A DNA stretch of 64,000 nucleotides from assembly GCF_000003815.2 (NCBI RefSeq), contig NC_049988.1:4350628-4414627 (forward strand), given 5' to 3'. The position numbers were made by a program, and so were the translations under genes. Source of the DNA: Branchiostoma floridae (lineage: Eukaryota > Chordata > Leptocardii > Amphioxiformes > Branchiostomatidae). This document shows positions 1 to 64,000 of the stretch, piece after piece. The first letter of the stretch is position 1. Every line of letters starts with the position of its first letter. The notes beneath the pieces were generated by a model that was given only the letters and a program-made list of their open reading frames with translations, did not search any database and had not been told where the DNA came from.

Positions 1-2000
1 TTTAAGATTGACCATAAGACAGTGCACCAGGTAATGTACATTACAGGTAAGGCAAGTGTGTTTTCTTTTAAGATTGACCATAAGACACCAGGTAATGTAC
101 ATTACAGGTAAGACAAGTGTGTTTTCTTTGAAGATTGACCATAAGACACCAGGTAAGGTACATTACAGGTAAGACAGGTGTGTTTTCTTTTAAGATTGAC
201 CATAAGGCACCAGGTAAGGTACATTACAGGTAAGACAGGTGTGTTTTCTTTTAAGATTGACCATAAGGCACCAGGTAAGGTACATTACAGGTAAGACAAG
301 TGTGTTTTATTTGAAGATTGACCGCAGGACACCAGGTAAGGCACATTACAGGTAAGAAAGGTGTGTTCTCTTTGAATATTGACCATAAGGCACATGAAAA
401 GGTACATTTCAGGTAAGACAGGTGTGTTTCATTTGAAAATTGACCATAAAGCACCAGATAAGGTACATTACAGGTAAGACAGGTGTGTTTTATTTGAAGA
501 TTGACCATAAGGCACCAGGTAAGGTACATTACAGGTAAGACAGGTGTGATTTATTTGAGGATTGACCATAAGGCACCAGGTAAGGTACATTACAGGTAAG
601 ACAGGTGTGTTTTATTTGAAGATTGACCATAAGGCACCAGGTAAGATACATTACAGGTAAGACAGGTGTGTTTTTTTTGAGGATTGACTATAAGGCACCA
701 GGTAAGATACATTACAGGTAAGACGGGTGTGTTTTCTTTGAGGATTGACCATAAGGCACCAGGTAAGGTACATTACAGGTAAGACAGGTGTGTTTTATTT
801 GAAGATTGACCATAAGGCACCAGGTTATGTACTTTCCTGTACTGTACTGTACCTCATTTGGTCATACCTCTTCTGTAAGCAACGAAAACACACCTGTATT
901 GCCTTTAATGTACCTGATATTTTTTACCTGGCCTGTAGTCAAAGAAAACACACCTGTAGTACCTCTAATGTACCTCATCTGGTCATACCTAGTCATTATT
1001 CAAAGACAACACACCTGTCTTACCTGTAATGTACCTCATCTGGTCATACCTGGCTATAAGTCAAAGACAACACACCTGTCTTACTTGTAATGTACCTCAT
1101 CTGGTCATACCTGGCCTGTAGTCAAAGACAACACACCTGTCTCACCTGTAATGTACCTCATCTAGTCATACCTGGCCTGTAGTCAAAAGCAACACACCTG
1201 TCTTACCTGTAATGTACATCATCTGGTCATACCTAGTCATTATTCAAAGAAAACACACCTGTCTTACCTTTAATGTACCTCATCTGGTCTTACTTGGTCA
1301 TTATTCAAAGAAAATACACCTGTCTTACCTGTAATGTACCTCATCTGGTCATACCTAGTCATTATTCAAAGAAAACACACCTGTCTTACCTTTAATGTAC
1401 CTCATCTGGTCTTACTTGGTCATTATTCAAAGAAAACACACCTGTCTTACCTGTAATGTACATCATCTGGTCATACCTAGTCATTATTCAAAGAAAACAC
1501 ACCTGTCTTACCTTTAATGTACCTCATCTGGTCTTACTTGGTCATTATTCAAAGAAGATACACTTGTCTTACCTGTAATGTACCTCATCTGGTCATACCT
1601 GGCCTGTTATCAAAGAAACACACCTGTCTTACATGTACTCTACCTCATCTGGTCATACCTGGTCATAAGTAAAAGACAACACACTTGTCTTACCTGTTAT
1701 GTACCTCATCTGGTCATACCTGGCCTGTAGTCAAAAGCAAGATACCTGTCTTACCTGTAATGTACATCATCTGGTCTTACCTGGTCATAATTCAAAGAAA
1801 ATACACCTGTAATGTACCTCATCTGGTCTTACCTGGTCATTATTTAAAGAAAAAATACACCTGTCTTACCTGTAATGTACCTCATCTGGTCATACCTGGC
1901 CTGTAGTCAAAGAAAACATACCTGTCTCACCTGTAATGTACTTAATCTCGTCATATCTGGCTTGAGTCAAAGAAAACAGACCTGTCTTACCTTCAAGTAC
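1..2000. repeat. Minisatellite, ~60 bp unit, with internal orientation switch
   Basis: About 33 degenerate copies of a ~60 bp unit fill the left edge. From 1 to about 840 the unit reads with the core ACATTACAGGTAAGACAGG. From about 880 to 2000 the reverse complement dominates (core CCTGTCTTACCTGTAATGT). The two halves have diverged in the rest of the unit (CACCAGGTAAGG against CTCATCTGGTCATACC). Short open frames here are repeat translations, not genes. The array is cut by the window edge, so its full length is unknown. Confidence 0.9.
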
Positions 2001-2472
2001 TAGTATTCAACATGGTATTACCTTGTTCATATACAATGACCACACAACTATGTGCGGGTATTCACAGTTGATGGCATACCCGGTTAATAGAGCCATGTGC
2101 AAGTTATATCTAAATAAAACTACCAAACTAATTTGTAAGAGTAGAGCATTATGTCTGTATTACTGGTAGCATCTTTTGAACGCTGTTCCGTCAACTCAAA
2201 CTGCGAAGTCAAATGCGTGACCGGAAGTGAAAATATGGGCCTCGCGAAAACCCCGTATAGAGCCGTGATGGTACTTCCTGTATTCCGGCTCGGAAACAGA
2301 TCCTCAAACCCTGAAATGTGTTCAAGTTTTGACGCCAGAAATTCCGTTTTCACGAAGTGATCTTCACGAGGTCTTCAGACTTGTCTGGAAGAAGAGCTTA
2401 ACTCCAGATAACTCATCAAGAGATCCTCATGAGGTTTTAAAACTTGGCTGGAATACGGTGAAGTCTTATAAT

Positions 2473-5405
2473 ATGGCCGGTCGTGAGGGTCGCTCCCATG
2501 TGCAAAATCTCAGACTTCCCCTACGTTTGTCATGGACAACTTGGCTTCTGTTTCTGTTCCTGACGGGTTTCTCGTTTGTGAGTAACGCCCAGGACGATAC
2601 AGGGTGGGACCCGGCTGGCTACCCGGACCCTATCCGAGCCCCTGAGCTGTGTGGGAGGCACAACTGGTCAGCATCCTTTGTTTGTGACCCGGACGGGATT
2701 CTCACAACAGATGAAGGTTGGGAACGATGTTTTCTAATGTTGACCTTGCTGTAAATACGCATGCGCAGGCTATGACGTCACATCCATGACATTGAAAGGC
2801 AGTATTAAATAGAGGAGCTATTGTAGATTTAAGCTGAAATTAAGTAATCGCCAATGGGGATGGGGGTTAATAGGGCCCAGGTTTCACCGAGACTCGGCGT
2901 GAGGGGTCAAAGGTGGCATGAAAACGTATTATATTTCAACATCCCGTGTAGTAGAGAGAGTTTCAAAGTATTCAGTAAGGCGATACTTGGTATACATGTC
3001 CTAGATGACCATGTTTTCATGCACAATCACTTTAATTGGCCTCATTTGAGTTTGGCTGTATGAAGATCCACATTCAAGTAGTTTGACATTTAATGATAAT
3101 AACGTAACGTATGGGTCCTGAGTTCGATTCCCACCGTGCGCATGCCCCCGACCTTGTGCCCTCTGGAAAGGCACTTTACACGACTTTCCTTCTGTCTGTA
3201 CCGTGTATGTGGCATTGTTACTATAAGTTACAAAACTTGAGTGCAGTGCCACATCGCCCTCGTCTGTCCAAAAGCAAATAGAAAAAAAAACGTAACATTT
3301 AGGTCGTAGAGAGCTCTGTGTATAAATAAGAAGCGGTACGGGTATCCTAGCAGCCAATATGTTGACGAGTCGATTATGTTGATCAGTTTTCCTCTGTTTC
3401 CGCCCAAAAGGTTTCCAGCAGGCTGTAAATCGTACATATCTATCAGATGCAAAATGAGCAGATGCCGTGAACTATCCTGGTATCCAGCCGTATTATAGCT
3501 CCCGACATGGTATCAAACATAATTATGATGACACTGGTATCCGTTTTTCGACATTTTTGGCAATCTATGGCATATATTTGCTCACTTTTGCAGCTGCTTT
3601 GTACGTTTCACAGTATTGTTGAAAACTTTTTTTTTCATTTTATGAAAAACAATTTATGCCTACCTTTCTGGCATCTCCACTAAAATAGCATTAAGACAAA
3701 AGATCAACAGGCATACTTGAATTCTTTGGAGGGAATACCAGTGTATTCTAATGATTGAAAATATCACAATACAAATTTCAAAGACTGTATCGTAAAGCAT
3801 CTTCGACATCTCGCCTGTTGGTTGTCAAAGTAACTAACACAGATGTCTCATGAAAGGACTTTTTGTATGAACGACACATGTATATCAGAACAATTTTCAT
3901 ACGTTATACAATCAATAGAATGCAATTTGTAAGAACATGACAATCCTGAGTTTGTTACACCACCGCCAATTTCAAAGTCAAAGAAGAAAGAACCTAGTGT
4001 TCGGTATACCAACCTCAACTGAGTCAAACATTCCTGACCACTTAAATTTCACATTGAAGGCAAAATGATTGAAGGCGCGTGATTTTGACTTGTCTGTGGC
4101 ATTTTGGTTTCAGCTAATAGTCTGGATGTAGAACTCATGACTACTGTAACGGATACGCCCTGCCCCTGTGAGGAGTGTCCCGGGAAGAACGACGGTTACA
4201 ACATCGCCGTGGCGCTCATGAAGAGGATGAGCGACCCTGGAGGGTGAGTTCATTTTTTTGGCGACGCCTCTGGGGATAAAGCCTCAAATGTAGAGATGGC
4301 GGTGGCATAAGGAATGTGGTGAAATTGAGCCTTTTATACGACGTTTGGTGTATGAACTAGTAAAGCTCAGGAAAGTGCACCATTGCAGTCACTTGGGGGA
4401 TATTAATCGGATGATGCGATGGGGGGTCTATGCGCCGGCCGGGCTCAAATGTAGGGGCAACACTACCTGTCAAAGTCATGCTACAGCCACATTTCCAAAC
4501 CTTTGGTGCCCATCGGAAAGCTCAAAGGGTTTTTTTCTTACTTTTACTGGTAGAAGATAAACTACAGAGAAGAAAACAAAATGCAAGCATTGTTCCCAAC
4601 CCTTTTGCCTATATTGCAAGAATAGATTCCAACTTAAGACGGTATGTAAAGTCGATATAACGATGATTGCCTATGTGATATTTTGTTTATTTGTTGGTTT
4701 TCTTGCATTGTTTATACTAGTTCAACACCAAGAGTGAGGGCTCAGGGCTTCGCCATGTACCTGCGATCCGTCGCATGGGATTATGGGAGATGTAACGAGG
4801 GCGTGGTCATCTTGGTCTCCACGGAAGACCGACAGGTGAGACTGACCAGTGATCTCGTTGTCATGGCAACATTAACGGTTTCGATAGATTTACGATACAA
4901 GTGTTCCAAGCTTTGAATTTGAAAAAAAAAGACCAAAATGTCAGTTCAAGAACAATTATAAATTTAATTATTTGTGTGCTTGTATTTTTTTTAGATCTAC
5001 ACGGCTACGGGGGCTACCGCTCGCGAAAAGCTCACCGACGACATCGTGGACGACATCTACGGGGACACTCGGGAGTACTTTACCGCTGGAATGTGGGCAG
5101 AAGGACTAAAGGAGATGGCGACAAGATACAAGAAGGTCTTCGCAGGGGGCAGCTCTTCGACTACAGCCGCAGTTGTAGGCACAGTGTTTGGAGTTGTAGG
5201 AATATGTGGGATTGGTGTGTTCTGTATCATATGTAAGAATGGATGTCATTGTAGAGGAGGCGGAAGTTCTAGTTTTCACGAACATTGGAATCGCACGAAC
5301 TACTGGTCCAGTAGTGGTGGTGGTGATTATGGTGGTGGGGGTGGCGGAGGTGGCGGGGATGGTGGGGGTGGAGGAGGGGTTATAGGGGGGGACTACCAAA
5401 AATAA
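2473..5405 (+). CDS. MOLO-1-like TPM-domain membrane protein, copy A (4 exons)
   Basis: Exons 2473-2716, 4114-4243, 4721-4835 and 4995-5405 join in phases 1, 2 and 0 to 299 residues ending in TAA. Residues 1-45 hold a hydrophobic signal peptide (WTTWLLFLFLTGFSFVSNAQ). The lumenal part has VCDPDGIL, a CPCEECPG cysteine cluster, RVRAQGFAMYLR, CNEGVVILVSTEDRQ and IYTATGATARE, the pattern of TPM (TLP18.3/Psb32/MOLO-1) domains. A transmembrane helix (TTAAVVGTVFGVVGICGIGV) is followed by a Cys-rich juxtamembrane stretch and a Gly/Ser/His-rich tail. In C. elegans MOLO-1 is a single-pass auxiliary subunit of levamisole-type acetylcholine receptors; the same role here is only inferred. The first donor (GAAG|GTTGGG) is weak. 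The 6810-9794 gene is a tandem copy. Start chosen as the ATG nearest the signal peptide; an in-frame ATG at 2329 is possible. Confidence 0.8.
2717..4113 (+). other. Intron 1 of MOLO-1-like copy A, with a SINE-like fragment
   Basis: About 1.4 kb without coding signal. Near 3108-3200 it carries a tRNA-type B-box (GAGTTCGATTCC) followed by AAGGCACTTTACACGACTTT, a stretch that recurs in related form near 15500, 25050 and 61150. I see nothing else recognisable. Confidence 0.6.
3100..3205 (+). repeat. tRNA-derived SINE-like fragment
   Basis: A Pol III B-box-like GAGTTCGATTCC is followed about 40 bp later by CTGGAAAGGCACTTTACACG. The same core is seen at 61140-61215 in plus orientation and near 15500-15550 and 25050-25090 in minus orientation. 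This is a recurring short element; the family name was not determined. Confidence 0.5.
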
Positions 5406-6809
5406 CTTTCCGATGCATGGTAAAGTTATGGAAAAACAATCGCCACCTCAAAACACATTTAGTTACCTAACGTTACATTTCAAAGCTTAATGCAAAGCTG
5501 GATTTCGACGGTTAGGTTTCTTTTGGTTCAAAAATTGGGAAGGTAGCTTCAGCGTTTCAAGAGCTACAGCCAGAGGATTTGAACGACACCAGGATTTCCC
5601 CCCATGACCTAATTGGTCAGTCCAGCCCGTGAGTTGTCATTCAGAGGTCAAAACATGACAAAGGTCACCGTTCTTGCTAGATTCAAAAATATACAAGCCC
5701 GTGTCCACCCCGCGCGCGAAAACGATCCCAAAAGTTATTTGAAATACGATGTATAAGAATATTCATGTAAGCATGCCTGCACAACTCAAATGCTGGTAGT
5801 TCCCCTCTAACATCACTGCAATGTAAACGTTTTTTTAGCTTTTTAGATTGTTGTTATTACAGATACGAGTCTTGTTTTATTTTATGTTTAAGTTACGGTT
5901 GCCGCCATATTGATATGTGACGTCATTGGTCGGCCATTTTAATTGAATTACTAAGCCCACTACAATTAAAAATTTTGTACTTTAGTCTAGAACTATTCAC
6001 GTCACCATTGATGCTGTTGTGTCAACTGTAGGCAAACTATCATGCGGATATTAATTTTTCCCCACATAAATAATAGACAAAGTGTTTGTGGTTATCACTA
6101 CTACTGTACATAAAATGTGAATAAAATCATGTTAAAAACGCTTGTTTTTTGTCGTCGATCATTTGTGGAAATTCTATCATATCTATTATGTGACCCCATG
6201 TCAAAATAAACTAAAAAACGAAAGCGTGCGTATTTAAGCTCTCTTCTGTATCTCTCAAAGCCTTTGCCCCCTCCACATATCGTTTTCACTTGTATGTGGA
6301 ACGAGCCGTACTACCTCACATCTGCTTGAAAATTAAGACAGCTGCTCCAACCACTACATCCCAGTCAGCTGTAAGGGTACAATGATCCACGAGACACGCC
6401 TCGAATGTTTCGTGTCACAAAGAGGAAAGCTAGGCTATAACTAGGCCATGAGGGAACCACATTATAAGCGTAGTTTCTCTCCATACGTGAATGAAAGTCC
6501 GTTGTACAAAAAGAAAGACACCTCTCTAAACGCCACGAAAATACGACTTTCTAGTCTAAACATGACACGTTATATTCATCATTCATGTAGCTAAAGTAGA
6601 ACGAAATCGAGAAGTTGGCCGCATTTCATGGCTATTTCTGGATACTTGGTAGTTGATACCCCCAAATCATGGTATTCCCCAATCCAGCCCGCGGACAAAA
6701 ATAACAAACTCCCGGGGTACGGTGTCCCCCCAACTATCCCTTGCCTGTGCACATGTTAACATCTCCGTTATTTCCTACATAGCGATAATATGAGAGACTC
6801 CTAGCTCTG
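5406..6809. other. Intergenic region between the two MOLO-1-like genes
   Basis: A probable 3' UTR of copy A is followed by the upstream region of copy B. Candidate poly(A) signals AATAAA lie at 6120-6125 and 6205-6210. No conserved ORF, RNA gene or clear core promoter motif is seen. Confidence 0.5.
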
Positions 6810-9794
6810 ATGGCAAACACCAGCCATTCCTCAAACTCGCCTCGGACGATGTGGCTTCTATTGCTGTTCCTGGTGGGTTGTTCCTTTGTGAGTAACGCTC
6901 AGGAAGACCCAGGATGGACCCCTGGAAAATACCCGAACCCTTCCAGGCAACCCAGGCTGTGTGGGAGGGTCAACAGGACGTCATCGTTCGTTTGTGACCC
7001 GGATGGAATACTAACACGAACAGAAGGTTTGTAGCGATGATGTTTTATATAATGTAACTGCGGGAGCGCAAGACATGACGTCATAGATACAAAACCATAA
7101 CTTGTCGTCCGCTGGCGGTTTCAATGTGGAATCGATCATCGGTGAGGTCATCGGTACGGCGATATAGATATGTCATATTTCAATATCTCATGTTTCAAAT
7201 CACATTTAGGCAATATTTGGCATACGTCCTATAGAGCCACCTTTGCAATCATTCAAACCTCAAAAGATCAATTTTACATTACCATACGTATGAGTATATT
7301 GTGTTGCCGAGTGAGGGTGTCAAGTTGATCGAATAGACTGCATAGTATGAAATTTATGCCATAGAAGATCTAGTCGGCGACATCTACCGTATTCCTATTG
7401 CTACGGTCACAAGGCGAAAACGGGGTCCGGCAGGGTAGTTTATTACCGTTTACACTTTCGGGCTCTATCACTTTGTGGGCCCGTGCAAGTGGGACACCCT
7501 ACAGCTACCGGGCTATGTTTGGGCACAGCTGGGTCCCCAGATTTTTAAAACACGGAGTTAAAATCAATCAGGGATCCGGCGACAAATAGACGCCGTTACC
7601 AATCGTGAAAACACCGAGAAATACCCAAACGGGATCCGGCAGTTCATAGAGTCATTTTCTTACTCTCTACAAGCCCCGAACGAGCATCGGCGCAATTGTG
7701 ACCGTAGCACATGCATATGGCCGGATTACTCCTCTGGCATAACATGTAGTCTATTTGTTTGATTTTCCGTGCAACTTATGCAGTTTGGTAGGGACTAGGT
7801 CGAACAGGAATCGTCCGCATGGACACCCTTTGATATTGGAAGCCTTCTACACCTGTGCACGTGGAAAGTTCCCTTCATGACCCCATTACATCTTTACTAG
7901 TATGAAATATCCCGGCAACCGCTGTACGTGAAAGCGACCCCAACCATTTAAAAGTGTAGAAAGAAAGAAAAAAAGTCCGTAGTTTACTCGGCAGGGCGTT
8001 GGTTTGGAAAGGCGGCCTGCTCAAACCGTCACAAGCAGTAACATTTTCAGCGATCTACCATAGAAAGACTAGAAAGTTAATTGTGTTGGGAAGAAGTTAA
8101 CGTTAGTGTCGATGATACTTCATCTTGTTAACCTTTGACATTTCAGCTGATCATTTGGACCTGCTACTCTTCACCACCTTAAGGGACACGCCCTGTCCCT
8201 GTGAGACGTGTCCCGGTGAAAACGACGGTTACAACATCGCCGTGGCGCTCATGAAGAGGATGAGCAAAAGTGGCATTGCAGCGTAAGTGCACATTTTGGC
8301 GACGCTTCAATAGTGGAGCCGTTAATGTTTGGCAACGCCTTGTAGGGCAAAGACTTATATGTAAGATACTGTACATATCGTGAGATATTTGAAATCGAGC
8401 CTTTTTATATCGCACATTTAGCGTTATTTTTTAGCATCTGAGATTTTATCAATGCATTTACTTGGGAATCTATCTTTTGTTTTCGGAGGTCCGAATATCG
8501 AATTTAGAGCTTTGTTCTCTCTTTATTTTCAATAACATTGCTAGATTTAACTTGTAGATATTATGTTCAGTCACTGTAATGAATACTGACAGTGTGTTGT
8601 TTTGTTTATTTCTTTGTTTTCCTACATTGTTTACAGTTCATCACCACGAGTGAGGGCTCAGGGCTTCGCCATGTACCTGAGAGCGATCGCATGGGATTAT
8701 GGGACGTGTAACGAGGGCGTGGTCATCTTGGTCTCAACGGAGGACAGACAGGTGAGATGAGACTGACAAGTGGTCTCGCTGCCTTTACGTCTAACGTTAC
8801 AGATACAGACCATTATATGTTCCAATTTCTTAATTGATTTTAAAGAAATGGCTTTACTATCAGAGAATGTCATTAGTATGAACAAAATTACTTAATGAGA
8901 AAAATAAACTGTTATCCAACTGATTCTAGCACCTTTCACTTCCCAATGAAAGTCATATTGGTGGGGTGAGTAAAGTCATTTAAAATCCCAAGGACACGAC
9001 GTCTGGGAAAGCTAGCCTCTACCAGGCTCTGCGGATCAGTGGGCTGATTGTAGAAATTCGACAACTAGATAGAGCTAGAGTCTATGTACGCTAGGGGACT
9101 CAGCCGGCCAGTGGAGTACGTTTCCTAACGATCACCGTCAGTGGCGTACTATAGATTCTATTTGTCCAATTTCTACAATTAGGCCACCGATCCGCGGAGC
9201 CTGGTAGAGGCTATGGGAATGCCAGTAATCTATCCAGTGACCTCTCGATTGTGGGTCTACCCTTGCCACTTAGCCATTCGACACCATCATGAGCATACAT
9301 GCGAACGTTTACAAATGCCAGTTCTATAGAATCAAAATTTTACGATTTGCGTCGTTGTCTTTTTTCTCCAGATCTACACGGCTACGGGAGCCACCGCTCG
9401 TGAAAAACTCATCGACGCCATTGTAGACAACATTTACGTGGAAACCCGGGAGTACTTTACCACTGGAAGGTGGGCGGCAGGTCTAACAGAGATGGTGACA
9501 AGATACAAGAACGTCTTCCAAGGAGACAGCTCTTCGGTTACAGCCGTAGTCATAGGCTGCACGGTTGGAGTTGTGGGAGTCGTTGGTTTTTGTTTATGTT
9601 GTGTTTTATGCCGTAGGTGTAAGTGTGAAGGGGGTGGCTCTGGAACTAGTAGTAGCTATCATCAGCATGACCATTGGTACCATACGAGTCATTACAGTGG
9701 AGGGTATTATGACGGAGGGGGTGGTGGTGGTAGTTATAGCAGCGGTGGTGGTGGTGGTGATAGTGGGGGTGGTGGGGGCGGGGGAGGATTCTAA
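6810..9794 (+). CDS. MOLO-1-like TPM-domain membrane protein, copy B (4 exons)
   Basis: Exons 6810-7026, 8147-8282, 8637-8751 and 9372-9794 join in phases 1, 2 and 0 to 296 residues. Exon 3 has the same length (115 nt) as in copy A, and the others differ only by whole codons. The order is signal peptide (TMWLLLLFLVGCSFVSNAQ), VCDPDGIL, CPCETCPG, RVRAQGFAMYLR, CNEGVVILVSTEDRQ, IYTATGATARE, one transmembrane helix (VTAVVIGCTVGVVGVVGFCL), a Cys-rich patch, then a tail with Gly/Ser runs and a His/Tyr-rich segment. The match to copy A continues across the coding sequence, so the pair arose by tandem duplication. The TPM/MOLO-1 family suggests an accessory protein of a membrane channel, which is inference. 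The tail is extracellular or cytosolic depending on topology; the N-terminal signal peptide favours a cytosolic tail. Confidence 0.82.
7027..8146 (+). other. Intron 1 of MOLO-1-like copy B
   Basis: About 1.1 kb without coding signal. It contains TTCGGGCTCTATCACTTTGT and CAAGTGGGACACCCTACAGC near 7455-7510; a similar motif pair occurs near 15435-15480, so a dispersed repeat is likely. Nothing else is supported. Confidence 0.45.
9013..9213. mobile_element. Small fold-back / MITE-like inverted repeat
   Basis: GCCTCTACCAGGCTCTGCGG (from 9015) and its near reverse complement ending in CCTGGTAGAGGCT (9212) bound a ~200 bp segment. Inner arms GATTGTAGAAATT / AATTTCTACAATTA continue the symmetry. 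It lies in intron 3 of MOLO-1-like copy B. No transposase is present; superfamily unknown. Confidence 0.6.
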
Positions 9795-11823
9795 TATAAC
9801 TAGGAATGTCACAGTAGCTCAATTGGTATCGGCTTCATAGTTGAGCTCTTGTTTTTAATTAGTTGGTAACTAAGAGGTTCAAATCCAGGGAAGGGCATCT
9901 CGTCGTCTGGAACAGACGTATGGGGATATAAAATTAATCGGGATAAATGGAATTTTCAAAAAATAATTGTCGACCAACAGGCAGATAATTTTTGTTTCTT
10001 TATTCACAACACAGAGCAATGTACATTTGCTAAACACATCATGTCTTGGCGATATTCGGTGACATTGATGACATATGCCTGGTTCATTTGGTCATGGTTG
10101 TTTTGTGCGATACATTGTTCCAGCATAGATCTACTGGATATATTTATCGCTATTGTTAGATACCATTTTTATGGAGTGTCCATATCTACCGTCCATATCT
10201 ACCTCCAGGTGGTATCTAAGCCGTTACGAAATTACATCCCAGGTTAGTCACGGACAGGTACGTCTGAAAATGGTTGCCCTAACAAAAGCGATAAATCCTA
10301 CATACGTCTGATAATCGTTCTCTCAAGATTCAAGAGCCAAAAAAAAAAACATTACCAGGCTATTGGTTAATCCGGCTTTTAGTGTATTGACTGTGCACCT
10401 TTTTTTCTGCTAAATTGTGCTTCATTTGTTGTGCCACGCTTTGCTAAATATGTTTTTACTCTGTGCTTGGTGCTAGATCTCTTTCCTGAGCTACATGTCC
10501 CCTATCGCTCCTCTGATATGTAAAAATGTACAGAACATAGCTATCTTCAATCTGGATAGGCACACACGACAATGTCTTCTTTTAAGGCCATGTTGATTTG
10601 ATTATGTGGATTACATCCTTCGGAACGCCAAAACTGTTGCGAGCGTGCGAGTTAAAAAAAAATTGGCCACCCGAAAGTTTCCTTCATTATGAAATATGAG
10701 TGGTCAGAAAGGTTGAACAAATGACTAAACGCACAGGATATGGTGTACCAAAGAAAAGATTCTCCATTTTTGTTTTTATAACATTTTCTTTGACCTTGGA
10801 ACGTTGAAGTTGGCACTCTATGACATTTGTTTGCAGTTAACGGCATATAATATCTGCTCATTTTCCAGCTACTTTGTGCGATTAACAGTATTGTTGTTTT
10901 GGGTGGGAAACGGCCGAAATTTGATGCGCGCGCGGATGTCATCCATGTAATCAAAATCAATATGGCCTAATCACGGCAAGAAAAATCATTTTACGTCATT
11001 TCTAGTTTCACAGGCCTTATTATCTACAGTATTTGACAAACATGAATTTGTGGTTATATTCTTATGTGAGCTTTGATAGTAAGCTTTAATTGTAATAAAA
11101 AAACTCAATTTACAAATAGAAATCTTGCAAGCATATATGATACATGAAACGATGTCAAAACAATATATACAACTCTGTTCATAATATTTTATATACAGTT
11201 TTGCTGGCAAATAAAATCGGACATATACCTATTCGAATTCCTCCTTTTAACAGATACATTCAACAGTAAGCAACATTTTCACTGACAGAGTAAACAACAC
11301 ACACAAGTGAAGAAATCACAGAGCAGCTGACAAGTGCACAATTTTCTTTCTTGTCTATAGCCGTAAATATACTTAGTTGCTCACTTTCCTGAGACACAAT
11401 CTGCAACATGACCTTATCTTTTCAATAAATTGCAATAATGCTGTCATTTTGTCCAGTGCAGTTTTGAACTGCGTTATTTGCTATAGAGCAGTTTTAACCA
11501 CTGCCATTGCTAAAGAGCAGTTTATAACTGCTCTGTATACTAAGGCTGTGTACCCAAACATCGTGATTTTATGATGCTGTTCTATTCCAGAGCAGTTTTG
11601 AACTGCGTTCTTATATAGAGCAGTTTTGAACGTTGCGTTCTTTGCTATTTGTTAGAGCACTTTTCAACCACCGTCTTTGCAATTGAGCAGTTTTTAACTG
11701 CTCTCTATGCTAAGCTAGACCAAGGACTGTGTACCTGAACATCGGAATTCGAAACTTCTTTTTTCCGGAGCAGTTTCGAACTGAGTTCTTTGTTACGAAG
11801 CAGTTTGGAAACTACTCTTTGTG
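9795..11823. other. Convergent intergenic / 3' UTR region
   Basis: Lies between the 3' end of MOLO-1-like copy B (plus) and the 3' end of RTK-A (minus). It holds the tRNA-like sequence, AT-rich unique DNA, and a repeat cluster at 11446-11840 directly downstream of the RTK-A stop. No convincing ORF. Confidence 0.5.
9812..9895 (+). repeat. tRNA-like sequence (SINE head or tRNA pseudogene)
   Basis: An A-box-like TAGCTCAATTGG at about 9825 and a perfect-type B-box GGTTCAAATCC near 9879 have roughly tRNA spacing. It lies just after the stop of MOLO-1-like copy B, so probably in its 3' UTR. A complete cloverleaf is not evident, so a tRNA-derived SINE head is more likely than a functional tRNA. Confidence 0.45.
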
Positions 11824-11860
11824 CTAGGCAAGGCTGTGTACCTGAACATCGTGATTTTCG
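11446..11860 (-). repeat. Degenerate tandem repeat rich in palindromes, overlapping the RTK-A 3' end
   Basis: About eight copies of GAGCAGTTTTGAACTGC-like imperfect palindromes lie here. They are interspersed with three copies of AAGGCTGTGTACCTGAACAT-type sequence (about 11541, 11724 and 11833). The last copy is the coding region for the final codons and stop of RTK-A, so the C-terminal tail and 3' UTR share a duplicated unit. Confidence 0.7.
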
Positions 11861-14800
11861 AAGTCTGAGCGGTGTTTGAAAGAAGTGTGGATCTGTTCGA
11901 TCTTTCTCAGGACTTCCTTGAAGTTCGGCCGTTCTAAGGGACTAGTCAGCCAACATTGCTTCATAATGCTGTTGTACCTGTGTCGGAGAAACAACATTGA
12001 AGATTACTTTGGAAGCTCATATGTGAATTGTAATCATATTGTACAGTGCTAAACTTTCTCAACAGAGACGGTGGGTGATAAAAACCGCCTGTCACGTTTG
12101 ACCAGTTAATGACGTCACGTATACGCAAGATCACGTGTCAATAAGGTCATATGGTTGCAACTCTCGCGAGTTTTCTTTTGGAAGTGATTGGTTATCATTG
12201 ATCCTGAAGAAGGAGACAGTGGTCGTTGAAATTATAGCCCTTGTATACCTTTGTGTTGGAAGAAAGGTTCGCATTGTACTAGCAGTGAAGTGTAGCTATA
12301 GTTTGATTAGTTCAATTAACTGAAAAGGTGTCACTAGGCACTACAAGGGTCTGAACGAACAAATACATTTGTATAGACAAACGAATACTTACAGCATGAT
12401 GGGGCATCTGTTGGGCCGGTCCATGCGGTATCCTTCCTTCAGGTGATGTACAATGGACACCCCAGGCATACCGGGGTACGGTGTCTGTCCAGCAGCGAAT
12501 ATCTCCCATAGTACAATCCCATACGACCACTGCAGTAAGAAGCAGAAAGTTGTATTTTTGTCCACGTCAACAAACGTTATTACAGAAAAAGATGAAGGTA
12601 TAGTTTTTAGGCATAGCTTGAAAGTGTATCTGTGTTCAACTTGTTAGATGTCATTATTGAACTAGTTAAACTGTAATTTCCAACAAAAAATTTTCAAGGA
12701 ATGCCTTACAACCATCCCTGAACAGAGACAGTGGGCACCATAGACTTTCTGCAACATATGATTCACTACTTCTTCAGAAAGATCTGAACACCCTGGAAGA
12801 GTGGCAAAGGAAATGGCTTATGCAGTTCAATCCGGATAAATGTTATATCATGCACATAACAAACAAACGAACCCCAAATGTATCCCCCTACCAGTTCTGT
12901 GGTCAGACATTAGCAACCACAAAAACCCACCCATACCTCGGTGTTACATTAACAACTGGACTGAAGTGGGGTGTCCATGTTAACAAAATAACAACCAAGG
13001 CTAAACAGACACTGGGAGTAATCAAACGCAACTTGTGGGCATGCCCAGCCAGGGTAAAATCACTTGCATACACGTCACTGGTAAGACCAAATCTTGAATA
13101 TGCTGCAACAGTATGGGATCCGTATACAAAGAAAGACAAAGATAAACTGGAAAGGGTACAGAACCAAGCTGCCAGATTCTGTACAAACAACTACAGCAGA
13201 GATGCTAGTGTTACCAAAATGAAAACAGATCTGCAGTGGACATCACTTGAAGACAGGAGGAAAATGTCCAGACTTTGTATGATGTACAAAATGACCAATA
13301 AACTGGTGGACGTACCGACTGATAAGTATCTAACACCAGCTCAAAAACGAACTAGAAACAGTCATGCTTTCAAGTACCAGAGTTACCAACCTAGGATTGA
13401 TGTGTTCAAAAATTCCTATTTCCCCAGAACTATTGTAGAGTGGAATATGTTATCACCAAGCACAGTAGGGGCGTCTTCTCTGGATAGTTTCAGAGAACAC
13501 TTGCATATAGATGTGCAAAAGTTAGGTGTGATGAGTCGCTCAGTGTAATATAACCAGCTGCTGCCGCGCCGCGTGCCTGCGAAGCTGGTGTGTTACGCCG
13601 AAGGGCGGTTATACCGGCTATATAGATACAGATACAGATACAGATACACTGCTTACTGAGTCACGTGTTCTATCTGCATAACGTGACGCCACGACAGCAG
13701 TGGATTGTTTATTTCTTGACAAAGACTGGTGCTGTTAAGTCGAAAATTTGTCCAATTTTTGTGTTGGAAATTACAATTTAACTAGTTCGATAGTTTTAAG
13801 GCATGTTTGCTGAGTATCCAGAGCAATGACGCAATATTTCAAGAACCTTCTTGTATTCGCACGATTCCCTCAGTTTAGGAGTTCCCCGAGGATGCCATCC
13901 ATATGATCAAATACAAATGGCCAACATCTGGCAACACTTATATGCATACAATGACAAATATTTATGAACTCCAAGGAATCTGTGGCTTTCAAATCTTGTC
14001 ATTTCACTTTTTAACACTTGCTTTCGGTAGCTTTCAGTTTCTATTGATCGTCGTTGTAATAAATGGACTGTGTAATACAAATGATAGACAAGAAGGAACT
14101 TACTATGTCAGTCTTGGTATCAAAGATGTAGGTGGCGTGGCTTTCCGGCGCCATCCACTTGTACGGTAACTTGACCTGGGGAGGGGGGCAAGGGTGTTGT
14201 CCGGTCTTCATTTATCCAAGCAGCACAAACAAACAAACAAACAAAACAGAAACAAACAAATAGGGCAAACAAGGGAGAGACAAGGGAAGCAATTGTTACA
14301 AAGTGATCATTTCTTAGGCTGTGAAACGTTTTCTTAACTGTAAGACAGCTATGAGACTCGGAGAATCTACTCTGTTCTACTCATAAAAGGAAGATGGCAA
14401 ATCCTCTTTGCCTCCGTTCAATGGGCCATATCAGTCCGGATATCAGAATTATGGTTAACGCAGAGCCTACGAAGCAAAAGCACATTGCCATGGCAACGCG
14501 TCTGTGCACATGCGTACTGGTTTGGTCTAGATTGCCATGGCAATGGTATGGCGTTACGCAGAGTTCTTTATGTTCCCATAATGCGATTCGTGATTTTCAT
14601 TTTTTTAGTGCCATAAATTTTGATCACGCTATGAAAACGTACATGTACCTCCCAGCTTTGTATTCTGTAGTAACCCTTTTCGTGGACGTCTCTGCAAAGA
14701 CCGAAGTCTGCAACTTTCACCCGCAAGTTTTCGTCCAACCTATGTATGAAATACAGACCTTGTTTAAAAACTAAATGTAAAACGACATAAACAAGATGTA

Positions 14801-16674
14801 GCGTCAAATCAAGTTTTTTTAACCTCCTTGGTCAAATCAAACTGTGACATATGATAATCTCTGCATAGAAAATGTTATAAAGGATAGACCATACAGGTTA
14901 AGGAATTGTCTGTATTAGAACGTTCACCGAAGACCATTCAAGAACATAGCATTATCCTACACAAGATACAAGTAGTCTATATTGGGGTATATTGTTCTTT
15001 TTCGAATTCTAGAAATGACGTTAAGTAACATAAGTTTCCATGAGTTGTACCTGCATGGAACGATTGTTGTGCAATAACGACTTATCTATATCAAGACATA
15101 CGCCATCGTAAAGTGGACGAAAAACTCAATTTTTTTTGGCACAATAATCAAAATAAGTATCTTTGTTAACCACAATGTAGGGTCTCGTCTCGGAGTTCCT
15201 GTCACGTGACTGATGTTGACGATCACGTGATAAGGTCACGTGGCAGCCTTTTGATTGGATACTTACATGCAGTTTCTCGCTGCCAGATCACGATGTACGA
15301 TATCGTTATCAGACAGATACGCCATGCCACGAGCGATGTCAAGGCACAGGCGAAGATTCTCCAACAAGGGCAATGTCTGTGTGTAAACAAATAAGGGTTT
15401 ATAACGTGTTATACGGCTAACGTTTTACGTACTTTCGGGCTTGAGCCCTACGTGGGACACCCTGCCGATATAGGGCTATTTTGGGGCAATGTCGGGCCAT
15501 AGTAAGGTACTCAGTCATTTTCACCTGAGTGAAGTGAGGAAAGTCGTGTTAAGTGCCTTTAACAATTGCATAGCGTCAACGGGGCATGTCAGTAGGTTTA
15601 AACCCAGGATCTCTAGGATCTGAGCCAAACATCTGACACCACGCCGTTTGTTTACATGTTTACCGTTTGTTTACCTGTTTGTTGATGAGATATTTCCGCA
15701 GATCTCCGTGCTTCATGTAGGGGAGGACGATCATGGCCTGGTTGCCATGGACGCAGATGCCGGTCAGCTCCAGCACGTTGTCATGGTTAAACTTGATCAT
15801 GCGCAGTCCTTCCTGGAGGAGGGACACCATCTCCCCTGGCGCGGCGGTGTCTGGGGGTCAAAACCACAAAAAAAATTAGATGGAATTCGCATCAAACCTC
15901 ACTGAACCGAGACGGTGGTAGATTCTATCTTTCCGCCACTTTTGATTCGTTACTGACGTCACTTCCGACTTCCGGAACGCCAGCGCAGTGAATCATCGCA
16001 GTCACCTGATGAAGGTCGACGAGATCGAGTGAAACTTCATGGTGAATGTTTTCCTTGTGTTGTTGGCACAAAGCTAAAAAAATGGTCAACTGTGCACGTG
16101 GCATCTACCAACAGAGATGAGTCTTAATTCGAATCGCAAAAGTCCTGTTAGATGGAGGACGCCATAAACTTGACGCAGCATTTAAACTTACTCATCAGTG
16201 CTTGATAAAGACTGGTGGTGTTAGGTGGAAAATTTGGGTAAGTCACATGAAATCAGAAGCCGTGGGCCTGTTAAGTAGGGGTGTTATCATAAGTATAGTT
16301 GGGACCACACCAAACTGTAGCATTAGACATATAGCCATAACGAACCTACCATACAGGGTCTTCGCAGCACATTCCATCCATTTATTGCCCTTTTTGTAGA
16401 CGCCATGTCGAACCTCTCCAAAGTTTCCTAGATGTGTAACGGCATAAAAACATTCGCTATGAGAAGTAAAAAAATTAAATTTTGCAACGAAGCAAACAAA
16501 CAAGCAAATAAACAGACAAGCAAACAGATAAAACTCAAACACTGCAAGGCTTACCGTTTCCCAGAGGCTCAAGCAGGGTGATTGTGTCCTTGTAAATTAG
16601 CACGTGGTGAATTTTAGATCTTTCCTCGCCGGTGAATCTTTGGAGCAGCATGCTGGGCTCCTCGTACCCACCGA
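11824..16674 (-). CDS. RTK-A exons 10-17: juxtamembrane segment and tyrosine kinase domain
   Basis: Exon 10 (16555-16674) gives the juxtamembrane stretch and LGNG. Exon 11 completes the Gly loop NFGEV and holds the lysine (CAAKTL). Exon 12 holds helix C (MVSLLQEGLRM), HDNVLELTGICVHGN and the hinge [14 protein letters not shown]. Exon 13 carries [12 protein letters not shown]. Exon 14 carries [11 protein letters not shown] and the activation-loop pair Y799-Y800. Exon 15 carries LPYKWMAPE. Exon 16 carries TDI/WSYGIVLWEIFAAGQTPYPG. Exon 17 carries CWLTSPLERPNF and ends VHSLA before [11 protein letters not shown] marks a tyrosine kinase; LPYMKHGDLR and AARNCMLDE resemble MET and AXL/MER. No extended docking-site tail is present. 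Confidence 0.92.
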
Positions 16675-19600
16675 CTGTATCAGAAAAAAGAGGAAAAATT
16701 GACTTGTAATTGATAAGGCCAATTCATCATTCAATCGGTCAAGATGGGTTAGCCGATGGTACTGATATGACTGCCGTATGACGTCACAAGACAACATTGT
16801 GGTGCTCAAGACTCTATGGTTAAACAAAACCTGTAACTTTAGATAAATGGTTATAGTGAGGTGTAAAGAGAAGCTAGGTTGCTAGGGAAAATCAGGGCCG
16901 TGGCAGATATGAAACCATGGTCACCTTTGACCAACACCTGACGTCACATGTGCCGAAGATCAGTGCGAGTTAATAAAGTGGGGCAAACGCCAATTGATTA
17001 TTCGCTAAGCCGAGGTTGGAGAGGGGGGGTGGTAGTGGCCGAGATTATTGTCAGCTCCCGACCGTTACCATTCTCCAACCTCGGCTTGGAAAATAATCAA
17101 TTCATACTGCCGAAAGTTAAGTGAGTCCAAAGGTGGGTCCAAAAATTTCGAAGTAAGCTACGTAGTTCTTTGTGGGGAAAAAATGTATTTAAGATAGTGA
17201 GATTAACTTTTGCAGGCGCAATTGACAGCATGAGATATCGTTACCAAATGTTAAAATGCTTCACTCACTCGTTGTTATGGTGACAGTAACGCCGGCGCTC
17301 CTGACGTCACCACGTTCACTGATGACGGTGACGTTGTATGACGTTCCCTGCTCCAGTCCGCTGAACTCGGCTTGGAGCGGGTCAGATGCGTGGATATGTC
17401 TTCTGGCAATAACCTGTAAGAATGTTCGAAAAACGTGAATGATAATGTGGCACTATATGAGCATTCTAACCTCTTTATGCTCGCACCAATAAATTTTGTG
17501 AAAGTTTGTGTACCCGCCATCTTGTTTTCAATTTCAGTTCTATTCGATTTCCATATGCTCGCTCACACTTTCGAGTACGAATGCGCAGCGACAGGAATTC
17601 TGGGTAATGTGTCAAAGGTAAAGGCCCCTAAAACATAAACAAAGCACGTCGGGACGTTGATATGCAAAATCTAGACAATGGTCGACACGAGAACTATTTA
17701 CATTTTGTCAGAGGCTTTCAACTTTGACATATCACAAACAATTCTTGGCGCCGCGGATGCGCATACGGAATTATGAACGAGCTCATTAAACTCCGCCAAT
17801 TATTCTGCCAAAAACGCTCTTTTAAAAATAGGAACACTTGTATGTGAAAGTCACGGTGAAGATGACGTCAGCAGATAAAAACTTGTTGGTGTACCTTGGG
17901 CTCGGGAGTGGCCAGTCCCAAAGTGACCAGGTACTTGTCCACGTCACCAAAGTGTTGGAGGTTCTTGTACGCAGGTTTGAAAGTGATACCGATCGATGTC
18001 TCTGTGGTGGTTGCTATGGTTACGCACTTCGCATCCGGTAAAACTAGAAAAAACAAAATGTCGGCTGCTAAGTCTTCAATCCAGATGTTGGGAGAATGGT
18101 CGTAGCGCAATTCCGCTGACACTACTTCTTTTTAACAGAGAGTATTCTCAAAGCGAAGCCTCCCAAAATGAGAGGAAAGATCGCAACATTTTCCTGGCTG
18201 CTCCTCTCTTCTTTTGCATTAGGAAAGCCTTACAGAGAAGCGTTCTGAGTAGGAGAATTTTACGATCTTTCCTCCTGATATCGCAATTGGAGACTTTTTT
18301 TACAAAAAGCTACCTTATATTGTAGTTATCAACACTTGCAAGTACTCTGGAGCAGTTAGATGTTAGCTTTATGCCTCTAGTGTTTTCAGGTTAAGCATTG
18401 CTTATACCTTTTCCGTCCAAGAGATCAGCAAGATGCGTTTGATCTGAGTGTCGCAAGGCGTCGCTGAGGACACGGGACGCCTGGTCACCTTTCAGCACGC
18501 AGAGAATTTCCAACAGCCTCTCTACCACACAGGGGGCCGCCCGGACTCCGGCTGTCACATCAACAGTCAGACTCTGTAATAGAGGAAGGAAGAAATGAAT
18601 GATCGGATGAAGGGGTGAAGAAAGGAAGGAAGGAAGGAAGGACATAAATGAAGGAAGGAAGGAGGGGAAAAGAAAAAAAGAAAGATGAAAGAAAAAGACA
18701 AAGCAAGAGCTTGAGGGAAGAAAAGAAACAAACAGTAAGAAAAAAGTAATAGAGAAAGAAAGAGAGAGAAGATAGAAGGAAGGAACTAAAAATGAAAGAA
18801 AGGAAGACAAAACGAAAATGACACAAAAGGAATGAAATGAATAAAAATAAAAATGGAATGATAAAAAATGACTAAAAAAGACGGGTGGAAGTGAGTAAGT
18901 AAGTGAATGTGTGCTAACAGCAATTAAGTAACAAAGCAACAAATACATCACTGCTCATTTTATGTTAGATTTAGCGAAACACTTTCTGCTCATTACCAAT
19001 TTCGTAGATGACGTCACTCACCCGTTTTTCCCTCAGAAACATTAGGACAGGATCCACGTCCATTCTCACTAAACAATCCCAGAATTCCTGCAGAGCTGGA
19101 TCCGCCATTTTGTCCAGTTCGGTCGCGTCGGAAACGCCTGAAATAAAGTTCTTCGTTTAGAGACGGATATTAAAATTAGGCAAATCCATAGTTTATGTTC
19201 TTCTTACACAAGATCCTCGGGTCAGCGGGAGATGGTTCTCCCAAAAATTGGCAGGTAAAAATTTTTGTGCGCTAAGAACTTGTCAGCAAAGAAATTTGAT
19301 AAAATCAAGATGATACTACAGTTCTACTTGCACTGGTGCCTGGAGGGAGTGTAGCACCGAAGCTACCAATTTGTTCCCGGTGGACTGCCTGATACCGTGG
19401 GTACCTCTCGATGTACAATGGTAGATAAAGGCGCCTGTTTGTTATCGGGTCCCGAGTTGATTTTAACTACAAGTTTTAAGAAATACAGGGGCCCGGCCCT
19501 GCCCGAAAGACCCCGAGGGCCCTTTTCTCCAAATAGGAACCTAGCACTATATATGTATATGCAGAAACTCGTGAAAATGAGAAAATCATATTTTGTTTTA

Positions 19601-22600
19601 TTGGACGGAATATGTACTTACGTAGGACGCTCATGTCTGGACACAGGTATTCCAGTCTCTCTCTGTGATGATTATTGGATAACGATAAAATACGGTCACA
19701 TTTTCGCTGTTTGATAGATCTTTTCCGCCGCCGATGGTAGATGAGGGCACCGACAATGATCAAGACGCAAGACGTGGTTACTGTGACGACTATCGGTACA
19801 ATTAATGGACTGTCGAACCAATTGTCGTTTCTGGTCCCTGTGAGCATTGTTGGTGGAGGTACAGGGCTCAGCGCCTCTGCAAGATAGGATTTCAAAAAGG
19901 GATTAAGTTGTAAGTGTATAGCTTGGTCGGATCATGAATTGTTTCTTTGTATAAATGTTCATACTACCAGTATACCAGAATGTCACAATAATTTTCCATG
20001 CCAGATAGAAGAAACCGTCGAATAAAACGAAAATAAAGGCCACGAAACATTGCAGGAGGTAAAGGAATACACGTGAACTTTGAAAGAAAAAAAATCTCAA
20101 GGGCAAAGGGCGAGGTCATATTTGTCGTGCGACGACGGTCTACGGCCAATGTGCGTCCTACAAGTGCAGAAATGACAGCTGAAGAGCACGGCACAGCCGT
20201 AAACTTACCAATGATCGTGACGTTGACCCTAGAGGACCCTGGCTCCCCCACGCCATTGCTGGCTCTACACAGATAGACCCCAGAGTCCTCCAGCCTTGCA
20301 GGAAAGATGATCAGTGTTCCCCTTGTAGGGTCCGTAGAACTGTCTGACGGCAGCTCATATGTGTCCGAGATTTTGTACCAAGTGTAGGTAGGGCGAGGTA
20401 GACCTTCAGCATGGCAGGATAGCTCAACTCTTCCTCCTTCCGTGATGTTGGCTTCCTTTACGGTAGCTACCGTGTTTGATGGCGCATCTGTGATGCAACA
20501 ACACGTGTACAGGTTGTAAGATATGAAAGCCTGAAGGACACATATCGGAGGCATTTCGCACGCATCTGGAGATGCCTCCGAGCTCTGCCTCCGAAATTGC
20601 TTCGACATGCCTCCGCATTGCCTTCGAGATGCCTCCCAGTTGTGTCGTTGTGGGCTTTCGGAGTACGAGTATGGTGTCCACTCCAAAACATCAGATAGAG
20701 TTGAGTACAAAGTGCTTTTACATTAAACTTCCCTGCTTTCATCAGAATTTTAGAAAAAAATCAACTTATTGAGAAAATAACAAAATGCGTTGGGGGGTTG
20801 GGGGGTGGGGGTGATTGGAGGCAACTCGATAAGTCACAAAACTCTAAAAAGTCGTCGTTCACAAAGAATTGATGCGAACGCCTTAGAACGATCATCTTCT
20901 TTCTTACAGAGTATTAGTAGGTGAATTGGATATTCTGTTGAAAGAAAACGCAAATTTGCCATATGTCAAAATTATATGTCATTTATGCATGTAATTTGCA
21001 TTTTCTGTCCTGCTTAGTTACCCTTAGTTCTATGCAATAAGTACGTCCATGGTTCCAAGTACGCATGTGCAGCGATGGGAATCGTGGGTAATATGTCAAA
21101 GGTGAAGGCCCCTGAATCAGCTTTCGCCTTGACCGTTGTCTCAACTTCCATGACAATTCTTAGACGTATTGATAATGCATCAGGAGCCTTTGCCTCTGAC
21201 ACACCATCCATGATTCCTGTCTCTGCACATGTGTACGTGAAACAGTGAAGTAGCATATCCTACACATTTGTTTAAGAAAGCTTACGAATATCCACAACAA
21301 ATATTCACCTACATTGGACTATAATGTCGATGAAGGCGTTTTCGTCTGGTGACAGGCCATTGGACGCCTCACATTGGTACCGACCGTTGTCTTCACGGCT
21401 CACTCTGGGTATGATCACAGTACTAGTGCTAGTAGTACTGTCGTGGACTGTGTTCTCCTGTGCTGTTGGATTGTTGAGAGCTGTGCTATCTTTGGTCCAT
21501 TGGAACGTAGATGGCGGGTTGCTGCGAGTGGTGCAGGAAAGCTGAAGCCGAAATCCTTCATTAACGGTGGTTGCGGGCGCACTGGCGGTAGTTTCTGTTG
21601 GAGGATCTAAAACAAATGTATAATACAAACGTTTACATATACCGTATATTTGATGTCAAGAAGGACAATCAAAAAAATTGTCATGCCCAAAGAAACGTTA
21701 TGATTACAAAAATATATGTTTAACATACAGAAAGACAAGGAGATAGCTATGTGCGTTCTTTCATGTGCATGAGGAGAGAAAATAAATCAGTACAAGCAAA
21801 GTTTGTTTTCAAAATGACAGACTTTACGTATGAAAAGCCTCCAATCATAGTCCAGGTCAAGATGTAAATACTGGGAAGGGAACAAAATGTAGGAAAAAAT
21901 CTGGAAGACAAATCTTACTCAAAATGACGTTAGGCCACAGCAAGTAAATTGTATGGATTACTGATGTAATCCGCGCTCATTAATTTTTGCCTGATTTAAA
22001 AATAACATTATTCCATTTGCTCTCTCGATATGGTGAAGATGACGAAAAAGTACCAAAATATGAAATATATTTATGTGATAACCTTGATTGGACTCGTAGA
22101 AGTGACACTAGTGAGGAACATGTAGTTATGACCGTAGTTGTAAAAGTGAAACTAGTTCAATAATAATAGGAAAAGTAGTACCAATGTGGTAGCGATGGCT
22201 GTAGTTGGCAACTTGGTAAATAATACCACACTAGATCACTTTTTGCACTTCTTGAATACAGAAACATAAGACTTGTTGGCTGTGATGCCATGATTTTTCG
22301 TTACAATTCTTGTTACAACGTTTATAGTGTCTATATTTGAAAATCTAGATATCTTGTTTTTTTTACCCATCTTTTTTTTTTCGCCCTCTGTCGTTGAATT
22401 TGGAGTCTGCAGAGAATGGCATCTATAAAATTAACTTGCTGTTGCCTTATTTGCTAACGGATGCACTTACATTTAACCGTTAGTGTAGCGATGTTAAATT
22501 CGGTCCCGCTTATCAGGTAAGCAGTGATTCGATAACCCCCGGCATCTGCCTCTGACACATCCGACAGTGAAAATCCGTACGCGTAGTCGTCCAGGCGTTG

Positions 22601-25600
22601 TGCCCGTCTTTCATACACGTGTATGAACGGGGAACCCTCTTCGTTTTGCCACAGATTCAAGCCACCAATTAATGTCTGTGGTAGTTTCAGCCATTGGAAT
22701 GAGTTGACTCCGGTATCGTCGAAAGACCACGGGAATTCTGCGACACCTCCTCTTAAAACTGTCACATTCCCTGGGATCCGGGTGAAGAAACCATTCGTTG
22801 CAGCTGAAAACATATAGAAGGGCAGGCGGTCATTTTACTAGTGTCACATGAACGTTTAAGTTTTTAGTTAGCGTTACGGATGGTATTGACATAGCCGAGA
22901 GTGGACTTTTGACAGGCTACCACTCTTGGTGTATGGTAACCCTTTGGTTGGAACAAATAGAACCACTTTCATAAATAATTTCATCAGGTTGGTAGAATAC
23001 AGGATTTTGAAAACAGGTTTCGGTAAACAGCAAGTATCGAATGACTCCTAAAAATCGACGACGATTGTTAAAGATCGGGCGCTGGTCGAAAAAGCACCGC
23101 ACGTATCACTACCGAAAAGGCCATTAGAGCTCGCAGAGTCGTCGTCCGATCGATTTTCGCGCAATGTGACAGGGGTATAACAACATGCCCGAGCTGAGGC
23201 CCACCCTGGGATCGAACCACCGCCCGCAAATGCACAAAATTTTGTCTCACATGTATATGGTGAAGCAGCGTTTACTAAGAAATAGACACTAATAAACACA
23301 AATTATGGTTTCTTTGTCCGTTGTCCATCGACTTATACTGATGATGATGATGGCTGTTTCTTCGTATCCGAAGATCAATGGTAGGCAGACAAGGTTCATT
23401 AGACGACCAGTCTGCCTGGCCTGCACGTGACTTTTTAAGGTGAATGAGGGGTGTGCACTTCCTTCTCCACCCTCTCGTCTACTGGCGCACTAAGTCCTAC
23501 AGGGACAGAACTGTTTGCCACGTAAGACGGCCCCAGCAGATGCAGGTTTATTATTTGGAGTTTCCATCTCCTAGGAGGACTTCCGACCAAGGATCCTTAT
23601 ACTAAAAACGTACTTAAAAGCTAACGTACCTATTACTGTCAAATCTAAAACATAATCCTGTACGCATCAACAGCAAAATCAGCGTCTCAAAAGAACGATA
23701 CCAAATGAAAAATATTCAAAATTTTCAGGGATACCCCAAACAGCTGTTATCGTTACACCACACACAAAACGACGAAAATCCGTTCAATTAAGCCAGAGTC
23801 AAACAACTATTTATGGATTCCCCAACCACGACAGTTGTTCTTGCATTAGACAATCACATAACCCAGCCTATCTGCGTGTAGATAAGCTGATTACCAAACG
23901 CCGAAACCACATTGCCAGTTCCACAATACCGAAAATATAGGGGCGATTTCTGAAATTATCGATTATAACAACCGCTAACGCGAAAAAAGTGCATCATCAC
24001 TCAACTGAGTACAAGCGACATGCCAAACCACATACGAATGCGGCAAACAGCCAGAACATAGAGATATAGGTGCGAACACTCATCACATAGACCGTTCACA
24101 ATACTTTGTCGACGGAGTTTACCCTCCAGTCACAGAGTAACAAGATAATGCAATGACAAAAGAATTGATAAATTTTCGTATTTTGTGGACCATCAGTATT
24201 GATGGTAGACGACAACAATAATGAAACAGAGGCAGCAGTAACCTTTTAGTAAACCTTTGTCATTCTTCGATCAGTGCGTTACGAAATGTATTGACATAGC
24301 AGGCTCGCTCCAATAAAACCGTTTGCACAAGGGCAAGGTATACAGGCCTATATATATAGAGAGAGAGTGGTCACTTTAATGATATACATCCAGGTATATT
24401 GACTGGCTGTTCACTACGCCATGGCATAAACTTTGACCTATTTCAGCAAAGGCAGTACGGTGGCCCACTGTGGGCGATGAGCATGCATGCAGAAATGAAA
24501 ATACACACAGAAAATGAAAATGCCCATAGAAAATGAAAATACGCAAAGAAAATGAAGATACCCACAGAAAATGAAGATGTCCACAGAAAATTAAAAAAAG
24601 CACACAGAAAAGGAAAAACAACACACCAAAGGAGTCGTTAATTTGCTTTGTACTTCTGGGCCATCGTATGATTTGATCAGTCGTAGTATCGGACGTGCGA
24701 AGTTCGATATCGATATTCCGCCGAACTTACTAGTAGTACCTCTTTCACTTTCACCAGTTGTCACTGATATGTTGTCTTATGTCGTAAAAATTCTTCTGGA
24801 AAGCTTACATAGTCTGCGTGAAGTGTGAGTCACAAAATAATCTAGCGCCTAGTAACCTCAATTCGACAGGAATTGCCCCAGTTGCGGCCATAAGACTGTG
24901 GGCTTTGAACCACTCACACCGGGAAGAGTTCCTACTCTTTTCGATCACAGATTAATGCTCGAAGTGTGGCTCTCCTAAAACACAGGACATCCATTTAACG
25001 CTTTATCCGAGGGACGTCCCCAACCGCAGCTGGGTACTAATGAAGTGAAGTGAGAAAAGTGGTGTAAAGTGTGTTTCCCAAGGACACCATATCCGTGGCA
25101 TATCAACGTATTTGAAGCCAGGACCTCTAGATCTGGGTTATGGGGCAAACACCCTGCAGGTTATATACCACACGACCCCACTCCTAATTAATATCGTTGT
25201 CTTGTGCAAGTTTTACAAAACGTTGTAGTAAATTCTTGTTCCGTTTCTATTAGAAAATCGTACGGCAAAGAAAGTCGTACGGTGAACTTATTTTAAGTTA
25301 AGGGCACAACCCGCTGTACGTGCAAATACGTGCTGTCTACGTGCCAAAACGTGGGCAATCTTTTGAGATCTGTAAGTGGTAAGTACCGCCTCCGTACGAA
25401 CTCGTAGGGAATACGACGGATTTTGGAGAACGCAGACACGCCGTAGAATTTTACGTGCAGGCAAAACTTTGTGTGCCATCGGGCTGTGGATTCACCCCCC
25501 GTACGTGCCAGTACGGGCGACGCGCCTGCCCTGTACAGCCTGAACGTTTTCAGAAATACGTGGCGGACGTGGCCTCCACAAAAACGTACGGACGTACGGC

Positions 25601-25727
25601 GGGTTGTGCCCTTAGCTTTACCTGTTAGTTCCTGAACGAGACACGCCAAGATGGTTAGGACTGCGGCTCCAGAGAATCTTGAATGCCCTCCAAAGCGACA
25701 TGAACACTCTGCAATCTTTTCCCGCAT
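11824..25727 (-). CDS. RTK-A: Ig3-TM-CARD-FN3-tyrosine kinase receptor (17 exons, complete)
   Basis: Minus-strand exons in order: 25622-25727, 22471-22803, 21313-21606, 20209-20487, 19622-19876, 19022-19137, 18408-18573, 17895-18043, 17269-17413, 16555-16674, 16350-16427, 15675-15850, 15267-15376, 14649-14739, 14104-14175, 12393-12529, 11824-11977. Every border has AG and GT, phases match throughout, and the 2781 nt encode 926 residues plus stop. Order: signal peptide 1-35, Ig domains about 36-146, 147-244 and 245-337, transmembrane helix about 362-384, CARD about 434-516, FN3-like 517-614, juxtamembrane 615-651, kinase about 652-910. All catalytic motifs are present: LGNGNFGEV, K677, HRDLAARN (D769), DFG (787-789), MAPE and RPNF. 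The kinase is closest in pattern to MET and AXL/MER. The extracellular ligand is unknown. RTK-B (from 40554, plus) is an inverted paralogue. Domain assignment is from motifs, not a profile search. Confidence 0.88.
12690..13650 (+). mobile_element. 5'-truncated CR1/Jockey-type LINE, RT C-terminal part
   Basis: From about 12720 to 13548 one frame encodes the end of a non-LTR reverse transcriptase: TLEEWQRKWLMQFNPDKC, thumb motif YLGVTLTTGLKWGVHV, then SLVRPNLEYAATVWDP and RVQNQAARF, typical of CR1/Jockey-clade elements. The palm and endonuclease are missing. A 3' UTR with GGGCGGTTATACCGGCTAT and a (GATACA)n tail ends near 13650. It lies in the intron between kinase exons 15 and 16 of RTK-A, antisense to the gene. 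Confidence 0.85.
15480..15650 (-). repeat. SINE-like dispersed repeat copy
   Basis: Carries AGTGAGGAAAGTCGTGTTAA and TTTTCACCTGAGTGAAGTGA, the reverse complement of sequence at 61140-61215 and related to 25015-25190. It is intronic in RTK-A between kinase exons 12 and 13. Boundaries are approximate. Confidence 0.5.
16994..17102. mobile_element. Short hairpin MITE-like element
   Basis: Arms TTGATTATTCGCTAAGCCGA.. (16994) and ..TCGGCTTGGAAAATAATCAA (17100) are near reverse complements of ~29 bp around a ~50 bp loop. It lies in the RTK-A intron before the juxtamembrane exon. Confidence 0.6.
17269..18043 (-). CDS. RTK-A exons 8-9: FN3-like domain
   Basis: Exons 17895-18043 and 17269-17413, joined at phase 0. 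About 98 residues with FN3 spacing: [30 protein letters not shown], then FSGLEQGTSYNVTVISERG ending VTVTITT. The gL.pgt.Y.v.V motif is the classic FN3 F-strand. Its place on the cytoplasmic side between CARD and kinase is unusual, since receptor FN3 domains are normally extracellular. No second transmembrane helix is seen before the kinase. Confidence 0.72.
18408..19137 (-). CDS. RTK-A exons 6-7: cytoplasmic CARD
   Basis: Exons 19022-19137 and 18408-18573 are joined at phase 0. Together they encode about 83 residues with the CARD pattern: ALQEFWDCLVRMDVDPVLMF, L in SLTVD, a [17 protein letters not shown] segment and a last helix [17 protein letters not shown]. The late ILxxKGxxAxxxLxxAL...HLADLL series is the most diagnostic part of CARDs in adaptors and caspases. 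CARDs form homotypic helical assemblies; the partner is unknown. The intron between the exons carries a ~300 bp pyrimidine-rich tract (transcript sense). Confidence 0.82.
18574..18910 (-). repeat. Long polypyrimidine tract (transcript sense) before the CARD exon
   Basis: The plus strand reads GGAAGGAAGGAAGG and AAAGAAAGAGAGAG for about 300 bp. In RTK-A sense this is a CTTT/CCTT-rich tract ending directly at the acceptor TATTACAG of exon 7. RTK-B has a similar tract (55570-55752) at the same intron end. Confidence 0.85.
19622..19876 (-). CDS. RTK-A exon 5: transmembrane helix
   Basis: 85 codons, phase 1-1. A short Pro-rich stalk and NDNWFDSP precede the helix PIVVTVTTSCVLIIVGALIY, which ends in the strongly basic stop-transfer HRRRKRS. 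This fixes the N-out, C-in topology for a protein with a signal peptide. A 35-residue cytoplasmic linker follows. Confidence 0.88.
20209..20487 (-). CDS. RTK-A exon 4: Ig-like domain 3
   Basis: 93 codons, phase 1-1. [19 protein letters not shown], then LEDSGVYLCRASNGVG and a G strand VNVTIIG. The Ig fold is complete here. The RTK-B counterpart lacks 13 nt in the segment encoding GVGEPGSS and loses frame. Confidence 0.88.
20560..20645. repeat. Short GCCTCCGA-rich repeat
   Basis: Several copies of a GATGCCTCCGAG-like word at 10-25 bp spacing lie in the RTK-A intron between Ig2 and Ig3. No function is assigned. Confidence 0.5.
21313..21606 (-). CDS. RTK-A exon 3: Ig-like domain 2
   Basis: 98 codons, phase 1-1. 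Typical I-set/C2 pattern: [18 protein letters not shown], and SREDNGRYQCEASNG, with both cysteines and the tryptophan. RTK-B exon 3 (50782-51078) is one codon longer and very similar. Confidence 0.88.
22471..22803 (-). CDS. RTK-A exon 2: Ig-like domain 1 (no canonical cysteines)
   Basis: 111 codons, phase 1-1. Begins FFTRIPGNVTVLRGGVAEF and has the Ig F-strand pattern DVSEADAGGYRI. The usual B- and F-strand cysteines are replaced (AEFPWSF and YRITAY), the same as in RTK-B, so this domain probably folds without the central disulfide. The residues around it (SFQWLK) keep the core tryptophan. Confidence 0.8.
23336..23530 (+). repeat. Dispersed repeat, copy 1
   Basis: Shares CCTTCTCCACCCTCTCGTCT, GCCTGGCCT..CATGACTTTTTAA-type sequence and a preceding (GATGAT)n run with 50424-50625. 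The two copies lie in non-corresponding introns of RTK-A and RTK-B, so this is a mobile repeat rather than inherited intron sequence. Confidence 0.6.
24487..24615. repeat. Minisatellite, ~20 bp unit
   Basis: Six to seven copies of CACAGAAAATGAAAATACC-like units. Intronic in RTK-A. No coding potential beyond repeat translation. Confidence 0.8.
25015..25190 (-). repeat. SINE-like dispersed repeat copy
   Basis: GGGTACTAATGAAGTGAAGT..AAAGTGGTGTAAAGTG and a downstream GACCTCTAGATCTGGG block parallel the 15480-15650 copy. Minus orientation relative to the B-box type copies. Confidence 0.45.
25301..25611. mobile_element. PIF/Harbinger-like MITE (311 bp, TTA target duplication)
   Basis: Terminal inverted repeats AGGGCACAACCCGC and GCGGGTTGTGCCCT are flanked by TTA on both sides. 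The 3 bp TTA duplication fits PIF/Harbinger-type insertion. The interior is rich in GTACG/CGTAC words. The element starts nine bases inside the intron from the end of RTK-A exon 1. Confidence 0.75.
25622..25727 (-). CDS. RTK-A exon 1: signal peptide
   Basis: Encodes 35 residues plus one base, with a hydrophobic core (AAVLTILACLVQ) and then ELTG. The length (106 nt), phase 1 exit and SC[RQ]F/CL[VA]QE[LI][TA]G pattern match the first exon of RTK-B at 40554-40659, which supports this as the main first coding exon. The donor GTAAAG is followed within ten bases by a MITE (25301-25611). Confidence 0.8.
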
Positions 25728-25855
25728 ATTGTCAATCGTGTTGACGTTATATTACATAAAGATGCTTTCTTCATGTTCAAAGCCTAGCTTTGCACTGGTG
25801 GGTATTCTCAGAATGCCCTTCACCGCTGTAGGCAAGGAGACTGTTTACTTTGAAC

Positions 25856-25964
25856 CTACCACGTATATGGACTTTATGACTTAACTTACGTAAAATATTT
25901 GCGTTATGCGACACAACGCAAATAGTTTACGTAAGCTAAGTCATAAAGTCCATAAGTGGTAGGT
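25856..25964. repeat. Near-perfect hairpin, ~50 bp arms
   Basis: ACCTACCACGTATATGGACT..CTTACGTAA and its reverse complement ..TCATAAAGTCCATAAGTGG face each other over a loop of under 15 bp (GCGTTATGCGACACAACGC). It lies about 130 bp upstream of the RTK-A start codon. It could be a tiny MITE or a cruciform/hairpin-forming site. Confidence 0.75.
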
Positions 25965-26565
25965 CTTTCACTTTCAAGGTGAAGAAAAACAACTCAAGTT
26001 TCATAGCCGCACCCAAATTAACTATTGTCGTTGTCACATAGTTAGCGCTGAATAGCAGATTCTTTAGAACCTTCAGTTGCACTTTACCCCTTAGATGTAA
26101 GATATCTCGCTCATTCTGACATTACTTCATTTGATACGTCATTTGATACAATGCCAACATAAAGTAAGGAATTTTCACTTTGTTCCCGTTTTCAATGTAT
26201 TAGTCTAAAGCATGCATAGTAAGTGACTGTATGTTAAATAGTATTGTGCTCAGGTGTATGTTTTAAGGCTCTCATAAGATGACATCCATATAATCAAATC
26301 AACATGACCTAACACAATCAGAGGTTGAACACACGCTAAGGTTGGGTTTACACGTGCGTAATATTCAAGTCCGTTTGAGGTCCGTATGGAATTCTGCATT
26401 GACTAATGCGGGAGGGCGAAAAAAAATCCAGCAAAGAAATGTTGCTAGGCCACAGGATTACAAAGCTGGTATTACGAATTCAACTACAGAACACAGTACA
26501 CATCAAAATAAACAAGAAATCTTTATTTGCAGGAGGCACACGTATGTTGTCTTGTTCATCTTAGC

Positions 26566-26568
<3 letters not shown>

Positions 26569-26614
<46 letters not shown>
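26569..26614. repeat. (TA)n microsatellite
   Basis: About 22 uninterrupted TA units. Confidence 0.95.
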
Positions 26615-26617
<3 letters not shown>

Positions 26618-26885
26618 ATATTGACTAGAACGATCGAAGAAGCACACGATTAGGAGAGGGTTTGACAAAATTATTAGCACATTTTGCCGTAGTATATTTT
26701 AGCACATTTTGCCTTAGTGTATTTTACCGAGTTTTACACAAGCCAACAGATGCTAGCCTTTTGTGGCAATATAAGTTCGCAAGTTTCGGACTTGCGTGGA
26801 GCCTTGGAGGAGGTGTTTTTTTAGAACAAGCAAAAAGTAATGCACTCGCTGATGTCATCCATAAAATCAAGTCAGTGTGGCCTTT

Positions 26886-27328
26886 AAGCCTAGGTTACAC
26901 ATAGCCATATTCAGCTCCGGAACACCAGCCGACCCTTAGCCGACTCAAGTTGGCTGGTGTTCGGGAGCAGTCTGAAATGTTTAAGCCACGCCTATCTTTT
27001 AGCGCCGAACATGTCCGGAACATGTCCTAACCATCTCCCGACCACTGGTAAATGACTTACTCCCGATTGTGTCCCGAATGCTAACTAACCTATTCCCAAC
27101 CATACCGACCTCTAGCCGCAGACTGCCAAATCACTCTTGACTGATTCCCAACCGATTGCTGACCCCAAAACATTCGGATGGCGTAGCCAAGCACCAGCCG
27201 ATTCAGCCGAACGCCAGCCGACTCAGCCGAACGCTAGCCGACTATAGCCGACTTAGCGCCCGAATCACTCCTAACCATAGTCGGGAGAGAGTCGGGAGCT
27301 AAATTCGGCTATGTTTAACCTAGGCTTA
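26886..27328. mobile_element. MITE with ~33 bp terminal inverted repeats
   Basis: Left end AAGCCTAGGTTACACATAGC and right end GCTATGTTTAACCTAGGCTT are inverted with one mismatch, and the symmetry continues into TTCAGCTCC / GGGAGCTAAA. The interior holds repeated AGCCGACTCAGCCGAACGCC-type words and runs of GTCGGGAG. Non-coding and non-autonomous; possible TA or TTA target site. Confidence 0.75.
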
Positions 27329-27486
27329 CGTTTACGAAAGGTTTGCGGCCGGCTGAAAATCTTTTTTTTTTCGGTTCGATAACCAGTCTGCACAGTAGAA
27401 GTCAAAGTAAAATACAACTCTTTAAACGAACTTTCATATAATGTCTAACGCAAACGTTCATATGATATCTGTGTCTATATCTAAAA

Positions 27487-27625
27487 GAGAGAGAGAGAGG
27501 GGAGATGGAAAGAGAGAAGAAATAGGATAAAGAAAAGAGGAAGTGAGGGGGTAAGGAGACTAGGAGAGGATGAGAGACATGCAGAGGAAAGGAAGTGAGG
27601 AGAGACAAAGAGAGAGAGAGTGTGT
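27487..27625. repeat. Purine-rich GA tract
   Basis: AGAGAGAGAGAGGGGAGATG and similar low-complexity sequence. No gene. Confidence 0.8.
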
Positions 27626-28235
27626 ATCTATCAAGCACTATAAACATATTAACCTCTCAACGTTTGTAGGAAAGTATTGCTAATTTGTAATACAATCAAC
27701 ATATCCGAGTGATCGTGTAAAAGACATTTCAGACAGGCGAAGAATGGCGCTCTTTAATGAACCCCCAAACACATCACTATATATACAGATACAGGGTGAG
27801 TCAAACGATATCCGATGAAAAAAAACACAATTTTACTATATTCTCTGTTGCAAATGGGATATACGTGTTTTCTCGTAGTAGCATCGGGGAAAAACAAAAG
27901 GACAAACATAACATATGTATAATATATATATATACAGAACGTGACTCGTTCTATAACAACTAAACCTACCAAAAATGAAAACGTTTTAGATTTGCTTGAT
28001 GGTAAGTTCTTATTTATATAAAGGGTAGACGACACATTTCTCTATTTTTTCAGTTACGGAAAGTCAATTGGCTGACAATCAGGAAACTTTAATACAAAAA
28101 GCTGATGGCAAGATTGGATCATGATTTGAAAGACATTGAGAATTTTACAGTGATTTTACAATACGATCGCACGATTGGTTCGATAGTGCGAGGCGGCATC
28201 GTACCATACAAGATAGTGATGACAAAAAATCTGTT

Positions 28236-28480
28236 TATAGCCGGTATAACCGCCCTCCGGTGTATCACACATGGTTAGTGGGCACACGGCGCGGCAGCAG
28301 CTGGTTATATTACACTGAATGACCTGACACACCTAACTTCTGCACATCATTGTCTGCAAATGCTGTTTAAAGCTATCAAGTGAGGAAGCTTCTGCGTATA
28401 TTGTAAACGATCAACTCTACGAGAGTTCTATGAAAGTACGGATATTCGAACATATCAATCCTTGTGTGTTAGCTTTGGTA
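28236..28480 (-). mobile_element. 5'-truncated 3' end of the same CR1/Jockey family as 12690-13650
   Basis: In reverse complement it reads CAGTGTAATATAACCAGCTG, CTGCCGCGCCG and GGAGGGCGGTTATACCGGCT, matching 13540-13620. Only the 3' UTR and the last RT codons remain. The elements at 12690 (plus) and here (minus) are independent insertions. Confidence 0.8.
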
Positions 28481-29760
28481 CTTGAAGTCATGGATATTTC
28501 TTGTTCTTGTCTGAGATGGTATTAGATACTTAGTAAATGCTGCAGCTGTGTCATCAGTCTAAGATATAAAATCAAGCCAACAAATAGACAAGGGTTTAAG
28601 AACTCACCTGAGGAAGTCTTAAATGTCAACATGAAAAGTACAGCAGGAAGAAACATTTTCCTTCATGTAGGCTAAAAGCCTCACAAACACTACACTTGCT
28701 TGAGTAACTACTTTTTGGTGTAAACACTACACTAGATTAAGTACTTCTATCTTTTACACCACAAAATAGTATTTCAAGTTCAATTTTCCCTGTCGTTTCA
28801 TGTCCAGATCATATGCAAATTAGTTACTGACCATGCCTTCTTGGAAGGCAACATAAAAAAATTTATAAGCATGACGTAACGAGGAAGTCACACCTGTTCT
28901 TTCACTTTCGCTTTAATAGAACCCCTGTCTGTGCCTTTTCACACTTCTGTATTGTGATATCATTTTTGAATGTTAATGACCACTAACCCATTTAAACTCA
29001 GTCGTTGGTTACACCCCCTTTACTCTTCAATATCTTTAAATCAAATTAGTTTTGCTACCTGCTACGGTAATAAGTATTTAAAAAACACGTTTGCCGTCGA
29101 AAAAATAAAGCCCCTTAGAAGCGACAGGGGAATCCCCACAGTTTCGATGATCTAATCACACACGTACAGTGCCGCACCGAAACTATTAATTATACATGTA
29201 AGCACTATCACGTTCACTACTAGGTACACACCCTGGAAAAAAGAGAACTATGTATATGGTTGATAGCTTCCTTGTGTTATTTAACCATACAATGCATTAC
29301 GCTAGCTATGCCGTAGTCTCCAAGCACACGTGTCAGCTGGATAAACTTGAAAGAGAACAATTTGGCCAAATAGTGACAAACATAGTAAGTTGCCTTGGGA
29401 TTTCAGTCAGTATTTGCAGTCTATCACTCATAGGCCAATTAACTCCTTAAGCTTCTAGGCTTTTATTCCTAACTTGGCCGAAGCCCTCTATTACTATTTA
29501 ACCAAGTGGGAGTCTGACTTAGCTATGCCATGGCCACTCACTGAAAGGGAACAGTTCTCACTCATGATTATATTTGAATTACCCACAATGTAAACAAAGG
29601 CTGCACGGGGCAAGCAATATAAACCGCACCGCGTAGTTGAAAAAACACGCTTGTGGTTCATGTGGAGCCATAAAAATGCAGACGTCCTGCTAATAGAATG
29701 ATAGCATTCTTGCTACGCACCGACAATAATATGATCGTATATGACATATAGTGGACCTAC

Positions 29761-29818
29761 CTGACACGGTAAAGACTAAGAGAACGCCCCACAGAAGTGC
29801 TCTTGTTCGAAGCATCAT
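29761..29818 (-). CDS. Candidate alternative first exon (signal peptide)
   Basis: ATGATG opens a 19-codon frame with a hydrophobic core (LLWGVLLVFTVS) and a phase-1 donor CAG|GTAGGT. It could splice in frame to RTK-A Ig1 exon 22803, skipping exon 25727, and so give RTK-A a second promoter and signal peptide. It is also possible that it is a relic of another gene. There is no match to the 25727 exon beyond hydrophobicity and phase. Confidence 0.5.
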
Positions 29819-32150
29819 CAACCTCGTCCTAAATTACGGGGTAGTATAAATGGCAATTAAAGTGGCAACTGTACTAGCATCCCTATCCATACTTCATCTG
29901 GTGACTTGACACACAGTGTTTCGTCACCGCGACAAAACCCGTCCCCTTGAAACTAGCCATGACGTTACAAATGTAGGGTTGTTTTGCAGGTAGGTGCCTG
30001 TTTTCGCTCAAAGCCTTTGACCGAAACTACAGTGACTCTCCGGCGGTTGCAGCCGCATGTAGTTCGCATAGCAGCAACGCTTAAGAATCGCGACAACAAC
30101 GCTCATTTGAAAAGTCAAGTTTTGTTTCTTATTTTCTGATAGAAATTGTATTTTTAAAGGTATATAGAATCTTCAGAATGTAGGATTTTCAGTCACCATA
30201 CGGTAGAAACACTGTGTATATATGCGTACGCGACTGGCGGAGTGATACAATTTCACTTCCGGGTGTTCGGTATCTAAAGGGCACCTGTCACTGTAAACAT
30301 GAAAATGAAACCTATATCGGACTTTGAAAAGCGATTTTTGAAAGAACTGGGATGCCTTTGAAATCACAACTTTATCTAAACAATAACGTTATAAAATTCA
30401 TTTAACTAAATGAACGGAAATGCATTCCATATTTCATGGGGTAAATGCCTGTAATTTTCAAAATAATAGCATAACCCAAAATAGCGTCGACGCCATTGAC
30501 GTAGTTTCTATACACTCTTTGTCCTTGGACGATTCCATCGGCAGTGTCCAAGGGGGTCGTTAGAGACCATTGAATGTTTAGATAATGAAAGTGAAACAGT
30601 CTTAGCGATTTCATACAAAGAAATATGTTAGCGTACAGATTTATAAAACTTCAACCAATACTTCTGTCAAATCATATTCACACCACTGACAGTGGCTCGT
30701 GTATTAGAAACTATACATTTGATCGTTTAACGTTAGACGTAACAACTATTGATATGACTATCAATCAAATGGAAATCTTTTTTTCTTGGGACTTTTTTTA
30801 CAGGGGGGGGGGGGGCATTGAGACGATATTATCCCGCACATGGGACTTATTTTACCTCTCAGTCAGTCCATGTCATAGATACATAAATACCCAACCAAAT
30901 TGACAAGGTAACCTTGCCATTCTCTTATTTCTGATTGGTGGTCAGAGGCTTGGATTGTATGACTTTGCCCCTAGTCTGTACTTTGATACCTGTCGTTAGC
31001 TGACGTTAGGTGTTTTTCATCCATTACTTCATAAACCTGATGGCTGCTTCACTACCTTCTCCAAGAAGACGGTTATGTTTTTGCTATCGTCACTTCCTCT
31101 ATCTCTCTATCTATCTGTGTGTGTGTGTGTAACGCTAGTTCACCTTTATTCACGGGCTAACCTATATCCGCTGTATTTAAAACAGAGTATATAAGGGCAA
31201 GTCGACGGTCGGTATTTTCAATTTTTTTCACAATATTGCAGTTTGAAACCACCTTCTGTCGACTTGATATCCGGAGATACCCAGTTTTTAAAAACAACGG
31301 CTACGTTACGAGTGTGTGTGATAAATACAAGGTCAGAAGCTAGCTGTGGATAGATCCTTACGATATTTGTTATGTACTACTTGAGGGTCTTGAAAACGAA
31401 GGTCACGTTTGATAATCGGCCTTCTAGTGGCTTCCTATGGTACTACAGCGGAACATCCGATTGATCTTTGTAGTTTTTGTAGACAAAAGGAAATGCGTAC
31501 ACTCAGTTTTATAATGTGCTTACAATGCCCCCCCCCCCCCCCCCATAAAGAAATACGGAGATTTATTTAATTTCAATGTGCTAGAGAGAACAGAAAAACG
31601 TCAGTAGTGTTCCTATGTAACTCACTCCCTTTACAATGGCTATCTTACATAAGCACGCCTTTCATTTTCTCTTTCTTCGTACTTTTGCAATTCACATGGG
31701 TTTGTTTAACAGAATACTAGTAACATCATTTGCATACATCTTTACATTGTGTCTTTTTGGGGGAAGTAAGTCGAAATGATTTTTCCTGATGCAATGTTAT
31801 GGGAAGGAGCAACTTTGAGGGTAATAGTACTAAGTACGTATGAAAAAGAAGTACACGATGTTGTAGTACAGCAAAAATTTGTTGCTCAATATTCATGAAA
31901 ATGGATGAAATTTAAGACAATATGTGGATGCACAAAATACTTAGAACACGTTTGAATTTCGAACAAGGATTGTGAAGTTACATACATATACATGTATATG
32001 GACTAAGTAACTACATATCTCTTTTATATCTATTGAGTAATGAGTAGGCATCCAATCATATACAGTGCCATGAAGCAGTGTTTATATACATGTAGTAAGG
32101 TGGCCCACTTCCCTATTTATGTCGTCTACGCAAATCATGTTCGTATACTA
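29819..32150. other. Intergenic region
   Basis: About 2.3 kb between the candidate alternative exon and the 3' end of the YqcI/YcgG-like gene. Homopolymer G (30804) and C (31530) runs and a short (TG)n run at 31118 are present. I see no gene or mobile element. Confidence 0.5.
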
Positions 32151-35100
32151 TCAATCACTCTTCTCGTCAACCCACCAGGCCACTACATCGTCTTGTCCAG
32201 GATCGCCCCCTAGCGGTTTGACGATGTCGTGCGCCGGTGGATAGATGACCGTGTCCCTAATGGTGTAGGGGCGGCCTGCTCGTCTGTACGCCGCCCGGAT
32301 CTGGTCCCGTACGGTCCGAGGGTTCTCCCAGTCCGTGTGAGGCGTGTCGGCGCCGATGTTGTGCCGAAGAAAGGACTCCTGTTGGTTTGTGTAAAAACAG
32401 AATGATGAAATTTGACTCACTGAGTATATTACAAGTGTGTGTGTGTGTGTGTGCGCGCGCGCGTGCGCGTGTCATTTATGCATATGTGTGTACATGTGCG
32501 TGTGTGCATGCATGTGAAACAGGTAACGTTAGCTACAATGTTGTGCGTATATATACGTATGTGTGTCTTTGCGTACTTTGTATGTACGTATGTACAATGT
32601 ATGTGTCTGTGTGTCTTTGCATGCGTGCTCGTGTATGTAGGCATTTGTGTGTGTGCATATGTTTGCTCGAGTGTCTGTGTGTCTTTGCTCGTGTCTGTGT
32701 GCGTGCGTGCTTGCGTGTGTTAAGATGTTAAAAAAGTATGATGTATTTTTTCTTGACCAGGAACATTGTTTGATATATACTCAGTATTTTGACAGGTAAG
32801 TCAAATCTATACAAAGCCATACTCCTTCAGTGCAATGCCCTCATAGGGTTATGCAATTAATACAATGATAAGTTCCGGGGATCCTTACCTCCGGTTGCAG
32901 TAGAACGAAGCTGTTCTTGCAGTTGAAGCTAAACCTGGAGTGTGTCTCCGGATAGCAAGGCGCGAAGGTGGTCGCAAAGAACGTGCACCTGTCAAACTCG
33001 AAACACCAGCCTCGCTTGGAGACGTAAGACTTGTCCATACAGTGTACGCCGGCGGGGTCAACGTCCGATAGAACCTAAAAGGGGAACGCGTAAACAAGTT
33101 TATTTATTTGTTTTATATGGATCTCCATTAAAGTTTCATTTGGTTTCATTCGATTCTGCCTGAAATCCGTTTACAATACAGAAATGAAATGTGAAGAACA
33201 AAATGTTATTATACTATTTGTAAACAGAAACGTCATGTAAACCAAATCAAATGTGATAACATGGTTCAGCAGAAAATAATGACGCATTTTTTGGGTTAGA
33301 TTTAGAACTTAGAAGGTAAAGAAAAGGTCGGTGCCGGGACGGGGGTTGGGGTGACGGTACCGACTTCTGACGAACTTTGGCCCAGTGCTGACGTCACACG
33401 TGCGGATAAACCACGTATCTACAGTGTTTGGGTCAGATACCTGAAGAAGACTTTCAGATTCGGTCGAATTTTTTTTTACATTTTTTACAGTGATCATGAT
33501 GAAGATACATGTATATACAAATGTATGCTTGTCCTCAAGTAGAAAGAATTTGATATGTCATATTTCTAAGTCAGTTTGAGGCTTTCTTACCTTCAGAAGA
33601 CGTCTTACGCCGTTCCCAAGTTTCTCCGGACTCGCCCCAAACTCTCTTCCAGGCAACTCGAACAGAAACCCGTCGAGCCCTAAATGCGACTGGACCGCAC
33701 AGAACTTTACAAACATCGGCAAAGACCTACAGAAAAAGAATTTTGCAAGGTCAACTGAGACCAGTGGAGCCGATACCTTTTAACGGATCACCATTTCATG
33801 CTGGGAGACGCGTTGTTCAATTGTACTAGCTGTGTTTAGTGGGGAGGGCAATTTCCCAAAGAAACGCGAAAACACGATACACACGTACTCTGTCCGATCC
33901 TATAACAAAGTCTAACAAAAGTAACGTTAATGTTGTCATGCCGGTAATGTTTTTCCCGCTTTACCCATAGTGCCTTGCTTCTCCTGTCATGCAACGGGAT
34001 CCGTGAAAGGTCTATATTACAAGTTGTCGGGGACCCCCGCTAAATACTTCGGACTTGTTGGGGTAAATTTTGCCGGCAATAAAATTTCCAATTAGACAAA
34101 AAAATGAAACTGTCGGCGACACAGGGAAAAACTGCATGTCTAGATTGGGACAAAGTTGTCACTTGCGTCTTGTTAAAAACATAAATATAATGACAGAATA
34201 TTTGGATGGTGCTTACCTTTTGATGTTTTCCTCTTGATTTTGGATAATGGTTTCGTCGGGCGTCATGTGACCACGAATGATGAAACAAAACAACAGCAAC
34301 AAGTTAACGTCATAAGGTAAACAAAGAAGGTAACACGCAATGATTTAAAGGGTTAATACTAAAAACTTGGAAAAGAAGGCCGGGAAGCAGTATAGAGGCA
34401 CGAAATAATCTCAAAACAGATGTGTGGAGGCAAAATCGTGACATTCCTATTACTGACTCACTCGACTTAAGCAGTAAGCAGTCTGCATTTGCCCCTTAAG
34501 GGCTTGATGAATGCATCTTAAAATTCCGGCCTCCCAACATCTGCTTAGAGATTAGGAAAGATGACCAACCTAAGCTGAGTTGTTCGTCCCAATCCGCCGA
34601 CCCCCATAAACAAGCTGACCTGGCAAACACACATTCCGTCCCTTCCTTCACTGGCGTGAAGTTCTCCAACGAAATACACGAACTGGCGTCGTAACACACA
34701 AGGTCCAGAATCTGACGTTTGTATCTTTCCTCCACGTCTCTTGGAATGTTGTCATCTCCTTGGTTACGCCGTTGCCTAGGAGACGGGGTGTTCCCAATAG
34801 ATGACGTCATAGTTTGCTCTCGGTGTGACCGTAGCAGGAAAATGGAAGCTGCATAGAATATTTTCTAGGTTTATTATAGTATATTATATAATTTTGTGGA
34901 TGTTGTTTTTCTATTAATCTTATTCTTATGATGCGGCCTACTTACAGCCATTTCCTGAATTGAAATGCTTGCGAAAATGTAACGAGATTTACCACACGTT
35001 TTCAATATTTAAACATCGATTATAAAGCTACTTGAAAATTTCTACGCAAGAGAATGTCATGCATAGTCAAGTGCACATATTTCAGCATCGTGATATAGAC

Positions 35101-35404
35101 TTAAAGTCACATCTATGAGTCTTTTATCTCATCAATAGATGGGTTGTCATCGCTGAGTGCCCTCTAGAACACACTGACAAGAAAACAATAATGTAATACC
35201 GTATGTGATTTAAAGTGATTTGTACCGTATGTAACATTTAATAATAGAATTATTAAAAGCTAACACTCTAGATAAATGGTGTTCATGTCAAGATTTACCT
35301 GCAAAGAGCACCAACGACAGTAGCGACCCAGCCGACCAGACAAAGGACGCGTACACGAAGTAAAAACCACACATTAGGCGGATAGCTGTCGTCAGTGCTT
35401 CCAT
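32151..35404 (-). CDS. Putative YqcI/YcgG-family-like protein (about 6 exons)
   Basis: Exons: 35299-35404 (hydrophobic N-terminus, MCGFYFVYASFVWSAG), 34570-34848, a probable 16 nt microexon 34217-34232, 33591-33726, 32889-33074 and 32151-32378 ending in TGA. Phases 1, 1, 2, 0 and 0 are consistent with that microexon. Landmarks are ECVFARSACLWGSADW, SHLGLDGFLFELPGREFG, RRLLKVLSDVDPAG, WCFEFDRCTFFATTFAPCY, SRFSFNCKNSFVLLQPE, then SFLRHNIGADTPHTDW, VRDQIRAAYRRAGRPY and VVAWWVDE. The F..P.SR..F....FVLLQPE.SF.RH and R..IR..Y...GRPY blocks recall the YqcI/YcgG family, known mostly from bacteria and fungi and related to heme-oxygenase-like iron enzymes. That is a tentative recognition. The N-terminal helix suggests membrane anchoring. 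Exon 3 is the least certain part. Confidence 0.6.
32433..32725. repeat. (TG/CG)n microsatellite
   Basis: GTGTGTGTGTGTGCGCGCGC and degenerate GTGTGTCTTTGC words for about 290 bp, about 55 bp upstream (gene sense) of the last exon of the YqcI/YcgG-like gene. Alternating purine-pyrimidine sequence with Z-DNA potential. Open frames here are spurious. Confidence 0.9.
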
Positions 35405-37816
35405 GTTGAATTGGGGTTCCACAGTCGGTGACTTCGGCCGTCTAGTAGGAATGCGCCCTAGTCTTTGAAAGGGCAGAGTATAGCTCACGAAGTCGTTACA
35501 CACTACAATATTCTCTCACGCAGTTTTGTTGATGTTTAAAAAGGCCGGTGGAGTATGACATCATCGCCGCGACACGTCATACCGAACAGCAAAGCACAAC
35601 TGACGCAACCCGGAAGTAGGGCAAAGTCTGAGTATGAAAGGGGGAGGGGCGCTAGGGGGATTTACAAAATTGAACGCTTAACGCGAAATTTAAAAGTCTA
35701 ACGCTGATTTTAGCACACTGTCGTATTGTGGAAAAGTCTCAGATTCAGCTCTGAGCTGCTCTGATAGGAGAACCGCTCAGAAGTATCAAACTCGAGGCAA
35801 TGATTGAGGCAAAGACGATTCGTTCCTTTGAGTGATAGAAAACTATATGGGTGATCCTGATAGGGGTGAAAGGTTGAATTGTTCTATGTTTCATCTGCGA
35901 TTGTTCTATATGTTGCTTTGTAGTGATACTTCGGTTAACTTGTAATCTTTAATTTTTCGGCGGTAACATTACATGTACATGGAAATATAATTTCTTTATT
36001 TTGAATGTGTGCTTGTGTTTTCTTTTTTTTTAAATTATTGTGCACAATAAGGTCCTCCTTGTGGTCCTTGTTGCGTTGTGGATGAATATTTCCCTCCAAC
36101 GACCATCGTGTTTTGATGACGTAGTGACAAATTGGGCAACATTGTGCAATAGTAGCACGTCATTGAACTGAGCTATGGAAATCTTTATTATAGCGTGTTA
36201 CGTGAAGAAAGATGAAACGTGTATTTCAAACCCACAATGTAGCTATTAAAGTATTGTAGTAAGATATAGACAACGTCAACGTAGTCTTTTGGGCATTGTG
36301 GGGCGGTATTACATATTCTAACCATACGGCTATACAAAGTGTATTAAAGAACACTTTGCGGTCTCTTGTAGTTCACCTAACAGGTAGTTAATCATCCATG
36401 GCACCTTTAATCTCTAGCCATATTTTTGCAGTGTTTTCTCGACCACCGGTATAAGCCGCCAAATCTTAACTTATCATCAGACTCCACGACTAAAGGGTGG
36501 TAAATGTAGAAAGTGACGAAAGCACTGTGAATAATTTACCAAAATATACAGGAGAGGTCCATCCTCTTATAGTCCTACTGTCACATAACAAGCCTAATGA
36601 TAAGTCTACGGCTTTAAAACGATTATGCAGCCATTCCAGCCACCCTCCCGTCCCGCTCCGGTTTTTCCGCGGTTTGTGGGCAAGAATGTTTTCCACCAAC
36701 CCTGTCCGATGTCCTCGGGTAATCAGACGACGCCTGATTCCACCTGTAGTCTTAGCCTGTAGCCCCCTCCTGCAAGACAGCCGAACCACTGACCACAGAA
36801 TACAGCACAGTGTCCGTCTGCTTACGAGAGGGGGCCCGTGGGGAGGGCTGCCCACCGCCTAGCACCGGTGTTACCGCGGTGACTGCGCGGCCGCTACGGG
36901 CAAACCCGCCCCTCAGGCCGGGTGGTTTGGTGGAGAGAGCCGGTTAGAAAACCAGCTCAAGCCGAAGTAAGCGTTATTGCTTGGTCATGTCAGCTTGCGT
37001 GGGGTTGTGTCGAAGTAAGCGTGACATGGTGAGCACCGAGGTCCAAGCCGCGAGCGAACGCAGAGGTCCGTCCGCAAGCCAAAACCCTGAGCCGATACTG
37101 AAGATTAGTCTGACAACACGGCCTATTTATCGTCTGGCATTACGTCACCTAGTTACGCGTTGCCTTATTTGGGGCGTGGCACACCTGGACTATTGCACAA
37201 CACGGCGCAATATTGGAAGGTCTGATAAGGGTTTCTCGTAGCATTCATCACTGACAAGAGAAGTCAAACTCAGTCTGGAAAATTATTCTTTTGCACATAA
37301 ACTTCGGCTTTATGTTTTTATAACCTCAATGCAGTGCTTGGCGTGCGTATTTCTCTACAATTCTACACATTGCAATGCATTTTATTTTGTAGCCTTGCAC
37401 CATACATTTTTCAATATTTTGCAATATTGAAAAATATACAGTATGTGGGATAAAGCTCTTATTGAGTAATTTAGACTACCTTCACTTCGTTCCTTACACC
37501 ACCGTAACAGTTACTTGTTATATGTAATGTCCTTGAATTGTTTTTTTTTAATATTTTAATAAACATTTTAAGACTTTGATAACCCCCAGGCATAACCCTA
37601 AATTTTGTGTCAGCAGATCATCAGGTGACCTTTGCATTTCCAAATACAGTTATCACGTTATATAGCTGACCCCAACAAGTCGTGGCTTGATGATACGGTA
37701 AAGTTAAAATACCCTGTCAGCTGTATAACATTAGTTACTCATTGAGTAATGTTAACGTTACATACAGCTGAGTCATAGGCCTATTATAACAAGTTTAATA
37801 ACATATTTATGCGGAA
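35405..37816. other. Intergenic region with a GC-rich island
   Basis: Upstream of the YqcI/YcgG-like gene. 36610-37130 is distinctly GC-rich, with overlapping 121-codon open frames on both strands (36490-36862). Neither frame resembles a protein I know, and the perfect overlap suggests composition rather than coding. GCGAGCGAACGCAGAGGTCC near 37050 is part of this island. The rest is AT-rich and featureless. Confidence 0.45.
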
Positions 37817-37916
37817 NNNNNNNNNNNNNNNNNNNNNNNNNNNNNNNNNNNNNNNNNNNNNNNNNNNNNNNNNNNNNNNNNNNNNNNNNNNNNNNNNNNN
37901 NNNNNNNNNNNNNNNN
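37817..37916. other. Assembly gap (100 N)
   Basis: Exactly 100 N, the conventional placeholder for a gap of unknown size. The relative order and orientation of the two sides, and so the head-to-head arrangement of RTK-A and RTK-B, depend on scaffolding across this point. Confidence 0.99.
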
Positions 37917-38156
37917 CATGCGTCCTGACTAATGTGAGAAGGCTTATTGATATTGAACTCCTTGTCTCTTCAGTCAGTCATGTTAGGTTTATTTGTGCGA
38001 AGCGAGGATGCCAAAATTATACCAGAAGGACTTCTAATTCTACGAATCTCCTTCATATATAACATGAACCACGTTTTTATTGGCGACGCCTCAGAGGCTA
38101 GTCTAATAGTATAGTGAGCGTCCGTTTGACAAGAATTTCCAAAATTCCGGCATGTC

Positions 38157-38800
38157 AGGAATTTTTCTACAAGCATGTGAGGAATTTTTCCATGCCTGCG
38201 TAGCATCATCCCTTTTAATAGAGGGGAATAACTCGGGAATGGGTTCAGATGGATCCTGTAACAGTGGGGGTTCAAGCAGCGCTAACTGACCATGCCAAAC
38301 ACCTGTCAGGCTTTTGGGTCGATCGGCTACGCTGCTAGTGCTGTCATGTCAGGAATTTTTCTACAGGCATGTCAGGAATTTTTCCATGCCTGCGTAGGTG
38401 CATCATCCCTTTTAATAGAGGGGAATAACTCGGGAATGGGTTCAGATGGATCCTGTAACAGTGGGGGTTCAAACAGCACTAACTGACCATGCCAAACGCC
38501 TGTCAGGATATTTGTATATATTGTTTCTTTCTGTTCTACTTGCCCCTCGTGTTCTTTCATTGGCGCCCGACGTGGCCCTGGTGGATAACAGGTCGGAGAT
38601 GTGCCTGCCCACAGGGATCTCGAACTCAAAGATTCGAGGACTAATCTTGAAAACAAAAGGGGGAGTAGTGTAACAGTGGGGGGTTCAAGTGGCACTAACT
38701 GACCATGCCAAACGCCTGTCAGGCTTTTGGGTCGATCGGTTACGCTGCTAGTGTTGCGATTCCCGGGTCTGTCAGGATATATGTATATATTGTTTCTTTC
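38157..38800. repeat. Tandem duplication, ~195-220 bp unit
   Basis: Unit 1 starts at AGGAATTTTTCTACAAGCAT (38157), unit 2 at AGGAATTTTTCTACAGGCAT (38350), and a third partial unit from GTAACAGTGGGGGGTTCAAG (38672). All share GTCAGGCTTTTGGGTCGATC or GGTTCAGATGGATCCTGTAA. Related sequence, GTAACAGTGGGATTCAAG, is at 55425, so it is also dispersed. Next to the assembly gap. Confidence 0.8.
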
Positions 38801-40553
38801 TGTTCTACTCGCCCCTTCTGTTGTTTTAATCCTCATGATATTTGGAATGTAGATGATTTGTATGAATAAATGCTAACCATACAAATTGGGCTAATTTGCA
38901 AAATTGATGAGAACAGTTCATAAATACCCTGCATTTCATGTCAGAATGCTAAAAAAAATGCCATATGTAACTCAAAAAGAGAGAAATATTAGGATATATC
39001 CGATTGGTAAAAATTCCCGAAATTCTAACTGTAAAAAATAACACCTGCGCCTGCACCATCCTTTTGGAAGGGAATTACTCGGGAAGGGGTTGATGATGGA
39101 TCATCGTGATTTTTTATATGTCAAAAACTTCGGAGATGCCTTCCATGAATAAGGGCTATTAATGCAAACCGGGGGCTAATTTGCATAATTAATGAGCACA
39201 GATAATTAAGCCACAGTATTTCATTACTACTAGGACACTAAAACATGACATGTAACTAGAAAAGGGAGAAACATCGATAGACGTCAATTATGCAAATTGT
39301 TACCTAATCCACAGTTAATGAGAAATTGTTATTATGTGGCTACAACAGGCTACAACAAAGTCCCTGAGACAAAAGGGCAAAAATGTGTGAAGTGCTAGCA
39401 TGCCAAAAATGTTCACCTGTGAAAAAAAGCTTTTAATAAAACTACCACAGAAGAAAAGAATGTGTCATAACGATTGTCGATATACAGGTGTCTAAAAATG
39501 AGTAAAAGATGTTTCAAACGATTCTGATCCGACTCTTATGGCCCATATGTCTAGGTATGATTATAGGTCTTAAAAAGATGTCTTGTTGATGGGATGAGGT
39601 TTTGTAAGTTATGAGTAACATACAGCACACTACCTTTCACAAAAAATAAAGCCAGGCGCTACTAGTAGATCTTTTCTTTGATTTGGCAGCATTATATGCA
39701 ATTGATACTGGGCAAACTTACAAGAGGTAACGCTAGATTGAAATAGCTGTAACCCTGTGCTCCAGTCTTAGGACAGACACTTTAACACACACAAACACGC
39801 ACACACATGCACGCACACACACTCTCTCTTTCCTTTTCCCTTTCACTCCCCTTCCTCATCCCTTCTTTCTCTCTTCCCCATTAATTTTCTTCCATCTCTC
39901 TCTTAGCTTCCCCTCCATGCTCTCTTTGTCCGACTCTCTCATCCCCTCTCTCCTTGCTCCCTCTCTTCCCCAGCCCTCTATCTGTCTCTTTCTTCATCTG
40001 TCTCTTTCTCTCTCCCACTAGTTATTGTTATTGGTTAGTCATTCAATGTAGTTTTGGTTGCATCTACAAGTAGTATATTGTCTGCCTCACACTGAGGACT
40101 GGACTCAGGCACTGATTTGTATCAGTGTAATAATATACTAAAATATATACTTTTCACAGTGTCATGGAAAAGGGGGAACAACAGGAAATTTCTTCCTTCA
40201 TGTCGTTATAGAAATGAATTATATATTGTAGAATGTATTGTATTCTGTGAGCTGACATGATATTCAGCACTTAAAGTCAGTTTATGTCTGACTCAACATA
40301 GGTATCTCATCGGGAAAGTGAAAGGTCATTACAAGTTCAGTGCTATGTGGACTTTATTCCATTACGTATTGTTTACTCTTATGGTCATGCGCAGCAAAGG
40401 TAAATAGATGTCATTGTTAATAATAGCACTAGGTAAACATTTTAGGCTTTCTCAGAAGGTATACTGCCACCCTAAGCAATTAGGCCTTACCTTGGTCTTT
40501 AACTTCCTTACAACAGCTGTATCATCTGGAATGGAGTCGCTATAGCCTACAAC
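38801..40553. other. Intergenic region upstream of RTK-B
   Basis: AT-rich DNA with CA and TC low-complexity tracts at 39786-40015. RTK-B regulatory sequence probably lies in the last few hundred bases, but no TATA, initiator or conserved block with RTK-A was recognised by eye. Confidence 0.45.
39786..40015. repeat. CA- and pyrimidine-rich tract
   Basis: CACACACAAACACGCACACA followed by about 190 bp of CT-rich sequence. Low complexity only. Confidence 0.85.
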
Positions 40554-40659
40554 ATGAAAACGGAGCCTTGGGGAAGTTCATGTCAATTCCAGGGACAACT
40601 GTGCTTTTCCAGAGTCTTTTTGCTAATCGTCTTAGTGTGTCTTGCTCAGGAAATAGCAG
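40554..40659 (+). CDS. RTK-B exon 1: signal peptide
   Basis: 35 codons plus one base, with core [17 protein letters not shown]. Same length and phase as the RTK-A first exon. The upstream ATG at 40531 is closed by TAG within four codons, so 40554 is the likely start. Donor GTAAAA. Confidence 0.82.
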
Positions 40660-43600
40660 GTAAAAATATGCTGTCCGCCATTGTTAATGACTTGTCATAT
40701 GATGTTTGTCAAACCAGAAGGCTTTATCCTCCTTAAGTTGGTCCATAACAATTGCCATGACTCTAGATCTGCTAGTGACAGAACCATCACGTTCAAGCAA
40801 GGATTTATGAATTCCGTCATACTAGTAAACACATCATGATATAGCAAGTGTGACTGGGACATGGCAATTTAGATGTGGCAATGTAACGAACATTTTGGAT
40901 ATAACTTGTATCAATCTTGACAACCCTACCGGCCAACCAAAGCGCTCAGGATGACCAACCTAGTAATAACGTAGCAGATATTATAAGGCTTGTTGATGTT
41001 TTAAAAGTTTTCGACTGTGCTTGGGGTCTGCCATTTTGTCCCTTCTGTAACTTCCTTGTTAGATTGTATGTTCAATGGTTTAATGTTAAAGCGTATTAGC
41101 AAGATTACAAAAAATGTTGAAACTGTGTACAAGTCGCACCTCACAAAGACATGGTAATTTGCATGGGTACCATCCGATTACTACCAGGCCTGCCTACTAT
41201 GAAATGTAATTCATTTGGGTACCCATGGCAGGCTACATGTGGCCTTACTGTTGCTGTACAAGTCTAATTCCACAGCAATTTTTCGCAGTAACACCATTTG
41301 GGTACAGTGACCTAATTGTAGTTTGAACAGAAATGGCTTATAATTAGGTGAAAGTGAAAGCAGTACTAAGACTTAATGATGAATGGGTTCAACAAAAGAG
41401 TATCGTAACTCTGCAGGTATGTCGGATACATGCCTCCCAGAGGTATTCCCACTGTATTGCCTCTGCTGTTAAGGGTGGGGTTTATTTATATTGGGTGGTG
41501 AGGTACATTGACCTCCTGGACTATTTAATACAATATGAAATATTAACCATTAAATTGGTTAGTACTTAATATATGCTCTGTGGCAATGCAAACAATGTTA
41601 TTAGCGAGGCTTATAATGTCAATACCTTGCGTAACACTTGGCAAACTTGCAAGTTGCACACTGGGGTAGTCAGGCTCACAGAAAAGCATTTATGTGTTTG
41701 AAAAGTTTTACTAAAATTTTAATTGGCAGCTACGTTCAATATAATATATTAGAATGAGCAAATTCAGATGCATTGTCTTAATCTCATAAGGATTATAATG
41801 TCATAATTGAGGCAAGCACACAATCAATGTTCAACTTTCGTTGTTATTCACAATTTCGTCTTTGTTTCAGCTGGCGCTGACAACTTCTTCACCCAGGTCC
41901 CGGGGAATGTCACCATTTTAAAAGGGAACACTGCGAGGTTCCAGTGGTCTTTCAACGATACTGATGTCTATTCTGTTCAGTGGACAAAAGAACCAACTGG
42001 ATCATTAATCGGTACCTTGTACTGGAAAAACCAGGAGTTGCGAATTCACCCAGCATATAGTGAACGTGTCCCCCTAAACGTGACCCTAGCCCCTGGTTTT
42101 GCACTTTTAAATGTGACAGAGGAAGATGATGGGAACTACAAAATTACAATCTCTTTTATTACTGGATCCAACCCAGTCAGAGAGAGCTTTGCTACACTTG
42201 TCGTTATATGTAAGTACAATCTCTTTGCAAAAGTCAAATACTTTTTTCTATATATTATGTTAACCCCATTCAGACTGGGCCTTGGGACAGAGTGGTGGTT
42301 ATTCTGAGGCGGCGCCGCCGGGCCCCCTGTTACAGGGGCACAGTCTCTTTCAATATCTACAACAAAATCTGCCCCTGTAGTTCAAACCAAGCTGCTAGGG
42401 GGCCTGCAAACCTACACCACTTCTACTCCCTGCCCGGAGACCACTAAAATTACCTTAGTCACAAACACATGGCACTTGTAGAAAATTTGCCCCCCCCCCC
42501 AACTTAAAAGCTCTGCTGCATTACTGTAACTTGCCGCTAGAAGGTCGATTATTGAACCTGACTTTCCTTTTTTGCAACCCCTACCCATCCACCAAATATC
42601 AATCACCTTGAGTATGTTGACTATGTACGTAAACACACAAACTTACACAGCCTGGTGGGGTGTGCCTTAACACCACAAACGACCACAAATAACCCAGAAC
42701 ACCACAAACGACTCTGATATGCAGTGTATATGGGTCAAATATCTTGTGTGGCGCTCTGGAGACATTGTTTACACATTTATGAAATTCAATTTAAAAAACG
42801 CAGCAAGTCCTACATATTCACCAGTTATTTCGAGTCTGGTTTCAAGATTAAAGCAATTCTTGGCCACCATGTTGGATCGTGCTTGCTTACATTCAAGTCA
42901 AGTCAAGTCAAAGTTTATTGCACAACATTTGTAAAACGGGTACAATGTATGGCAAACTTAGCTAACGTTATATTGTACAGACAACTAGCAATATGCTAGT
43001 AGTAGAATTAATCTAACAAAGTAACAATAGGTTATGCAATGTTCTATTGCTAATAACATGAAAACATACTACATTCAGGCAGACTATTTTATACAAACAA
43101 TATGACTGAGAGGAGACATAGCGAGGATCTTATTATCTAGTATATACATTACAATGACAATGTATACAAAATTAAGTTGAAATCATGAGGTTCCTTTTCT
43201 GCATGGATGTATATATGTATTGGCCTACGTAAACGGAAACAGTGTCGGGACATGACATAAGTACATGAAATAACTCTCTGTTTGTCTTAGGTAATGATTT
43301 GTTCTTTATCGTCTGCATTAATTTAGCTCTTTCTTCTATGTAAGTTGGACATTCTATCATGAAGTGGTATTCATCTTCTACGCCTTCTTTGCATGTTGGA
43401 CATAGTCTCTGGCTCGCTGGGACATTATTGTGTCGGCCCTTTTCAATTTCTAACCGATGTGCAGCAATTCTGAGTTTTGTTGTATTGGCTACGAAAGATT
43501 TGTTTTGGACCGAAAGCAAGTATTTCTCAATATGAAATTCAGATTTTATTTTTGAATATGTTTCGAGTTTACTGAAACTTTTGATTTTTTGTCGCCAGCT

Positions 43601-46600
43601 GGATAGAAACTCGTCTTTAAGGCGCTCCTTGAACATGTTTCCAAAGTAGTTGGCGCTTATGTTGGGGTTCAGCCAAATATTTTGGAACCCGTGTCTACAG
43701 AGTGTATCTCGTACATGTATAACCCAGTCTTGTTCTAGTCTTACAGCGTCATTATATGCTTTTTTCACGATTCTGTCATTCGAAAGGCTGTTCAATCTTA
43801 TCCAATATTTAACCAGTTGAGTCTGTGTATCTATGTATAGCGGAAACATGCCCAATTCTCCCCTTACTGCAGCGTGAACTGAACTTTTGGGGACGCGGAG
43901 AAGTATTTTGCAGAAGTTTAGAAGAACATATTCTAGGTCGGAAACCTCGTAAGAAATTGGAGGTTGAGATACTGTAATGTTTTGTTTAGCTAATGTATTG
44001 GAATGATATATCATCTGTAACTTATCATTGTACTTGCTGAGTCGAATTAAAACCGGACGGTTAGATGGTGGGTCAGATTTTTTTCCGACACGAGTAGCTT
44101 TACAGATATTAACATCCGATCCTAGTATCGGAGATATAATGTCGGATAATATTTGTCTTATGTTTTCATTTGGACATTCCGTTATTCCATTAAGGATGAG
44201 ATCCCATGATTGAACTGTTGTTCCCAGTATCTCGCTACAATAAAGCAAAATTGGTTTGACTAAACTATTAAATAAATCAAGGGCTAGCGGAATGGATGGG
44301 TTGTAGTTTGACAGAAGGAGGGATCTGAGTTTGAAAGAAGCCCGGAGGGCTTTTATTCTCAGTTGTTTTGTTGCACGCTGAAATGATCCGGAGGGTGTTA
44401 TATCTACCCCCAGATATGTATAAAAGTTTGTGATGTTTAAGGACTGTCCTTGTGATTGGAAATTTGAGTTTTTGTTGTAACCTGTTCGTCCAGTTTTTGA
44501 AAATATCATAACTTTAGTTTTGTCTCTATTGATTGCTAGCTTCCAGAGTGAGCAGAATCTGTCTAGTCTCTTTAGGCACTCTTGGAGACCACTTTCTGAC
44601 TTTGAGAAGAGGACTAGGTCATCTGCCTATAGGAGACTGTTAATTGGAGTATTATCGAGAGTGACAGGATCACATAATGATGAAGACAACTCGCTAGGGA
44701 TGTCATTTATAAAAAGGTTAAATAAAAGGGGGCTTAGATTACACCCTTGGCGTACGCCGCACGTTGATTTAAAGTAGTCTGACAGGCCACCAGGAGTTTT
44801 AACACAGTATTTTATGTTGGAATACATGGATTGTATGATTTTGAAGAATTGTCCCCCTATGCCTGATGATAACAGTTTGTAGTACAAGCCATCTCTCCAA
44901 ACAGAGTCGAATGCTTTCTTGAAATCAACAAAGCATGCGTATAACTTTCCACCAGGTTCAGACAACTGTTTATCGATGATAGTTTTAAGCACGAAGATGT
45001 TGTCACTTGTCCGGAAGTTTTGTCTAAATCCGGATTGAGAAGGAGTCAATATATTGTTATCTTCCAGAAAGTGCTGCAGACGGTTACTTAATATGAGAGT
45101 GAACAGTTTCCCAACGCAGCTAGAAATTGCGATCCCTCTATAGTTTGACGGGTTGGATGTATTGCCGCTTTTGTGTATGGGGACGAGAATGTTTTGACTC
45201 CATTGATTGGGAAATGTACCGGACTGGATGGCGAGATTGAACAGTTTCTTCAGTGGCATGACAAGTTGGTTTGTGCCACATTTTAGCATTTCATTAGTGA
45301 TGGAGTCTGTGCCACATGCTTTACGGCCCTTTAGTTTATGTAGTCCGGCTATGATTTCGTCTTCTAAGATGTCATAGTCCAAGGGATTTCCCGTTTTATT
45401 TGCAAGGGTATTGATAATAGTTTTGGTATGCTCCTTATTTCCTATGTCAACTTCGTTATCACTTCCCGTTGTCTGAAGCAGATCTGTTTCTTTCTGACCG
45501 ATATGTTGATGGAAATCTGTGTCGGCTTCATTAATTTTTACAAGATCGTTCAGATTTTTGAAGTGAGTTTTCCACTCTTCAGGGCTTATGTTATTATTTT
45601 CATCTTGTTTATTATTTCCATCCTGGTTTTGAATTTTCATTTCTCTCCAGAATTTTTGTGGGTCTGATTTACTGAGTTTATAAAGATTGTTCCATTGCCT
45701 TTCTTTGAAGAGCTGTCTTTCTGCTTTAATCTTTTTCTTGTAAATTTTAAGGTTGTTAAAATAAGCATGGCGAAGATCAAGTTTCCAGGGACATTTAGAA
45801 AATTCTGTAGCTAAACGATTGACTTTCCGTTTGAGAGCAGCACATGACTGGTTGAACCATGGTTTGTTTTTGTTTTTCCTTTTCTTTTTCTTTTTGTGGA
45901 CAATCTTCCGTAATGACTTGTCGGCAACATGTATGATAATGTCTTCGATTTCTTTCACGGCGTCTTCTACAGTAGGGAAGGATTTATCCATGAATTTCTG
46001 TAAATCTCTTACAGTTGAGGGAGCTTGTAATGCCTCTGTAAATTTGTCTTTAGAATTGTCGTCCCAAACATATTTAGTCGGTAAAGGATGCGAAAAAGGT
46101 TTGGTTTGTTTTATATAGGGTGAATAATTCGTAGAGATTGAGCATGTTATCAAACAGTGATCAGAGAATACGGAGGGATCTTCAACTTTGAAGTATCTAA
46201 CTTTTGGAAAGAATTTCGAGCTAACAACACAATAGTCCACTAAACTAGAACCGTTATATTTATGGCAGGTAAGCTTTCCGGACAGGTCTCCTGCGACTCT
46301 ACCGTTTAGAAAGGTTAGATTAGCAGATGAACAGAGCTCAATTAAGTGCTTGCCGTATTTGTTTACACCTTTGTCGCGGCTTGATCTATACCGTAGGTCG
46401 TCTTTGAAATCTATAAAATCGTGATTTAGGCAGTCATCTTGAATTGTAGTCTCCTGTAGAGATGCTGTTCTTGCGTTAAGGTCACCTAATAACATTATGT
46501 TCCCTTGATTAGAGAATTTGGAAATATCATCTTGTATCGTTTCAAAGGGCAAGTTACTGCTTGTAGAAATAGGTGATGAATTTTCGGGGGAAAAGTATAG

Positions 46601-49600
46601 GCACCCTACAAACAGATCCCGTTCTAGACCAAAAAAGGTTTTATCTAATCTACACCATAAGATATCAGGATGTTTTGTTGGAAGTTTTGTCAGGCCTTTT
46701 GCAAGATGGTTTCGGAACATTATCATTACCCCGCCTGAGCTCCTTTTCACTACATTCCTATCGCTCCTAAAATTACTAAAAGAATCTAATCTAAAGTTTT
46801 CCTTGGGCTTAAGCCAAGTTTCTTGCATACACACGAAATCATAATCTTCTAAACAGCTAACAAAATCGTCGTCCTGGCTTTTCCGCTTAAGCCCACCCTG
46901 AATATTCCATGAACAAAACTTCAGGGCTACCTTTTGCGCTGACATATTGAGTTTGAAAATTGGACGATAATAACAAATATTCTAACAATGAGAGCTTAGC
47001 TACTTTGTGCGCAGAGTTAATCAATACAAGTTAACGTAAATATGTACTTAAAACTTACATTACATGCGGGTTTCCCCTTTCATGGTAGATTGTACAGAAG
47101 TATTTGTATGTGTAATTATAAGGTAATTTTGTCACCTGGGTGGTCACTTGGATAAAACTGGTCGTTATCCTTCTAGCGAACCGACATGTCTTCAGTTTAG
47201 TGTCTCAGGAAGTCTGCCAACATGTTCATAAGTGTCTCCACAGTTTGACGCTTGTCCCCAGTCTCAGCAAACGACGGTCCAGTCTTGTGGTTCCACTGTG
47301 GAGGTGATGGGGGTACCTGGTTCCAGGGAAACAGCAGTGGCGGGTTCCTCTGAGGCATCCGCAGGGGCCCTGGCGAAGGTCGTCTGTCAGGCTGCACGGG
47401 CTTCCTTGGAGGTTCCTGCCGGGGTCCCAATGGCTGGTGTCGGTCGGATTGTGTGCGGTACGACACTGATGCACCGTTTCTCCCTGGGTTCCTGTGTTGT
47501 GATGTCGGGTTTCTGTCCTGTCTGTCTGTCCGATTTACAGCATGAGCTTCCCGTTGGTGCCGAAGTGTACGTTTGACGTCCGCTACCAAAAGCCTGACGC
47601 CTGTGTCGGGTTTGATATGGATCCCGTCAGGCTTGTATAGCGATCGATCTTCTGACAAGAGTCTATGTCGGATATATATGAGGTCGTTATCCGCCAGACA
47701 GGACCTTTCAATGGCGTCATTGTATGAAGCTATGTTCCTATTGAGCTTGGAGTTCATATTTGTTCCTCGCGGTAGGACCTGCGACATCCCAATCTTTGCG
47801 TTAGGAAAACACTCTCTAGTAGACTCGATAACTTTGTGTGTTTGCTCTACACAGGTGGCAACGCTGTCTGGTCTGTTTTTAGTGTTGTCCAAATCATTAG
47901 ATGCGACATGGATGATGACAAGCTCGGTGTTGGGATCTGGGGACGCGATAATCCTTTCGGCGGCTCTTGGTAGGGTAGTGGTTTTGGAGATGCTTGCTCT
48001 TTTGTGTTTGTACATTTTCTCGGGATCGACATCATTCCACAGGGAATCCGCAAAGATTCTTACTTGTGTCGTTACACCTTGATCGTTTTCGGTTGGAGTT
48101 GACGCTGTTGTGTTTCCGTCAGTTTGAGCGGGGGCGGGAGCGGGGGCGGGGGCGGGAGCCGATGACTTGGTGTTCGGGGCTGCATCGGTGATTGGGTTTT
48201 GTGCTCGGCCTCCAGTAACGATTTCAGAGTACAAACGATTTATTCTGGACTCATCCTTCTGAGCTTTGTTTTCTACTGGTCTTGTTGGGATGTCGGATGG
48301 TTGAGCTTTGTTCGTCATTCTGGAGTCATCCTTCTGAGCTTTGTTATCTACTGGTCTTGTCGGAGTGTTGGATGTTTGAGCACGGTTCGTCAGGATGAGA
48401 ACTTGAGCTTGCAAAGCGTCATGGTCGGCTTTCTGAGAAGCTAGTGTGTCAGTCAGGTTCTTTGTGATTTCACGTTGACGTTGAAGTTCAGAGCCAAGGT
48501 TCTCAATTTGTCGAGATTGCTTGTCAATCACGACTTTCCTGTTCTGCAGGTTGGCTTGTAGACTAGCGATTAGTTTTCCTTGTTTGTCCATAGTTACCTT
48601 GTTGCTGAAAACCAGGGTCTTCAGCTCGTTTATATCGTCCACCAGCGTTATGTACATATTTTCGTAGTCAGTACTGGGGAGCTTTGCACTTGTTTCTGGC
48701 TCTTTTGGAAGGTCCATCTTTAGAGCTTGGCGCGATCGTGGGTTTGAGAGTTGTGGGTTACTCCCCATCTTGTTTTTACCTGCAGACTCCCGTACTTTTG
48801 TGAATGGAGTAAGGAAAATGTTCTCAAGACCTCCCAGTACTTTGCGGATGGAAGGAGACCTGAGCGATTTTGGAGTTGTGTTTTCTGCTAGGATGTCTTT
48901 CTCTACGGCCAGATCCTTGGTCAAATCAACAGTTACAGGCTCCAAGTTTGTTGTCTGTTCTAAGTCACTGTCAGGCGCTGTCATGGCGGACGCTTCACAC
49001 TCGGAGGTAGTCTCTATTGTCTTAGCGTCGTCGTCTTTTGTTTTATCTACGTCAGCCTCAAGTTCCTTATGCATAAGTCCGCCATCTTGTGCGCCACACT
49101 CAGAGGTAGACTCTATTGTCCTAGTGTCGTCGTCTTTTGTCTCAACTTTCCCGCCTTCAAGTCCTTCATTCTCAAGTCCGCCATCTTGCCCCAAAGCGAC
49201 GTCGGCAATACTATCGACTTCTTTCTTGATTTGCGGAAAGACGTCTTTAGCGAACCAAGGTGTACCTTTCCCATGGATTAGAATTGTACCCGTATGGTAG
49301 TAGTGAATGGTGACGACTTTGGCGTTCTCTCCTGACCAAGCGGGATCAGTAACCGAAAGCTGGGGATGGTTAACGTTACCCTTCTTCCAAGTGAACTTGT
49401 ATCCTGTGTCTTCCGCGAGCGAACGATCGAAGTAAACTCTGCTAGCATCAATCCACAACGAAACGCGGTCTGGGGTTGTACGGATTTTGAGGTTACATAC
49501 CTTCGTCTTGCTTGAGTCTGTGTGATCTTCTGTAACCTGCTCAAAGTCCTGGATTTCCTTCGCCGGTGTATTCCACGGCTTGGTCTTGCCCGATCTAGTG

Positions 49601-52600
49601 CGATATCTCTTTGTCTTCTCCGGCGACTCGAAATCTGCGTTTTTCTCTCGAACCATGGTGGTAGAGCACTGCTGGATGTCTTAAAAGTTTAAAGTATAAA
49701 GGAACTATGAACAGAAGTCGAAATAAACTGTATAGAAAACTCTGCGACACAAGCAACCGCTCTGAGAGTTATTTACAGGCGGAGCTCATACGATGCGCGT
49801 CTGGTCATGGCCGCCATCTTGAATAGTTTTTTTTCTTTTTGAGGCTGAAAAACACTTAGTATACAAGTTTTATATGTTGACAATGATAGAATTGCAGTAT
49901 GCTATAATCTATGAACCTACAGCTTCCATTATTAGCTTTATCGCCATGTCCTCTATGGAACCGAGGAAGGTATTGAGAACTTCCCCATGCAGACCCCTAG
50001 CACAGGCGATCCAACATGGCAGCCAAGAATTGCTTTGATCTTGAAACCAGCGGACTTATAACTTGAAATAACTGGTGAATATGTAGGACTTGCTGCGTTT
50101 TTTAAATTCATAAATGTATAAACAATGTCTCCAGAGTGCCACACAAGGTCTTTGACCCATATACACTGCATATTAGAGTCATTTGTGGTCGTTTGTGGTG
50201 TTTCTGGGTCGTTTGTGGTGTTAAGGCAGACCGAGCCTGCTGCAGTAATGTGATCTTCCTTTTCACAACTGCTACTCACCAACCAAATATCATGAAAATC
50301 CATCACAGCTTCGACGAGTTATATTGTCCACAGACTAATGAAAAAATACAAAGCTTGCTGAAGTGTCGTATGAAAATGCCAGGTAAACCGTTTTTAAACT
50401 TAAGCTTCCTTTACACAACCACTCATCATCATCATTCATCATTGGCTGCCATCTGTCTTGGGAGACAATCATTGGTATGCAGACAGTCACTTGCCATCCT
50501 GTGTTTGGTGACTTGTTTGCCTGGCCTACACATGACTTTTTAAGTTGAAAGAGGGGTGTACAAATCCTTCTCCACCCTCTCGTCTACTGACGCACTAAAT
50601 CCCAGAGGGACAAGAACTGCATGTCAACTGTTTGTTTGGTGCTAGTTTAAGTAAATGTAGTGTGTACATACTTTTGTAACTTTTGTAAAATGTTTATTCT
50701 TGAGCTGAGAAATATCAACATTTTTCCCTTTAATTGGCAAATACATGTAGATACATTCATGTAAACCTGATCCTGTTGCAGATCCTCCCACAGGAACGTC
50801 TGCCAGTGCGACCGCAAACGAAGTCCAAGAAGGGACAAAACTTCAGCTTAGCTGCACCACTCGTAGCAACCCGCCATCTATGTTCATCTGGACCAAAGAT
50901 GGCGCAGCTCTCAACAGCACAACAGCACAGGAGGACCCAGTCCACGGTACTAGTGGTACTTCTAGTAGTACTGTGATCATCCTCAGTGTGAGCCGAGCGG
51001 ACAGCGGTCGGTACCGATGTGAGGCGTCCAATGGACTGCAACCAAGTGAAAATGCATTTATCGACATTACCGTCCAATGTAGGTGAATTATTCTTATTGA
51101 ATAACAGGAAAATACCAATGGATATTAGGAATAAGATATAAATAATACAAAATTTTTGCCTAGTATCCCTTGTATGATTAAAAAAATGATCAAATGCCTG
51201 CGAACGCATGATTCCAAGATGTTCACCCTCCTTCTCATCTGTAAGCCATTCCAATGAACGTTCAAATTGACCATAAGGATGTTCACTCTCCTTCCTTATT
51301 TTTCATTCTATTTTACATGTAATACAATCTGTTCTTTTCTACATAAGGCCATGTTGAATGAATTGTATGGGTAATATCCATGCGTGGAAGTTATTTCCTT
51401 TGTAAATATAAAATTTTCGACCACACTGTACAATGTAAAACATAAAAAACTAGAGTTCAACGAACCCATCTCTTCGCCAAATAATCATGCCTTTATTAAA
51501 GACTTTAAGGTCTTATTCATGTATTACTAAATAGCAAATGACTGCATGAACTGTGTTCCTCACAAACACACAAATATTACCAAAAACCAGACTGTGACCT
51601 GACAGATGACATGGTAGCATCCCTGGTCAATCAGAATTTCATGCTTGTCAAAGACTTTGTCCCCAGTGTAAGGGCGTCCAGCTCACAAGCTAAGGTTGTT
51701 CCAGCAAAACATCTGTATAACAGCTGTGTCCATAGATATAGGTCAAAATGAGATATATAGAGCACAGTTTATTTCTGTTAATAAGTTTTGCTGCAGTACC
51801 TTATGAAGCCGCTAGGGGCCCACTATCATAATTTATCTTCGTTTTCCTGACCCCTACCCACCTACCAAATATTATCAGGATTTTTTCAAGGCTTCTCGAG
51901 TTATGCATTCCACAAACAAACGGACGCACACACTCGGCCCGCTACCGTCCTAACAGAAAATGCTACGACAACTATTTTCAAACACAACCTTCCTTTCCGC
52001 AACCGCTACTTAAATACCAAATACAGTCAAACCTGCCCGAGCGACCACCTCTTCTCAGCGACCACCTGGCCATTTCGACCGCTTTTTCTCGGTCCCGATT
52101 TATTTTCCCATTGACGTAAGCATTAAGCGACCTTTTCTCAACGACCACCTGGCCAACGCGACCGCGACCGGCCCAAATTGGGACCCATAACGACCGCATC
52201 ATTTTCAAAATTGAGGTTTTCATCGATTTTTGATGATAACTAGCGTGATTTTGTGCCGAAATCGGCCAGTTTGCGTCGGATTTTCAGGTTAAATTTACAG
52301 TTTACAGTGTGCGTGTTGTATTTGACATTAAAAACCTCGCTTCTTTGCGTGCGTGCAGTGTGCTTGCTATTTGCCATTAAGCACAACGGAAACCATTTAT
52401 ACTTTGCATCGGGCATGTTTTGAGTCGATACTCTTCTCAGCGACCACCTGTTCAAATCGACCGCTTTTTCCCGGTCCCCCGGGTGGTCGTCTTGGGCAGG
52501 TTTGACTGTATCATGAAAATCCATACACAGCTTCTTGAGTTATATGCTGTTGGCATGGATTTATGAACTTTCTTCATTAATTATGCAAATTAGCTACTGA

Positions 52601-55600
52601 TTTGCATAATTAGTATTACATTGTATAAGTCATCACTCATTCTATCTACATACCGAAAATCCTGATGATCCGTTTACACGTTTTCGAGTTATTCTCGTCC
52701 AAAGTTTGAACGGAAATCGGTGCCTGCAGTTCCCAAAAAGCCGCTAGGGGGGGTCCAAACTCACAGCACTTACTCTCTGTTCCAAGGGCTGTCTACCACT
52801 CAAAAATCATGACCACAGCATGTCCAGAACACGAAGTGTCAAAATTAAAAGTTTTGCTGCAGTACCTTAGGCAGACACTAGGGTGCCCATTATCAAACTT
52901 GACCTTTGTTTTCCTAACCCCCATCCACCTAACAAATATAATCAGGATCCATTCAAGGGTTCTCGAGTTATCTTGCATACAGACAAACGCACTTACATAC
53001 AAATCCCGCTACAGCACCGTAGGTAAGAGCCAGGTAAACCATTTTCGCACTTGACCTTCCTCTCCATAAACGCTACACACCTACCAAGTTTCGTGAAAAT
53101 CGCCCAGCTAGATTTTGACTTATGCTGCCCAAAACAAACCGCAAAAAACATACCAAGCTCGCTGCAGGACCGTAGGAAAACGCCAGGTAAACCGTTTTCA
53201 AACTTGGCATTCCTTTCGACAACCGCTACACACCTACCAAAAATCACAAAGTTCCATCCACAATTTCTCGAGTTATATGCTGTTGACCTACATACAGACC
53301 CAAGTCGACAAAAACATACTCTTCTTGGCGAAGAGAACAATTGCAAAGAAAAATATGGCAAAAGTGATACTATAATGTTACAGTTAGAATGCCAATTTGG
53401 TCAATTCCAAAGTTAAAGAAGATGTGAAAGAACAAGAATGAAGGATCTTAATATATTCATTTATTGTTCTTTAATACCATACTCTATCTGCGTGTTCAGT
53501 GATTTGCTCGCCCTTAACTCCTGACCACATGTTTTATAACAAAGGCAACTTTGAATTATTTTGCAAAGCTTGTATCAGTTTTGGGGTACCGAGAGAGTGT
53601 CATCTATATAGTGGAATCAACATGGCTTTAAGTGGAAAAAGTCTATGATGTTCTCACTGGTAATAGAATGAAAGGCTAAACAAATAAACACCCCATATCT
53701 GTGTTTTTTTGGATGGGTATCTTAAGAACCATGTGTATACAAATGTTGTTACATTGCAGATGCACCTGAAAATACAGTAGCCAGTGTACAGAAAGCCAAC
53801 ATCACAGAAGGGGACAGAGCAGAGTTGACCTGCCAAGCTGATGGTGTACCTCGCCCTACCTACACTTGGTACCATAACTCAGACAAGTTGCCGTCAGACC
53901 CGACAACTAGTACAAGTGGAACTCTAATCATCTTTCCTGCAAGGCTGGAGGACTCTGGGGTCTATTGGTGTGAAGCCAGAAATGAGGGTCATCTAGTGTC
54001 AACGTCACGGTCATAGGTAAGTTTACGGCTGGGCTGTGCCCTTGCTGTCATTTCTGCACTTAAAGGACGCTGTCACATTCATCGTAGGCTGTTGTGCGAT
54101 TTAGATGCCATATAATTTTCAAGCAGGTTGTGACGGAACCGACTGCCGACGCTGACAAGCTCCATGGCAGTCTTTTACGTAGAGGAATTTTTCAAGACAC
54201 TTCCCAACTATGGCCCCAGTTTGGGATCGTACGATGAATGTGACCTCGCCCTTTGCTTTTGATTTTTTTTTCAAATTCCGTGTGTTGTAATAAGCTCCAT
54301 CTACAATCTGCTCTAGAAGACAGTTTCAAGAAGCTGGCTTAGATTACTCAGTCTGGTATTTTGACATTCAAGTAAAAAAGTAAAAACAGAATTCATACGA
54401 AGAAACATTTCATGATCTGGTGTTTTTTGAATGGGCACCAACATACATAACTGCATACAGTCACAACTAACCCCCGCTTTTTTTTTAAATACTGAACAGA
54501 GGGCCCTGTTGTTCAACCTCTACCAACAATGCTATCAGGGACCAGAAAGGACAATTGGTTTGACAGTCCCATAGTTAACCCAATAATAGTCACAGTGATT
54601 ACGTGTTGCATCTTCATCATTGTTGGTGTCCTCGTTTACGACTGGCACTTGCCGCAAAATTCTGACAACATTTCATCGTCGTCCAATGATGTGAACCCAT
54701 TGCATTGTCTACTAGACATGAATGTTGGACGTAAGTACATTTTCCTGTTAAAATGTCAAATCTACTTTTCTCCTTTTCACCAGTTCTTGCTTCATGTCAA
54801 TTTTATCAAAGTTCTGGCTTGGTTCTGGAGTCAAGTCCACAGAGGAAAGTAGAAGAACTCAAACTTCTGTACAAAGAACCTAATAGCATGGTTTTCCAGC
54901 CTTGATAAAACTTTTCAGTTAATCTTTCATATCCCTCTCACAACAATTAAAGAACTCCTTTTTCAGGCATTTCCAATGTGACCACGCATGACAAAAGGGT
55001 GGATCCAGCTCTGCAGGAATTCTGGAATTGTTTGGTGGAAAAAATGGATTTGGAGCCTGTAATGGTATTCCTGCAGGAAAAGGGGGTGAGTGTCATGTCA
55101 TTCTTGACATTCCTCTTTGGGCTTGGAAAGTGGTAATGAGCAAAAAATTTGTGGTTCCCTAGATAATCTTACTTGGGGCATCCGTCACATGACTGTATTT
55201 GTTGCTTTTTTAATTGATTCCTATTGTTCAATCATTGCGATTCATGAACTGGTGGGTCCGGGTTTGAATCTGGGAAGCCAGGATATGCTACATGTACTTG
55301 TCTTTTGTGTCTCACTGGTTCCCACGCCGGCCCTGTGTCATGGCAAAATGTGCAGTGAGGAATATCAAACTCACAGATTCAAGGATGGATCTAAAAAGGA
55401 AAAGGGGCTTTAACTGATCATGCGTGTAACAGTGGGATTCAAGTACCACCAACTGGTGACCAGTCTAACAGGTCCGGACCTTTTAGCATAGCATGTACAT
55501 GTAGTTTGTTGGGGTTGTGAGCTGGTGGGTCCTGGTTCGAATCCACTGTACTTACTTGCCTCTTGTGTTACTTTCAACTCACTCACTGACTCTATCTCAT

Positions 55601-58600
55601 TCACTCACTTCCTCATTCACTCACTCACTCCAACATGTCTTCATTTTCTTTCATTCTTTTCTTTTTCATTCTTTCTTTCTCTTTCTCTCTCTTTCTCTCT
55701 TTCATTCTTTCTTTCATTCTTTCATCCAATCATTCCTCCCTTCCTTTATTCCAGAGTCTGACCGTTGATGAGACAGCTGGAGTCCGGGCGGCCCCCTGTG
55801 TGGTAGAGAGGCTGCTGGAAATCCTCTGCGTGCTGAAAGGTGACCAGGCATCCCGTGTGCTCAGCAACGCCTTGCGACACTCCGACCAAACGCATCTTGC
55901 GGATCTCTTGGACGGAAAAGGTAGCAATGCTCACCCTGAAAACAAAATTCAGAGGTGACTGCAGGCATCTTAATGCTAGAGATTATTTGCATAGGGACAT
56001 TTATAACAGTGGGCAGCTTTTTTACACCAGGTTAAATACCAGATAACATTGAAAGTATCAAACAACATTTGTTACAGTCATTTATGTGTTAAATATTTTG
56101 TTAAGCAGCAAGGTCTACAAATGACAAGTCCACCATAATTTTTCTTGTTTCTTTAGTATTAAAACCAGACAAACTGTAAAGCATCACAAAAATGGCCATT
56201 TCTAGTCTTATACTTAGCTAATATGCAGCAACGTACTTACATGTACTCGTGGCAGTAACGTTTATTAGGGAATTTGAGCCATACATCATCTTAGTATACA
56301 CAGCCTCCAAGATCAGTGAAGAGAGCGATCTGAGGTGGTCTGTAGGAGGGCCTGGGTAGCTGGCTTCACCTATGGAACAATCTTACTTGCAGCTATATAT
56401 CTGAATTGTTACATTTTTTGTTACTATACATGATGAGTGTATTTGAATTCTTCATAATTTTCTCAGGCAACAGCCATTTATTGGGGGTTGGAATCCGACC
56501 AGACTGTCTATAATTTCTTCCAAGCCATCAAGCAATATGACTGGTGTGGTGCTTCTTTTGTAAAGCATCACAGGTGTTGTGGGAAAATGAAGAATTCGAA
56601 GCAGTGATGTCTGTAGTAATGCTTCATATCAAGTCGTAAAGGCAGACTGGCAATGGCATTTTGCACATTTCAATGAGAACGAGGTAGGATAGCTGGTAGT
56701 AATAAGTAGTTAAATTTCAAAGCAGATATCAGGAGGAAAGATTGCAATATACTCAATCCATTTCTCGTCTTCTCTAAAAGATAAACTTTGCTGGAGGGGG
56801 GAGAAAGTTGCAATCTTTCATCCCATTTTTTTTTTTTTGGTTTTGCTTTGAGACCGGAAGATTGTAGCCCCTTGCGACTGCCATATTTTCCCTGACACAA
56901 TATTCCCTTAAAAAGACTGTCAGGAGAAACGGGGGCAGTCTGAAAATGTTACAACCCTTTTTTCCAACATCTACTTGGAGACTTACTTGGCCAACATTTT
57001 GTCTCCACAGTTCTACCAGATGCCAGGTGCATAACCATAGCAACCATCACAGAGACGTCGATCGGTATCACCTTCAAACCTGCATACAAGAACCTCCAAC
57101 ACTTTGGTGATGTGGACAAGTACCTGGTCAAATTGGAACTGGCCACCCCCGAGCCCAAGGTACAAGACTGTGTTTTTCTACCATGTGGTGTGAGAGACTG
57201 CAGAAAACTAAGTGAAGTTTAATGGGAACCTAACGGAACTGAAAACAAGATGATCAGCACATGTGCATGCACAGACACACATAGTCTTATGTGGACACAT
57301 GTACAGCACACACACACTTACATGCACCCACATGCGTGCACACACACATGCACACACAAGTATCATTCTACAATCACACACACACCATGGCTCGGGACCG
57401 AGAGTACCAGTAGCTTCTAGGGCAGTCCCTCGGATAGGACGTTAAATGGAGGTCCGGCGTGTTTGGGGAGAGCCACACCCCACGCACGTTAAAGAACCCA
57501 CCACACGTGTGATGGTGCGGTGGTGGAAATCCTTCTGTCTAGAGTTGGTGATTCTCTTCAAGTCACCCAGACTCCAGGAAGAATAGTTCATAATATATGG
57601 AGATCTGTATCAAACCAAACCAAACCAAGGGCTCTGCCAACGTCCGTTTTTCCGTCAATTGACGGAAATTTGCTGCGTGTGACAGAAAAAATTTAAAACC
57701 AATCCGTCAACCTTGACGTACAAAAATACTTGGTGGAAGCTACTGGCGGCTTGGGGACGCCGTCCACGGCTGTAAAAGCCACACACTGTTTGTTTTGCTA
57801 TTGTTATGATTATTGATAATGTGTGTCGGCGCCCTTTCGCATACGATTTTTCAAGGTCTCAGTTCAGTCTTTCTAGCTCCTGGAATAGTGTTTTCGCGAC
57901 AATGGGAATTGGCTGACGGAAAAAAATTTCGACCTGGCTAGAGCCCTGACCAAACCAAAAACACAATTTGCCGGACCAGAGCACAAACTATGAACTTATG
58001 ACATTATCATACATGCAATATGGCTTTCAAATTTCACAGACCATCATGGAAACAACGATCCGTGCGTCTGACCTCCTTCAGGCCACATTCAGTGGACTTG
58101 TTGAAGGAACGTCATACAATATCACTGTTATCAGTAAACGTGGTGACGTCAGCAGTGCCGGCTTTACCCTCACCACAACAACGAGTGAGTGACGCACTAA
58201 TTATGATTTAAAGAACGATAAATCTTAATTTGCAGAAAATGTGCTTTCAAAAGGTATGTCGCTTTTCCATATGCCTTTTGTCTGGAAGAAAAAGCATACT
58301 TCAGATATCCTTAATAGTCCATGGGCCAGAGGAAAAATCGGTACCTCCGAGGTGGCAAATTCTCCTTGTTATTTTTGAATAGTAGAAGGCCTGTGGCATA
58401 TATCTTGACGTGATAGCCATTCTGGTATGGTAGCTTTCTACCGGCTATCAGCCTTCAAACCTATCACCACCTAAATAATCTGCAAATTTCGTGTCTTGAA
58501 CAAGGGGGAGAGGCAAAAAATTAAACATCAATCATATAATTTTCCATGAAAATTCACAGGCTAGTAAAACCTGCTGGAGAGGATCATAAAAATATCTTTA

Positions 58601-61600
58601 GATTTTCAATATTGTGATTCAACACAGAATTATGACTGCCTGAAACCATATTTTTTGGCGATTTTCTGGTGAAAAATATATACTTTATTTTCTGCTGTTC
58701 TTTGCTTGAAACATGTCTGAGTACACTCTTAGCAATGGCCTTAGCAACTGTTACAGCTTTGCTAATGATGTGACAAAAACACATTTCTGCATTTGTTAAA
58801 TGTTAAACATTTTAACACTATTCCTTATGTACTTCTTCTGATGTAATCATAGCAAAATACTACAGAAAAGTAAGTTCTTTGTATCAGTTTTATTGTGGAG
58901 TAAGATCTGAAACCTCCTTAACAACAGCCTTAGCAACGGCCTTAGCAACGATATTGTCACTATAAGCTGGCAGATGTGTCATTCTTCAGACATTCATATT
59001 TCTGGATTTCATAGACCGATTTCGATCATTTAAAGTTTAATGTGCAGGGAATGATACGGAAGGTAAGTCTAACTCATCAGGCAAGGCCCCATAGGTAATG
59101 TGAATAAATGAACGATATTTTTCACCAGAAAATCGCCAAAAATTATGGTTTTAGGCGGTCATAATTTTTGTGTTGATACAGAATCACAATATTGAAAATC
59201 TAAAGATATTTTTATGATCCTCTCCAGCAGGTTTTACTAGCCTGTGAATTTTCATGGAAAAATATTGATGTTTAATTTTTTGCCTCTCCCCCTTGTTGAA
59301 GACACGAAATTTGCAGATTATTTAGGTGGTGATAGGTTTGAAGGCTGATAGCCGGTAGAAAGCTACCATACCAGAATGGCTATCACGTCAAAATATATGC
59401 CACAGGCCTTCTACTATTCAAAAATAACAAGGAGAATTTGCCACCCAGGAGGGTACCGATATGTGAAATTTGGGGTGCTGGCCCATGGACTATAACTACG
59501 TAGTTTATCAAATGAAAACTTTAAGACAGATGGCTTACTTAATTTGGGCAGAATCCATTGTAACAGAACTAGAATTTGACACAGGCAGATCTTCGGGATG
59601 TGTGACATCAGCAGAATGTTCAACCTGCCACCTTCTGGTTCAATGGGATAACCTTGAGCTTGTCTTAATACAGTCTGTCATCACCATATTCATTTCTACA
59701 CATTTTGTAACCATTGGGTCATGGGTACCATGATCAGTATATTGTTTTGGGACGTCATATGGCAGCCATCTCAGAACCATCAGCTTACCCTATGTCAACC
59801 AATCGCAGGATAACTAAATGACGTAACAAATCACAAGTCAATTTTTCTTCTTTTTTCTGATACAGTTGGAAAACCTATCTTGCTTCAAAGTATCACCGAC
59901 AAGGAACGATCTGAACTTCTCCAAGTACAAATTTACAAGAAAGAAATCACCCTGCACGAAGATCTGGGAAAGGGTAAGCCTTGCACTGTTTGATTTTTTA
60001 TCTGCTTATTGGGCATTATATATGTTGTTTTTTGTTTGGATGGTTTGTTGGTTGAAAATCATTGAAAAGAATGTTATGTCATATTTTGAATGGTTTATCA
60101 TTTAAAGATTCGTCGTAACACTTTTGTTGGACATTGAATAGATAGATACAATGTATATAAGCTGATGATTATGACGATTGTGCAAATTAAAGCAAATAGA
60201 TATAGCTCAGTACTGTTGTGATGGAGTTTAATTTACTTGTCATAGCAGCACTTTTTGTCTTGCTGTTACTCCACATAGGAAACTTTGGAGAAGTCCGCCG
60301 TGGCATATACAGGAAGGGCAAAGAAAAAGTGCAATGTGCCGTGAAGACCTTGTTTGGTAATTTATTTAGTAAAATAATAAAATCATCATCTATTATTATA
60401 AATGGTACTGTTTGTAGCAGTGCATGTCAGGTGACTGCCCAAAGTACATTTTGTACGTGCAGTCAATTGTCATTTAGAAGGACACAACAGAAGCTTAATA
60501 TCTGTAGATCATATATAGAATTTGGTATCAGCAAGCCTGAGTAACCATTTGTATAACACCTTTTATCATCATATTCATAAGCACCCCCACTGGCGCCTGA
60601 TTATATCATGCTTTTCAGGACGTTAAATTTCTCCTGTAGTGAATGGAATGGGGATTATTTTTAGTGAACAGCTTGACTGAGGACTGAGCAACTCAACTCT
60701 TCTATGATGTCAGTCTATGTAGATACATGTAGAGCACAATCATCACTCCACCAGCTGTGGATCATAGGTTGCAACAAATTTTATGGCATGACCCCCATGT
60801 AGATACCATGATCGTAAAAGGCACAAGCTGCATTGAATTCCCTCTAATGACTCGGTTTTGATCTCCTAGACCCCAATAAAGAAAGTGAGATGGTGTCCCT
60901 CCTTCGGGAAGGACTGCGCATGAACAACTTTGACCATGACAACGTCCTGAAGCTGATTGGCATCTGTGTCCATGGCAACGAAGCCATGATTGTCCTCCCC
61001 TACATGCAGCATGGTGATCTGCGGAAATATCTCCAAGTCACCAAAGAACAGGTAAATTTTATAAGCACAAAAATGATGTAGTGGCTGAGTGTACATGTGG
61101 CGCATCTTTGGGTTTCAACCTCCTGACAATTGGCCCCTGCATGTTCGAGTTGTGCCCTTGGGAAAGGCATGTTGCACAACTTCACTCAGGTGAAAATGAG
61201 TACCTAATGGCGGTAAAATGTACAAGGGTCACGTTTCCCACTCGGGGCCTGGCTTGGCTGTTGGTGTAAATGAAAAATTGAAATTTTATATAATATACAA
61301 AATAACATGCACAATTCATGCTCTTTAAGAAGTTTTGGTACCTTTTGTGTTTTGTCTTTTTTGTCTTACATGTAACGTTACTTATCAGTCCCCAAAACTG
61401 TTGGAAACATGACCCGCTTTAGAGAGATCCCGAGGATAGGACACTGTAAACAGAGGGCTCATGCAGGTCCTGTGTTTGAGGAGAGCCAAACCTGGAGCAA
61501 ACCAAATAAATCTGTCTCAGGATACAAGGTACATTGTAGCTTGTACAAACCTGGTATACAAACATGAGGACTGGTTTACCAGGTAATATTCAAACAAAGT

Positions 61601-63601
61601 TGGAAATCTTAAATTGGTTCTAAAAAATGCTCAAAGGTCCAGTATTTATATCTACTTTTAATTATTGACAGTATGCAGTCAAACCTGTGCAAGACAACCA
61701 CCAGGGGGACTGAATTGGTCGTTTTGGACAGGTGGTCAGATTGAATAGTATCAACTCACAACATGCCCAAGGCAGAGTATAAATGGTTTCCCTTGTGTTC
61801 AATGGCAAATAAGAAGTGCACGCACGCAAAGAAGTATAAAGTCAGCAAAGTGTTAATGTCAAATACATGGACGCAAAACAAGGTAAGTAAGCCTGATGAA
61901 GTTTACTCATTGACTCAAGTGATAGTTGAGGCCAGCTGGATCGTCAGGCGGGACGGTGTTGCGGGGACACGTGTGGCGGGGAACTCTTTGCACGCGGGTC
62001 TTAGGAGTGTGAACATACCATAACATGTTAAACCATTATTTGTTTACACAGTCCCTGTTGGAGAATCTTCACCTGTGTCTTGACATCGCTCGCGGCATGG
62101 CCTATCTGTCTGATAACGATATCGTGCATCGTGATCTGGCAGCAAGGAACTGCATGTAAGTATCCTATCTAGGGTTGCCTCTACCTTAGTCCATGTATTA
62201 ATGCTAACAAACTGATTCACGTGATAAAAGTTTCCAATGGCAAGCAATTATCTTATACATTTTGTACAACCATTTTGTAATGAAGTTATTCATTTTATAT
62301 GATATGTAAGCATTCTCACTATCTTTTAAAGTGGACAAAAATTCCGAAATATGTATCATTCTCTAATATCAACTAAATATATAAGTCAATAACTTAAAGA
62401 CAGTGACTGTGTTGTGTAAATTATCACTGCCTAATTTCTGTCTGACATTGTCCATTATCTGTTAACTCTCCTACCGGTATATCAGAAATACTGCCTTGAG
62501 TCAGTGTAATGTACATTTACTTGTTACATTTGCAAATGATGATAATAAGAATATATATATATATATAAACTCGGCACAAAAAGTTTGGAATATCAACTTT
62601 GGCTGATCATATTTCCGTTGTTTCTGCATCAATTTCAACGTGTTATATATCAATAGAAAGCATGTATGATTTTCTTTCACAGGGTATCAAACTCTTTATG
62701 ATCATAAATTCGTGGAACGAGCACCAGGGCTGCTTACGTCAGTGGGTCACGAAAAAAAAAGTGCCTAAATTTCCCTTCTTGTGTTCAACACTGTATCATA
62801 CTGTTGGTATGGGTGCGGGTGTCAAAGGTTCAATCTTTCCTTTTTTCACGTAATCTTTGGTATACAGAACATCCAAGTTTATCTTTAATATTTGAGTAGA
62901 GTATTTGTGTCCCTTTGGGCTGTTCGATGACCGAATCGAGGTGTGGAGGCGGCAAGGAGAATGCCAAAGTCTGCAATGGTCCTTGCTATGTGTGGACACT
63001 TGAAGAATTGCATTTGGTCCCATACACACGCTGACGAGGTATGACATTGCGACTGAATGGAGAATGGTGTCCCTGTATCTCACAGTATTGAGGTTGTCTG
63101 GGATGAGGGTGAACGTTAGTTTTCATGTGGCAGCCTTACATACACCACACCAGGACACTGCCTCCACCAAGCCCTACGCGCTGGTTAACGCTCTATCCGT
63201 GCGACAGTCAGCGTGGCATTTTCCTTGCCGCCTCCGCACCTCGATTCCGTCATCCAACTGCCAAAAGGGCACATATACTCTACTCAAATATTAAAGATAA
63301 ACTTGGATGTTCTGTATACCAAAGATTACGTGAAAAAAGGAAAGATTGAACCTTTGACACCCGCACCCATACCAACAGTATGATACAGTGTTGAACACAA
63401 GAAGGGAAATTTGGGCACTTTTTTTCGCGACCCACAGACGTAAGCAGCCCTGGTGCTCGTTCCACGAATTTATAATCATAAAGAGTTTGATACCCTGTGA
63501 AAAAAAATCATACACGCTTTCTATTGATAATACATTGAAATTGATGCAGAAACAACGGAAATATGATCAGCCAAAGTTGATATTCCAAACTTTTTGTGCC
63601 G

Positions 63602-63638
<37 letters not shown>

Positions 63639-63884
63639 CCTTAATCCTATATTTGCAATGCATCAATCACAGTCAGTGACTATTCTTTTAGATTGTATCA
63701 TCAAATAGGATGGCTACAAAAAGAGCATAATTTTATATGAAGCATAATGAAGCTGCATCCTGTCAAGTAGTCATTCTCTGCTTTCATACATAGGTTGGAC
63801 GAAAATTTGCGGGTGAAAGTTGCTGACTTCGGCCTTTGCAGAGACATCCACAAAAAGGGTTACTACAGAATAAAAAACAAAGAG
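40554..63884 (+). CDS. RTK-B: inverted paralogue of RTK-A, 14 exons visible, frame broken in Ig3, 3' end outside window
   Basis: Exons: 40554-40659, 41871-42209, 50782-51078, 53760-54016, 54500-54730, 54967-55085, 55755-55920, 57011-57159, 58040-58184, 59866-59973, 60279-60356, 60870-61051, 62052-62155, 63794-63884. Domain order, intron positions and phases match RTK-A; exons 1, 7, 8, 9, 11 and 14 have identical lengths. Exon 4 is 257 nt where RTK-A has 279: 9 nt lost in frame plus 13 nt lost out of frame. Reading from the start gives 332 residues and a TAG as the last codon of exon 4. All later exons stay open in the ancestral frame with intact splice sites and kinase motifs ([29 protein letters not shown]). 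The three last kinase exons seen in RTK-A should lie beyond 64000. Confidence 0.85.
41871..42209 (+). CDS. RTK-B exon 2: Ig-like domain 1 (no canonical cysteines)
   Basis: 113 codons, phase 1-1. [25 protein letters not shown] and [15 protein letters not shown] follow the Ig pattern, but both core cysteines are absent as in RTK-A. Several N-x-S/T sites (GNVT, LNVT) suggest glycosylation. Confidence 0.82.
42645..42888 (+). repeat. Left arm of a ~230 bp inverted repeat flanking the LINE
   Basis: Contains CCTTAACACCACAAACGACC, ATGCAGTGTATATGGGTC and GCAGCAAGTCCTACATATTC. The same sequence occurs in reverse complement at about 49990-50230 with modest divergence. Short frames beginning MQCIWVK in both arms are only this repeat. 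Confidence 0.75.
43172..46945 (-). pseudogene. LINE ORF2: APE endonuclease and reverse transcriptase, one premature stop
   Basis: Starts [18 protein letters not shown]. Endonuclease motifs: [29 protein letters not shown] and FSDHCLI. RT motifs: [40 protein letters not shown] and [24 protein letters not shown] at 44627-44629 stands where the first residue of the catalytic xADD motif belongs; the frame continues [10 protein letters not shown] directly after it. The two halves (772 and 484 codons) are in the same frame, so the lesion is a single nonsense change. The C-terminal part has [18 protein letters not shown], a zinc-knuckle-like motif. This copy cannot make full RT without readthrough. 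Confidence 0.88.
47197..49656 (-). CDS. LINE ORF1 with coiled coil and SGNH-hydrolase-like domain
   Basis: 819 uninterrupted codons. The N-terminus is basic ([15 protein letters not shown]). A globular region around residues 50-155 includes [13 protein letters not shown] and [17 protein letters not shown]. An acidic low-complexity linker and a coiled coil follow (about 345-425, [19 protein letters not shown]). A Pro/Ala run ([11 protein letters not shown]) precedes an SGNH-like fold: [12 protein letters not shown] (block I Ser), [11 protein letters not shown] (Asn block) and PDGIHIKPD (Asp/His block). The C-terminus is Pro/Arg-rich. Esterase-type ORF1 proteins are known in CR1-related LINEs; the likely role is RNA/membrane association in RNP formation. 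Confidence 0.82.
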   Translation of the reverse strand: MVREKNADFESPEKTKRYRTRSGKTKPWNTPAKEIQDFEQVTEDHTDSSKTKVCNLKIRTTPDRVSLWIDASRVYFDRSLAEDTGYKFTWKKGNVNHPQLSVTDPAWSGENAKVVTIHYYHTGTILIHGKGTPWFAKDVFPQIKKEVDSIADVALGQDGGLENEGLEGGKVETKDDDTRTIESTSECGAQDGGLMHKELEADVDKTKDDDAKTIETTSECEASAMTAPDSDLEQTTNLEPVTVDLTKDLAVEKDILAENTTPKSLRSPSIRKVLGGLENIFLTPFTKVRESAGKNKMGSNPQLSNPRSRQALKMDLPKEPETSAKLPSTDYENMYITLVDDINELKTLVFSNKVTMDKQGKLIASLQANLQNRKVVIDKQSRQIENLGSELQRQREITKNLTDTLASQKADHDALQAQVLILTNRAQTSNTPTRPVDNKAQKDDSRMTNKAQPSDIPTRPVENKAQKDESRINRLYSEIVTGGRAQNPITDAAPNTKSSAPAPAPAPAPAQTDGNTTASTPTENDQGVTTQVRIFADSLWNDVDPEKMYKHKRASISKTTTLPRAAERIIASPDPNTELVIIHVASNDLDNTKNRPDSVATCVEQTHKVIESTRECFPNAKIGMSQVLPRGTNMNSKLNRNIASYNDAIERSCLADNDLIYIRHRLLSEDRSLYKPDGIHIKPDTGVRLLVADVKRTLRHQREAHAVNRTDRQDRNPTSQHRNPGRNGASVSYRTQSDRHQPLGPRQEPPRKPVQPDRRPSPGPLRMPQRNPPLLFPWNQVPPSPPQWNHKTGPSFAETGDKRQTVETLMNMLADFLRH
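49990..50230 (-). repeat. Right arm of the ~230 bp inverted repeat flanking the LINE
   Basis: Reverse complement of 42645-42888: GACTTGCTGCGTTTTTTAAA, GACCCATATACACTGCATAT and GTCGTTTGTGGTGTTAAGGC. The arms face each other across the 7.1 kb LINE segment. Confidence 0.75.
50424..50625 (+). repeat. Dispersed repeat, copy 2
   Basis: CATCATCATCATTCATCATT, then GCCTGGCCTACACATGACTT and CCTTCTCCACCCTCTCGTCT, shared with 23336-23530. Lies in the RTK-B intron before Ig2. Confidence 0.6.
50782..51078 (+). CDS. RTK-B exon 3: Ig-like domain 2
   Basis: 99 codons, phase 1-1. [20 protein letters not shown] and [20 protein letters not shown] keep both cysteines and the tryptophan. Very similar to RTK-A exon 3. 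Confidence 0.88.
51780..53300. repeat. Cluster of dispersed repeat modules in an RTK-B intron
   Basis: At least four copies of CACCTACCAAATATCATGAAA-like modules (about 51860, 52000/52510, 52925 and 53080-53250) are linked to GCCGCTAGGGGG and CTCGAGTTAT words; further copies are near 42580 and 50285. One copy is interrupted exactly by the MITE at 52024-52508. Confidence 0.6.
52024..52508. mobile_element. Tc1/mariner (pogo-type) MITE, 485 bp, TA target duplication
   Basis: Terminal inverted repeats CAGTCAAACCTGCCCGAGCG and its partner ending GGGCAGGTTTGACTG are flanked by TA on both sides. The element splits a CCAAATATCATGAAAATCC module, which rejoins cleanly if one TA and the element are removed. 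The interior has repeated AGCGACCACCTGGCC-type words. Non-coding. Confidence 0.85.
53760..54016 (+). CDS. RTK-B exon 4: Ig-like domain 3, truncated by a frame-breaking deletion
   Basis: [18 protein letters not shown], then [15 protein letters not shown] keep the Ig core. After NEG the sequence lacks 13 nt present in RTK-A, so the frame changes to HLVSTSRS and ends in TAG, which is also the last three bases of the exon before GTAAGT. The expected G-strand codons for SVNVTVI are still visible in another frame. The splice sites are intact. Confidence 0.85.
54500..54730 (+). CDS. RTK-B exon 5: transmembrane helix
   Basis: 77 codons, phase 1-1. NDNWFDSP-type stalk (KDNWFDSP) and helix [20 protein letters not shown]. 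The basic stop-transfer cluster of RTK-A (HRRRKRS) is replaced by [10 protein letters not shown], and the cytoplasmic linker is eight codons shorter. This exon is read only if the Ig3 frame problem is bypassed. Confidence 0.82.
54967..55920 (+). CDS. RTK-B exons 6-7: CARD
   Basis: 54967-55085 and 55755-55920, phase 0 junction. [25 protein letters not shown] and [20 protein letters not shown], then [20 protein letters not shown] and HLADLLDGK. Exon 7 is almost identical to that of RTK-A, exon 6 more diverged. Strong retention argues that the CARD is under constraint or recently duplicated. Confidence 0.82.
55570..55752 (+). repeat. Long polypyrimidine tract before the RTK-B CARD exon 7
   Basis: TTTCATTCTTTCTTTCTCTT-type sequence runs for about 180 bp up to the acceptor TTATTCCAG. 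Counterpart of the tract at 18574-18910 in RTK-A. Confidence 0.85.
55921..57010 (+). other. RTK-B intron 7
   Basis: About 1.1 kb without a recognised repeat or exon. 56700-56850 (GAGGAAAGATTGCAATAT) resembles the RTK-A intron near 18170, so part of the intron is shared ancestry. Confidence 0.45.
57011..58184 (+). CDS. RTK-B exons 8-9: FN3-like domain
   Basis: 57011-57159 and 58040-58184, phase 0 junction, same lengths as [54 protein letters not shown] and AGFTLTTTT. The intron carries a CA microsatellite and an inserted MITE. Confidence 0.75.
57258..57400. repeat. CA-rich microsatellite
   Basis: ACACACACACTTACATGCAC and similar, degenerate. Followed by GGATAGGACGTTAAATGGAG and CACGTTAAAGAACCCACC to about 57600, which looks like a further dispersed element related to 61430-61510. 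Confidence 0.7.
57627..57948. mobile_element. hAT-like MITE (322 bp, 8 bp target duplication)
   Basis: Ends AAGGGCTCTGCCA and TGGCTAGAGCCCTG are inverted with one gap. ACCAAACC is present on both sides (57619-57626 and 57949-57956). An 8 bp duplication and CAGGGCTCT-type ends fit hAT. The flank is CAAAC-rich, so part of the duplication match could be chance. Confidence 0.7.
58314..59493. mobile_element. Fold-back element with ~370 bp inverted arms
   Basis: Arms 58314-58682 and 59115-59493 are near reverse complements: ATAGTCCATGGGCCAG ... CGATTTTCTGGTGAAAAATA against TATTTTTCACCAGAAAATCG ... CTGGCCCATGGACTAT. About 430 bp of unrelated centre separates them. No transposase. Lies in the RTK-B intron between FN3 and juxtamembrane exons. 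Confidence 0.85.
59866..63884 (+). CDS. RTK-B exons 10-14: juxtamembrane segment and kinase N-lobe to DFG (continues past window)
   Basis: 59866-59973 (juxtamembrane, ending LGKG), 60279-60356 ([17 protein letters not shown]), 60870-61051 ([43 protein letters not shown]), 62052-62155 ([12 protein letters not shown]), 63794-63884 ([19 protein letters not shown]). All catalytic residues up to the activation loop are present. The GTACTTG donor at 63885 matches the weak GTACATG donor of RTK-A. The APE, WSYG and RPNF exons are beyond the edge. Confidence 0.9.
61085..61215 (+). repeat. SINE-like dispersed repeat copy
   Basis: GGGAAAGGCATGTTGCACAA and CTTCACTCAGGTGAAAATGA match the reverse complement of the copy near 15510-15550. 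Confidence 0.5.
61676..61880. mobile_element. Truncated copy of the 52024 MITE family
   Basis: Starts CAGTCAAACCTGTGCAAG followed by ACCACC, and contains CATGCCCAAGGCAGAGTATAA and GTGCACGCACGCAAAGAAG, the reverse complement of interior sequence of the 52024-52508 element. The right terminus is missing or decayed. Confidence 0.6.
62567..63606. mobile_element. Tc1/mariner-derived fold-back element with ~400 bp inverted arms
   Basis: Ends AAACTCGGCACAAAAAGTTT and AAACTTTTTGTGCCGAGTTT are perfect inverted repeats, embedded in TA repeats on both sides (TA target). Arms run about 62567-62970 and 63215-63606. On the minus strand the centre reads a decayed transposase piece: [13 protein letters not shown], then [11 protein letters not shown]-like codons split by frameshifts, the pattern around the second catalytic Asp of Tc1 transposases. 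Intronic in RTK-B between the HRD and DFG exons. Confidence 0.8.
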
Positions 63885-64000
63885 GTACTTGACATTGTAC
63901 GTTTTCATGACATCAAAAAACTGTTAGTTTAAACCAAAAATTTATGTCATGTCACAAACCCCTTCCCCATGATGAAAAAACACTGGAGAACTCTCAGGGT
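63885..64000 (+). other. RTK-B intron at the window edge
   Basis: GTACTTGACATTGTACGTTTTCATGACATC parallels the RTK-A intron after its DFG exon (GTACATGTACGTTTTCATAG in gene sense), so paralogous similarity extends into this intron. Sequence stops before the next exon. Confidence 0.6.

What the first reader, a model, noticed from the sequence alone, without database searches (positions are those of the whole stretch)
11824..25727. Receptor tyrosine kinase with a cytoplasmic CARD: Ig3-TM-CARD-FN3-kinase
Seventeen exons with matching phases join to one 926-residue frame. A basic stop-transfer sequence after the helix puts the CARD-like segment (…[10 protein letters not shown]…HLADLL), the FN3-like domain and the kinase on the cytosolic side. 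Established: CARDs nucleate filaments with adaptors and caspases, and RTKs dimerise on ligand. Inference: ligand-driven clustering by the Ig domains could seed CARD assembly while the kinase phosphorylates local partners, giving an innate-immune or cell-death receptor. I recall no characterised receptor with this order.
Basis: partly seen in the sequence, partly recalled or inferred. Interest (0 to 1): 0.92.

Follow-up and report, generated by a model that had tools for sequence, protein, structure and literature searches.

The report
Growth-factor-type receptor carrying a CARD
A lancelet-type genome encodes a small family of cell-surface tyrosine-kinase receptors that carry, just inside the membrane, a CARD, a module that cells normally use to assemble cell-death and immune complexes; no described receptor with this layout was found.

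Summary
Seventeen minus-strand exons (25727 to 11824) join through GT-AG sites into one 926-residue frame: signal-peptide-like start, three Ig domains, one transmembrane helix, CARD, FN3, tyrosine kinase. The single-sequence CARD hit is weak (18.1 bits, cut-off 23.9). Three further genes decide it: one head-to-head in this window, one about 50 kb outside, one 11 Mb away on the same contig. All keep exons 2-17 in order, with the same phases except one frameshifted exon in one gene, and CARD and FN3 between membrane and kinase exons. CARD or CARD_2 is the best Pfam family in four of four (all below cut-off); the four-gene profile matches nine genomic CARDs far above shuffled controls; the CARD exons fold apart into helices 1-2 and 3-6; dN/dS is about 0.2. 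Chance and gene fusion are unlikely. The kinase looks nearest MET/RON. Inferred function: a clustered receptor coupling tyrosine phosphorylation directly to CARD assembly. No transcript, second species or binding test was available. Nine literature searches showed no matching receptor.

The parts
25622..25727 (-). G1 exon 1: start codon and signal-peptide-like hydrophobic stretch
   Evidence: hydropathy window 1.63; no signal-peptide predictor was run
22471..22803 (-). G1 exon 2: Ig-like domain 1 (no cysteine in the exon)
21313..21606 (-). G1 exon 3: Ig domain 2
20209..20487 (-). G1 exon 4: Ig domain 3
   Evidence: best PDB relatives contactin, roundabout and other cell-adhesion Ig domains
19622..19876 (-). 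G1 exon 5: transmembrane helix followed by basic RRRKR and a YxxP motif
   Evidence: TM exon in all four paralogs
19022..19137 (-). G1 exon 6: CARD helices 1-2
18408..18573 (-). G1 exon 7: CARD helices 3-6
17895..18043 (-). G1 exon 8: FN3, first half
17269..17413 (-). G1 exon 9: FN3, second half
11824..16674 (-). G1 exons 10-17 (16674-16555, 16427-16350, 15850-15675, 15376-15267, 14739-14649, 14175-14104, 12529-12393, 11977-11824): juxta-kinase segment and MET-like tyrosine kinase with the catalytic motifs
40554..64000 (+). G2, paralog head-to-head with G1; exons 1-14 inside the window, 15-17 beyond its end; exon 4 (53760-54016) has a frameshift
54967..55085 (+). G2 exon 6: CARD helices 1-2
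55755..55920 (+). G2 exon 7: CARD helices 3-6 (53 of 55 residues as in G1)
57011..58184 (+). G2 exons 8 (57011-57159) and 9 (58040-58184): FN3

Best explanation
It is a single-pass receptor tyrosine kinase in which a CARD and an FN3 domain sit between the membrane helix and a MET-like kinase, and it belongs to a four-gene family of this genome. Shown: the gene structure, the order of domains, a single TM helix by hydropathy, homology of the CARD, intact catalytic motifs, purifying selection. Inferred: a ligand or neighbouring cell clusters the Ig ectodomain; clustering brings the kinases together for trans-phosphorylation of the YY activation loop and of YxxP juxtamembrane sites (SH2 docking), and at the same time brings the membrane-proximal CARDs close enough to nucleate homotypic CARD assembly with cytosolic CARD proteins (adaptors, caspases, NLR/Apaf-type proteins), so that one receptor opens a phosphotyrosine branch and a CARD branch without a separate adaptor.
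For: Gene. Four paralogs with the same exon order, and the same phases except in the one frameshifted exon. CARD: best or second-best Pfam family in 4 of 4 (E 0.0027, 4.6e-5, 0.0016, 4.2e-4; for G3 CARD_2 is best with 6.3e-4); profile against nine genomic CARDs hhalign probability 95.6, E 1.1e-8, score 47.3, against a best of 22.8 in 300 column shuffles and 11.7 reversed; best PDB hit of the four-gene profile is the ASC CARD, E 7.4e-4, with CED-3, Apaf-1 and CED-4 CARDs lower down; exon-wise AlphaFold2 gives helices at CARD positions 1-2 (pLDDT 81) and 3-6 (pLDDT 78). CARD dN/dS 0.21-0.25 in the 4 pairs with dS 1.26-1.60. FN3 above Pfam cut-off in 4 of 4 when scanned alone. One strongly hydrophobic stretch per protein in exons 5-17 (means 2.55, 2.97, 1.86, 2.55). 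Kinase motifs in 4 of 4, and a YxxP after the TM in 3 of 4. Partner supply: 149 CARD-encoding matches in this genome, a lower bound.
Against: None of the four CARDs reaches Pfam's cut-off (best 23.8 against 23.9), and the genome-wide Pfam CARD search lists none of these exons. In the four-gene PDB profile search, TAL-effector repeats (not CARDs) rank between ASC and CED-3, so that search alone is soft. The AlphaFold2 runs were on single exons, with unrelated genomic CARDs among the alignment rows, which leans towards a CARD. Both CARD and FN3 cassettes are phase 1-1 (282 and 294 nt in G1), so they could be skipped in frame and the CARD might be in only some isoforms. The FN3 carries an RGD in its likely FG loop in 3 of 4 genes and an NxT sequon in 4 of 4, features more at home outside the cell. 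G2 has a frameshift in exon 4. No evidence at all for ligand, clustering, CARD partners or expression.
Confidence: 0.6

Rival explanations
1. The death-fold segment is a CARD by descent but now serves only as a structural or self-association module (spacer, dimer contact or autoinhibitor of the kinase), and the receptor signals as an ordinary RTK.
For: Sub-threshold Pfam scores, with PF00619 matches that leave out most of helix 1 (profile starts at position 10-17); the CARD-FN3 junction (LLDGK/VLPDA, LLEGK in G4) is nearly invariant, as in a rigid linker unit; RTK motifs intact.
Against: Purifying selection on the CARD (dN/dS about 0.2), with exon 7 (helices 3-6) kept in 53 of 55 residues between G1 and G2; many possible cytosolic CARD partners are encoded.
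Confidence: 0.3
2. Two or more neighbouring genes (Ig-TM-CARD and a cytosolic FN3-kinase) were joined by reading through.
For: No transcript was available; gene-prediction errors that mimic new domain architectures are on record in lancelets (PMC4967905, passages).
Against: Same order in four genes, two of them compact: introns 5-6, 7-8 and 9-10 are 115, 289, 151 nt in G3 and 97, 552, 161 nt in G4; a kinase gene starting at FN3 would have no membrane anchor in any of the four (inference).
Confidence: 0.03
3. Alternatively spliced receptor family: the CARD and FN3 cassettes are optional, giving plain RTK, CARD-RTK and FN3-RTK isoforms with different outputs.
For: Both cassettes are symmetric (phase 1-1) and removable in frame in all four genes.
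Against: No isoform evidence; both cassettes are retained and conserved in every one of the four genes.
Confidence: 0.2

Closest known systems
MET/RON receptor tyrosine kinases
   Same: Nearest solved kinase domains by phmmer bits: MET chains 223-236, RON 226, then a designed Src-Abl ancestor 217, MER/AXL 204-210, FGFR3 and IGF1R about 198 (of 901 distinct sequences the best 60 rows were shown; the top row, 290 bits in two stretches, is a 678-residue chain labelled EGFR). YY activation loop.
   Different: Ig ectodomain instead of Sema-PSI-IPT; CARD and FN3 between TM and kinase; MET's C-terminal docking tyrosines (recalled) not seen. No tree with vertebrate RTKs was made.
RIPK2 (kinase plus CARD)
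   Same: A kinase and a CARD in one chain.
   Different: RIPK2 has an N-terminal serine-threonine kinase and a C-terminal CARD (PMC9573974, passages); here a transmembrane tyrosine kinase with the CARD before the kinase.
Death receptors (TNFR family, UNC5, p75NTR; recalled)
   Same: Transmembrane receptor with a cytoplasmic death-fold domain.
   Different: They carry death domains, not a CARD, and no kinase (recalled).
Lancelet 'direct connection' hybrids (TNFR-caspase, LRR-caspase, TIR-NACHT; LRR-Death-Kinase, Death-Kinase)
   Same: Same lineage if this is a lancelet, same principle: receptor or kinase fused directly to an apoptosis/immunity module (PMC2575513, PMC11747288, PMC9573974; passages).
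   Different: None of the passages seen describes a CARD with a tyrosine kinase or an Ig receptor.
Synthetic rewiring of tyrosine-kinase signalling to caspases by chimeric adaptors (Howard 2003, as cited in PMC2575513, passage)
   Same: Artificial coupling of tyrosine-kinase input to a death-fold output.
   Different: Engineered with DED-SH2/PTB adaptors; here a natural single chain with a CARD.

Membership tests
Receptor tyrosine kinase | Ectodomain, single TM helix and cytosolic tyrosine kinase with HRDLAARN and intact K/D/DFG motifs | tested here: met
   TM by hydropathy only; activity not testable
CARD (death-fold superfamily) | Sequence homology to CARDs above the curated cut-off | tested here: inconclusive
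   Single sequences below cut-off in 4 of 4 (best 23.8 vs 23.9); four-gene profile clearly homologous
CARD (death-fold superfamily) | Six-helix bundle | tested here: inconclusive
   Exon 6 alone: two helices at CARD positions 1-2 plus a low-confidence N-terminal helix; exon 7 alone: four helices.
CARD (death-fold superfamily) | Homotypic binding or filament formation | not testable with these tools
   needs protein
FN3 | Pfam PF00041 above cut-off | tested here: met
   27.1, 30.3, 29.7, 29.2 bits (cut-off 25) scanned alone; 22.0 bits in the whole G1 protein
MET/RON family | Kinase closest to MET/RON | tested here: inconclusive
   phmmer ranking only; top row is a chain labelled EGFR
MET/RON family | Sema-PSI-IPT ectodomain | tested here: not met
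   three Ig domains, no Sema family among the 17 listed at E <= 1
RIPK2-type kinase | Serine-threonine kinase plus C-terminal CARD, cytosolic | tested here: not met
   tyrosine-kinase domain, TM helix, CARD before the kinase

The most novel reading that the evidence does not exclude
A new natural receptor class in which growth-factor-type receptor clustering seeds a CARD signalosome at the membrane directly, so that tyrosine phosphorylation and CARD polymerisation are driven by the same ligand and can gate each other.
Probability: 0.4. Interest if true: 0.88.

Novelty: new variant of a known kind. Interest (0 to 1): 0.74.

Why it matters
Vertebrate receptor tyrosine kinases and CARD complexes are separate systems that meet through adaptors or scaffolds (for example CARMA3 downstream of RTKs; PMC6104486, search listing only). 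A four-gene family that fuses both in one chain would be a natural counterpart of the synthetic proteins built to divert tyrosine-kinase input to death-fold output, and a tractable test of whether membrane clustering alone can nucleate CARD assembly. It also adds a tyrosine-kinase branch to the known lancelet habit of wiring receptors straight to apoptosis and immunity modules.

Tried and rejected
Missed TM exon between FN3 and kinase (which would put FN3 outside): rejected; the 9-10 introns of G3 and G4 are 151 and 161 nt, and no second window of comparable hydropathy lies in exons 5-17 (next highest 1.43). Between 9-10 introns of the paralogs only short hits involving G2 appeared (lowest E 5.2e-5, G1/G2, partly next to the acceptor site).

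Gene conversion of exon 7 between G1 and G2 (96% of residues against 61% in exon 6): DNA identity over exon 7 and its flanks is 84%, like exons 8 and 12-14 (85-87%), so no conversion tract is claimed.

Other death folds: at E <= 1 no death-domain, DED or pyrin family is listed for any of the four CARD segments. NCBIfam gave nothing for two proteins, as expected of a prokaryote library. The first hhalign control used 2 of 4 rows because row names collided; it was redone with all four rows. Kinase tree: the 4 CARD-RTKs group together (0.999) against the 12 kinase loci fetched out of 127 matches; no vertebrate kinases were included, so it does not settle the RTK class.

Literature: nine searches showed no Ig-CARD tyrosine kinase receptor; I saw titles and abstract starts of the listed papers (lists capped at 20 of 21, 15 of 262, 15 of 24) and passages of seven papers. 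Two recalled papers that bear most on this, on the amphioxus tyrosine kinase superfamily (Mol Biol Evol 2008) and the amphioxus immune repertoire (Genome Res 2008), are not held, so prior mention there cannot be excluded.

Full report
What is there. The window lies in a 513 Mb, 431-contig genome at G000:C10:4350628-4414627. On the minus strand, 17 exons from 25727 to 11824 join through GT-AG sites with matching phases into a 926-residue protein. Pfam gives a tyrosine kinase at 646-901, Ig domains, fn3 at 524-605 and a weak CARD at 448-514. One transmembrane helix (hydropathy peak at residues 362-380) followed by RRRKR separates the Ig domains from the rest.

Is the CARD real? On its own sequence it is weak: 18.1 bits with the domain scanned alone, 12.4 bits in the whole protein, cut-off 23.9, and the genome-wide Pfam CARD search lists none of this family's exons among its 149 matches. 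phmmer against PDB gives the ASC CARD first, E 0.0099, then a designed helical protein, E 0.031, among 6 hits at E <= 10. The genome itself supplied better evidence. Searching with the CARD cassette gives 12 matches at E <= 10, of which 8 (E <= 5e-5) are exons 6 and 7 of four genes; the next is E 0.054. For each of the four, CARD or CARD_2 is the top Pfam family, though below cut-off. The profile of the four matches nine CARDs of the same genome with hhalign score 47.3 (probability 95.6), against at most 22.8 for 300 column shuffles and 11.7 for the reversed profile. The profile's best PDB match is the ASC CARD at E 7.4e-4, with CED-3, Apaf-1 and CED-4 CARDs at E 0.05-0.8; TAL-effector repeats, which are not CARDs, rank between ASC and CED-3 and after (35 matches at E <= 10). 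AlphaFold2 of exon 6 alone gives helices at 13-24 and 28-36, which align with CARD helices 1 and 2, plus a low-confidence helix at 4-9; exon 7 alone gives four helices. Both alignments also held nine or ten unrelated genomic CARDs, which leans the models towards a CARD.

A family of four. G1 is the reported gene. G2 lies head-to-head with it in the same window (exon 1 at 40554, plus strand, running past the window end), G3 at C10:4290946-4300545, about 50 kb before the window, and G4 at C10:15328216-15337724, 11 Mb away. Exons 2-17 are found in all four in the same order; exon 1 was found only in G1 and G2. The FN3 cassette is 149+145 nt in all four; the CARD cassette 116+166 nt in three and 119+166 in G2. 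Paralog phases are the same throughout except in G2 exon 4, which is frameshifted in this assembly; G3 exon 14 first looked different because I chose a wrong donor. The FN3 query finds the same four genes at E <= 1e-9 and otherwise weaker FN3-like matches, best E 2.3e-4, among 27 at E <= 10, so the CARD-FN3-kinase combination looks confined to this family in this genome.

Selection. In the CARD exons, G1-G3, G1-G4, G2-G3 and G2-G4 have dN/dS 0.22, 0.21, 0.25, 0.24 with dS 1.26-1.60; G1-G2 0.30; G3-G4 could not be computed because synonymous sites are saturated. FN3 0.21-0.35 over six pairs; kinase (exons 10-16) 0.07-0.35 over six pairs. The CARD is being kept as protein.

One gene, not two. 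Introns 5-6, 7-8 and 9-10 are 115, 289 and 151 nt in G3 and 97, 552 and 161 nt in G4. That leaves little room for a gene boundary or a second membrane exon between FN3 and kinase. Each protein has one strongly hydrophobic stretch in exons 5-17; the next highest windows (1.43) are CARD helix 4 in G1 and G2 and a kinase stretch in G2. CARD, FN3 and kinase should therefore share a side, and a tyrosine kinase works in the cytosol.

How it probably works. Shown: architecture and conservation; glycine loop, lysine, [14 protein letters not shown] and a YY activation loop in 4 of 4; a YxxP motif after the membrane helix in 3 of 4 (missing in G2) and a second YxxP between FN3 and kinase in the same three. 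Inferred: ectodomain clustering, trans-phosphorylation, SH2 docking at YxxP (motif recalled), and CARD nucleation with cytosolic CARD proteins, of which this genome seems to encode many (149 matches, a lower bound). The nearest other CARD in the genome by sequence is on C14 (45% over 66 residues, E 0.054; Pfam CARD E 8.2e-11). The immune or death role is a guess from the module.

Against this reading. None of the four CARDs passes Pfam's cut-off; the FN3 has RGD in its likely FG loop in three genes and an NxT sequon in all four, which would be odd but not impossible in the cytosol; both cassettes can be skipped in frame; there is no expression, cross-species or binding evidence, and one gene of four is broken in this assembly.

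Known or new. [quoted passage not shown] A survey of plexins and MET receptors reports one MET in B. belcheri (PMC6374515, passages); a receptor with an Ig ectodomain would probably not be counted there (inference). Doubt about lancelet domain novelty because of gene-prediction errors is on record (PMC4967905, passages) and is the reason the paralog test matters. Nine searches (some lists capped) showed no CARD-bearing receptor tyrosine kinase. The recalled 2008 survey of amphioxus tyrosine kinases is not held, so an earlier listing of these genes as unclassified RTKs is possible.

Verdict. Real, conserved within the genome, and undescribed as far as these searches go; a new variant of receptor tyrosine kinase rather than a new kind of machine. 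Interest 0.74; the mechanism remains to be shown.

Noticed in passing
window 53760-54016 (G2 exon 4): Frameshift near the end of Ig domain 3 of the sister gene; pseudogene, assembly error or different donor site cannot be told apart here.
   Followed up: partly
window 43175-46981 (-) and 47200-49680 (-): Retroelement-like ORFs (endonuclease and reverse transcriptase) and an ORF with a GDSL-lipase-like hit, inside the long intron 2 of G2.
   Followed up: partly
window 12670-13545 (+): Reverse-transcriptase-like fragment (RVT_1 E 0.0019, below cut-off) inside intron 15 of G1.
   Followed up: partly
window 2269-2751, 4995-5402, 9330-9791 (+): ORFs with MOLO1/TPM-domain-like hits; the last two look like repeated copies with a hydrophobic stretch and a Gly-rich tail (TPM hits below cut-off).
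   Followed up: no
window 17269-17413 (G1 exon 9) and paralogs: RGD in the likely FN3 FG loop in G1, G2, G3 (RGE in G4) and an NxT sequon in all four, though the domain is predicted cytosolic.
   Followed up: partly
window 22471-22803 (G1 exon 2) and paralogs: The first Ig-like exon holds no cysteine in any of the four genes, so the usual Ig disulphide is missing.
   Followed up: no
G000:C10:15337211-15337724 (G4 exon 17; L046): G4 has a long Pro/Gly/Asn-rich repeat tail after the kinase, absent from the other three.
   Followed up: no
whole genome G000: 149 CARD-encoding matches in this genome (lower bound), many clustered on C5, C6, C12, C13 and C158.
   Followed up: no
G000, one search list: Among the 127 matches to this kinase are many single open frames of about 900 residues, mostly 33-42% identical, in clusters on C1, C7, C8 and C12: large expanded kinase families.
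   Followed up: no
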